From a virus, in the IMG/VR virus record IMGVR_UViG_3300026518_000022, positions 1 to 40,387 of that record: a stretch of 40,387 nucleotides of DNA, one strand, 5' to 3'. Numbering within the stretch: position 1 is the first letter of the stretch; each line of letters starts with the position of its first letter. Position numbers and translations under genes: made by a program. A model generated the notes under the pieces. That model was not told the origin of the DNA and searched no databases. It saw nothing but the letters and a program-made list of their open reading frames with translations. This document shows positions 1 to 40,387 of this stretch, piece after piece.

Positions 1-1
1 A

Positions 2-922
2 TTTGTAACACCAACGCTACCACTAGATTCATCTAAGCCTAATGAACCAGCTATTGGTATTTGTACTCTTGCAGGTATTAATCAAGCTAACGTTGGACTA
101 GAGGACCTTGAACGCATATGTATGCAAGCTGTTAGATTACAGAATACTGTATCTAGTAGACAACTCCATCCAACACCACAAGCTAATGCATTTGTACATC
201 ACTATGCGGATATAGGTGTAGGTATAACTAACCATGCTTACTGGCTAGCTAAGCAAAACCTCAAGTATGGTACATCTGAAGCCCTATCATTATTCAATGA
301 ATGGATGGAATCTTTTCAGTACTACCTTATTTCAGCATCTATGAACCTAGCTAAGTCAGGAGAGTTTAACGTTCCAAATGGCTTTGAGTCAACATATTTC
401 TCTCGTGGGTTAATGCCGACTGACTTCAACAATAGACAAACAAAGCTTGACTGGACATTTTTACGTGAGCAAGTACTTGAGTATGGTATGGTTAACTGTG
501 GATTGTCTATGCAATTCCCAGCAGAAACATCGTCTATTATTGGTGGTGGTACATCTGGTGCAGAGCCTATACGCAACTTAATTACTGTTAAGGATAGTAA
601 GGATGGCTTTATAAAGCAATTTGCCCCTGAATCAGCTACTATTGGTCACCAGTACACATTTGCATTCGAAGAACCAGATATGAATACTAAGCTAATAAAT
701 CATTATGCAGTTATGCAAGACTGGATGGATAAAGCTATATCTGCTAACTTATACTACAACCCTGAGCATACAAATGGTAAAGTATTAATGAGTAAACTTA
801 TAGAGGATGTATACTTAGCTAAGAAGCTTAAACTTAAGGGTTTCTATTACCGTAATACTAAGACAGCAAGTGCTACTGATACCACTACACAAGCATGTGT
901 AGGAGGAGGTTGTAATCTCTAG
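2..922 (+). CDS. nrdA: Ribonucleotide reductase class Ia large subunit, C-terminal part (5' end outside window)
   Basis: Reduces ribonucleoside diphosphates to deoxy forms for phage DNA synthesis, with the NrdB protein encoded next. The frame is open from base 2, so 306 residues are visible and the start lies upstream; the ATG at 122 is internal. Visible family signatures are an ICTLAGIN segment around residue 21, matching the redox-cysteine region of E. coli NrdA (CTLSAFN), an FPAETSSIIGGGTSG segment matching the conserved substrate-phosphate region, and a C-terminal CVGGGC (residues 299 and 304) with the same C-x4-C spacing as the E. coli thioredoxin/glutaredoxin-accepting tail CESGAC. The redox tail argues for an active aerobic class I enzyme. 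The next gene starts 20 nt downstream. First gene visible of a long plus-strand metabolic operon. Confidence 0.95.
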   Translation, partial: FVTPTLPLDSSKPNEPAIGICTLAGINQANVGLEDLERICMQAVRLQNTVSSRQLHPTPQANAFVHHYADIGVGITNHAYWLAKQNLKYGTSEALSLFNEWMESFQYYLISASMNLAKSGEFNVPNGFESTYFSRGLMPTDFNNRQTKLDWTFLREQVLEYGMVNCGLSMQFPAETSSIIGGGTSGAEPIRNLITVKDSKDGFIKQFAPESATIGHQYTFAFEEPDMNTKLINHYAVMQDWMDKAISANLYYNPEHTNGKVLMSKLIEDVYLAKKLKLKGFYYRNTKTASATDTTTQACVGGGCNL

Positions 923-942
923 TACAGCAAAAGGATTAACTA

Positions 943-2031
943 ATGGCTAAATTATTTAGTTACGACAACATTGATTTTACTAGTCCCGATTCCCAACTAT
1001 TTCTAGGTAAAGGTAGAAACCTATCTCGCCTAGAATTAGATACAGAATCTCACATAACTAAGCTAAAAGAGGATGCTAGAGCACAACTATGGTTTGGATC
1101 AGATTATAACTATAATCAAGATGGTATAGACTTTACTACGACTACAAATACACGTAGAACTTTATCCTTAAAGAACTTAAAGTTCCAAGTACTGCTAGAC
1201 TCACTAGCTTCACGAACAGTAGCTGAGGTATTTCTACCAATTACTACTAACCCACAGTTAGAGTCATGGTGGTTCCTTCACGCTTTCTTTGAAAACAATA
1301 TCCACTCGGAGGCCTATGCAGAAATAGTTAAATCTTTACCTATTGATGCTAAAGCTGAGTTTGATACTATAATGGTAGATGATAATATACTTAACAGAGC
1401 TCGTTCATTAATTGCTACTTTTGAAGACACAGTACGTCATAATGCTAGACAAACCTTAAACTACGACTATGATGTATCAGCTCACCGTAAGTCAATTATT
1501 AAGTCTCTATATGCATTAAATATACTTGAGAATGTACTATTCAAATCGTCATTCCTTACTACTTTTGCGTTCAAGGAGAATGGGTTATTTGACTCATCAG
1601 CCTCAGCAGTATCTAAGATAGCCATAGATGAAAACTTCCACTATGCTATGACAGTAAACTTACTTAATCGTTTACGAACTAATCCTGAATGGGCTGCAGA
1701 TATGGCTTCACAAGACACTGTTGCTATCTCTATGTACAAGAAAGCAGCAGATGCAGACTTTATTTGGATTAACCACTTAGATGTAGACTCAGCAGAATTA
1801 TTAAGCCTATCCTCAAAAGGATTAAAGGAGTATGTTAAATACAATACTAACCTAACTACAAATAGCGTAGGTCTAGACAGCATATTTGACAAGACACCCA
1901 ATCCTATGAAATGGGCAGATAAGTACACTAAGTTATCAGCCCAACAAACTGCTCAGAAATCAAAAGAAGGAAGTTCTTATAGCTTAGGTGCTATATCTAT
2001 GGACTTTAATTGGGAGGACCTGAATATATGA
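943..2031 (+). CDS. nrdB: Ribonucleotide reductase class I small subunit (R2)
   Basis: Radical-generating partner of NrdA, 362 residues, a normal R2 length. The ATG is preceded by AAAAGGATTAACTA. Ligand-like residues aligned by motif to E. coli R2 are Asp86 (LLDSLASR), Glu117, His121 (NNIHSEAY), Glu196 (ILENVLF), Glu230 and His233 (DENFH), with Tyr125 in the radical-tyrosine position. The spacings Asp86-Glu117 (31) and Glu196-Glu230 (34) equal those of E. coli. Between Glu117 and His121 there is one extra residue (ExxxH instead of ExxH), which is unusual and is listed as a finding. The stop codon overlaps the ATG of the next small gene (ATGA), implying translational coupling. Confidence 0.95.
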   Translation: MAKLFSYDNIDFTSPDSQLFLGKGRNLSRLELDTESHITKLKEDARAQLWFGSDYNYNQDGIDFTTTTNTRRTLSLKNLKFQVLLDSLASRTVAEVFLPITTNPQLESWWFLHAFFENNIHSEAYAEIVKSLPIDAKAEFDTIMVDDNILNRARSLIATFEDTVRHNARQTLNYDYDVSAHRKSIIKSLYALNILENVLFKSSFLTTFAFKENGLFDSSASAVSKIAIDENFHYAMTVNLLNRLRTNPEWAADMASQDTVAISMYKKAADADFIWINHLDVDSAELLSLSSKGLKEYVKYNTNLTTNSVGLDSIFDKTPNPMKWADKYTKLSAQQTAQKSKEGSSYSLGAISMDFNWEDLNI

Positions 2032-2156
2032 CTAAATCTGAATATCAAGCAAAACGATTAGTTATACTTCAATCAAGTAAAGATCCCTCAACGAAGTCGA
2101 CAGAACTATTCTACTTGGATGGGGCATACAAAAAGAAGGTTAGCCATGACAAGTAA
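2028..2156 (+). CDS. Small hypothetical protein, 42 residues
   Basis: Starts at the ATGA overlap with the nrdB stop. A good ribosome binding site, GGGAGG, lies 12 nt upstream inside nrdB. The product begins MTKSEYQAKRLVILQSSKD, is basic and largely helical-looking, and has no signal peptide or recognisable domain. Its end overlaps the preferred start of the next gene by 11 nt, as expected for a coupled operon gene. I do not recognise a family. Being short, it could be a chance frame, but start overlap, binding site and end overlap together favour a real gene. Confidence 0.6.
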   Translation: MTKSEYQAKRLVILQSSKDPSTKSTELFYLDGAYKKKVSHDK

Positions 2157-2385
2157 TGAAATGACAAATTTAGATAAATTGGAACATATAGTATACTTAG
2201 TACGTAAGTACGAAAATGAAATGTCAAGAAGCAAAGAGGCCTATAGTTTAGCTATGACAGTTTATGCTCAAAGTAAATCTTTAGGTATTGACAACTTAGA
2301 AACCCCTAGTTTGCCTATATCTAGTGAAGATAACGCTTTAAACTACATACTACGAATAAAAGGTATACTGAATGATAGAAAATAA
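2146..2385 (+). CDS. Hypothetical protein, 79 residues
   Basis: Starts at ATG 2146, which has AAGAAGG at suitable spacing; an in-frame ATG at 2119 lacks a good site and would lengthen the overlap with the preceding gene. The product begins MTSNEMTNLDKLEHIVYLV and is predicted mostly alpha-helical with charged heptad-like stretches, followed by an LNYILRIKGIL helix at the end. No family recognised. Its place between ribonucleotide reductase and a methyltransferase gives no specific role. Confidence 0.7.
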   Translation: MTSNEMTNLDKLEHIVYLVRKYENEMSRSKEAYSLAMTVYAQSKSLGIDNLETPSLPISSEDNALNYILRIKGILNDRK

Positions 2386-2405
2386 AAATAGTATAAGAGG
2401 TAAAA

Positions 2406-2504
2406 ATGGATTTTAACAGTTTAGAGAAACCACTACAAATACTGTTTGCTATAGGTATAGTTGCATCTATTGCACTAGGGTTTTTCATAGGTAGGGTTAT
2501 ATGA
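2406..2504 (+). CDS. Small single-span membrane protein, 32 residues
   Basis: ATG with AAGAGG 5 nt upstream. A short polar N-terminus (MDFNSLEKPLQ) is followed by one strongly hydrophobic segment of about 18 residues (ILFAIGIVASIALGFFIG) and a final RVI, so the product should be an inner-membrane single-span peptide. The TGA stop overlaps the start of the next gene (ATGA). Small membrane peptides are common in phage metabolic operons; the function is unknown. Confidence 0.65.
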   Translation: MDFNSLEKPLQILFAIGIVASIALGFFIGRVI

Positions 2505-2686
2505 CAATAACCGAATATGAAACTAAACTTCAGATACTTCGTACGTCTGATGCTCCATTCGACGTAAAGGAAGCAGCGATAACTAAGCTACAGGCTATGT
2601 ATTATACTGAATCAAGTCAAGCTATTGCTAAACAACAATTTGAAGAGTCTAAAGCAGATACAAACGATATAGGAGACGACCAATGA
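2501..2686 (+). CDS. Hypothetical protein, 61 residues
   Basis: Overlaps the preceding stop and the following start by ATGA junctions, so it is embedded in a coupled run of genes. The product (begins MTITEYETKLQILRTSDAP) is acidic, probably two helices with a disordered acidic tail ending GDDQ. No recognisable domain. Reality of the gene is supported by the two overlaps rather than by homology. Confidence 0.7.
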   Translation: MTITEYETKLQILRTSDAPFDVKEAAITKLQAMYYTESSQAIAKQQFEESKADTNDIGDDQ

Positions 2687-3303
2687 GTGCAAAGAATAGA
2701 GGTTCACTAGTTATAACCCAAGAATTCTACCCAACACCATTACAAACTATCAACTCTATCATTAATGAAATTAACTTTAACAAAGTCCACTCATTTTGTG
2801 AGCCATGCAATGGTAGTGGTGTAATAACTAATGCTATACCTTCTAATGTATCTAAGTACCATTTCGAGTTATCGGAAGGTACTGATTACCTTTTACCAGA
2901 AAATTCAGAGCAAGTAGACTTAATACTGACAAACCCACCATTCTCGTTAGCTAAGGAATTTATAATTAAAGCTAGAACAGAAGCAAAATGTGTAATTATG
3001 CTACAAAGGGTAAATTTTCTAGGTTCCAAAGCTAGAAAGAAATTCTGGGAAGAGAATCCTCCTACTCACTTATTTGTACTATCTGAACGCCCTAAGTTCG
3101 TAGCTAGGTGTAATAATAATTCAAAAGTGAATGGTGTAAAAGTATGTAGTAACAAAGAGTCTTACCAGATAACTGAGCCACGCAACACTTGCACTGATTG
3201 TGGTAAGCAGGTTGTACCAGCAAGTGATGCAACTGAGTATGCCTGGATATGCTGGGATACAGCTGGGATAATTACTAGGCAAAACGGAGTATATACAATA
3301 TGA
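2683..3303 (+). CDS. DNA N6-adenine methyltransferase-like protein
   Basis: 206 residues. An EPCNGSG segment (residues 40-46) fits the S-adenosylmethionine-binding motif I and NPPF (84-87) is the catalytic motif IV of N6-adenine (or N4-cytosine) DNA methyltransferases; the opening EFYPTPLQTI is typical of phage members, where the YPTP segment precedes motif I. Four cysteines at 143, 155, 170 and 173 (the last two as CTDC) lie in the C-terminal part and could bind zinc, unusual for so small an enzyme. No cognate restriction gene is visible, so it is most likely a solitary phage methylase modifying DNA to evade restriction or to mark phage DNA. Target sequence cannot be read from the protein. 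Confidence 0.82.
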   Translation: MSAKNRGSLVITQEFYPTPLQTINSIINEINFNKVHSFCEPCNGSGVITNAIPSNVSKYHFELSEGTDYLLPENSEQVDLILTNPPFSLAKEFIIKARTEAKCVIMLQRVNFLGSKARKKFWEENPPTHLFVLSERPKFVARCNNNSKVNGVKVCSNKESYQITEPRNTCTDCGKQVVPASDATEYAWICWDTAGIITRQNGVYTI

Positions 3304-3322
3304 TAAATATAGGAGATAACTA

Positions 3323-3751
3323 ATGAGCCACAGCCATACAGGGGATTACAAGCCAGAAACACAAGACAATATATATGGTATAGAACCACGTGATTATAGT
3401 CATATAAAAGCAGACAGTCCACCTACACTACATGAAGGCAGAGTACATAGTAATGATGCTGGTGAGGAATTAACCTCCACAGATGCTATACTAAACCAAC
3501 GAGGTAAACGCTATGGTTTATTTGTAAACCAAGCAACCCTATCTCAAAAACTAAAGACTGAGTTTGACAATCATGTACGAGAGTATGGTCAACCAGAACT
3601 ATACACAGCTAGTATAAGTGAAGCAATCGAAATGATACTTCATAAACTTGCCAGAATAGCTAACGGAGACCCCACATACCTTGACAACTTTGTCGATATC
3701 AGTGGATACAGCGAATTAATAGTTAAAGAACTAAAAGGAGAAACAATTTAA
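3323..3751 (+). CDS. DUF6378-like phage protein
   Basis: 142 residues; start preceded by ATAGGAGATAACTA. The C-terminal two thirds resemble the phage domain DUF6378: ILNQRGKRYG at 56-65, then a helical stretch ending with MILHKLARIANGDPTYLDNF and VDISGYSELI. In this family the K-x-ARI-x-x-GD and D-W/F-x-D-I-x-GY segments are the conserved core; all are present here. The biochemical role is not established; such proteins often lie beside nucleotide-pool enzymes, as here next to a MazG-like protein and thyX. The first 45 residues are polar and probably disordered (MSHSHTGDYKPETQ). The stop overlaps the next start (TAATG). Confidence 0.75.
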   Translation: MSHSHTGDYKPETQDNIYGIEPRDYSHIKADSPPTLHEGRVHSNDAGEELTSTDAILNQRGKRYGLFVNQATLSQKLKTEFDNHVREYGQPELYTASISEAIEMILHKLARIANGDPTYLDNFVDISGYSELIVKELKGETI

Positions 3752-4008
3752 TGAAATACATATTACTACTACTATCAGCACTACTACTATTTACAGGATG
3801 TACTGATGCAGCACGAGGTAAATTATCTGCATACTGTGGTTCAGCCTCAGTTAAGTGCTACAGTGGAACTAAACTTATCTATGATGGTAAATCTACAGGT
3901 AAAGTAAAAAGCTCTTCGTCTTCTGATGGTTACTATTTTATAGATGCCTCAGATAACAAACTAAAAGAAGTTTCAGGTAATTGCGTAATTACTTATGAAG
4001 CATATTAA
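3751..4008 (+). CDS. Small secreted lipoprotein
   Basis: 85 residues with a clear type II signal peptide: MKYILLLLSALLLFTGC, lipobox LFTGC with Cys17 as the acylated residue. The mature part is about 68 residues, has three further cysteines, and is rich in Ser, Gly and Tyr, probably a small beta fold. The start lies at a TAATG overlap with the preceding gene, with AAAGGAGAAAC as binding site, so it is part of the operon and not a separate cargo gene. Phage lipoproteins of this size can block receptors or superinfecting phages, or act in lysis (Rz1-like); there is no Rz partner and no proline-rich segment, so the former is a little more likely, but no function is demonstrated. Confidence 0.8.
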   Translation: MKYILLLLSALLLFTGCTDAARGKLSAYCGSASVKCYSGTKLIYDGKSTGKVKSSSSSDGYYFIDASDNKLKEVSGNCVITYEAY

Positions 4009-4020
4009 GGAACTAAACAA

Positions 4021-4401
4021 ATGAAATGGAAACAAGGACTAGATAAGTTCAGATCAACCAATAATCTTACTAACCCACAAACTCATACCAATATAGAAAC
4101 TGGTAGTCCAGCTATTATTGATATGCTACTTGAGGAAGTTGAGGAACTTAGACTAGCAATTTTAGCTAACGACACACACGAAACTATTAATGCATGTAAT
4201 GATTTAATAACATTGTCAGCTAACCACTTAGGCCAGATGAAATATGATGTTGACCTAACCATGAAAGAAACAGTTAAAGAGATATTATCTCGTACAGGTG
4301 CAATTAATACAGCTACTGGTAAGTGGACTAAGTTTACTACCTCTGAAGCTAAAGCATTGTGGTATACACCAGATTACTCTACATGTAAAGTGAGTAACTA
4401 A
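4021..4401 (+). CDS. MazG-like nucleotide pyrophosphohydrolase
   Basis: 126 residues. An all-helical alpha-NTP-PPase core is suggested by LLEEVEELRLAI (the EExxE magnesium-binding helix, about residues 36-47) followed by ETINACNDLITL, standing where the second acidic helix (ExxD) occurs. The end of the protein has the TGKWTKF and ALWYTPDYSTC arrangement seen in several phage homologues of this group. Such enzymes hydrolyse nucleoside triphosphates to monophosphate and pyrophosphate, and in phages may tune nucleotide pools or lower alarmone levels. The second acidic motif is not a perfect ExxD, so activity is less certain. Gene is coupled to the next one through a TAATG overlap. Confidence 0.62.
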   Translation: MKWKQGLDKFRSTNNLTNPQTHTNIETGSPAIIDMLLEEVEELRLAILANDTHETINACNDLITLSANHLGQMKYDVDLTMKETVKEILSRTGAINTATGKWTKFTTSEAKALWYTPDYSTCKVSN

Positions 4402-4565
4402 TGAACTTAATAGAAGCACTAGATATTCTTACGAGACTTAATCAACTTAAGTCAGTAGGAAGTAACTACTCTAAAGTATCTAAACTGCTGTCTTCTGAGG
4501 CTACTACATATAACTTAGAACAAGCTAGAGAGCTATTAATTAACATAACGAAGGTTAAGTCATGA
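4401..4565 (+). CDS. Small hypothetical protein, 54 residues
   Basis: Begins at a TAATG overlap with the MazG-like gene and ends at an ATGA overlap with thyX, which is good evidence for a coupled gene. The product begins MNLIEALDILTRLNQLKSVG and is basic and fully helical-looking, with no cysteines or membrane segment. No family recognised. Confidence 0.65.
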   Translation: MNLIEALDILTRLNQLKSVGSNYSKVSKLLSSEATTYNLEQARELLINITKVKS

Positions 4566-5170
4566 AGGCTACATTAATTGACCATACAAAGTTAAGCAAT
4601 GCCGTTGAAGGGGCTAGGGTTTGTTACCAATCATATCATCTAGGGGGTAACTATGAACATCCAGTAGACAACATTACTGAAGCTGACAAGAAGTTATTGG
4701 AGCGACTCATACATAAAGTACACCACTACTCTATAGCACGCCACATCAAGTATGTAGTTAAAGTTGAAGGTATATCTACAAAGACATTATTAGCTTTGTC
4801 TCGCCATCAAATTGGTGTGGATCTTAGTGTTATGTCATCTAGATTTTGCAAACTTGATAAATTCGGAGCAAACTATACTAAAACTCCTAACACTTATGTT
4901 AATCTATTACTTGAACAACATGTACAAGAGATTATGGAACTAAGTAGTAATTATAAAGTATCTGCAGAGGATTTAGCTATGTTATATCCTCAAGCAATGC
5001 AGTATGATCTAATGTTGACCATGAATCCTCAGTCTCTGCAGCACTTCTTAGATATGCGGTATGGACCAGACTCTCATGCCCACTTCGATATACAACTACT
5101 AGCAGAAAAATTACTGGAAATTGTTCCAGAACAACATAAATTTATGTATACAATAAAGGAAAACAAATGA
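4562..5170 (+). CDS. thyX: Flavin-dependent thymidylate synthase ThyX
   Basis: Converts dUMP to dTMP using methylene-tetrahydrofolate, FAD and NADPH. 202 residues, in the family range. The segment from HHYSIARHIKYVVKVEGIS to RHQIGVDLSVMSSRF (residues 54-95) matches the ThyX signature; the RHR triad reads RHQ at 81-83, a conservative variant, and the spacing to SxRF is that of the longer-loop subfamily. The C-terminal FLDMRYGPDSHAHFDIQLLA matches the second conserved block (R-x-x-SHAQxEIR-x-LA), which supplies substrate-binding arginines and the helix near FAD. It completes the phage dNTP pathway together with NrdAB. Overlaps its neighbours at both ends. Confidence 0.9.
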   Translation: MKATLIDHTKLSNAVEGARVCYQSYHLGGNYEHPVDNITEADKKLLERLIHKVHHYSIARHIKYVVKVEGISTKTLLALSRHQIGVDLSVMSSRFCKLDKFGANYTKTPNTYVNLLLEQHVQEIMELSSNYKVSAEDLAMLYPQAMQYDLMLTMNPQSLQHFLDMRYGPDSHAHFDIQLLAEKLLEIVPEQHKFMYTIKENK

Positions 5171-5418
5171 ACGAACAACTAACAAACGAAGACATTGCTA
5201 CCATTAATAAGGCAGCTGAGAAATTAGCACGTAAACTAATAGCAAAACGACCAAAGAAAGCCTCTTGCAAAGTACGTAGACAAGCAGCAGAGAAATCTCT
5301 AGGCTTAGCTATTAGTTACATCCATACTAACCACCCAGGCATCCTACAAGACTTTGCAGATGCTATTGAGGTAGCTGTAGAAACCTCTTCAGATGATTCT
5401 GAAGAAACTAGTTATTAG
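5167..5418 (+). CDS. Hypothetical basic protein, last gene of the metabolic operon
   Basis: 83 residues; the ATGA overlap with thyX fixes the start. The middle is strongly basic (KLARKLIAKRPKKASCKVRRQ, roughly residues 19-39, given only approximately) and the tail is acidic (SSDDSEETSY). It could bind nucleic acid, but no domain is recognised. It ends 12 nt before the hairpin that separates the plus-strand and minus-strand transcription units. Confidence 0.7.
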   Translation: MNEQLTNEDIATINKAAEKLARKLIAKRPKKASCKVRRQAAEKSLGLAISYIHTNHPGILQDFADAIEVAVETSSDDSEETSY

Positions 5419-5429
5419 ATAGCTCTTTT

Positions 5430-5453
5430 TCAGGGATTAACTATAATCCCTGA
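5430..5453. terminator. Perfect hairpin at the junction of convergent operons
   Basis: A 10-bp perfect stem (TCAGGGATTA with TAATCCCTGA) and 4-nt loop. It lies after the last plus-strand gene and contains the stop codon of the last minus-strand gene (5441-5443). A run of five T precedes it on the plus strand, so on neither strand does a U-tract follow the stem; it may be a pause or RNase barrier rather than a classical intrinsic terminator. Position strongly suggests a role in ending both transcription units. Confidence 0.55.
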
Positions 5454-8400
5454 TAAACTGCATTCCATAGTGGAACTTCTGTACCACCATCTATTAATCT
5501 CATCATTCCGTGATATGGGTTAATTCTACGTAAAAAGTTACTAATGAAGTTACTATCAAGTATGTCTGCACTAATCAAACTAGTACCAGGTAAATTCTGC
5601 ACTAATGCTTTATCTATAGCCACTTGGGTAGGTGATTGCTTAATCAACTTTAAGTTAACTCTTTGGGAACCAGCAAAGAATTTCCAAAATGCCTCTGGAC
5701 CCATTCTCTCTAACCACTGTACTAACTTGCTATTAATTATTTTTGTATAGTTAATAAAGTTATCTATAGAATTCCTCATTGATACTTCTTTACTTTGTCC
5801 CTGTTCTAATCCATACCAGTATGTTGTAGCTCTAAAGTGGAAGTCACTATCTTGTGTTACTTCAACCAAGAACTTACCAGCAGCAGATCTTCTAGTTAAG
5901 AATAATGTCTGAATAGCCTTATTGATTTTATTATTACCAACAAATTTATCAATAGCCTCTTCCGCACTCTTACTAATAGTATTTGTGTCTTTCGTGAGTT
6001 GTACATCATCTACTACTGACTGATACATACCCTTATCCATTAATGGCTTAATAGGATTACTAGCCATTTTAGCCTCTAAGTCCTCTATCTGTGACTTTAA
6101 TCTAGCCCTACCATTAACTGATGGGTCTCTGTATATTCTACGTAACCTAGCTATCTCTTTCTCATCTATTTTCCAATCACGTAAACTACTCCTACTTAAC
6201 AACAACAGCTGAAATGCTTTCTTTACTGGCATACCACTGTAATACAAAAACTTAGCATTACTTACAATATTATTCCATATTGTCTTAGGTAGTTTAACTA
6301 CAACATTACTTCGTAATAAGCTAGCAAACTCCATGAACTTACTTTCAGCTATCCTAGCATTTCTTCTTTCTTTTTCACTTAACCTATCAAACAATTTACT
6401 ATTAGCTATTGTAGCTTCATTATAACCAAACAACTGCTTTACTAAATCTTTACGTACTCTGAATACTCGTCTCTTTGGTAGGTTAGCTATCTGAGCCTCT
6501 AGCCCAACTCCCTTACGTGCAAGCTCATATGCACTACTACCTTTAATATTTATTGTATTCTTTAACTCTTCCATATCTAGTTGTTTATTCTTTTCAATAA
6601 CGTACTTACGAGCATCTGGTGGTAATAACCCCCATAGCTCTTCACCTTTAGTCTTTATACCATAGTCACCTTTATCTATTAGTTCACTATGTCCTGCTTT
6701 ATACAGTTTTTTCCTATCTACTTCTGACAACTCTATTTCTTTAGCATTTATAGTTAAAAACAGATGGGTGGTATCCTTCTTTGCATCTCCTGAATCATCA
6801 AAGCTCTTACTATCCTCATATATTATATCTAATATATGACGATTATTTAAATCACCCATAGGTCGTGTACCAATATGCCCTTCACTCTTAGCTATTACTT
6901 GTGTACCTCTAGTATCAAGGTCTAACAATGTAATCTTTTCATCTTTACTAATTACATACCTGAAATCAGTAATTTGACCATCATGTCCATATACTGGTTC
7001 AATCCCAGCTTCCTTGTAACCATTAGCATTATACTTGTTAGCAATATTATTAACTACATCTCCATGTGTTTTGAATATCATTCTATCACTCATATGGGGG
7101 TTACTCATTCTAACTTTATCATACATTAGTAATCCAGGTATCTTATCTCTCTGAAGGGATATTGTACCGTCTACACGCTTAGTTCTATATGTATTATGGG
7201 TAACAAACACACCATACTTAGTCTTATCATTATCAGCTACAGAGTTAACTAACTTATGGGATAATCTATATCCTTGCTTCTTTAACTCTCTTTCATTAGT
7301 CATTGGCTGAATTACTACTTCTTTGTTATCATTAATAGTATCCCTAACCTGACCTTTAATATAGTTCTCTGGCTCAATCAGCTTAACTTCATCTCTATTA
7401 GCTATTTGTAGACCTCTAGCATAGCTCATATACTCTGTAACACCTTGACTATCCTTAGCGATCAATTCTACTAGTGTGTCTTTAGCAAGCTGGGATGTCT
7501 TTTCTAGTGCCTTTAATGATATCAATTTATCAACAGTACCAATCAAGTCACTATACTTATTCTTCCCACCATACCCTACAGCATATCTAGTACCAAATAG
7601 TCTAGTTATGTTCTCAGCATTAGTTCTTAGCCCTTTACCAGTTATCATAAATTCACTACTAGCTTCACTCATATCTACCATTATTTGACCAGCAAATACC
7701 TCTTCCCCCTCACTAATAGTTTTCTTACCAACTAACTCAATCTCAATCTTTTCAATTTCTTTACGTAACTTACTACTATCTTTAGCTAATTTACTAATCT
7801 CATCAGCATCCATATTAAGTGCTTGCAAGTCACTACTCATTACAGTTGCCTCTAGTGCATTATTATACTTATCATTCTCAGACTCCCTAAAGTCTACCTT
7901 AGTAAACATACCAGTAATAATATCATGTAGTGTACCTTTGTATCCTTGCTCCCTCATTCTATCTACGTGTGAACGGAATTCCATAGTCAAGTCAGTAACT
8001 TGCTCTAACGTCTTTCTACCACCACTGAAGTCCGCCATCAACTCTCTAACGAAATGTTCTTCCGTAATACCAATATGAGCAAAGAACTTTGACCATAAGA
8101 TAGCTACATCTTTTCTATCGAAGTCTTTACCTGTCTGAGCTGCTAATCTAATCCGTGGCATTACCTTCATTAGTTTGTACCACTTCTTGATTGTACTGTC
8201 ACTCTTCTTTGGGAACATACCATTATCTACGTTAATTAACTCAGTCCATTGCTTGTAAGTCAACTTAGCTTTACCAGGTTCTCCAATTGTTACTTCACCT
8301 AGCTTATCTATTAGTGGAGTTACTACCTCGTTTACTCTCTCAGTTACCTTATTTAAACCATTGCTGACTTTATCATTAATAGCAAACCCTCGTTTTCTAG

Positions 8401-9649
8401 CAGCTAGTGACCCATACTTATCTTGTACTTCAGTTAGCTTGTATACGACATTAACTGCCTCTTCAAGTAAGTTATCTCCTTTAATAGGCTTAACATTATC
8501 AAACAGTTTACTAACTACATCTACAAACTTTCTCAGCATAGTTTCAAATATACTTTCATTTGGTTTCACATCTATCTTTAGCTTCTTAACTGGTAATTGT
8601 TCCATAGCTAGCTGTAGCTGTTTATTAGTCATTAAGTGGGCCATGAACTCTTGAAGTCTACTATTAGCATCACCATTTAGGAATATGTAATCATATCTCT
8701 CTTTAGCTTTAGCCTTCTCTGCTTCACTATACATCTTACCTTCAACCAACAGCGATTCCCAAGTGAGTTTATCTTTAGCTTGAGTATACAACCTACGTAT
8801 ATGCTGCTTTAATTGTTCACCATCAGTACCTACATTATATGCAAATACATAGTCTAATGCAGCATGAACTATCTCATGTACCATAGTTTCTTCATTACTC
8901 ATTAGGAACCTATTTCTAGCTTCTTCGCCTTTATTACCTCTAACTTCAATACTTACTTTGCCTGTAGCCGAGTTATATTGCCCATAGGGCTCTGTAATCG
9001 CTTCTAGCTTACTAGTATCTATATCTATCTTCATATTAGCTATGTTCTTAGACCAACTCATAATGCTCTCTACTACCATACCAAGTCTATCTGAGTGGGC
9101 CTTATCATACCCACCAGCTGTACTGTCTTGGTCTAGTCTTCTCATCTCTGCCTGGACATTAAGTATTGTACTACTAGTTATATCCCCATCAAGCAATGTT
9201 CTATCTACTTCCTCATCACTCATATCACGGTTACTTAGTATATACCTATCTCTACCCACTTTTATTGCTTCAGTAATCTGACTACTTGATATAGTCGTAC
9301 CTTTACTCTTAGTTGACTTACTTGTATCATTACCAGCAGCAAATGTGTATTGTCTATTGTCATCCATTATAACTTTAGTAACGTCTGCTTGACTATCATA
9401 TTCCATTGCTTTAACTGTACCGTAATGAGTAGTTGCTTTCTTAGTAGGGTCAGCGAAGTTGTAGTGGATTGGTATCTTACCACTCAACCTATCTTCCATT
9501 GCCTTGCTAGCTGAGTTCTCTCTCATACTTACATACCTATTTTCAGCACTTAATGCTCTCTCATACTCAGCTACCTTTAACTCTAGCGCATCACCTTTGT
9601 AGCCCTTCTCTTCAAGTACTTCACGTATAGTATCAATTCCACAACCCAT
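5441..9649 (-). CDS. Large virion-associated protein with HExxH metallopeptidase motif; possible split-off C-terminal part of the virion RNA polymerase
   Basis: 1402 residues, last gene of the late operon; its ATG overlaps the preceding stop (TAATG). Residues 258-262 read HEIVH inside TMVHEIVHAALDYVF, the zinc-binding helix of gluzincin/metzincin-like peptidases, with Glu334 in LQEFMAHLM a plausible third ligand. The rest is long, charged and mostly helical, with no other motif I can name; around residues 1060-1180 an FRVRKDLVKQLFGY and KTIWNNIVSNAKFL arrangement resembles segments of giant phage polyvalent virion proteins. The length is close to that of the C-terminal region of N4 vRNAP (about 1400 residues), which is needed for packaging the polymerase into the virion and is missing from the vRNAP here. 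Likely an injected internal protein; the peptidase activity is inferred from the motif only. Confidence 0.7.
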   Translation of the reverse strand: MGCGIDTIREVLEEKGYKGDALELKVAEYERALSAENRYVSMRENSASKAMEDRLSGKIPIHYNFADPTKKATTHYGTVKAMEYDSQADVTKVIMDDNRQYTFAAGNDTSKSTKSKGTTISSSQITEAIKVGRDRYILSNRDMSDEEVDRTLLDGDITSSTILNVQAEMRRLDQDSTAGGYDKAHSDRLGMVVESIMSWSKNIANMKIDIDTSKLEAITEPYGQYNSATGKVSIEVRGNKGEEARNRFLMSNEETMVHEIVHAALDYVFAYNVGTDGEQLKQHIRRLYTQAKDKLTWESLLVEGKMYSEAEKAKAKERYDYIFLNGDANSRLQEFMAHLMTNKQLQLAMEQLPVKKLKIDVKPNESIFETMLRKFVDVVSKLFDNVKPIKGDNLLEEAVNVVYKLTEVQDKYGSLAARKRGFAINDKVSNGLNKVTERVNEVVTPLIDKLGEVTIGEPGKAKLTYKQWTELINVDNGMFPKKSDSTIKKWYKLMKVMPRIRLAAQTGKDFDRKDVAILWSKFFAHIGITEEHFVRELMADFSGGRKTLEQVTDLTMEFRSHVDRMREQGYKGTLHDIITGMFTKVDFRESENDKYNNALEATVMSSDLQALNMDADEISKLAKDSSKLRKEIEKIEIELVGKKTISEGEEVFAGQIMVDMSEASSEFMITGKGLRTNAENITRLFGTRYAVGYGGKNKYSDLIGTVDKLISLKALEKTSQLAKDTLVELIAKDSQGVTEYMSYARGLQIANRDEVKLIEPENYIKGQVRDTINDNKEVVIQPMTNERELKKQGYRLSHKLVNSVADNDKTKYGVFVTHNTYRTKRVDGTISLQRDKIPGLLMYDKVRMSNPHMSDRMIFKTHGDVVNNIANKYNANGYKEAGIEPVYGHDGQITDFRYVISKDEKITLLDLDTRGTQVIAKSEGHIGTRPMGDLNNRHILDIIYEDSKSFDDSGDAKKDTTHLFLTINAKEIELSEVDRKKLYKAGHSELIDKGDYGIKTKGEELWGLLPPDARKYVIEKNKQLDMEELKNTINIKGSSAYELARKGVGLEAQIANLPKRRVFRVRKDLVKQLFGYNEATIANSKLFDRLSEKERRNARIAESKFMEFASLLRSNVVVKLPKTIWNNIVSNAKFLYYSGMPVKKAFQLLLLSRSSLRDWKIDEKEIARLRRIYRDPSVNGRARLKSQIEDLEAKMASNPIKPLMDKGMYQSVVDDVQLTKDTNTISKSAEEAIDKFVGNNKINKAIQTLFLTRRSAAGKFLVEVTQDSDFHFRATTYWYGLEQGQSKEVSMRNSIDNFINYTKIINSKLVQWLERMGPEAFWKFFAGSQRVNLKLIKQSPTQVAIDKALVQNLPGTSLISADILDSNFISNFLRRINPYHGMMRLIDGGTEVPLWNAVYQGL

Positions 9650-10323
9650 TATTTACTTCCTTTACATCTACTATTTATTTCACTAATTATATCTTCATCT
9701 ATGTTACTATTAGCTTCCCCAGTGGTGAATTTAGCGTCTACAATATCTGAATAAGCTATAGTCGCTTTGCTATACTTCTCTCTCCTACTACTTGCAACAA
9801 TATCCTTAACTTTGCTTAACCCAGCTTCGTATATAACTTTTACAGCAGACTCAACCCTAGCTTTTACCCCTGTACCGGAAGCAGGTATATCAATTACTAG
9901 TCCTGTACTATACTCATACACACTATTTTTGCCTTTAGGTAGAAATAACTCCATACCATTATTCATTTGGTATATCACACCTGTAAACTTATTACCATTA
10001 ATATCCTTAAATTCGATAGTCTTACCAGCTTGTGGTCCACCTTTCTTAAGTTTATCAGTTATTGAGCCTAATTCTTCTTCTAATGTATATGCTTTTGTAC
10101 CTTTAACTAAGACTTGCTCACTCGGTAATTTCGTAGTACCTTCTTTAACGGTATTATTAGACTTAGCTATAGGGGTACTTTTACTAATACGCTTCAGGCT
10201 ACTAGCTAGTCCCAGGAACTTATTAATACCATCTCTCATTTCTGGAAAGGCATTGTAAGCAGGGCTATTAACTAATGCCTGTAGTCTATCATATGACGCT
10301 TTACCTATCTCACATTTACTCAT
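9649..10323 (-). CDS. Hypothetical virion-associated protein between vRNAP and the 1402-residue protein
   Basis: 224 residues. The ATG directly follows the vRNAP stop (TAAATG, zero gap) with GAAGGA as binding site inside vRNAP, and its own stop overlaps the next start, so three proteins are made from one coupled run. The middle (roughly 75-140) looks like a small beta-rich domain: KGTKAYTLEEELG, then TIEFKDINGNKFTGVIYQM and GMELFLPKGKN. The N-terminus MSKCEIGKASYDRL resembles the opening of the next protein (MGCGIDTIREVLEE). No family recognised. Probably packaged with, or assembled onto, the virion RNA polymerase. Confidence 0.7.
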   Translation of the reverse strand: MSKCEIGKASYDRLQALVNSPAYNAFPEMRDGINKFLGLASSLKRISKSTPIAKSNNTVKEGTTKLPSEQVLVKGTKAYTLEEELGSITDKLKKGGPQAGKTIEFKDINGNKFTGVIYQMNNGMELFLPKGKNSVYEYSTGLVIDIPASGTGVKARVESAVKVIYEAGLSKVKDIVASSRREKYSKATIAYSDIVDAKFTTGEANSNIDEDIISEINSRCKGSK

Positions 10324-13300
10324 TTAACATCCTTCTTCAGCAGCTGCTAGCACATCTTGCATATATGATACCACTTTATTTGGTATAGCTTTACCTTTAT
10401 ACTTGGCATTCATTATGGAATTTAATTCAGTTATTATACCTTCTTTAATATTAGAACTTGATTGCACAGTAATGTTGAAGTAACTATCTGTAGCTTTCCC
10501 TCTATTATTGCTTGGTACCTTAGCCACATACTCTGCCTCGCCAGCCATCCCATCATATCCACTACCTTCTAACGCACTATGCTCTACAGCACCTATACCA
10601 TTAAATACACCTTCTCTACCTTTTTCACTAGTCTTCTGTAACTCAACTATGTTTCTATACACACTTCTAACTGTATCTACCGGCTTAGTACCCTCATCGT
10701 TCATATAGTCTACCATACCAAGTATTATCTGCTTCAGTACCTCGTTAGACTTATCTACCTTACCTGTACTTGGCTGTAGTCTACCTAGTAACTCAACTAT
10801 ATCGTTATTAACTATCTCATTAGTTGCTTCATCAACAATATACTTAATTATATCGCCATTACTAATACCTTCAGCTCTAGCTTCATCACTGTACTCTGAA
10901 GGCATTCTATTATTAACGTAATCCACTATAAAGTCTTTTAGATACTTTTTGTCTAACTCAATTAACTCACTACTTGTAGCTTCTTGTAGAGTATTGTTAA
11001 CACTTTCTACTACACTAGTTGTCAAGCTATATTTCTTAGTAAGTTCCCATATTGCTTTATTATATTCCTTAGTACCCTCTATAGCATTAGCTACATCGAA
11101 CAAGTTAGCATCATGTACGCCTAGTGCTTTGAATTTACTAAGCACTTGAGCTTGTGTCATTCCATCTAGGAAGTGAATAGGTATTACAGCACCTGAGCTG
11201 TACGATTCCACTAGTCCATACAGCTTTGATTGTCCATATGTACGTTTATCTCCATCAAGTACTATTACACTATTACTATTAATTGTGCTATCAATTTCAC
11301 TCGTATACTCTGTAGATTTATTTTTACTAAGCAAGGCATATGATTTCTCATCATTCTCGTCAGCTAATGCTAATTCCAATATTGGTAGCTCTTTCCTCAT
11401 ATCAAATATTACTTTCTCTACCTCAGCTGCTGGTAACGGAGTATATCTACCACTATTACCTTTACCATTCTCATTATTCCATTCTGTAGTACGCTCATCT
11501 AGTCGCTTATCTAACTTAGGTTTAACTAATCTGAACATCATTGAGAACGAACTATTTAATGTGGTAGCTGCTTCCATATACTCCCCATATGCTTCTTGGA
11601 ATGTGTCTCTTATTGGTTTGTTAACTGTAGCTTTGATAAGTTTACCTATACCAACTTCAACTTCCTTTTGTACCTTAAAGTTTAGTATATTAGCTACCTC
11701 CCCTTCTAAGTCACTATCCATTACACTGTTTAACTCATCTACTAGTTTCTGTGCTTTAGCAACTCTATTCTCTTTCTTAATCTTGTTATAGTTAGTATAC
11801 GGAGCAGCAGCAAGTATAGCATTTGTCACTATAGCTAGTTTCTTCCATCTAACTTCTGTGGTACTGTCTACATCACCAGCGTCTGTTAATCTACTATAGA
11901 TATTACCTACTCCACCATTAACCATACCTGTAATGATGCTAGTAAGCCCTGATCCATAGTTGAACACCATGAATGGATTCTTCATCATGTTTCTAATTAT
12001 AGTTATCACACCATCCTTTAATGCCTTCTCCTCAAGCAACTCAATAGCAGCTTTTGACTCTACTAACTTTTTAGTCTTCTCTTCACCAATCAACTCATTA
12101 CCATCTTCATCTACTGGCTTACTAATCTTCTTCGATGCTATATCTGCAGGATACTCGTATGCATCTAGCACATTAGTATTCTCCTTCATATTCTCAAATG
12201 ACTTAAGCTTCTTCCAGTCATCTTTAGTAAATACTCCGCCTTTCTTTAGTTGGTCAAATATCTTACTCATGTCTATACCACCATCTTTGGTCTTGAATAT
12301 AGGCATCATCATCATCTTGAGTATATACCCACTAGTAATTGCATCTGTCTCTAATCTTATTCCAGTTTTATATACGGTACCTTTCTGCAATGCTGTATGT
12401 CTATCTAATAGTTCAGTATATGATCTAAGTGCATGGGGCATATTAGTATCATTAGTTATATTCTTACTAATCCATAGGAAACCTTTCATAAACTCTGCAT
12501 CATCAGTATACATAGTATCTAAAGCTTTCTTCCTATCTTTTTTAGGGGCATATCCTAATCCTTTTACTATGCTGTCAATTACTTCGTCTAGCTCCACAAG
12601 TGATGTAGTAGAAGTTTGCTTGTCTACATCTATGTCTAGTCCCTGGGCTATAGCTAACTGAGCTATTATATCTTCTTCACTACCTTTAGTAACTTCTACT
12701 ATCTGACTGTCTACAGCATTCCTATGGAGTTTTACATCTTGTATATTGAATGTATTTGACTTTATACCAAATCTACCGTTAGTAACTATATACCATTTAA
12801 ACCACATTGGTAATGGCTCATTATCATTTACTATACCTTCATCCACTACTTCTGCTAAGTGGGTGAAGTCTCTTTCTATCTCATTGTTTCTACCTATAGT
12901 GGATGATCTTTCACTTACATGCACTCTCTCTGGGTCTTTCCAGCCAAATGCTTTTAACACCCTACCACTATCTCTATCCATCATATCTTCTAGTCGTCTA
13001 ACATATGATAAATTAAGTGTACTAGCTGTATCCTCTTGCTTCTCTATTGCTAATTTATTCTGTAATGGAGCCTCTCCAACTAACTTACTTACACCTTGGT
13101 TTTTCATCCCAGCAAATGTGGTCTTATTTTCACCTTTAGTGAAGTATGGTCCAGTCTTACCTGCTTCTTCGCCTACCATAGCAACTAATGATTCTATAGC
13201 CTTACCAGTCGCTTTTTTCTCTCCTATTATCATATGTCCTGTAATTGGTACACCTAGTCCTCGTATATTACTAGGCAATACCTCAGCCTCTGGTAACTTA

Positions 13301-16300
13301 GGTAATGTATGGTCCTTATCATACCATGCTTTATTCTTACTAGTTATTGTGTATGTTGGTATATCATTATCTGTGGTAGCTTTAGCTCCGAATATAACCT
13401 CTGAGGGTGTCTTGAACCCATCAACGAACCCATCCATCTCTTTAGTTCGTGATTTATTATTCATCACAACTAACCCACTATCTTCTAATGCCATCATACC
13501 AAGTATACCAAGCTCTATCTTCATCTTAGCTTCTATTCTTTCTGTAGGTTTACCAACTTCATGAGGTTGTTTAGTAAGTCCAAGCATATTGTATATCTCA
13601 CTACCCATAGCATCTATACCTTGATTCAGCATACCATCGAACTTACTAGCTATCTCTCTATCCTCCTCACTAATTATATGCTTCTTATCTCGACCAAGTA
13701 ATGAGCGTATATCATCATCACTTCTCATTTCTTTACGGCTATCTGCTGCATCTACTGTTAACCACTTACTAGCAACAGTTGCTATTGCTTTCATAACTGC
13801 AGGATCAGTAGCCCATACGAATTCATTTACTGGTTTACCCTCGTTACGTTCTACTGGTACTTGCCACTTAAGTAGTCTACTCACACTCTGGAAACCAGGA
13901 TATCTAGTGTCTGGGTTCTCACTAATATCATATAAGTTAGTAACTTTCTTAGCGTCATGTAGGAATATCTTCTCCACGCTATTATGTACTCTACCTATTA
14001 CCTTAGTTGCTAACTTTACCTGTACTTTTAACACACCTTCATCATCTTCATTTTTAGCTATTAGCTTCTCTGTAACTTCTTTAGGTGTAGCTTCAAGTAA
14101 GTCCTCATAGCTAAGTCCCACATATTCTATATGCCCTTTTGGTACAGATGGTTTGAAGTATGTGCCTAGTGATATACTTAATAACTTATCTGACTCTGCT
14201 TGTTGTTCTTTACTTAGTACTTTAGTTGCATACCCTTCACTTGCTTTAGCCTGTGTTTTGTTTTTAGTAGGGTACTTACTAGTGCTGGCTATTAAGTGTT
14301 TACCAACTGTACCATTAAGCTTAATGGACGTCTTGAGCTCATCTAGTGTGACCTTATAATCTTGTAGATTATCCTTAGCTGTAACTATACCTTTATATAA
14401 CATATTAAGTTCTTTAGTGTCATTACTATTCTCAGCCCTACTAATCTTATTACTAGCCTCATCAATGATACCTTGTACTTTACGTCGTAAATTACTAGTT
14501 GGTTTTAGTAACACATTTAACTCTTTTATCTTCTCGTCTAGTGGGGCTATCTTACGGTCAACTTGTATCTTTAAGTTGCGTACTCTGGCTTCAATACTAA
14601 TACCACCATTTACTACACCATAGCTCTTTAGCTCTTTGTACATAGCATCTATACTGTCTTCCATATCCGCTATCTCGGCTTCTAGCCTAGATAGTTCTTG
14701 TATTTCCTCTTCCGTAGCTAAGTTATCTATTACTTCTTTTTCAGTTTGCTTAGTGCTTTTTCCACTATCAGCTTCTTCTGCTTTAGTAACTTCAACTTTC
14801 TCTGTAGTAGTACCTTTTGCTTCTTTATATCCTTTTCCGTTACTATTTTCTTTACTGTACTTTTCATATGCTATCCTTTCTTTTTCGTTATTATCTATCT
14901 CTGCTCTTAACTCATTTAGCCTAGCTATATCTTTACCTGTCGGCTCATAACTACTATCCTTATAATAGTTACTAGTAACATTACTATACAGCTCACTATC
15001 TTTGTCACTCATTTTTGACTGCTCTTCTGGAGTGAATACTGGTAATTCTATCTTCTTACCAACTTTAACTTCCTTCGTAGGTGGTGTGGGCTCTACAGTT
15101 GGCTCAACTACGTTAGACTCTGGGCTACCCTTATATATGAACTTATCAACTATCTCTGTGAGCAAGTCGTTCTCTCGTTTGATATCATTATATAGTGGAT
15201 ATGTATTACTAGTAAATGCACGTTCTTTATCCCCCTCTCTAGCCCCAGCAACTGGTATACTTATCTTAGATATATCTTCCTGACTGTCACCTCTAGCTTT
15301 TGCTTCAGCTACAGCTATCTCATACTTTTTCCTACCGTTATCAAATGCGTCAAACTTATCATCTTGGGACTTCAGGAACCCAGCCATGTTGTCCTTCATT
15401 AACTCTTTAAACTCACTACTTGAGTTAGGGTCATTTAGTATACTTACATAGTCTAGTATACCTGGTAACCTCTCACCATTATATGTACCACCAAATAACT
15501 TCAGTCTTAGTGAGTCTTTTGATGTAGCCTTACCTTTACTAGCTGCAACTTTACCTAAATTATTGTCTTGTACAAATTCACTGACTAGTTTTTCTGCTTT
15601 CAATTGCTCTAACTTGGCTGTGTCCTCTTTTGTAGCTTCTGACTTAGCTTCTATCTCTGCTATGTCTTTAGCTACCTCATCTGGAGCTCTGTTACCAAGT
15701 GGAGCAGTACCGTTGAGTACACCTACCATCTTTTTACCTAGTACAATTGCATCTATTACGTCTTTCTTATGTTTAGTGGCTGCCTCATCTAGGTTACTAG
15801 TCTCTAACGAAGCTAAGTGGTCTTCTAAGTCAGTAACTACTGACACTAATCCTTTCTCACCACTTCTACCGTTTAGCAGTTCTTCCTTATTTAACTCTTC
15901 GTGAGTACCGTCTAGTACTTTACCATACAAGTCATCCTCACTGATAATCTTAATTGCTTTAACTTTATTAGCTGCTTTATTATAGTCCTTGATTTTATCA
16001 ATACCTACTTCAGAACCATTAGTTGATTTTGCGTCTTTAACATCTTTAGCAACACCTATAGCATTCTTTCCAGCATCTAGTACAACACTCCCACCTTTCA
16101 GCCCAACACCTGCAAATGAGCCTATTGCTGTTGAACCTATTATTGACTTGACTGCCTCATTATCATAATACTCTGCAAACTCTTTATCCTTGAAGCCATC
16201 AGTACCATACTTCTCGGCATATATCTGTATAGCTTGTTGTAGGCCCTCTGTGGAACCCTCAACTACTGCAGACTCAGTCATCTTACCACTAGCACTAGCT

Positions 16301-18141
16301 ACAAATGCTAATGTACTTTTCAGTAGTTCTTTAGCCGCAAGTTTATCAGTACTAGCTGCTATATCTTTAGCAAACATCTTAGTAACACCTTCTACTAGTT
16401 GCCCAGCTTTAGGAGATATAGCAAACTTATCTGTCATCAAGTCTATACTGTTTATCCCATATGATGTAATTGCTGTAGTAAATACTTCAAACGGATTACT
16501 ATAGTTATCTGTACCATCATTAACATTATTCTCATGTCGAGCTTCAAGTATATCGTTAGTAGTTATTGTTGCAAATGGCATACCTGCTGCTGTAACCCCA
16601 ACTTTATCCCCTGCAAATCTCTTCTCTATATTAGCTATTGTGCTATCTAACTTAGCTTGTAATTTAGGACTATTCTCAGCTAGCTTTGTAGCCTTAGCTA
16701 CTCTTTCTGCTTTTGTAGACTTATCTGCTATACCCAATATATCAGCTACTTTGGCTAACTTACCAGTCTCTGCTGCAGTGATTAGTGTATTAGTTCCACC
16801 CAGTGCCATCTGTTTCATGAATCCATACACACCACCTATTAGTTGTGGTAGTATCCCTACATTATCTTCCATTACTTGAAACATACGTTTTGTTTTCTCA
16901 ATCTTACTTAATTTATCATCTTCATATATCTTGTATATTCTTTCAGTAATTTGCTTCTGCCCTGATGTAAGCTTCTTGCTATTAATCCCTACTAGCTTAT
17001 CGAAGTATTCTTTACCATTATCAAACAGCACAGCCTTAACTGTACCGTCTTTAGCTTTCTTCATACCATAGTTAACTAATTCTACATTACTCATCTTATC
17101 TAAGCCTACTGGGTCACCTACCATATGGTTAAGTCCTATTAATACTTCCATACCAACATCAGCTAATTCTGGAAATGTACTAACTATTGTTGTACCAATA
17201 TTAAGTACACCATCTTTTATGTCATTTACATCTATACTACTATTATCAACGAAGTTTGGATTATCATACTTGAACTTTGCATAGCTTGTGTCATGTATTA
17301 AGTCCATGACTCTTGGGTCTACGTTATTACTACCGTAATTCCCTAGTCCTTTAGCCTTAGCATTTGCCTGTAACTTTAGTTGCTTCTCGTATGTGGCCCT
17401 ATCAGTTGAGCCAGCATCCATATATCCAGCAGCTATTTGCCTATCAGTATATGGTGTGTTCGATAACTCTCTACCAAATACATCAAGCTCCCCTGTTAAG
17501 TAGTTACGACTATTCTCTAATTTACTTACTGGGTGGGACTGACTATCAATCCTAGCAGCTTCTGTAGCCTTATCACCAGCATTGTATATATCATATGATT
17601 GTATATTATAGTCTTTCCCAGTAATATGTTGTTGACGTAAGTTAGCTATAGCATCACTTAGGTTATTACTACTATTGTAAATATCATTTGGATTGTTTTG
17701 CTTGTCTATTTGGAACTGCTTACTGGCTCTATACTCTTGGTCTATCTTGTAAGCTTCTGCTTGATTATCTACTAGTTGTACAGCTTCTTCTAATGTGAGT
17801 CCATTAGCCTCTGCTACTTGTTTATATACCTTACTTCTTTCATTCTTACTATCACCTGTGGGTACTATATCATGGAACACCTCTGGAGAGTCTCCACCTT
17901 TTAATCTTATCCCCTGAGAGATTACCACACCATCAGTATTGTATAAGGGGTCGGAGGAATCTGCATCATTGTACACATCTTGGTACTTTGATTTCAATCC
18001 TAACCTACTAGCTTTACGCTCAGCAGCTGCTCGTATTTTATCTTTTTTAACTCTAGCGATTGACTCTGATTGTATAGTACTTTGGTCTAGTGAGTCATAT
18101 AGTCCTGCTTCACTATTTGCTATTTCTTGTCTTAGGGACAT
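10324..18141 (-). CDS. Giant virion RNA polymerase (N4-type, T7-like single-subunit)
   Basis: 2605 residues from ATG 18141, which has GGAG 6 nt upstream; a GTG four codons earlier has no such site. All T7-family polymerase motifs are present: the GR box (YIVTNGRFG, Arg1790), motif A ETDAITSG with catalytic Asp1933, motif B RNMMKNPFMVFNYG with Arg2050, Lys2054 and Tyr2062, and motif C GVHDANLF with catalytic Asp2344. Spacings (143, 121, 8, 290) are close to those I recall for N4 mini-vRNAP (R424, D559, K670, Y678, D951: 135, 111, 8, 281). In N4 the enzyme is packaged, injected with the DNA and transcribes early genes from hairpin promoters. Here about 1370 residues precede the core, including a Lys/Glu-rich coiled-coil region near 1080-1280, but only about 260 follow Asp2344, so the N4 C-terminal packaging region is not in this polypeptide. 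Confidence 0.93.
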   Translation of the reverse strand: MSLRQEIANSEAGLYDSLDQSTIQSESIARVKKDKIRAAAERKASRLGLKSKYQDVYNDADSSDPLYNTDGVVISQGIRLKGGDSPEVFHDIVPTGDSKNERSKVYKQVAEANGLTLEEAVQLVDNQAEAYKIDQEYRASKQFQIDKQNNPNDIYNSSNNLSDAIANLRQQHITGKDYNIQSYDIYNAGDKATEAARIDSQSHPVSKLENSRNYLTGELDVFGRELSNTPYTDRQIAAGYMDAGSTDRATYEKQLKLQANAKAKGLGNYGSNNVDPRVMDLIHDTSYAKFKYDNPNFVDNSSIDVNDIKDGVLNIGTTIVSTFPELADVGMEVLIGLNHMVGDPVGLDKMSNVELVNYGMKKAKDGTVKAVLFDNGKEYFDKLVGINSKKLTSGQKQITERIYKIYEDDKLSKIEKTKRMFQVMEDNVGILPQLIGGVYGFMKQMALGGTNTLITAAETGKLAKVADILGIADKSTKAERVAKATKLAENSPKLQAKLDSTIANIEKRFAGDKVGVTAAGMPFATITTNDILEARHENNVNDGTDNYSNPFEVFTTAITSYGINSIDLMTDKFAISPKAGQLVEGVTKMFAKDIAASTDKLAAKELLKSTLAFVASASGKMTESAVVEGSTEGLQQAIQIYAEKYGTDGFKDKEFAEYYDNEAVKSIIGSTAIGSFAGVGLKGGSVVLDAGKNAIGVAKDVKDAKSTNGSEVGIDKIKDYNKAANKVKAIKIISEDDLYGKVLDGTHEELNKEELLNGRSGEKGLVSVVTDLEDHLASLETSNLDEAATKHKKDVIDAIVLGKKMVGVLNGTAPLGNRAPDEVAKDIAEIEAKSEATKEDTAKLEQLKAEKLVSEFVQDNNLGKVAASKGKATSKDSLRLKLFGGTYNGERLPGILDYVSILNDPNSSSEFKELMKDNMAGFLKSQDDKFDAFDNGRKKYEIAVAEAKARGDSQEDISKISIPVAGAREGDKERAFTSNTYPLYNDIKRENDLLTEIVDKFIYKGSPESNVVEPTVEPTPPTKEVKVGKKIELPVFTPEEQSKMSDKDSELYSNVTSNYYKDSSYEPTGKDIARLNELRAEIDNNEKERIAYEKYSKENSNGKGYKEAKGTTTEKVEVTKAEEADSGKSTKQTEKEVIDNLATEEEIQELSRLEAEIADMEDSIDAMYKELKSYGVVNGGISIEARVRNLKIQVDRKIAPLDEKIKELNVLLKPTSNLRRKVQGIIDEASNKISRAENSNDTKELNMLYKGIVTAKDNLQDYKVTLDELKTSIKLNGTVGKHLIASTSKYPTKNKTQAKASEGYATKVLSKEQQAESDKLLSISLGTYFKPSVPKGHIEYVGLSYEDLLEATPKEVTEKLIAKNEDDEGVLKVQVKLATKVIGRVHNSVEKIFLHDAKKVTNLYDISENPDTRYPGFQSVSRLLKWQVPVERNEGKPVNEFVWATDPAVMKAIATVASKWLTVDAADSRKEMRSDDDIRSLLGRDKKHIISEEDREIASKFDGMLNQGIDAMGSEIYNMLGLTKQPHEVGKPTERIEAKMKIELGILGMMALEDSGLVVMNNKSRTKEMDGFVDGFKTPSEVIFGAKATTDNDIPTYTITSKNKAWYDKDHTLPKLPEAEVLPSNIRGLGVPITGHMIIGEKKATGKAIESLVAMVGEEAGKTGPYFTKGENKTTFAGMKNQGVSKLVGEAPLQNKLAIEKQEDTASTLNLSYVRRLEDMMDRDSGRVLKAFGWKDPERVHVSERSSTIGRNNEIERDFTHLAEVVDEGIVNDNEPLPMWFKWYIVTNGRFGIKSNTFNIQDVKLHRNAVDSQIVEVTKGSEEDIIAQLAIAQGLDIDVDKQTSTTSLVELDEVIDSIVKGLGYAPKKDRKKALDTMYTDDAEFMKGFLWISKNITNDTNMPHALRSYTELLDRHTALQKGTVYKTGIRLETDAITSGYILKMMMMPIFKTKDGGIDMSKIFDQLKKGGVFTKDDWKKLKSFENMKENTNVLDAYEYPADIASKKISKPVDEDGNELIGEEKTKKLVESKAAIELLEEKALKDGVITIIRNMMKNPFMVFNYGSGLTSIITGMVNGGVGNIYSRLTDAGDVDSTTEVRWKKLAIVTNAILAAAPYTNYNKIKKENRVAKAQKLVDELNSVMDSDLEGEVANILNFKVQKEVEVGIGKLIKATVNKPIRDTFQEAYGEYMEAATTLNSSFSMMFRLVKPKLDKRLDERTTEWNNENGKGNSGRYTPLPAAEVEKVIFDMRKELPILELALADENDEKSYALLSKNKSTEYTSEIDSTINSNSVIVLDGDKRTYGQSKLYGLVESYSSGAVIPIHFLDGMTQAQVLSKFKALGVHDANLFDVANAIEGTKEYNKAIWELTKKYSLTTSVVESVNNTLQEATSSELIELDKKYLKDFIVDYVNNRMPSEYSDEARAEGISNGDIIKYIVDEATNEIVNNDIVELLGRLQPSTGKVDKSNEVLKQIILGMVDYMNDEGTKPVDTVRSVYRNIVELQKTSEKGREGVFNGIGAVEHSALEGSGYDGMAGEAEYVAKVPSNNRGKATDSYFNITVQSSSNIKEGIITELNSIMNAKYKGKAIPNKVVSYMQDVLAAAEEGC

Positions 18142-18154
18142 AGGTATCTCCACG

Positions 18155-18179
18155 TAGTAATATTTAATTACTAATTATA
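18155..18179 (-). promoter_or_regulatory. Candidate -10 element and leader hairpin upstream of vRNAP
   Basis: On the minus strand CGATATAAT gives a TATAAT hexamer at 18179-18174. Directly after it comes a 7-bp stem (TAGTAAT with ATTACTA) with a 5-nt AT-only loop (18173-18155), ending 14 nt before the vRNAP ATG. If the hexamer is a -10 box, the transcript would begin inside or just before the hairpin. No convincing -35. Could instead be a processing or translational control structure between the ejection-protein gene and vRNAP. Confidence 0.4.
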
Positions 18180-18200
18180 TCGAAAATACCTTTAACCTGA

Positions 18201-21200
18201 TTACTTTAACCTCATGCCATCTTTTATTATTTTATCAGTATAGTACGTAGAGGCTTCTTTACCTCCCTCATGGCGTATCATTACTTTAATTAACTTAACC
18301 ATATCTACATTTTTAGGTAACTTACCATCTATATTAGCAATACCTTGACTTTTAGCTACAGACTTAGCGTAGTTGAGCAGGTTAGCTGGTAGCTTACCAG
18401 TACGTTTATACTCTGTTCGCTCTTTAGACTCTGCAGCGTATCTCAATATAAGTTCTTTAGGTGTTGATACTTTTGTTAAGTTAGCCTCTAGTACTTTATT
18501 TAGTGCAAGTATACCTAACTCGGGGCTACTAAACTCAACAAATTTATTACTATTTTTATTAATCTGCCCATTCCATACAGTACCAACTACAGTTTTAATG
18601 TTACCAGCATTATTACTTTGTATTGATTTAATCTTACTCTTAGGGAGTATGGGTTTAGTATCTAACAATGCTATGTACCTATTTATAGCTAGCTTCTTTG
18701 CCTCTTTGCTGCCATTGAATTGTAGTACCTTTGTTAGCTCATCTTTCTGGTCTTTGGTAGTAGAACTATCATTCATTAGCATACGAAGTACACTAGCAGG
18801 TGCTTGTGATGCTGCAATATGTAGTAAACTAGCATGTGTAAACGTAACCCCAGTAGCAGTATTTGAGATAACTGGTTTAGATAATCCATTACGAGGATTT
18901 TTAAGGTTATTATCCCTAAGCACTCTTAACTTATCAGCAGCTGTAGACCCTGACCTATTATTGCTATCTGGAGCATCTCCAGCTGAGTGATTATGCACGT
19001 CTATAGCACTATTTATGCCAGTCACATATATATTCTTTTTAATTTGGTTAGCCGTGGCTATCTTGTTCTGATTTGCTATTTTACCTAGTCTATTTTTTAC
19101 TGCTGAGATTGCCTCTTCCTTATCTGTAGCTCCTAATGTTTTAACTATAGCCTTAACTTCTTTTTGTGTGCCATTTTCTAGTTGATTTAATGTTGCCTCA
19201 TCTACACGAAACTTATCAGTCACATTAATATTAGTGTATACTGTTTTAGTAGAAGCAGGGTTATCTTTTATATTAGATATTCTCCTACTAATTTGAGCTT
19301 TCTGCTCTTCTAGGCTTACTTTTAAGTCTTGTCCTACTCCAGCTGCAATCCTTTCATCTATTGTAGCTATCTCAGTATTTAACCCATTGATTATCTTATT
19401 TTGTGATCGAGACATAACACCAACTTCTTCTACCGATCTACTTCCTACTGTCCTAACTCTACCCCCTATATTTTTAGCAGTAGTATTTATACTTTGACCA
19501 GTACTAGTGAATCTAGGTGTTACATTAGTGGCTAGTAGTTTATCACCTAAGTTTTTAGCTCCTACTTTCTCTAGTCCATAACCAATAGTTTTTGCCACTC
19601 CTTGTACTACCTTACCTACTGGGGCAGCACTTACTACTGTAGTAGCTAATGCATGATGAAAATTTGAATTCTGCTCACTATCTCTAAACTTACTATCTTT
19701 ATTGTACTTAGATTGATATATCAACTCACCTATCATAGCTCTCTCATCGTACTTAGCCGTTCTATATAATACATTTAATGTATCAGTCCTATTAGCTGTA
19801 CCTAGCTTCTTACCTATCTTAGTTATTAAGTTCTCTACCTTAACTAAGTGTGTTTGGTCTAGGTCTTGTCTATGAGCTCCATCATTTGTGCCTAGTGCTG
19901 CATCTAACACATTACCAGTGAAACCACCAAAGTTTGATTTTTTAGCTGCATTATACTCTTTTTCTAACTGCTTAAATGTTAAATTGTGACTAGCCGTATA
20001 CCCTTTAGTAGCCGTAGCCGGGAATTTCTTTTGTTTACTATACAGTAATTTATCTGCCTCAGTTAATATACTTGGGTTTACAGCGTCAACAACAATACCA
20101 TCTCTAGTCTCAATTGGTCTTACGGAGTTGCTATTTAAGAACGCTATTTTTTCAGCTTTACTTTTACCTTGTTCTGCTTTTTTATTTTTAGTATATATAG
20201 CTTTACGTATTTTGAGTATCTCTTGTCCAAACCCTTTCTTATCATCATTACTAAACTTACCTGTTTGGTCTGATAGGTTATCCTGGTAGAACTTTAACTG
20301 ATCTTGCAGGTTAGCCACAGTTGGGGCTATTGTTGGGTAAGTGACTGTCTGAGGTGTTACAGATGTAACTACACCATCCTTAGGAGGCACCTTAGCATCA
20401 GTTGATCCATTAACTACTATAGCTTCCCCATTACCACTAGTAGGACTACTTACTGGCGTATACCCATTTAACTTCTCTTGTAGCTTCTTACTAAAGTCAG
20501 TTGTTCTATCCTCATTTACTTGCGTGTTATCTCTCTGTAGTCTAGCTATATTAGCTTGAGCTGTACTTAAGTCAACTGAATCGGCATTCGATATTACACC
20601 AGAAACTGCTGCAGGTAGTTGGGGTATAGTATCAGTATTTTTTAGGTACTGAGTAATGCTTGCGTCCCTTACATCTAGTTTCTGTTTATCGTTAAAATAA
20701 TTAGCATCATTTGGTCCAACATAGCTATGCTTACCTTTTCGTAGTCCACTCTGTACGTATCCTGCTATTACATTTGGAGAGTACCCTTGAGCTTTCAATT
20801 TCTCAACATAGTTACGTACTTTCTCTTGTACCTCAGGTGAGTAGCTAATAGCCCCTTTAGTTGTTTTAGTAGCTAGTAACTTGTTAATTAGTGAACTTAC
20901 TTTCTCATTACGCTCTAACTTCTTGTTGTATACATTAGTATCATTTTTGAACTTACTCATAGCTCCAGTAGCTACTGTGTTACCACTCTTAGTAGCTGCA
21001 TCAGCTATCCTAGCAAGTACCTTAGTTAAGTCACTATTAGCTGTTTGCAATGACTTCTGTTTCTGTATTTGAGCTATTCTAGCAGCTCCTCTAGCAGCTC
21101 TTAACTCTGTAATAGCTTCTGGGCTATTTGGATTATCTCTTAGCACTCTTTCCCATTTACGGACATCTGATTCCCTTAAGTCAACACTATCTGTTGAGTT

Positions 21201-21917
21201 ACCTATAAACTTACCTAGATTCTCCTGGTTATCTAACTTAACTTTACCAGAAACAAGGAGCTTTTGGAATACTGGATTATTATCTTGAAGTTGAAATATA
21301 TGCTTAGCTTTAATTATACTATTATTATACTCCTTAGTACGTAACAACTCTTCTCCAGATAACCCATCAATACTTCTTGGCTTAGCGTCTTTAAGTGCTG
21401 CTATATTAGTAGCCCCAACCTCTGTATTTAGGTCTAATTGTTTATACTTACTACCTGTTAGGGTTATATTATCTATAAGTTTAGGGTCTAACTGAGTGAA
21501 TGCCTCATTTATTGCCCCATCTCTAACTCCAGTATTTAAGCTATCAAGTGCAGCTTTTTTGTTAGCATCTGATGCTGTCCTAGCCTCTGTTCTATCTTGT
21601 TGCCCTTGTCTAAATGCCAATGTTTTCCTATATTGATTAGTCAGTCCATTAACTTGGTCAGTTGTCATATTACTACTATTACTTTGTAGGTACTTCTGTA
21701 AGTCTTCAGCTGTACCTGTGTTAGCAATATTTAACCCATTCTTATACGTACTATCTTGTAACTCTTTAGTATTGATTTTACCTACTTTCTCTACTGTGGT
21801 ACCAGCAGCTGTGAATGCATCCCTTAGTGAGCTTATTGCTTGTGATTGTAGTTGTTGTCCAGCAGAGCTATTAAACGCTGCTCCTTGGATTCTTATGTAT
21901 GGATTATATGATGGCAT
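18201..21917 (-). CDS. Internal virion (ejection) protein with C-terminal peptidoglycan-hydrolase-like domain
   Basis: 1238 residues, start preceded by AAGGACAAATAG. Most of the protein is hydrophilic and helical (Lys, Asn, Gln rich), as in phage internal proteins ejected with DNA. The final 137 residues (1102-1238) form a distinct unit starting NNAGNIKTVVGTVWNG, then KFVEFSSPELGILALNKVL, ELILRYAAE and ending MVKLIKVMIRHEGG. This follows the pattern NNPGN-R...F..F.sp..GiRA.....L......T..eii..yA... of phage virion domains related to P5-type lytic enzymes, and would open the cell wall during entry. Catalytic residues are not established by me. Located directly before vRNAP, as expected for a protein that helps the polymerase enter. 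Confidence 0.72.
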   Translation of the reverse strand: MPSYNPYIRIQGAAFNSSAGQQLQSQAISSLRDAFTAAGTTVEKVGKINTKELQDSTYKNGLNIANTGTAEDLQKYLQSNSSNMTTDQVNGLTNQYRKTLAFRQGQQDRTEARTASDANKKAALDSLNTGVRDGAINEAFTQLDPKLIDNITLTGSKYKQLDLNTEVGATNIAALKDAKPRSIDGLSGEELLRTKEYNNSIIKAKHIFQLQDNNPVFQKLLVSGKVKLDNQENLGKFIGNSTDSVDLRESDVRKWERVLRDNPNSPEAITELRAARGAARIAQIQKQKSLQTANSDLTKVLARIADAATKSGNTVATGAMSKFKNDTNVYNKKLERNEKVSSLINKLLATKTTKGAISYSPEVQEKVRNYVEKLKAQGYSPNVIAGYVQSGLRKGKHSYVGPNDANYFNDKQKLDVRDASITQYLKNTDTIPQLPAAVSGVISNADSVDLSTAQANIARLQRDNTQVNEDRTTDFSKKLQEKLNGYTPVSSPTSGNGEAIVVNGSTDAKVPPKDGVVTSVTPQTVTYPTIAPTVANLQDQLKFYQDNLSDQTGKFSNDDKKGFGQEILKIRKAIYTKNKKAEQGKSKAEKIAFLNSNSVRPIETRDGIVVDAVNPSILTEADKLLYSKQKKFPATATKGYTASHNLTFKQLEKEYNAAKKSNFGGFTGNVLDAALGTNDGAHRQDLDQTHLVKVENLITKIGKKLGTANRTDTLNVLYRTAKYDERAMIGELIYQSKYNKDSKFRDSEQNSNFHHALATTVVSAAPVGKVVQGVAKTIGYGLEKVGAKNLGDKLLATNVTPRFTSTGQSINTTAKNIGGRVRTVGSRSVEEVGVMSRSQNKIINGLNTEIATIDERIAAGVGQDLKVSLEEQKAQISRRISNIKDNPASTKTVYTNINVTDKFRVDEATLNQLENGTQKEVKAIVKTLGATDKEEAISAVKNRLGKIANQNKIATANQIKKNIYVTGINSAIDVHNHSAGDAPDSNNRSGSTAADKLRVLRDNNLKNPRNGLSKPVISNTATGVTFTHASLLHIAASQAPASVLRMLMNDSSTTKDQKDELTKVLQFNGSKEAKKLAINRYIALLDTKPILPKSKIKSIQSNNAGNIKTVVGTVWNGQINKNSNKFVEFSSPELGILALNKVLEANLTKVSTPKELILRYAAESKERTEYKRTGKLPANLLNYAKSVAKSQGIANIDGKLPKNVDMVKLIKVMIRHEGGKEASTYYTDKIIKDGMRLK

Positions 21918-21927
21918 CTATTTGTCC

Positions 21928-22488
21928 TTAGTTATGTACTTCATAGTTACTAGAGATTAAGGTACTATAATCACCTTTACCTTTAAACTGCTTAGTAGCA
22001 TTAGCTGCTGCATTTAATCCTGCTGTGTTGTAAGCTTTAGCTGCATCTGCAAATCCTGCTGTACCTTTTAACTGATTTACATCTGTTACTCCATACTGTG
22101 TATTTAGGGCATCTGTTGCTAGATTTCTATTGAACTGCTCTTGCCCACTAGCTACTCCAGCTAATCCAGCCAATCTATTCTGATTCTGGTTATACTGAGC
22201 TACATTTAATCTAGTGTCTGCATTATGCTTATTCTTCTCAGCTTCTATCTGTGCCTTAGCACTCTTAGCTGCCATATATGCACTAAATATACTACCAGCT
22301 GCTTGTAGCCCTCCACTGATTGCTGCTCCTGCCCCATCAGATAATCCTGTAGAACCACCACCAGATAATCCTGTAGAACCACCACCAGGTGCTTTTGGGA
22401 AACTACCCCCACCGATACTACTTGTTTTAATTACTGTTGGGTCAAATACAGTTTTTAACTGTACTGGATTAAACACTGAGTCTACCAT
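21928..22488 (-). CDS. Small internal virion protein, Gly/Ala-rich
   Basis: 186 residues; ATG preceded by TAGGAGAATATT. The N-terminal third is a Gly/Ser/Pro linker with an exact duplication of eight residues (GGGSTGLS twice). Then comes a hydrophobic Ala/Gly stretch (AAISGGLQAAGSIFSAYMAA, about residues 55-74), a helical AKAQIEAEKNKHNADTRLN segment and an Asn/Gln/Ala-rich tail. This layout, one amphipathic or membrane-seeking helix plus a coiled helix, resembles the small ejection proteins of podophages such as T7 gp14. Own promoter candidate just upstream (22520-22530). Exact role inferred from composition and position. Confidence 0.65.
   Translation of the reverse strand: MVDSVFNPVQLKTVFDPTVIKTSSIGGGSFPKAPGGGSTGLSGGGSTGLSDGAGAAISGGLQAAGSIFSAYMAAKSAKAQIEAEKNKHNADTRLNVAQYNQNQNRLAGLAGVASGQEQFNRNLATDALNTQYGVTDVNQLKGTAGFADAAKAYNTAGLNAAANATKQFKGKGDYSTLISSNYEVHN
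22339..22386. repeat. Two exact tandem copies of a 24-bp unit inside a virion gene
   Basis: Copies at 22339-22362 and 22363-22386 are identical and in frame, giving two GGGSTGLS octapeptides in the linker of the 186-residue internal protein. Copy number could change by slippage without breaking the frame. Confidence 0.9.
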
Positions 22489-22519
22489 AATATTCTCCTA
22501 CTACAATTTTAATTGTCTA

Positions 22520-22530
22520 ATTATACCATA
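22520..22530 (-). promoter_or_regulatory. Late promoter, extended -10 (TATGGTATAAT)
   Basis: Read on the minus strand, the site is TTAGTAAGTTATGGTATAAT in full, 32 nt before the ATG of the 186-residue virion gene. It shares AGTAAGTT(T)ATGGTATAAT with the site at 39195-39205. The TGnTATAAT form is a strong extended -10 for a sigma70-type holoenzyme; there is no TTGACA-like -35, so the upstream AGTAAGTT may be an activator or SSB-dependent element. Confidence 0.6.
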
Positions 22531-22540
22531 ACTTACTAAG

Positions 22541-24631
22541 TTAACTTATATCTACTTTTATACTACGAATATCCATACTATACTTACTTCTATAGTCATA
22601 TGAATTTCTCATTGAGTCTTTCAGGTACATACCACTAGCTATATATCTATACTTATCTCTACTCATACTAATCGATGCCTCTGGTTCTGTACTTAGTATC
22701 CACGCTACCTCACTTGGGCTTAAGTCACTAGCTGCATCTTTAGCTGCTTTAATTTTAGCCTCTAGTAACTTACTCTTACTCTTTATCTGAGCCTCAGTAT
22801 TAGCTAACTTAGCTAACGCACCACCTTCTATTTTATCCCCTATCATCTGCCCAGCCATTGCTATACCTTGAGCTATTACTGTGTCTATTAAGAATGCCTC
22901 TGCAGCAGTTATTGCCACTGCCGTGGATCCTTCTGCCAGTAATACCTCCATTGCCCCTATTGCTGGTGCTGTACCACTTCCCCATGTGAATATTGTTATC
23001 ACTATTATTATTATTATTATTATAATCTTAAGTATACTGAAGAACTCTGGTGTCTGGTACCATTTCAGGTGGGTTACTGTTAAACTAAATACTACTAACC
23101 TAAATGACTCAACAAACAACTCTCCTCTCTCTGCTGGGCTCATACTTACCACAGCATCGAATACCAATGGTATGTATAGTGGTGTTGATGAGTCATTTAA
23201 GTTACTACTCAACACATTAGCAAACCCTCCGTGGTCTATAGCTGTCATACCGACTATACCACCTAATGTGTACTCTTCTCTAACTGTCTCAGTAACTTGC
23301 TTATACACAACTAAGTCATCTCCTACCACACTTGTGAAGCACTTACCTACATCAGTTGACTTACTTTCAGCTCTATATACTCTACTACCTGCTTGATAAT
23401 TATATGCTATATTATACCTACCGTGACTAATCTTACCATAGTTACTTGTATTGGTTAAGTTACCAGCTGTACTTACTTGTTTAGTAGTTTCTGCCATATA
23501 CTTAGCCATTAACCATATAGCCTTCATTACTGCCGGGCTTGTACTCTTAGCATCCATAGTAAACATTATTGTAGCATCTGTGATACTATCTAAGTCCGCT
23601 AAGGTTGGTCTACTACATACGCTAGCTGTAGCTGCATCCATACTCATACCTAGCTGTCGTAATATAATATTATACTCCTCAACTAGTTTACTTCTAGTGC
23701 CTAACTTATCATAGTTAGTTGTTGGCAACTTAGTCTCTTTATCATTTACTGTAGCATTGTAGTAATTAACATATGTACTATCACTGATACCATTAATGTT
23801 ATTACCATTCTCTCTAATAGGTATCATAGGCATGAAGTTAATCGCAGTAGTAACATTAGTCCCATCAGGCACTATTGATTGTCCTATGTTTGAGGATGTA
23901 GGCTCAGCAAAGTAGTAAGTGTTCCCATTATATGTATAGTGTACCACATACTGTAACAGTGGGTTCTCTAAGCTAACATTAGGTACAGCTACAGCTACTC
24001 CACTGCTATTATTAGCTACTATCATGTAGTACCCATTAATAGCATCTAATGTATTACTAATATATGTTAGTACTTGTCCATTATATGTAAATGTATCGCC
24101 TACCATACCATGTAACTTATACATCATACTTCGGATATATTCATTATTATTAGGTACACTAACTACTGCCGACGTTACTACTGCAGTTGGTTTACTTAAC
24201 ACTATACGTAGATTCTTTTGTATCTTTACTAAGTCCAGCACATTAGCGTATATATCACTAGTTGGCATAGTAACTTCTTTAAATGCCCCCATTAGGTAGA
24301 ACGGTGAGTTAAACTTAGCTCTCTGAGCTTTACCATTATACTTAATACTATCTGTAACAGCATTTGGGTTGTTATCTACTGTATACTTAACTAATGCTTT
24401 AAGTAAGGAGTTATCCTTATCCTTAGCCAGTTGGATATATTCTGCATTGACTGTGACAACATCTTTATCCTTCACACCTAGTAGCCCAAATAGGAATGCA
24501 GCTACAGGTTCTACCACTTTATCTACTACCCAATGAGCTACACTAACTACAGCACTCCATACACTTCCTAATCCTATAGCGTCCATTACTGGGGATACTA
24601 TCTTATTTACGAAGTTTACTACTGCACTCAT
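22541..24631 (-). CDS. Virion structural protein with a single poly-isoleucine membrane segment
   Basis: 696 residues; GGGGAAGTAGT precedes the ATG, which overlaps the previous gene's stop. The N-terminus has two hydrophobic amphipathic stretches (about residues 1-35 and 36-52), then a long beta-rich domain with Asn/Tyr-rich turns, then FFSILKIIIIIIIIVITIF (about 530-550), a transmembrane helix with eight consecutive Ile, then an Ala-rich segment and a basic Tyr-rich tail. Position between the KAS gene region and ejection proteins, and the membrane helix, point to an internal virion protein that enters the host envelope during DNA delivery. No family name can be assigned with confidence. Confidence 0.7.
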   Translation of the reverse strand: MSAVVNFVNKIVSPVMDAIGLGSVWSAVVSVAHWVVDKVVEPVAAFLFGLLGVKDKDVVTVNAEYIQLAKDKDNSLLKALVKYTVDNNPNAVTDSIKYNGKAQRAKFNSPFYLMGAFKEVTMPTSDIYANVLDLVKIQKNLRIVLSKPTAVVTSAVVSVPNNNEYIRSMMYKLHGMVGDTFTYNGQVLTYISNTLDAINGYYMIVANNSSGVAVAVPNVSLENPLLQYVVHYTYNGNTYYFAEPTSSNIGQSIVPDGTNVTTAINFMPMIPIRENGNNINGISDSTYVNYYNATVNDKETKLPTTNYDKLGTRSKLVEEYNIILRQLGMSMDAATASVCSRPTLADLDSITDATIMFTMDAKSTSPAVMKAIWLMAKYMAETTKQVSTAGNLTNTSNYGKISHGRYNIAYNYQAGSRVYRAESKSTDVGKCFTSVVGDDLVVYKQVTETVREEYTLGGIVGMTAIDHGGFANVLSSNLNDSSTPLYIPLVFDAVVSMSPAERGELFVESFRLVVFSLTVTHLKWYQTPEFFSILKIIIIIIIIVITIFTWGSGTAPAIGAMEVLLAEGSTAVAITAAEAFLIDTVIAQGIAMAGQMIGDKIEGGALAKLANTEAQIKSKSKLLEAKIKAAKDAASDLSPSEVAWILSTEPEASISMSRDKYRYIASGMYLKDSMRNSYDYRSKYSMDIRSIKVDIS
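23001..23027. repeat. TAT-type trinucleotide microsatellite
   Basis: A run of consecutive ATT/TAT units within the 696-residue virion gene encodes its eight-isoleucine stretch on the minus strand. Slippage would add or remove whole Ile residues, changing membrane helix length but not the frame. Confidence 0.8.
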
Positions 24632-25128
24632 ACTACTTCCCCAATCTTGATACCGAGGAGTTTTAAGTATCTTAGCCTGCTTTTATCTAACTTAACTGTT
24701 AGGTAGTTATTAATTGTTTGATGGTACCTGATTAATGATAGTTTAGTAGCCACACTACTCCACATACTTATATCTCTTGTGTGTGGGTATATTCTAATAG
24801 TATTTGGTTTAATTGCTAACAACCAGGACAGAAGTACAATACTATTGATTCTATTTTTCCTATCTATTAGCCATAGTACCCTAGCCTCTATGTATCCATT
24901 ACCCTCATAATTAAGAACATATGTAAATCCAGTTCTTGCACCATCTGTCACTAAACTGTACTGTGTAGCCTCTCGCATATCCGCTAGATACTTACTATTA
25001 CTACCATTAGTTTCCTTATCTGAAAATGACTCCATAATAGTAGTGTAGTCCTCTACAACGCTACATGGGTAGTCCTTAACTATCTCATATAGCTTACCTT
25101 TATAGCTTATTGAGTACACAACTACCAT
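24628..25128 (-). CDS. Hypothetical protein coupled to the ketoacyl synthase gene
   Basis: 166 residues. Its ATG lies 29 nt inside the end of the ketoacyl synthase gene, with AGGGAAC upstream, and its stop overlaps the next start by ATGA, so its translation is tied to the enzyme. The middle contains GFTYVLNYEGNGYIEARVLW followed by a helix and TIRIYPHTRD, an alternating strand-helix-strand order that could fit a GNAT-type acyltransferase, but the pyrophosphate loop is not clear and I would not assign the fold on sequence alone. The coupling makes a role in transferring or using the acyl product worth testing. It might equally be an unrelated virion component. Confidence 0.6.
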   Translation of the reverse strand: MVVVYSISYKGKLYEIVKDYPCSVVEDYTTIMESFSDKETNGSNSKYLADMREATQYSLVTDGARTGFTYVLNYEGNGYIEARVLWLIDRKNRINSIVLLSWLLAIKPNTIRIYPHTRDISMWSSVATKLSLIRYHQTINNYLTVKLDKSRLRYLKLLGIKIGEVV

Positions 25129-25975
25129 AAAAGTTCCCTATCCCACTAGCTGCACATAATATTTTACCTTTAATAAACTCATCATCTGCTACCACACATA
25201 GCTCTAATATCCCACTAACTCCCTGAGCGTGGCCTATCTTATCTTTTAGTAATATAGTTGGCATACCGTCAGTCATGTTAGCTTCAGCCTCCATATTCTG
25301 ACTAGTACCTGTACCGTGGGGATTAACATAATCACACCCTTTTGTATCTACCATATCATAGCCATTACTACTACTATAGAATGGACTACCACTATAGCTA
25401 AATGCCCATTTAGTATCAGTAACTTCTAAGTTTGATTTGTTATTACTTAGCTTCATAACTACAACACCATCACTTGGGGTTACGTTTATTCCATGTTCCT
25501 CAAATATTCTAATCGTATTGAATGCTGTACGCTCTTCAGCTATTATTATTACCTCATCTACTGTACAGTCGGTAAGTAGTTTCTCTGCTTCATACATACT
25601 ATGAATACTACTAGCACAAGCATTTCCGTTTATATTAGCATATACTATGTCTTCTTTAAATGTCATCATACTTATCCACTTATGCATCATGTAACTACTA
25701 GTCTCTTTAACTAATGCTGTACTCATGTTAATGGGTATCTTATTATACCTTTCAATAAGGTTGCTACTGGCTTGTCTAGCCTCACTATTACTAACTAACG
25801 CCCCACCAGCATACAATACAGCTACTCTACCAGTAGTCTTCATATTACTAATGTACTTCCTAAGTAATTTAGTATACTGGGTAGTCATATACTTATCTCT
25901 GACTATACCTTCTATACTTTTATACCCATCATTAACATAGTCTGCAGTTATATACTTATATGAATCTATATACAT
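25100..25975 (-). CDS. Compact beta-ketoacyl-ACP synthase (KAS, thiolase superfamily)
   Basis: 291 residues, against about 410 for FabF. KAS enzymes condense an acyl chain on the active-site Cys with malonyl-ACP, extending it by two carbons. Visible motifs: GNACASSIHSMYEAEKLL with nucleophile Cys120; CDYVNPHGTGTSQNMEAEA with His220 in the HGTGT motif; LLKDKIGHAQGVSG with Lys244 and His249, the same five-residue spacing as FabF Lys335/His340; and near the end AASGIGNFYGSCVL, in the place of the Gly-rich GFGG gate loop. So the full Cys-His-His set plus Lys is kept, while the N-terminal half and inter-motif loops are shortened (Cys to His is 100 rather than 140). The ATG overlaps the end of the ACP gene by 10 nt. 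Placed among virion genes, which is unexpected. An inactive KAS-like role cannot be excluded. Confidence 0.85.
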   Translation of the reverse strand: MYIDSYKYITADYVNDGYKSIEGIVRDKYMTTQYTKLLRKYISNMKTTGRVAVLYAGGALVSNSEARQASSNLIERYNKIPINMSTALVKETSSYMMHKWISMMTFKEDIVYANINGNACASSIHSMYEAEKLLTDCTVDEVIIIAEERTAFNTIRIFEEHGINVTPSDGVVVMKLSNNKSNLEVTDTKWAFSYSGSPFYSSSNGYDMVDTKGCDYVNPHGTGTSQNMEAEANMTDGMPTILLKDKIGHAQGVSGILELCVVADDEFIKGKILCAASGIGNFYGSCVLNKL

Positions 25976-26214
25976 AGCTCAACCTTATCAACTATATCTT
26001 TTAATGTGATTGTTGCCCACTCTATACTATCAAAGGGGTCACCCTCAATTCCATTGAAGTACCCAAATCTAGCGTCTAAGTCTAAGAATAATACAGTATG
26101 GCCGAAGCTATCTAGTTCTGCTGTAGACAACAAACTATTTTCATCCGTAATAATTAAGCCATTCTCATCTGATATAGCCTCATTAATTATATCTTTTATC
26201 TGATCCCTAGTCAT
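25966..26214 (-). CDS. Acyl carrier protein
   Basis: 82 residues, standard ACP size, acidic. LLSTAELDSFGHTVLFLDLDARFG (shown only in part: ELDSFGHTVLF, residues 33-43) matches the DSL phosphopantetheine site, with Ser36 at the same number as in E. coli AcpP; the usual Leu is Phe. Helix II (residues 36-50) keeps the hydrophobic/acidic recognition face, and FDSIEWATITLKDIVDKVE fits helices III and IV. The binding site AAAGGATATATC precedes the ATG. It overlaps the start of the ketoacyl synthase gene, so the two make a carrier-enzyme pair. It would need a host phosphopantetheinyl transferase and malonyl supply, since none is encoded here. Confidence 0.85.
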   Translation of the reverse strand: MTRDQIKDIINEAISDENGLIITDENSLLSTAELDSFGHTVLFLDLDARFGYFNGIEGDPFDSIEWATITLKDIVDKVELCI

Positions 26215-26240
26215 GATATATCCTTTAGTAAATATACTGG

Positions 26241-26249
26241 ATTATATCA
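26241..26249 (-). promoter_or_regulatory. Extended -10 promoter for the ACP-KAS genes (TGATATAAT)
   Basis: On the minus strand GTATGTGATATAAT places TG one base before TATAAT, 27 nt upstream of the ACP start and just after the stop of the 480-residue virion gene. It suggests that the acyl module can be transcribed separately from the genes before it. No clear -35 box. Same class as the sites at 22520, 35116 and 39195. Confidence 0.5.
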
Positions 26250-26257
26250 CATACTAG

Positions 26258-27700
26258 CTATAATACTACTTTACCCATATCTAAGTACATATTATTAAGG
26301 ACATTCTCTATTGACTGTCCGCCAGCACCTGAGTAGTTCTTAGCTGCAAGGTTAGCTGGTAAGTTATCTTTAGTTGGTAATGACGCAAAGGATATTCCCC
26401 AGCTATCTAGGAATGATTTCTCTAATGCATGCTTCCTATCTGCCTTAAATCCAATAGTCTGCTCACTAACCAACCCTATTTTAGCTTCCATCTCTCTCTT
26501 CTTTAACTCAGTTATACTGCTTGATGGGTCAGTATCTGTTCCTAACTTACTAGCAAATACTTTACCTAAGTCCTCTTTAACATCATATGTGAATGTCTTA
26601 GCTGTATCAGTAGTATTACTCCCATCAATATTTAAGTTTACTCCATCCCCTAGTAATGTATTTACTGTAACTAGTACATTATTTGGGTTAGTAGACTTAG
26701 CATCTAATGCTGTGTACTCAAATATTGATAACCCAGCATTAGTAAATTTAACTAATGTAGGGGTTGTATTCCAGTCATTTAGTAATTGACCCCACTCAGT
26801 CTCTGTTCGTGGAGCCGTCCCAGCGGCATTCTTTGATAGCAAATCAAACGCAGCTGATAATCCAGTATCTTTATACACTTGCCCAGTCAACTTACTATAC
26901 ACTATATACTTACCTAGGTTATCTTTAAGTAAATACACATCACCTTTTAAGTAGCTATTTCCTAGCCATGCTATAGGTGTATGGACATATGTATTAGTTA
27001 TTTCACTATAGTATGTGAAGTACTGCTTTATATACTCTACACTATAGCTGTTCAATTCTGTAGTAATTACTTCTTTACCATATCCATCTATGTATACCTG
27101 AAACTGTAATGGACCAACTGTCTGTGTACCTGGTGATTTCCACCACCCAGCTCCATCAGCTATAGGTGTTACTTCTATCCTATTGTTATTATAATCATAG
27201 TAATACCAGTAGTAAGCATAAACATAAGTTACCCCACCATTCTCTTCTTTAACCATATTAGCTTCTTCAGTAGCTTTTAACTTCTGCTGTACGGCTATTA
27301 AGTTATTTGTAGCAGCTATATCTGCCTCACTCTGTATCACAGCTAACTTATTTAGCTTGTAGTCTGGATCCTCTGTTATAGCCTTATCTACTGCAGTTAT
27401 GTCTCTCTGGTTAGTCTTAGTAGTCAACTCTACATCAAGTATATCTTTCTGTACACTAGCTCCACTAGCTTCAGCCTCTTTCTGTGCTTTACTACTAGCA
27501 AATGCAATACCTTCTTGTAGTGCATTACCTATTGCACTAGCATACACAGTACCTAGTATCTGATCAGTAATCTGACCACTATCTCTCACACGCTCTAAGT
27601 GTGTTAATGTTAGTTCTAGTAAATCCCCCACATAGCCACCATCCTGAAGGGATTTCGAACCGATAATATCTGACCATTGTATAGTTGCGACTGTTGCCAT
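26258..27700 (-). CDS. Virion structural protein with coiled coil and Tyr-rich segment
   Basis: 480 residues; ATG preceded by AAGGAGCAGTA. Residues 1-60 begin MATVATIQWSDIIGSKSLQD and look helical; about 60-150 form a charged, Ala-rich likely coiled coil; 158-170 are very Tyr-rich (TYVYAYYWYYYDYNN); then a beta-rich middle and a helical end with KKREMEAKIGLVSEQ. Similar helical-beta-helical proteins occur between capsid and vRNAP genes in N4-type genomes, where they are virion components. I cannot assign an exact N4 counterpart. The start lies one base inside the preceding gene's stop region (coupled). Confidence 0.7.
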   Translation of the reverse strand: MATVATIQWSDIIGSKSLQDGGYVGDLLELTLTHLERVRDSGQITDQILGTVYASAIGNALQEGIAFASSKAQKEAEASGASVQKDILDVELTTKTNQRDITAVDKAITEDPDYKLNKLAVIQSEADIAATNNLIAVQQKLKATEEANMVKEENGGVTYVYAYYWYYYDYNNNRIEVTPIADGAGWWKSPGTQTVGPLQFQVYIDGYGKEVITTELNSYSVEYIKQYFTYYSEITNTYVHTPIAWLGNSYLKGDVYLLKDNLGKYIVYSKLTGQVYKDTGLSAAFDLLSKNAAGTAPRTETEWGQLLNDWNTTPTLVKFTNAGLSIFEYTALDAKSTNPNNVLVTVNTLLGDGVNLNIDGSNTTDTAKTFTYDVKEDLGKVFASKLGTDTDPSSSITELKKREMEAKIGLVSEQTIGFKADRKHALEKSFLDSWGISFASLPTKDNLPANLAAKNYSGAGGQSIENVLNNMYLDMGKVVL

Positions 27701-28107
27701 TACTGCTCCTTACACATTTTTATTTTGTAAAACCCATCACCTAGATGCGGGAATTTTGATATATTATTTCTTATATTAGTTGTATCATCTAGTTGAAATA
27801 TCACATACTTACTAGTAGTATTGCAAACATACTTACGTATCTCTTTATACATACTACCCCATGCATTCCTGTTATTCTCTGGAATATATAGGTTAAACAA
27901 CTCATTCATGCCACTATTCTCAGATATAAGGCACCCGCCAATAACTGACCCATTCTCTCTATTCAGTATACTATATGCAATTCCATTATTATACATGTAC
28001 ATGTAGTCTTTAAACAGTATACTACTGCCAACAGACACATTAACACCCATAATGAACGTATATAACTTTGCTAAGTCATCCTTATTTTGTATCTTTTTAA
28101 TTATCAT
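27700..28107 (-). CDS. Possible GNAT-fold acyltransferase
   Basis: 135 residues, coupled at both ends (4-nt overlap with the gene before, stop/start overlap with the gene after). The opening MIIKKIQNKDDLAKLYTFI is a typical first strand and helix of GNAT proteins, NGSVIGGCLIS resembles the strand 2-3 region, and ELFNLYIPENNRNAWGSMYK resembles strand 4 and the acetyl-CoA pyrophosphate loop plus helix 3 (usually R/Q-x-x-G-x-G/A; here the glycines are partly lost). GNAT-like proteins are found in the structural operons of several podophages, with unknown targets. It lies 1.5 kb upstream of the ACP gene, so a link with the acyl module is possible but unproven. Confidence 0.5.
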   Translation of the reverse strand: MIIKKIQNKDDLAKLYTFIMGVNVSVGSSILFKDYMYMYNNGIAYSILNRENGSVIGGCLISENSGMNELFNLYIPENNRNAWGSMYKEIRKYVCNTTSKYVIFQLDDTTNIRNNISKFPHLGDGFYKIKMCKEQ

Positions 28108-28667
28108 ATTAAGTGTACCACCCCAATTTTCAGTACTTGCACAGTATCCGTATCAACTACTTTCTTATGGTATAGTGTTAACTTTATGTCTCCGGCTGAT
28201 ATAGGTAGAGCTATAGTCACAGTACCATCTACTGTTACTGTAGCATTAACTACTGTAGGTAATATATGACGATACAGTAACCCTGAGTCTGTTGTAGTCT
28301 CCACGTATACGTCATTTGTAGTATACGTAGTTGGGCCTACACCATTAGCCTTTATTGTATATACAACTGTTGCTAAGCCATTGTCAGTAATTGTTCCTGT
28401 AGAGTTTGATGTGTCTGCTCTATATGTAGCAAGTCCTTCAAGGCTAGTGATGTACTCTTGGACAGCTGTGTATGTATTATTATACTCTACTTGTGCAGCT
28501 TCTAATTTACTAATATACTCTTTTGCAGATATTAAGTCCAACTTATCCTGATATGCCTTAGCTTTTACAGCTGCAGCCACATCTGCAGTTCTCTTTGCCT
28601 TCTCAGCTGCTGCTGCATTATCTGCTTGTGATTGTACTACTGCATTTACTGTAACTGACGCACCCAT
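28104..28667 (-). CDS. Virion structural protein (helical N-terminus, beta C-terminus)
   Basis: 187 residues; AAGGAATTAGT precedes the ATG. Residues 1-75 are Ala/Lys-rich and very likely a coiled coil (SQADNAAAAEKAKRTADVAA and following); from about 85 the sequence is Thr/Val-rich and beta-stranded (TYTTNDVYVETTTDSG, NATVTVDGTVTIALP). This layout suits a head decoration or tail-appendage component with a trimerising helix. Sits in the capsid-to-vRNAP interval. No family recognised. Confidence 0.65.
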   Translation of the reverse strand: MGASVTVNAVVQSQADNAAAAEKAKRTADVAAAVKAKAYQDKLDLISAKEYISKLEAAQVEYNNTYTAVQEYITSLEGLATYRADTSNSTGTITDNGLATVVYTIKANGVGPTTYTTNDVYVETTTDSGLLYRHILPTVVNATVTVDGTVTIALPISAGDIKLTLYHKKVVDTDTVQVLKIGVVHLI

Positions 28668-28683
28668 ACTAATTCCTTATGTA

Positions 28684-28695
28684 ATTATATATCAG
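28684..28695 (-). promoter_or_regulatory. Weak promoter candidate (TGATATATAAT)
   Basis: TATAAT on the minus strand 17 nt before the ATG of the 187-residue gene, with TG five bases upstream instead of the ideal one. It is the least convincing of the set; it lies in a 56-nt gap that otherwise holds only a short imperfect inverted repeat (CCACTAAGTATAGTGG). Confidence 0.25.
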
Positions 28696-28723
28696 AACCA
28701 CTATACTTAGTGGCTCCAATATA

Positions 28724-29290
28724 TTATTGACCTGCTCTAGCTAACTCTCGTTTTCTTTGTGCATCAATCTCTTCATCAGTCATTCCACCTACTGGTGTTA
28801 CAACAAATCTATTTCTATGGTGTCTACGAATACTTGCTGCAGTAGCACCTTCTTGTGTCCACTCCTGTAATTCCACACCTTTAATTACATTAATTATACC
28901 TCTTGATATATATTGTGGATCACCACTTAAGCTAACTAACATAGCATCTTCTACTACACCATTACTGAAACTAAATGGTAGACTAATCGGAGCATCTTCA
29001 TCTAATGATTGGAATCTCTGTGTATCAATTACCAATACTCTTTCTCTACGTAGCACATCTGCTCTTAGCTGATCTTCCTTCTTGAACTTCTTAGGTGCTT
29101 TAGCTACCTCAGTAACTGGCTTCGGAGCTTCTGCTACACCTTCCATTGCCTTAGTATTATGGGACTCAATAGCTGCTACTAATTCGGCATTAGTCGGACC
29201 TTTATCTACATTCTTACCATTAGGTACTTCTATACCATGTTTCTCAAATACAGCTAGTAGTTGAGTTTTATTCATCTTAGTTAATTCCAT
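28724..29290 (-). CDS. Head-associated structural protein
   Basis: 188 residues; AAAAGGAATTAAA before the ATG. Residues 1-50 (MELTKMNKTQLLAVFEKHGI) form a small helical LEM/SAP-like domain, followed by an Ala/Pro/Lys linker (about 55-72) and a C-terminal domain beginning FKKEDQLRADVLRRERVLV that includes a beta-rich part and ends with a charged helix. In N4 the gene next to the coat protein (gp55 side) is a virion protein of similar place; I infer a head or head-tail role from that. Follows the free-standing endonuclease and has its own promoter candidate. Confidence 0.65.
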   Translation of the reverse strand: MELTKMNKTQLLAVFEKHGIEVPNGKNVDKGPTNAELVAAIESHNTKAMEGVAEAPKPVTEVAKAPKKFKKEDQLRADVLRRERVLVIDTQRFQSLDEDAPISLPFSFSNGVVEDAMLVSLSGDPQYISRGIINVIKGVELQEWTQEGATAASIRRHHRNRFVVTPVGGMTDEEIDAQRKRELARAGQ

Positions 29291-29372
29291 TTTAATTCCT
29301 TTTATATAAGCTTAATTAATTCCCTTTTGCCTTAATTAAACTTGTAATCTTTAGGCTGTAAGCCAACTCAGT

Positions 29373-29404
29373 ATTATACCATATATCTTTCACTATGGTA
29401 TAAT
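29373..29404 (-). promoter_or_regulatory. Late promoter embedded in an 11-bp inverted repeat
   Basis: ATTATACCATA (29373-29383) and TATGGTATAAT (29394-29404) form a perfect 11-bp inverted repeat with a 10-nt spacer, so the same extended -10 motif faces both ways. On the minus strand the usable copy (TATGGTATAAT at 29373-29383 read in reverse) lies about 83 nt before the 188-residue head gene. The arrangement could be a promoter-operator, a hairpin at the end of the endonuclease transcript, or both. Confidence 0.55.
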
Positions 29405-29431
29405 TATAGTTAATTATCTCTTTACTAGCCC

Positions 29432-30868
29432 TTAAGCATAGCTAAATCCATATCCTTTATACACTCCATCATCTCTCTTTAGTGCTCTCTTAGCCCCATT
29501 TCTCCAGCTATCTTCACTACCAATACCTGTCTCATTTGCTAATGACCTACCAGCTTCTCTAACTGTACTATATTGAGTAACTTTACAATTCTCTTTATTA
29601 GTAGCTACTATTGGTCTATGTGTGCCCTTAGCTGTGGGTTTCCAATCAGTAGGTAACTTATCATAGTCTGAACCATATTTGAATACTAACCCTTTATGGG
29701 ATTTACGTGTGCCTATAGCTACATCGTGGATATGGTCTGTAGCTAACTTATACTCTGATAACTCCACTACTGCTGTACTAGTATCTTTGAATCTACCTAC
29801 AAGCTCACCGTCTAGTTTTAGTACTACTATTTCTTCTTGTAGGTGGGTATATTTAACTGTAGCAGGTTTTACTACTTTAGGTGTACTTAATTTAGCAACT
29901 GTAGGTTGTTTAGCTCTTTGAGTTTTCACACTTATAGTATCGAATACTCCCAGGGGCAACTCACTACTACAGTGAGACCACTTATATCCTGCATGGTTGT
30001 TTGCATGCCCTAGGCATACAGCTGATATTCTATCTTCTCTAGCCTTTAACCCTAGTTTTACTAATGTATTCTGAGCATCTCTTACAGATTTATACCTAGC
30101 AACTACTTTACCAGTATCTCTATCTACCTGCTCTACAGCTTTCCAACCAGCCCTAGCTGAGTTCTCAGCTAATGTTATCCATCTTGCATTGAACATATTG
30201 TATCCTAGGCTACTGTCTGTTCTATCTATAGATGGTCTATCTCCTACATTATGTAGTCCTGCTTTTATTTCTTTGGCTAACAGTTCATACTCTCCAAGCA
30301 TGTCTCTCGCAAAGCCTTCAAACGTATGCCAGCCAGCTTGTACCGTTATACCCTTAGCCCCATATTTTGGGTATGCTGTACTATTAGGATTATAACATCT
30401 CTGAATCATACCTCTCCATACTGCATAGAACTTAGTACCACTCATACCATGAGTCCTACAAGCCTCACTGGAGGCTACTCTATCATTACTGGCTATCCTA
30501 TGACTATTACTACAAGCTGCACAACTCTTAGCTCTTATACCATGACTACGTATGTCTGTGAATACCTTATTACAAGTATTACACATAAACTCTGCTTTAC
30601 GCTCTCTACGTACTACCCCTAGCTTTGTAGTAAATTCTACTACTCCTAGCTCTTTAATAATAGTTAAGTATTTACTTGGTTTCAATTTATTTTGTTTGGA
30701 TATTTGGTGGACTGATTGTAAACAACTTGGTTGTCGGCACGATTTACGGGAGTTTCCTAGCTTGGTGGGTAATTCTTCTATATTACTACATATAGGACAT
30801 CTATACATCCCATACATCATTCTAGTAGACTTATATTGTTTTATCTCTGTGTTGTGTAGCATTTCCAT
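29432..30868 (-). CDS. Free-standing HNH homing endonuclease with zinc fingers and NUMOD-type repeats
   Basis: 478 residues, inserted between the capsid gene and the next head gene. N-terminal cysteine pairs (C24/C27 with C44/C49, then C96/C99 with C116/C119) suggest two zinc-binding modules. Residues 140-240 hold the phage HNH-type nuclease unit: THGMSGTKFYAVWRGMIQRC, then RPSIDRTDSSLGYN and NARWITLAENSARA. Three C-terminal repeats of DNA-binding NUMOD1-like type follow (starting VEQVDRDTGKVVARYKSVRD, then EEIVVLKLDGELVGRFKD, then a third). Such enzymes cut an allele lacking them and spread by repair. Translation seems controlled by the hairpin at 30867-30906. Free-standing because it begins after the capsid stop; no intron core surrounds it. 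Confidence 0.88.
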   Translation of the reverse strand: MEMLHNTEIKQYKSTRMMYGMYRCPICSNIEELPTKLGNSRKSCRQPSCLQSVHQISKQNKLKPSKYLTIIKELGVVEFTTKLGVVRRERKAEFMCNTCNKVFTDIRSHGIRAKSCAACSNSHRIASNDRVASSEACRTHGMSGTKFYAVWRGMIQRCYNPNSTAYPKYGAKGITVQAGWHTFEGFARDMLGEYELLAKEIKAGLHNVGDRPSIDRTDSSLGYNMFNARWITLAENSARAGWKAVEQVDRDTGKVVARYKSVRDAQNTLVKLGLKAREDRISAVCLGHANNHAGYKWSHCSSELPLGVFDTISVKTQRAKQPTVAKLSTPKVVKPATVKYTHLQEEIVVLKLDGELVGRFKDTSTAVVELSEYKLATDHIHDVAIGTRKSHKGLVFKYGSDYDKLPTDWKPTAKGTHRPIVATNKENCKVTQYSTVREAGRSLANETGIGSEDSWRNGAKRALKRDDGVYKGYGFSYA

Positions 30869-30906
30869 ACGCTATCCTTTATTTTAAATAAAGGAGTATA
30901 GCGTAT
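30867..30906 (-). promoter_or_regulatory. Long hairpin burying the endonuclease ribosome binding site
   Basis: Arms 30867-30884 and 30886-30906 pair over 18 bp (ATACGCTATCCTTTATTT against its complement) with one 3-nt bulge and a minimal loop. On the minus-strand transcript the AAAGGA binding site and the first two bases of the AUG lie inside the stem. This resembles phage T4, where homing endonuclease ribosome binding sites are sequestered in read-through mRNAs to limit expression. Confidence 0.75.
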
Positions 30907-30932
30907 AGAAGCTTTATATTGTCTTAACCTTT

Positions 30933-31003
30933 CTGACTAGCGTATGGAAGCATATTCAGGGTTAGATATTGAACTAACAAGGTCCTGAAACCTCGCTAGT
31001 CAG
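30933..31003 (-). terminator. Three-tier stem directly after the capsid gene
   Basis: Nested inverted repeats: CTGACTAGCG/CGCTAGTCAG (10 bp, outer), TTCAGG/CCTGAA (6 bp) and GTTAG/CTAAC (5 bp, inner), starting 4 nt after the capsid stop codon. No U-run follows, so it may protect the abundant capsid mRNA from 3' exonucleases or act as a partial terminator rather than a classical intrinsic one. Confidence 0.55.
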
Positions 31004-31007
31004 GGGT

Positions 31008-32162
31008 TTACTTACGCACCGTACAGACGATAGAACGTATGCGTTCAGGACGAAAACATAAGTAACCGGTCCACCAGCTAATAGCGATACTTCCCATCTC
31101 ACCGAATGGGTCATTATATGCATTAGGCTTAGGCATAGCAGTCTTAACCTTCATTGAAGAACCTTCATAACCTACAGTTGCGAATGAGTCACTACCAACA
31201 AATAGTAATGGGAACGCATCATAGTGAGCAGTACCAGCAATAGTTGTTTGGTAAGCTGAAAACTCATCAGCAAGTCCAGCACCAGTAGCTGCACCAACTG
31301 CAGCAGCTCCACCAGCATAACGTTGCATATTGAATACTTCAACGAAACGGAATCTACCGATTGATCCAACTTCATTTTTAACTGTATTCATCTTAGTTGC
31401 GTCTTTATACTTAGCTACTGGAGTAAACACGTTAACGCCTAGGTCTTGCATTCTACGTAATGTAGGTACAATCTCTTGTGGAATATACACATACCATGCT
31501 GAATCAATTGTCTTAGTGTCAACCTTAGTTGAACCAGTAATTACTTTAGTATCTAAAGGCACACGAGCTTTCTTAAGTGCTAATTCAAATGCTTCTAATG
31601 TCTTATATGTAAGTTCATCTTGTGAGTTAAGTGTTGCCTTAGTCACATTGCTTGAACCATATGGTGTCATAATATTTAACTCTGACTGAGCAATTAAGTC
31701 TGACTGAGCTTCTGCCTCACGTAAATCACGAGCTGCTTCTGCTAACTCACGGTTGTACTCCATCAATAGTCCTGGACGGCTATCTTTGTTAGCTGCATCT
31801 ACAGTCCATTTACGGTGGATACCACGCTTACGAATCTTAGCATTAACATATTTAGATGTACTATTAACTGCGTTAACATTTCCACCCTCTTCCCCAAGTA
31901 CAGGGATACCATTTAACAACGTATTGTAATCCGCAGTACCATAGTAAACATTACCTGTACCAGACTTAGTATTAAGTGCAACAGCACCTGTAACTGCGTC
32001 AGCTAAAGCTTGTGTAGCGTATCCAGCTGGATCACCAATCAATGTGTTATTAACATCATATGCATACCATACATTCTTTAGGAACGTAGCAGCATTAGCA
32101 TTAATACCATTATCAATTCTATTCTCTGGGTGTAGGATTGGGAAGTCAACACGCTTCACCAT
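31008..32162 (-). CDS. Major capsid protein, exon 2 (N4-gp56 family)
   Basis: 385 codons including stop; together with exon 1 (33265-33113) it gives a 435-residue protein after removal of the group I intron. The reading runs YTQP from exon 1 straight into MVKRVDFPILHPENR. Family features include SSNVTKATL, the GSTKVDTKTIDSAWYVYIP segment, NEVGSIGRFRFVEVFNMQRYAGG, LLFVGSDSFATVGYEGSS and the ending PFGEMGSIAISWWTGYLCFRPERIRSIV, the order seen in N4-gp56-type coat proteins. It builds the HK97-fold shell. A binding-site-like AAGGTGAT before its first ATG could allow internal starts, but the intron core next to it argues that this exon is normally joined to exon 1. Confidence 0.9.
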   Translation of the reverse strand: MVKRVDFPILHPENRIDNGINANAATFLKNVWYAYDVNNTLIGDPAGYATQALADAVTGAVALNTKSGTGNVYYGTADYNTLLNGIPVLGEEGGNVNAVNSTSKYVNAKIRKRGIHRKWTVDAANKDSRPGLLMEYNRELAEAARDLREAEAQSDLIAQSELNIMTPYGSSNVTKATLNSQDELTYKTLEAFELALKKARVPLDTKVITGSTKVDTKTIDSAWYVYIPQEIVPTLRRMQDLGVNVFTPVAKYKDATKMNTVKNEVGSIGRFRFVEVFNMQRYAGGAAAVGAATGAGLADEFSAYQTTIAGTAHYDAFPLLFVGSDSFATVGYEGSSMKVKTAMPKPNAYNDPFGEMGSIAISWWTGYLCFRPERIRSIVCTVRK

Positions 32163-33112
32163 CTTATCACCTTTATGTTTCCTAATGTTCAGAGTTGGTA
32201 GCTACACCATCTCCCGGGAATTACCCCAGCTATATGTTTCCGTATAGAGCAGACTATATCTTCACCCGTTCTGGGTGCTATGCACTTCCACCGCCAATAG
32301 CTTGCGGTGTACTCTACTAACTCTACTGAATCTATCAGTAGGTGTTCGATAGTCGTTGAACCTTACTTTCCATGACGTTCTGTATACCCATCTTCTCTCC
32401 CAAGTCTTTCGACCTCTTTGAGGATTTCAATAGCACCTTCTAAGGTTTTATGACTCTTCCATATACGTTTTCCGTTTATAGTTCGTCTCACAACAAATCT
32501 CCCTGTTGGTTTATGGAATGATATCCCAGTATACCCACTAGTGTTATTCTTGTGTTTACCTCTATTTCTACAATTCATACTTTGTGTAGTGACTTTCAAA
32601 TTACTTCTTGAATTATCTAGCCTATCTCCGTTTAAATGGTCTATAACGCTACCTTCTGGGATAGTTATCCCTCTTAGTACAGTTACAATCCAGTGAGTCC
32701 CTATTGTTGTACCTACACCAGGTATCCATATACCATGGTAAGCTTTACCTCTATTTCCTTTGAAAATATAGGAAGTTACAACCTCATCCTTTTTAAACTT
32801 ACCTTTGACTTTATCACCCCTAGTTCTTCTGATAGTTATATCATCTTCATCTAGGTAGAAACTATCTAGTATGTCTTGTCTATATTTTAGTGCAGCTAAC
32901 ATCTGTTACTCTCCTTTTGTTTTAGGTAGTATACAGTATATCAACTTAAACTTTTGTCATGTCAAATCTTGGCTGCTGATTGTCCAATCCTACACTTATT
33001 CATCACACTCTCAACACGAGGTGCTATATGTAGGCTCTAAGGAGTTTCCAGCAATTCACATAGTGAATTTAAACACTTATTAGCAATTCCTTGCTAACTA
33101 CCCTCACATTTT
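32163..33112 (-). ncRNA. Group I self-splicing intron in the major capsid gene
   Basis: 950 nt. Conserved core elements are all readable on the minus strand: P AATTGCTGGAAA (33056-33045), Q AATCAGCAGCCAAG (32981-32968), R TTCAACGACTAT (32360-32349) and S GAAGATATAGTC (32263-32252). P1 can form between exon CAACCU (33118-33113) and internal guide GGGUAG (33103-33098) with the required U-G pair at the splice site; the intron ends in G at 32163. Splicing joins CCT to ATG in frame. The endonuclease gene lies between Q and R, in the P6 region, and its stop is next to R, as in other phage IA-type introns. Confidence 0.92.
32363..32902 (-). CDS. Intron-encoded HNH homing endonuclease with AP2-like domain
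   Basis: 179 residues; GGAGAGTAACAG precedes the ATG. HNH core at about 86-112 (VIDHLNGDRLDNSRSNLKV, MNCRN), followed by an AP2/ERF-like DNA-binding domain (SGYTGISFHKPTGRFVVRR, residues 122-140, and GKRIWKS). The gene sits in the group I intron of the capsid gene, so it would recognise the intronless capsid site near the Gln50-Pro51 codons and drive spread of the intron. Intact frame implies recent or maintained activity. Confidence 0.92.
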   Translation of the reverse strand: MLAALKYRQDILDSFYLDEDDITIRRTRGDKVKGKFKKDEVVTSYIFKGNRGKAYHGIWIPGVGTTIGTHWIVTVLRGITIPEGSVIDHLNGDRLDNSRSNLKVTTQSMNCRNRGKHKNNTSGYTGISFHKPTGRFVVRRTINGKRIWKSHKTLEGAIEILKEVERLGREDGYTERHGK

Positions 33113-33265
33113 AGGTTGTGTATAACGGTCACCCATTTGTGTAAACGTTGTATCTAAAGCAGCTTCTCTTACTGCAACTTTTTCAAGGAACTCATCTGGG
33201 ATTAAGATAACCCCGTTACTGTCCTTTTTCCATTCTTGTGTATATGTACTAATTAAATCAGCCAT
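33113..33265 (-). CDS. Major capsid protein, exon 1
   Basis: 51 codons, start ATG with AAAGGAAAGATCAG. Reads MADLISTYTQEWKKDSNGVI and ends TQMGDRYTQP, then runs into a TGA within the intron if unspliced, giving a 53-residue dead end. The end IPDEFLEKVAVREAALDTTF and the QMGDRY segment have the helical character of the N-terminal arm of N4-gp56-type capsid proteins. The following intron splice site lies after CCT. Without splicing no capsid would be made from this start. Confidence 0.87.
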
Positions 33266-33304
33266 CTGATCTTTCCTTTTTTATTATTACTCTACAGCCA
33301 ATGT

Positions 33305-34654
33305 CTACCGGAAGGTATTCATCAGCTCACTAACGAAGGAGTCTAAGTCATCACCCTCTAGACTGTAGGGATCAGCTTTCTTAGCTGGTGCTACTTTAGT
33401 CTTCTTAGTAGATGATGCTGACGCTTTCTTCCGTCTAGCATTGGCCTGAGCATTCTTCTCTTCTAACTTCTTGGTATAAGTAGCTTCCTTTCGCTTCTCT
33501 TCTATCTTCTTCTTAGCTGCTTCTACTTTACTAGTATCAACTTCATCAGTGGGTTTAACCTCTGGTTCTGCCTTATACTTTCCAGCATTTCTTTGGTTAA
33601 CAATATTTGAAGCCTCATTATACTTATCAATAGAAGACTTAGTGGCAAACGTTCCATTCACATCTAACGACTCCAAATTGGTAACTTCATTCATTACCTC
33701 ATCGTATAACCCATTCTCAATCTGTTCAGCTAATGCTGTACCTATTGTAGCGGCTGATTCTGGTGACTCAAAGAACTTATTTAAGCTATCACTATCCCAA
33801 TCATTTAGAACGACCTTGTTGAACTTTTCTTCAACCCCGTACTGCTTAGCAATTAATAATGTATCATTATACATTATCTCTTCATTACTAGTTACGCTAT
33901 TCTTCGCCTCATAATTAGTCACATCCATGTCTATATCAATCGGGTCAATACCTTGCTGTCTCATTAACTCTTTGTGAGCTTCCACATCACCATCAGCAAC
34001 TTGCATAAGCAAATTAAACTTATCTGGGTCAGTAATCAGTCCTCTCTCTCGTAATGGAGCCAACACAGGTTTAGCGTCTTTGATAGCCTTGAACTTCTCA
34101 TTCAATCCACCACTCATCTGACGAGACTTAACCATATCTTCTATAGTTCCTAGCCCCTTCATTTTTGTACCATTAACAATGTACTCAATATCTTGAGTCT
34201 GTCTGTAGAATTCATCGGCTTCAGTTAATTCATCATTAACCTCATCACCTTCAATAACTTCGTCATCGTCTCCACTAGTAGAATCGTCATCCTCTAGTTC
34301 ATCTTCCTCTACGTCATCATCCACGCCAGTATCATCATCTAGTTCCTCTTCATCATCTGACTCTAAGTCCCCTTCCTCTTCTTCTACTACGTCATCTTCT
34401 TCAGCTTGAGTATTTTCCCCTTCGTCTTCATCGGTATCTTCAGTATCAGTTTCTATATCCCCATCGTCTGGTTCAATTTCTGTGTCTGTACCTTCAGTTA
34501 CGTCTTCCGTACTTTCTGTGTCCTCAAGACCTTTATCATCGTTATCATCACTTGCGTTATCGCTAGTAATTCCAATCTCATCACTATTTGATTCAATTGC
34601 ACTTACTATTGAGGCTAAGTCCTCTCCATCCAAATCATCGTATTGTCCAGCCAT
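33305..34654 (-). CDS. Scaffold-like protein with very acidic N-terminal third
   Basis: 449 residues, directly upstream of the capsid gene, where phages commonly encode the scaffold. Residues about 30-150 are dominated by Asp and Glu (for example EDTESTEDVTEGTDTEIEPD), almost certainly disordered; the middle has helices (FYRQTQDIEYIVNGTKMKG and following); the C-terminal 80 residues are Lys/Ala-rich (KKIEEKRKEATYTKKLEEK) and end SFVSELMNTFR, a short helix typical of scaffold coat-binding tails. It would direct capsid assembly and leave or be cleaved later. An internal head protein is the alternative. Confidence 0.7.
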   Translation of the reverse strand: MAGQYDDLDGEDLASIVSAIESNSDEIGITSDNASDDNDDKGLEDTESTEDVTEGTDTEIEPDDGDIETDTEDTDEDEGENTQAEEDDVVEEEEGDLESDDEEELDDDTGVDDDVEEDELEDDDSTSGDDDEVIEGDEVNDELTEADEFYRQTQDIEYIVNGTKMKGLGTIEDMVKSRQMSGGLNEKFKAIKDAKPVLAPLRERGLITDPDKFNLLMQVADGDVEAHKELMRQQGIDPIDIDMDVTNYEAKNSVTSNEEIMYNDTLLIAKQYGVEEKFNKVVLNDWDSDSLNKFFESPESAATIGTALAEQIENGLYDEVMNEVTNLESLDVNGTFATKSSIDKYNEASNIVNQRNAGKYKAEPEVKPTDEVDTSKVEAAKKKIEEKRKEATYTKKLEEKNAQANARRKKASASSTKKTKVAPAKKADPYSLEGDDLDSFVSELMNTFR

Positions 34655-34658
34655 AATA

Positions 34659-35027
34659 CTAATCCTCGTCTTCTAATACTTGGATTCTGTATTCTTCTGA
34701 ATCTATAACTCTTTGAGCGTTGTGCCCTTTCGACTCAATTGCTGAGAAAAACCCTTGCAATTTACTAATTGCAGTTATTTCATCTACATAATCTAATCGT
34801 TCCTCTCTAGTTAAGAAATTAGCTGCTGTAAGGTTTCCTAATATTCGTTGTGGTTCAGCTATTGTATACTTCTTCATTACAATGTTTTGAAATGCTTGGT
34901 TTGATTTCAATTCATTTAAGTCCTTAAGTAGTGACAATGCATTCTCAGCATCTTTTATAGCATCCTTAGATCGCTTTATCTCCATCTCTTTTTCAGTGAG
35001 CACTAGCTCAGCTTCTGTTGTATCCAT
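34659..35027 (-). CDS. Hypothetical head-region protein, 122 residues
   Basis: The preferred start is ATG 35027, preceded by AAAAGGGAATATA; an in-frame ATG at 35069 has no binding site. The product starts MDTTEAELVLTEKEMEIKRS and is almost wholly helical and charged, with a likely coiled coil in the first 50 residues and an acidic end (VLEDED). It lies between portal and scaffold-like genes and starts under its own promoter candidate. Function unknown; a head-assembly accessory role is inferred from position. Confidence 0.65.
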   Translation of the reverse strand: MDTTEAELVLTEKEMEIKRSKDAIKDAENALSLLKDLNELKSNQAFQNIVMKKYTIAEPQRILGNLTAANFLTREERLDYVDEITAISKLQGFFSAIESKGHNAQRVIDSEEYRIQVLEDED

Positions 35028-35115
35028 TATATTCCCTTTTGCTATGGTGCCTTGCGACATTGCATGCATATAATTTGTATTCAGCTTTAGGCATCAGTGA
35101 TTGGCCATTGTTGGT

Positions 35116-35143
35116 ATTATACCTATCGTAGGCTTAACCTACG
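35116..35143 (-). promoter_or_regulatory. Hairpin followed by late promoter (TAGGTATAAT)
   Basis: On the minus strand a 6-bp stem CGTAGG/CCTACG (35143-35127), overlapping the stop of the 154-residue gene, is followed directly by ATAGGTATAAT (35126-35116). The same order, hairpin then GGTATAAT, occurs at 39236-39195. It probably partly ends the portal transcript and restarts transcription for head genes. Confidence 0.55.
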
Positions 35144-35598
35144 TTTAAGCCAGCTTGGTTAACTGGTGGTTTACCACCTTGCTGATTAGCTTGCCTAATA
35201 TTGTCAGCAGCTACCAATACAGCATCTTTTATACCTGGATGGGTTTGTTCCATCTGATCTAGGTCCTCATCCAGTATCTGTTTGTTTACTAATAGCTCAG
35301 CCCCATGGTCTACATCTTCTTGAGTGAACTGACCTTGACCAGGTTGCTGTTGGTCATTACCTAATCCAGCTTGATTCCCTATATTTAGGTTCTTCACTAG
35401 TTCTTCAGCTACAGCATTTGCTCCAGTAGACACACCCTTATTATGTGCCTCATTTATTGCTGCGTGTACCTCATTAGCTTGTTGTTTACCTCTAACCTCA
35501 TTATTTATTTTCTGAGTAGCAGCATCGAACCCTGCTTTATAAGCATCTGCCTTTAATTGATCTTCTCTACCTGTATGAGTTACTTCCCTCTGTATCAT
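35134..35598 (-). CDS. Hypothetical protein after portal, Gln-rich
   Basis: 154 residues; the ATG overlaps the portal stop and GGAGAACAATA is the binding site. The N-terminal 60 residues are helical and charged (REDQLKADAYKAGFDAAT); the middle is Gln/Gly-rich (DQQQPGQGQFTQED) and probably a flexible linker; then another helix (DHGAELLVNKQIL) and a tail (GGKPPVNQAGLNVG). Resembles small head or head-completion accessory proteins found next to the portal. No family recognised. Confidence 0.65.
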   Translation of the reverse strand: MIQREVTHTGREDQLKADAYKAGFDAATQKINNEVRGKQQANEVHAAINEAHNKGVSTGANAVAEELVKNLNIGNQAGLGNDQQQPGQGQFTQEDVDHGAELLVNKQILDEDLDQMEQTHPGIKDAVLVAADNIRQANQQGGKPPVNQAGLNVG

Positions 35599-37802
35599 TA
35601 TTGTTCTCCTGTTTGGTTTGTTTGTGGTTGACTCTTACTACTAGCTACATTTAACTTATCTAATGCTTTAGCTCGTATACCCTCTAACTTACTATCTTCT
35701 CTATACACTAAGTCCTCTATCTGAGCTTTTCTATCTGTTCCATCATGCTTATGTAGGAACTGTAGGTCTATAGCATCAGTCTCTGATTGTAACTTCTCAG
35801 CTCTAGCTTTCATTTCTTCTGCTCTTGCTGCTTTGAGGTATCTATCTACTTCGTTCTCTAGTGCTCTAGAGCCTCTCTCATTAATCTTACTATCTATATC
35901 TTCCATACTCTTAGCATTCTGTAGTACTTTAGACTTAAGTAATTCATTCTCTAATCTAGCATTTTCTAACTTCATAGCAACTAACTTCTCTTGCTGTGGA
36001 TTAGGCTCTGGCTTGAACTCTTCTACTTGCTTAGCTGTATCTGGCATCTTCCATAGTCTCATAATCTTACCTAGTACCATAGCTGATAACTTAGGGTCCA
36101 TATTAGCATTACTTGTCTGGAGCAACATAGTAAGTTGCTGTGCTTTCTCTGCGTCTGACTCTGGTGTGGATATATCTATAATTAAGTCAAACTCACCTTG
36201 TAGGTCTTCACGTCTAACTGTGATGAACTCATTACTAGTAATTCTAACTGTCTCTTCCTCACTAGCGTATGCTTGCATATTAATCACAGTAAGTCTAGCC
36301 ATATGCTGAAACAACTCAGTACTAATTCTTCTAAGTATACTCAGCTCTCTCTTACTAGTTGCGTCCATTGCACTTCTAATGCCTGTAGCACTAGCACCAA
36401 GGGCATTACCTGATATACCTGTATTAAACGCCTTAGTCGCTGTTAAGCTCTCTGCGTCTTGCTGTTGCATTTGTATTACTTGGAATACTGAAGGGTCTAT
36501 ACTCTCTACATTCATCTGATAGATAGCGTTTCTAGGGTCTACACCTGGATTTGATCTCGCATCATTACCACGTTCAAACGCATCCCACTCTGCTGGTCCA
36601 TTAAATAAGTCATCTCTGGTTATCTTCTGGCCTATAGCCTTAGTTGTAGTAATATCATGGTAAGCTCTGGTCATTCTACCTATAGACTCTTGATTTTCCT
36701 TAAGTAATGCAGCATCTGGTTCACCATGAAACTCTTTACGCTTAGGCATATATGTTGTACTACTGAATGGTATCTTTTGGTGTGCAAATGGATTACGCTC
36801 CATTCTAATCATCACCTTACCTACCCAGGTAGCAACTATAGCTGTAGTTTTACCTTTACCGTCTATATCCCAGTAACCCCAATACTCACTAACTTTAACT
36901 TTCTTTCTAGCCTTATCTGCAAACTCAAATGTACTAGCTATACTCTTAGCTTCACTACCTGTATTGTTATCTAAGTCTCGTCTATCAATTGTGAAGTCAA
37001 TTAAGTCTAAGTTCTTGTAGAATCCTGTATTACTTTCCTTATCATACTCATCATTCTTCAATGTTGATAGGTCAGTCTCAAACTCATGTATAACGAATTG
37101 GGCTTTACTCAAGTTACCTTGACATGTTGGGTCAACAATTACATTCTCATTAACACATACCTCATACACTGGATGGTTAGCAACTAACTTCTGTTCTGTT
37201 ACTACTTCTTCCTTGAATCCTATTGGCATAGGCTCCCCAGTCTCTATTAATGCTTGTCCTTCCTCAGGACTAACTTTACCGTTAGCAATCAACCCATGAA
37301 TAACATTGTAGCTCTGCTCTGGTGTACCAAATATTGGTTTCTTTACCTTCTTCTTTACATCTTTCCATTCGGAGTTCCAGCCAGTCTTAACTATTACTGT
37401 GCCTTCATCCACTACAGTTCTAACTACCTCACCAACTAAGCTAACCTTGTCAACTTTAGTTGCCCAGTAGTAATTCAGCATCAACTGATTCTGCTGTGCA
37501 CTAGCCTCATCCTCTGCTGTTCTAGGGCGTATCTTAAACATATCATCTGTACTCAGGAAGGGCTCTTCTAATGCAGGGTATTTCCACTCATTTTGTTTTC
37601 TAACTAATAATGGTCTAACATTACTTTTATTCTTTCTAGTAACTATTTTTTTACCACCACTTCTAGTAACTCTATATTCCTCTAAGTTACCTAGAAACAC
37701 ATTATGTGAGCTATCTGCCTCTTCCCTATCTTTTACTAAGTCTGTGTATTGTGGTTCTTTTTTCCACTTAGTTAAACGCTTATACTCTGTAGTATTACCC
37801 AT
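35598..37802 (-). CDS. Portal protein (N4 gp59-like)
   Basis: 734 residues, the size of N4 portal (about 760). It forms the dodecameric ring through which DNA enters and leaves the head. Features consistent with the family are the opening NTTEYKRLTKWKKEPQYTDL, the MLNYYWATKVDKVSLVGEVV region (about 125-145), the wing/clip segment with VYEVCVNENVIVDPTC, the GRMTRAYHDITTTKA helix and a long charged helical C-terminus (about 602-700), likely coiled. Assigned by length, layout and place before the scaffold and capsid genes. The ATG directly follows the stop of the preceding gene. Confidence 0.85.
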   Translation of the reverse strand: MGNTTEYKRLTKWKKEPQYTDLVKDREEADSSHNVFLGNLEEYRVTRSGGKKIVTRKNKSNVRPLLVRKQNEWKYPALEEPFLSTDDMFKIRPRTAEDEASAQQNQLMLNYYWATKVDKVSLVGEVVRTVVDEGTVIVKTGWNSEWKDVKKKVKKPIFGTPEQSYNVIHGLIANGKVSPEEGQALIETGEPMPIGFKEEVVTEQKLVANHPVYEVCVNENVIVDPTCQGNLSKAQFVIHEFETDLSTLKNDEYDKESNTGFYKNLDLIDFTIDRRDLDNNTGSEAKSIASTFEFADKARKKVKVSEYWGYWDIDGKGKTTAIVATWVGKVMIRMERNPFAHQKIPFSSTTYMPKRKEFHGEPDAALLKENQESIGRMTRAYHDITTTKAIGQKITRDDLFNGPAEWDAFERGNDARSNPGVDPRNAIYQMNVESIDPSVFQVIQMQQQDAESLTATKAFNTGISGNALGASATGIRSAMDATSKRELSILRRISTELFQHMARLTVINMQAYASEEETVRITSNEFITVRREDLQGEFDLIIDISTPESDAEKAQQLTMLLQTSNANMDPKLSAMVLGKIMRLWKMPDTAKQVEEFKPEPNPQQEKLVAMKLENARLENELLKSKVLQNAKSMEDIDSKINERGSRALENEVDRYLKAARAEEMKARAEKLQSETDAIDLQFLHKHDGTDRKAQIEDLVYREDSKLEGIRAKALDKLNVASSKSQPQTNQTGEQ

Positions 37803-38342
37803 TTATTTCACCCATCTACTAGATATAATTACTAGCCCTGTATTATGAATTTGCTCTTCTAAGTACCCATCAACTGTATTGCTAGTTGCGTATCTTTTCT
37901 TTCTAACTATATAGAATGGGTACTCTGTACCCGCTAGTCCTACCTCATCTTCATCCCACACTTGATTAACAGCAGGTACAGTTGAACCATCGCCACCAGC
38001 TAGTATATCTGCATCATATAATTTTTTATATACTTCTGGCGTAATGTAGTCACTATATGTTAGTTTAGGTGTCTCAGTAACACCATCTGCCCCATACCGT
38101 TGACGTGCATGTGGGTAGATATTTACTTTACCTTCTTTAGCATCAGTAATTATACAATCAATAATCATCTCTGTTTCCGCTACTGCATTAAATATTCTAT
38201 CTGGTAATAACGTACCTACAGGTATCTTGTAGTGGACTTCAACATCCCAACCGGATAAGTCTACAGCTGATCCGTTTATCTTTAGTACAGTCTTAGTTGG
38301 CATAGTCTCACCAGCATGCCTTACGATATCATTTGTAGCCAT
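37803..38342 (-). CDS. Tail/neck-associated protein, BppU-like N-terminal domain possible
   Basis: 179 residues from ATG 38342 (AGGGATGATTG upstream); a TTG one codon earlier is less likely. The segment KTVLKINGSAVDLSGWDVEV (about 18-37) is typical of phage baseplate or head-tail proteins with an immunoglobulin-like N-terminal domain (the DLSGW pattern). It then has SDYITPEVYKKLYDADILAG and a beta-rich end. Located between tail-associated genes and portal; probably attaches to the portal or neck. Ends with zero gap before the portal start. Confidence 0.6.
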   Translation of the reverse strand: MATNDIVRHAGETMPTKTVLKINGSAVDLSGWDVEVHYKIPVGTLLPDRIFNAVAETEMIIDCIITDAKEGKVNIYPHARQRYGADGVTETPKLTYSDYITPEVYKKLYDADILAGGDGSTVPAVNQVWDEDEVGLAGTEYPFYIVRKKRYATSNTVDGYLEEQIHNTGLVIISSRWVK

Positions 38343-38371
38343 CAATCATCCCTATAGTATTTATTACTGCT

Positions 38372-38377
38372 ATTATA
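38372..38377 (-). promoter_or_regulatory. Candidate -10 box (TATAAT)
   Basis: AGATATAAT on the minus strand, 30 nt before the 179-residue gene, in a 54-nt gap after the 94-residue gene. No TG extension and no convincing -35, so weaker than the GGTATAAT class. Confidence 0.3.
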
Positions 38378-38396
38378 TCTAATTTTTCTTTAATTT

Positions 38397-38681
38397 CTAA
38401 GTTTCGGTTATAAATGCTGAACTACTAGCTTCTGACATTATAGAATTAGTATTTTGAGACAACTTGTCTGATGACGCATTTATCACTTGTATATCACCAG
38501 ACAACTCCTGTACTAGTAGATCTGCTGTAAGCCCACCAGCGACTATATATCTATCAACTAACTTCTCTGGGTTATTAATTACTGTGATTGGCCCAGTTAA
38601 GTTTATACTCTTGAGATGGTCCTTAGCTGTAGCTGATCCAACTAGTGAAGTAAGTCCAAGTAATATGTCCTTAGCAACCAT
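38397..38681 (-). CDS. Small tail-region protein
   Basis: 94 residues; its ATG overlaps the preceding stop. Begins MVAKDILLGLTSLVGSATAK, an amphipathic or weakly hydrophobic helix, then INNPEKLVDRYIVAGGLTAD and a Ser/Asn/Gln-rich helical end. Comparable small proteins with an N-terminal hydrophobic helix follow fibre genes in other podophages; the role is unknown. Confidence 0.6.
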   Translation of the reverse strand: MVAKDILLGLTSLVGSATAKDHLKSINLTGPITVINNPEKLVDRYIVAGGLTADLLVQELSGDIQVINASSDKLSQNTNSIMSEASSSAFITET

Positions 38682-39175
38682 TACAGTACCTTAGCCCATA
38701 CAGCATCAGCTATTTCATTTTTTGTTGGCCCATTATTTGAGGTTCCGTTCACTGTAGTGGTTTTAAAATCATCTACACTACTAACAACTGTACCAGCGAC
38801 ACTTACTATATTTACATCTGAACTAACTGACCCACTCACAGCTATTGCTTGAGCAGCAACTGGGGTTTCCATATTAACTAGAACTTGCCAGTTGCCTAGT
38901 GTACTAGCTATAGGACTACCACCACCTTGTACAAGCAAATTCCCTGTTATAGTAGTAATACCGTCAGCCTCCATGGGTCTAACTCTCCACCCATTCTCTA
39001 ATGTGAGATATAACGCAATTGGAGCTACTCCACCTACCTGACTAAATGCTGGCGGATATTTAGCGTTATCAGATAGTAATACCCAGTTTATCCAAGCTGT
39101 CCATATAGCAGATGCTGATGTGTTAAAGCTATCTAGCATTATTATTTTGTTGGTAGAGTCAAATGTTATAGCCAT
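38681..39175 (-). CDS. Tail structural protein (short beta protein)
   Basis: 164 residues; AAGGAAACAAA before the ATG. The start MAITFDSTNKIIMLDSFNTS, followed by IWTAWINWVLLSDNAKYPPA and APIALYLTLENGWRVRP, is a pattern I know from many phage tail or appendage proteins of marine and enteric phages (typically ITFD...K.I......SF....IWSRW.dWv...DN.KYlpAf). The second half is Val/Ser/Thr-rich beta sequence (VAAQAIAVSGSVSSDVNIVS). Probably a tail-appendage subunit that works with the larger protein encoded before it. Under its own promoter and after a terminator-like hairpin. Confidence 0.7.
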   Translation of the reverse strand: MAITFDSTNKIIMLDSFNTSASAIWTAWINWVLLSDNAKYPPAFSQVGGVAPIALYLTLENGWRVRPMEADGITTITGNLLVQGGGSPIASTLGNWQVLVNMETPVAAQAIAVSGSVSSDVNIVSVAGTVVSSVDDFKTTTVNGTSNNGPTKNEIADAVWAKVL

Positions 39176-39194
39176 TTTGTTTCCTTATTTGATT

Positions 39195-39205
39195 ATTATA
39201 CCATA
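39195..39205 (-). promoter_or_regulatory. Late promoter, extended -10 (TATGGTATAAT)
   Basis: Minus strand AGTAAGTTTATGGTATAAT, 20 nt before the ATG of the 164-residue tail gene and 7 nt after a hairpin. It shares 18 of 19 aligned bases with the site at 22520-22530 (one T inserted). Strong extended -10, no -35. Confidence 0.6.
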
Positions 39206-39212
39206 AACTTAC

Positions 39213-39236
39213 TAGGACACTCCGAAGAGTGTCCTA
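39213..39236 (-). terminator. UUCG-tetraloop hairpin after the large tail gene
   Basis: 10-bp perfect stem (TAGGACACTC/GAGTGTCCTA) with a TTCG loop on the minus strand, 53 nt after the stop of the partial tail gene. UUCG loops closed by C-G pairs are exceptionally stable and common in phage terminators. Only a short U stretch follows, so termination may be partial. Confidence 0.65.
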
Positions 39237-39288
39237 TAAGCTTAATTTGCCTATTCTTTGTTGTACTCTGTTAAGTTAAACGACCACT

Positions 39289-40386
39289 TTACAAATATGC
39301 CCTGTCTGCTTCTGCAACCAGACTTAGTGTAATAGCTTTACTTCTAGTAATAATACCGGTAGCAACTGCAAACTTAGAGCTATTTGGCCTAACCCCAACG
39401 AGTGTAACTGCTTTATCTATACCAGCACCTCCATCTGCTATATCATTTTCATAGGCGTACGTGAATGCTATTGGTGTTGATGTAATTGTACCAGTTATTG
39501 GATTACCAGAAGCATCATTAACAGTTACAGTTGAAGCTGTCCCATAGGCTGATGAGTACATTAATCTATATACAGAACCTGCCCCAACTAATACACTATT
39601 GAATGTTAATTCTCCTGAGGCAACGAATGGATTAAACCTAAATGTACCTGTAACATCTTTAAATTTTATTCTGTTATTATCAGCTGTTTGTATAGCATCT
39701 ATATAGACACCTACTGTTGTTTCTAATGTATCTCCTACAAAGTCACACAATAGGTCGGCCGTTTGCCCAATTACTGTACCTGCACCACTATCTATGTCTG
39801 TTGGTTGCCTTAACAGATATTGCATCTTAGTATATATTTGCTCTAAGGTAGCTCCATTACCGTTTATAATAACATCATAGTTATAAGAAGTACCTCCAAT
39901 AGTCCTAGCTTGATTTGTTGTGTAGTAAGTAACTGTTATACCACTATAGGGTGCAGTTGTCATAGCTGCGTCTAAATCACTTATCTTTAAGTCATTTGAG
40001 TTTGATAACAGCACATTTGCAATATTAGCTCCTATTTTAACAGATATATCATCTTTAAATAGTTTACCCTGCTCCCTTACAAACGCTTTAAAGTAAGTTC
40101 TAGTATCGAAGTTTCCATGTGTAGAATCACCAAACACTTGTATCATCTCATTAGCTTGGTCTGTAAATGTAAAGTTTACTGGACTTGCTGTTGGAGTTGT
40201 CTGATAGTATAACTGTGAACCAGAAGATACAACACCTAGCCCAACTATGCCTACATAAACTTCGACTAATGCACCTGTATTATCATAGACCTCTAAACCA
40301 CCATCTCTAAGGAGTGTTATTGTAGTTGCATTTAAGAATTTCCAACCATTAGCATTACCTCCTGCATCAATACCAATCTGATATTG
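39289..40386 (-). CDS. Tail appendage/fibre-type structural protein (5' end outside window)
   Basis: 365 residues visible; the frame is open to the window edge, so the start is beyond 40387 and the ATG at 40146 is internal. The sequence is beta-rich. The segment from QVFGDSTHGNFDTRTYFKAF through VREQGKLFKDDISVKIGANI to LSNSNDLKISDLDAA matches a pattern (YFK.FvREqGk.y....l..ig......y..pl.n..DLKI) frequent in phage tail or baseplate-like proteins. The C-terminal half has GELTFNSVLVGAGSVYRLMY and a repetitive Thr/Ser beta segment. Probably part of the N4-type appendage or host-contact apparatus. Confidence 0.7.
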   Translation of the reverse strand, partial: QYQIGIDAGGNANGWKFLNATTITLLRDGGLEVYDNTGALVEVYVGIVGLGVVSSGSQLYYQTTPTASPVNFTFTDQANEMIQVFGDSTHGNFDTRTYFKAFVREQGKLFKDDISVKIGANIANVLLSNSNDLKISDLDAAMTTAPYSGITVTYYTTNQARTIGGTSYNYDVIINGNGATLEQIYTKMQYLLRQPTDIDSGAGTVIGQTADLLCDFVGDTLETTVGVYIDAIQTADNNRIKFKDVTGTFRFNPFVASGELTFNSVLVGAGSVYRLMYSSAYGTASTVTVNDASGNPITGTITSTPIAFTYAYENDIADGGAGIDKAVTLVGVRPNSSKFAVATGIITRSKAITLSLVAEADRAYL

Positions 40387-40387
40387 A

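Follow-up and report, generated by a model that had tools for sequence, protein, structure and literature searches.

In rhizobia, the acyl carrier protein (ACP) NodF and the ketosynthase (KS) NodE supply a special acyl chain, and NodA N-acylates the Nod factor (PMC9048898). Toxin acyltransferases of the HlyC type represent a second relevant system: ApxIC has a GNAT-like fold without CoA-binding elements and uses acyl-ACP as donor, its target protein is encoded in the same gene cluster, and lysine acylation activates this membrane-acting protein (PMC8339906). Genes for such proteins have also been described in phages. An acpP-fabF-fabG cluster occurs in three Rhodobacteraceae prophages, in the same order as in E. 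coli (PMC8224337), and gp30 of the cultured Alteromonas Schitoviridae phage R22Y is, according to the available part of the report, an ACP that was interpreted as an auxiliary metabolic gene (PMC11705849). The proteins that deliver DNA are best considered by reference to N4, whose tail plug is gp53; the channel through the outer membrane is gp52, and gp51 makes up the periplasmic tunnel (PMC12633501).

We analyzed a virus record of 40 kb (40,387 nucleotides; the whole stretch is hereafter called the window) that belongs to an N4-like phage. The virion RNA polymerase (vRNAP, phrog_2206) and N4-type portal (phrog_1216), capsid (phrog_1357), gp53 (phrog_2220) and gp54 (phrog_2050) were all matched, which places it among Schitoviridae-like viruses. 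The sole match in the genome collection was a contig binned in a Sulfurospirillum MAG, which gives no clear host. The vRNAP of the window is split (5441-18153), with the 2609-aa ORF covering positions 1026-1979 of phrog_2206 and a 224-aa ORF lying between it and the 1402-aa ORF. The relative G018 (L151) likewise has its vRNAP in two frames, of which one measures 6728 aa, while the relative G014 (L136) has a single 4262-aa frame. The major capsid protein gene is flanked by two HNH endonuclease genes (29432-30868 and 32363-32902), and the plus strand at positions 2-5170 encodes the large and small subunits of ribonucleotide reductase, a piece of a DNA methyltransferase and a thymidylate synthase-like ORF.

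Between the gp54 and gp53 homologs we identified a compact minus-strand cassette, in which the gp54-like gene is followed, after a gap of 43 nt, by genes for an ACP, a KS and a 166-aa protein, and then by the gp53-like gene (Table 1). Neighboring genes overlap by 10 nt (ACP/KS), 29 nt (KS/third gene) and 4 nt (third gene/gp53-like gene). The ACP gene, among others, is preceded by a purine-rich sequence that resembles a Shine-Dalgarno site. A preliminary description of this DNA had reported an ACP-KS pair. The pair is real, but the description was incomplete: it left out a third gene, which overlaps its neighbors, as well as the link to the gene for the gp53 (tail plug) homolog.

Table 1. Cassette genes and neighboring virion genes in the window
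Feature	Position	Strand	Basis or remark
Virion RNA polymerase, C-terminal part, separate 1402-aa ORF	5441..9649	-	
Virion RNA polymerase, N-terminal and polymerase part, 2609 aa	10324..18153	-	phrog_2206; N4-like marker
1238-aa protein, N4 gp51 position	18201..21917	-	Assigned by position only
186-aa protein, N4 gp52 position	21928..22488	-	Weak phrog_2646 and T7_gp14 matches; alternative target
Homolog of N4 gp53, 696 aa	22541..24631	-	phrog_2220; candidate acylation target
Third gene of the cassette (166 aa), probably a GNAT-like acyltransferase	24628..25128	-	Inferred from position and X family
Compact FabF-type beta-ketoacyl synthase, 291 aa, Cys120/His220/Lys244/His249/Glu258	25100..25975	-	Pfam, family profile, alignment
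Acyl carrier protein, 82 aa, Ser36 in LDSFG	25966..26214	-	Motif, family alignment, family profile; AAAGGA Shine-Dalgarno-like sequence upstream
Homolog of N4 gp54, 480 aa	26258..27700	-	phrog_2050; upstream boundary of the cassette

The KS features in the preliminary description, i.e., the place and length of the ORF, its overlap with the ACP gene, and residues C120, H220 (in an HGTGT motif), K244 and H249, were all correct. An HMM search, which had been proposed as a check, gave a partial answer: the window KS alone passed Pfam Ketoacyl-synt_C (21.3 bits, with a cut-off of 20.8), whereas the N-terminal Pfam KS domain was matched by its relatives only. When a profile of the window KS and 17 relatives was compared with PDB, solved FabF/FabB-type enzymes were found at 2e-9. 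Nine residues (C120, S122, H220, T222, T224, N227, K244, H249 and E258) were invariant in the 18 aligned KSs, and C120, H220, K244 and H249 were also invariant in 14 members of a sister clade (MW202545-like). The Cys-His-His-Lys set is thus common to the phage KSs and FabF/FabB; with all of these residues preserved, a condensing enzyme is more likely than a decoy. The phage KSs differ from FabF in that they are only ~290 aa long in the window clade, and the loop that contains the gate phenylalanine of FabF reads G-[LMI]-G, with Leu, Met or Ile. Among the matches listed in the profile scan, the closest relatives of the window KS were 27-50% identical over the full length; the window KS alone, used as an IMG/VR query, gave no matches. 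The window KS clade was found to be homologous to the MW202545 KS clade (hhalign, 3e-30, window row left out). A separate hhalign comparison, of alignments A7 and A2, gave 8e-7 after removal of the window row common to both. These profiles and alignments confirm, at the level of sequence, that the ORF encodes a compact FabF-type KS and uphold the homology and intact catalytic residues that had been claimed for it.

The ACP ORF also read as previously described in its place, length and Ser36, with the motif being LDSFG. Residues D35-S36, which form the phosphopantetheine serine motif shared with AcpP, were invariant in 17 ACPs (the window protein and 16 further sequences). Here too, the proposed HMM check was divided: the window ACP alone had no match in Pfam, but PF00550 was matched by 3 of the 17 family members (best, 1.8e-4), and the family profile detected carrier proteins in PDB. 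With this profile, about 100 PDB chains were obtained at E <= 1 (best, 5e-5), and nearly all matches listed were carrier proteins; NodF (1fh1) was the third-best match, at 2.3e-4. As judged by these profiles and alignments, the assignment of the ORF as an ACP, also made in the preliminary description, is confirmed.

We further checked the occurrence of the pair in related phages, as had been suggested, and found that it is not unique to the window; hundreds of IMG/VR stretches encode relatives. The ACP-KS(-third gene)-gp53-like arrangement was present at the equivalent position in at least 37 uncultured contigs, mostly N4-like; this and other counts from the viral scan are lower bounds, and the loci are partly redundant and do not represent independent events. 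In the window clade, the ACP was directly upstream of the KS in 35 of the 37 contigs listed, and an additional contig (L146, 9767-10858) contained a natural ACP-KS fusion in one 363-aa ORF. Homologs of the window third protein occupied the third-gene slot in 29 of these 37 contigs. Portal, capsid and plug homologs were present in most contigs of this clade, and vRNAP in 9 of 12. In N4 and 8 cultured Schitoviridae inspected, gp54 is followed by gp53 without the cassette, the one exception to direct adjacency being Vibrio phage SBP1, in which a putative homing endonuclease lies between them. Hence, the cassette is an insertion directly upstream of the plug gene in the window clade. Searches of the open-licence literature turned up no description of a virion operon with an ACP-KS-acyltransferase unit, which is also consistent with the earlier remark that no N4-type phage with such a pair has been described. 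R22Y shares with the window an ACP in a Schitoviridae phage, but the available part of its report mentions only the ACP gene and no KS (PMC11705849).

A search of 50,697 phage records with the window KS revealed a single genuine phage match, MW202545. Most other KS matches in this collection were unannotated, appeared to be host FabF contamination and were not counted. In MW202545, the gene row consists of an ACP (IDSLD), a KS, a 146-aa gene (designated X) and a 640-aa "MGGVVSAV" protein. It represents a second, very different podophage lineage, with the order ACP-KS-X-"MSAVV/MGGVV" ejection-like protein. Among the matches listed, a family ACP was directly upstream of the KS in 127 of 132 non-window loci, and X directly downstream in 96 of them; starting from X, the KS was directly upstream in 63 of the 72 loci listed. 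The AlphaFold model of X (pLDDT 93, pTM 0.85) has the order H-H-E-E-E-H-E-H-E-E, and its best Foldseek matches in PDB were all GNATs or GNAT-like proteins (E 5e-6 to 1e-3, TM-scores mostly 0.45-0.6), including lysine acetyltransferase Rv0998, RimI and TofI, an acyl-ACP-using AHL synthase (3p2h, E 4e-4). Based on this model, X of the sister lineage is predicted to be a GNAT-fold protein. The canonical CoA motif, [QR]xxGx[GA], is rare in X (5 of 44 sequences, anywhere in the sequence), and no match was found between X and either T7 gp13 or PF11090.

The third gene of the window could be assigned less directly. Its protein, modelled by AlphaFold from the single sequence without relatives, had a pLDDT of 38, had no match to GNAT profiles, X, T7 gp13 or PF11090, and gave no matches when used alone as an IMG/VR query. 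Window-type third proteins fall into subfamilies that are connected in a chain (hhalign, 6e-6 and 6e-4). No sequence link between these proteins and X, T7 gp13 or Pfam GNATs was detected, and the CoA loop [QR]xxGx[GA] was present in none of 27 of them. Position, size, the apparent strand/helix pattern and the X family suggest that the window third protein is probably a GNAT-like acyltransferase.

We estimate the probability at roughly 0.47, slightly short of an even chance, that the locus is a dedicated acyl-ACP/ketosynthase/acyltransferase module within the virion-entry operon, acylating a virion ejection or plug protein. A broader version, in which many uncultured podophages use a self-contained set of ACP, KS and GNAT-type acyltransferase to lipidate a plug or ejection protein of the virion, is offered more tentatively. 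The proposal of the preliminary description that the phage makes or transfers an acyl group during virion assembly or entry is favored by the GNAT-fold third member in one lineage and by the fact that unrelated phages have kept the same gene order. In such a module, a host phosphopantetheinyl transferase would arm Ser36 of the phage ACP. The KS, with its intact Cys-His-His-Lys set, would load an acyl chain and condense it with malonyl-ACP, biasing the acyl group on the phage ACP; because the cassette encodes neither a reductase nor a dehydratase, the remaining steps would be supplied by host fatty-acid reductases. The third protein, which is without the usual CoA loop and whose GNAT fold was modelled in the sister lineage only, would then move the acyl group from the ACP to an amino group of a neighboring virion protein. 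Once attached, the acyl group may keep the plug or ejection protein in the tail, or help it to sense the envelope or to insert into the membrane during DNA ejection.

The proposed logic of this cassette (a dedicated ACP, a ketosynthase and an N-acyltransferase) is that of NodF-NodE-NodA or of ACP-HlyC. However, the Nod system is rhizobial and its acceptor is a chito-oligosaccharide signal, whereas the cassette is phage-encoded and coupled to a virion gene. The CoA loop is generally missing in X and the third proteins, as it is in HlyC/ApxIC, with the likeness to HlyC/RtxC being by fold analogy only. To our knowledge, HlyC and ApxIC have no dedicated KS.

The presence of TofI among the matches of X is also compatible with a small-molecule route, in which the KS-ACP acyl chain would be placed by the GNAT-like protein on a free amino acid or similar compound. 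The N-acyl signal or lipid so formed, in a reaction like that of AHL synthases, would be released late in infection. Such a route is unlikely, considering that the third gene overlaps the plug gene and that X is fixed directly upstream of an ejection-type protein even when ACP and KS are elsewhere. For example, in L123 and L110 the ACP-KS pair is beside helicase or early-type genes, and X is elsewhere on the contig, directly before an MGAVA/MSAVG ejection-like protein. Similarly, in L239, X stays in place and the KS is found elsewhere on the contig. In three additional contigs (L205, L207 and L220), whose phages have apparently lost the KS, ACP and X are still adjacent, next to the ejection-like gene, as expected if the ACP is the donor for X. 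Thus, what stays constant is the placement of X (or the third gene) in front of the ejection protein; an ACP usually serves it, and the KS is usual but apparently dispensable. This pattern fits the ACP as acyl donor for X.

Against an acylation module, ACP-KS was located next to portal or other genes in L061, L063, L122 and L149, and X was not found on these contigs; such absences are weak evidence because most contigs are fragments. ACP-KS pairs outside the virion cluster in some phages, and the published view of phage ACP genes (PMC8224337, PMC11705849, PMC5463345), are in line with auxiliary metabolism, the usual reading of phage acpP, in which the fatty-acid synthesis or the membrane composition of the host would be boosted or redirected by the pair. 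We consider this quite unlikely for the cassette, in which the KS and ACP are divergent and shortened, reductase and dehydratase are missing, and the pair has stayed linked both to ejection genes and to a third gene of the GNAT type. In L061 (8941-12963) and L122 (9158-13005), ACP-KS is upstream of the portal gene. In the former, a gene for a small membrane protein lies between ACP and KS; in the latter, the ACP has a 178-aa gene of GNAT-like appearance upstream. In L055, L058, L066, L112 and L123, the pair is among small early-type genes, away from virion genes, and a SNF2-like helicase is near in several of these. In L149, a 128.6-kb contig of a large phage, a window-type ACP-KS pair has a clamp-loader-like ORF and small genes as neighbors, and no ejection genes are found in its vicinity.

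ACP acts as an assembly factor in mitochondrial and Muk complexes, and the phage ACP and its partners might likewise have a non-catalytic or chaperone role, e.g., holding the plug protein before tail joining. The genes overlap and are tightly coupled to a structural gene, as would suit such a role. In addition, T7 gp13, a probable scaffold protein according to its Pfam name, is in the equivalent place; like X and the third gene, it is a small gene directly before that of an ejection protein (gp14), although no ACP or KS is beside it. However, even very divergent members have kept Ser36 and the full set of KS catalytic residues without change. A purely structural role would not demand this, and we regard this explanation as improbable. 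Finally, the possibility that phage ACP/KS have no connection with virions and shut down lipid synthesis in the host by titrating its holo-ACP machinery or acyl pools would agree with the non-virion contexts of some pairs (L123, L110 and L149) but is very improbable given the location mostly in the virion cluster and the co-occurrence of X with the ACP-KS pair even when unlinked.

If the cassette is an acylation module, two proteins are candidates for its target, namely the plug (696 aa) and the 186-aa protein in the gp52 position, with the plug/ejection protein immediately downstream being most likely. Gly or Ser at position 2 of the downstream protein was strongly enriched compared to other ORFs, in sequences that are related and not independent. 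We dropped this feature as an N-myristoylation-like target signature: most cassette-less Schitoviridae gp53 proteins inspected also start with MGLFS, so there is no cassette-specific N-terminal acylation signature. That N4 works without the cassette also argues against an acylation module, as does the lack of a profile match between the window third protein and either GNATs or X. Separately, the gp51-position ejection protein of Salmonella phage TR2 (L175, 6570-8009) is annotated as "acyl-CoA reductase" (QSJ04059.1), probably a misannotation.

The presence, in this virus and in many unrelated uncultured phages, of an ACP, a chain-building enzyme and a probable acyl-transfer enzyme as one unit before an entry protein suggests that these phages chemically modify, and perhaps lipidate, their own DNA-delivery machinery. 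If true, acylation of the plug/ejection protein would be a step in phage assembly or entry for which we found no described precedent. Two PHROG families marked as unknown would also acquire a function, 28189 as phage ACP and 35856 as phage ketosynthase, and the usual view of phage ACPs as metabolic helpers would be revised. For T7-, P22- and N4-type phages, it has yet to be explained how ejected proteins that were packed in the virion turn into channels inserted in a membrane, and an acylation module encoded by the phage and linked to its plug/ejection genes would be a testable chemical answer.
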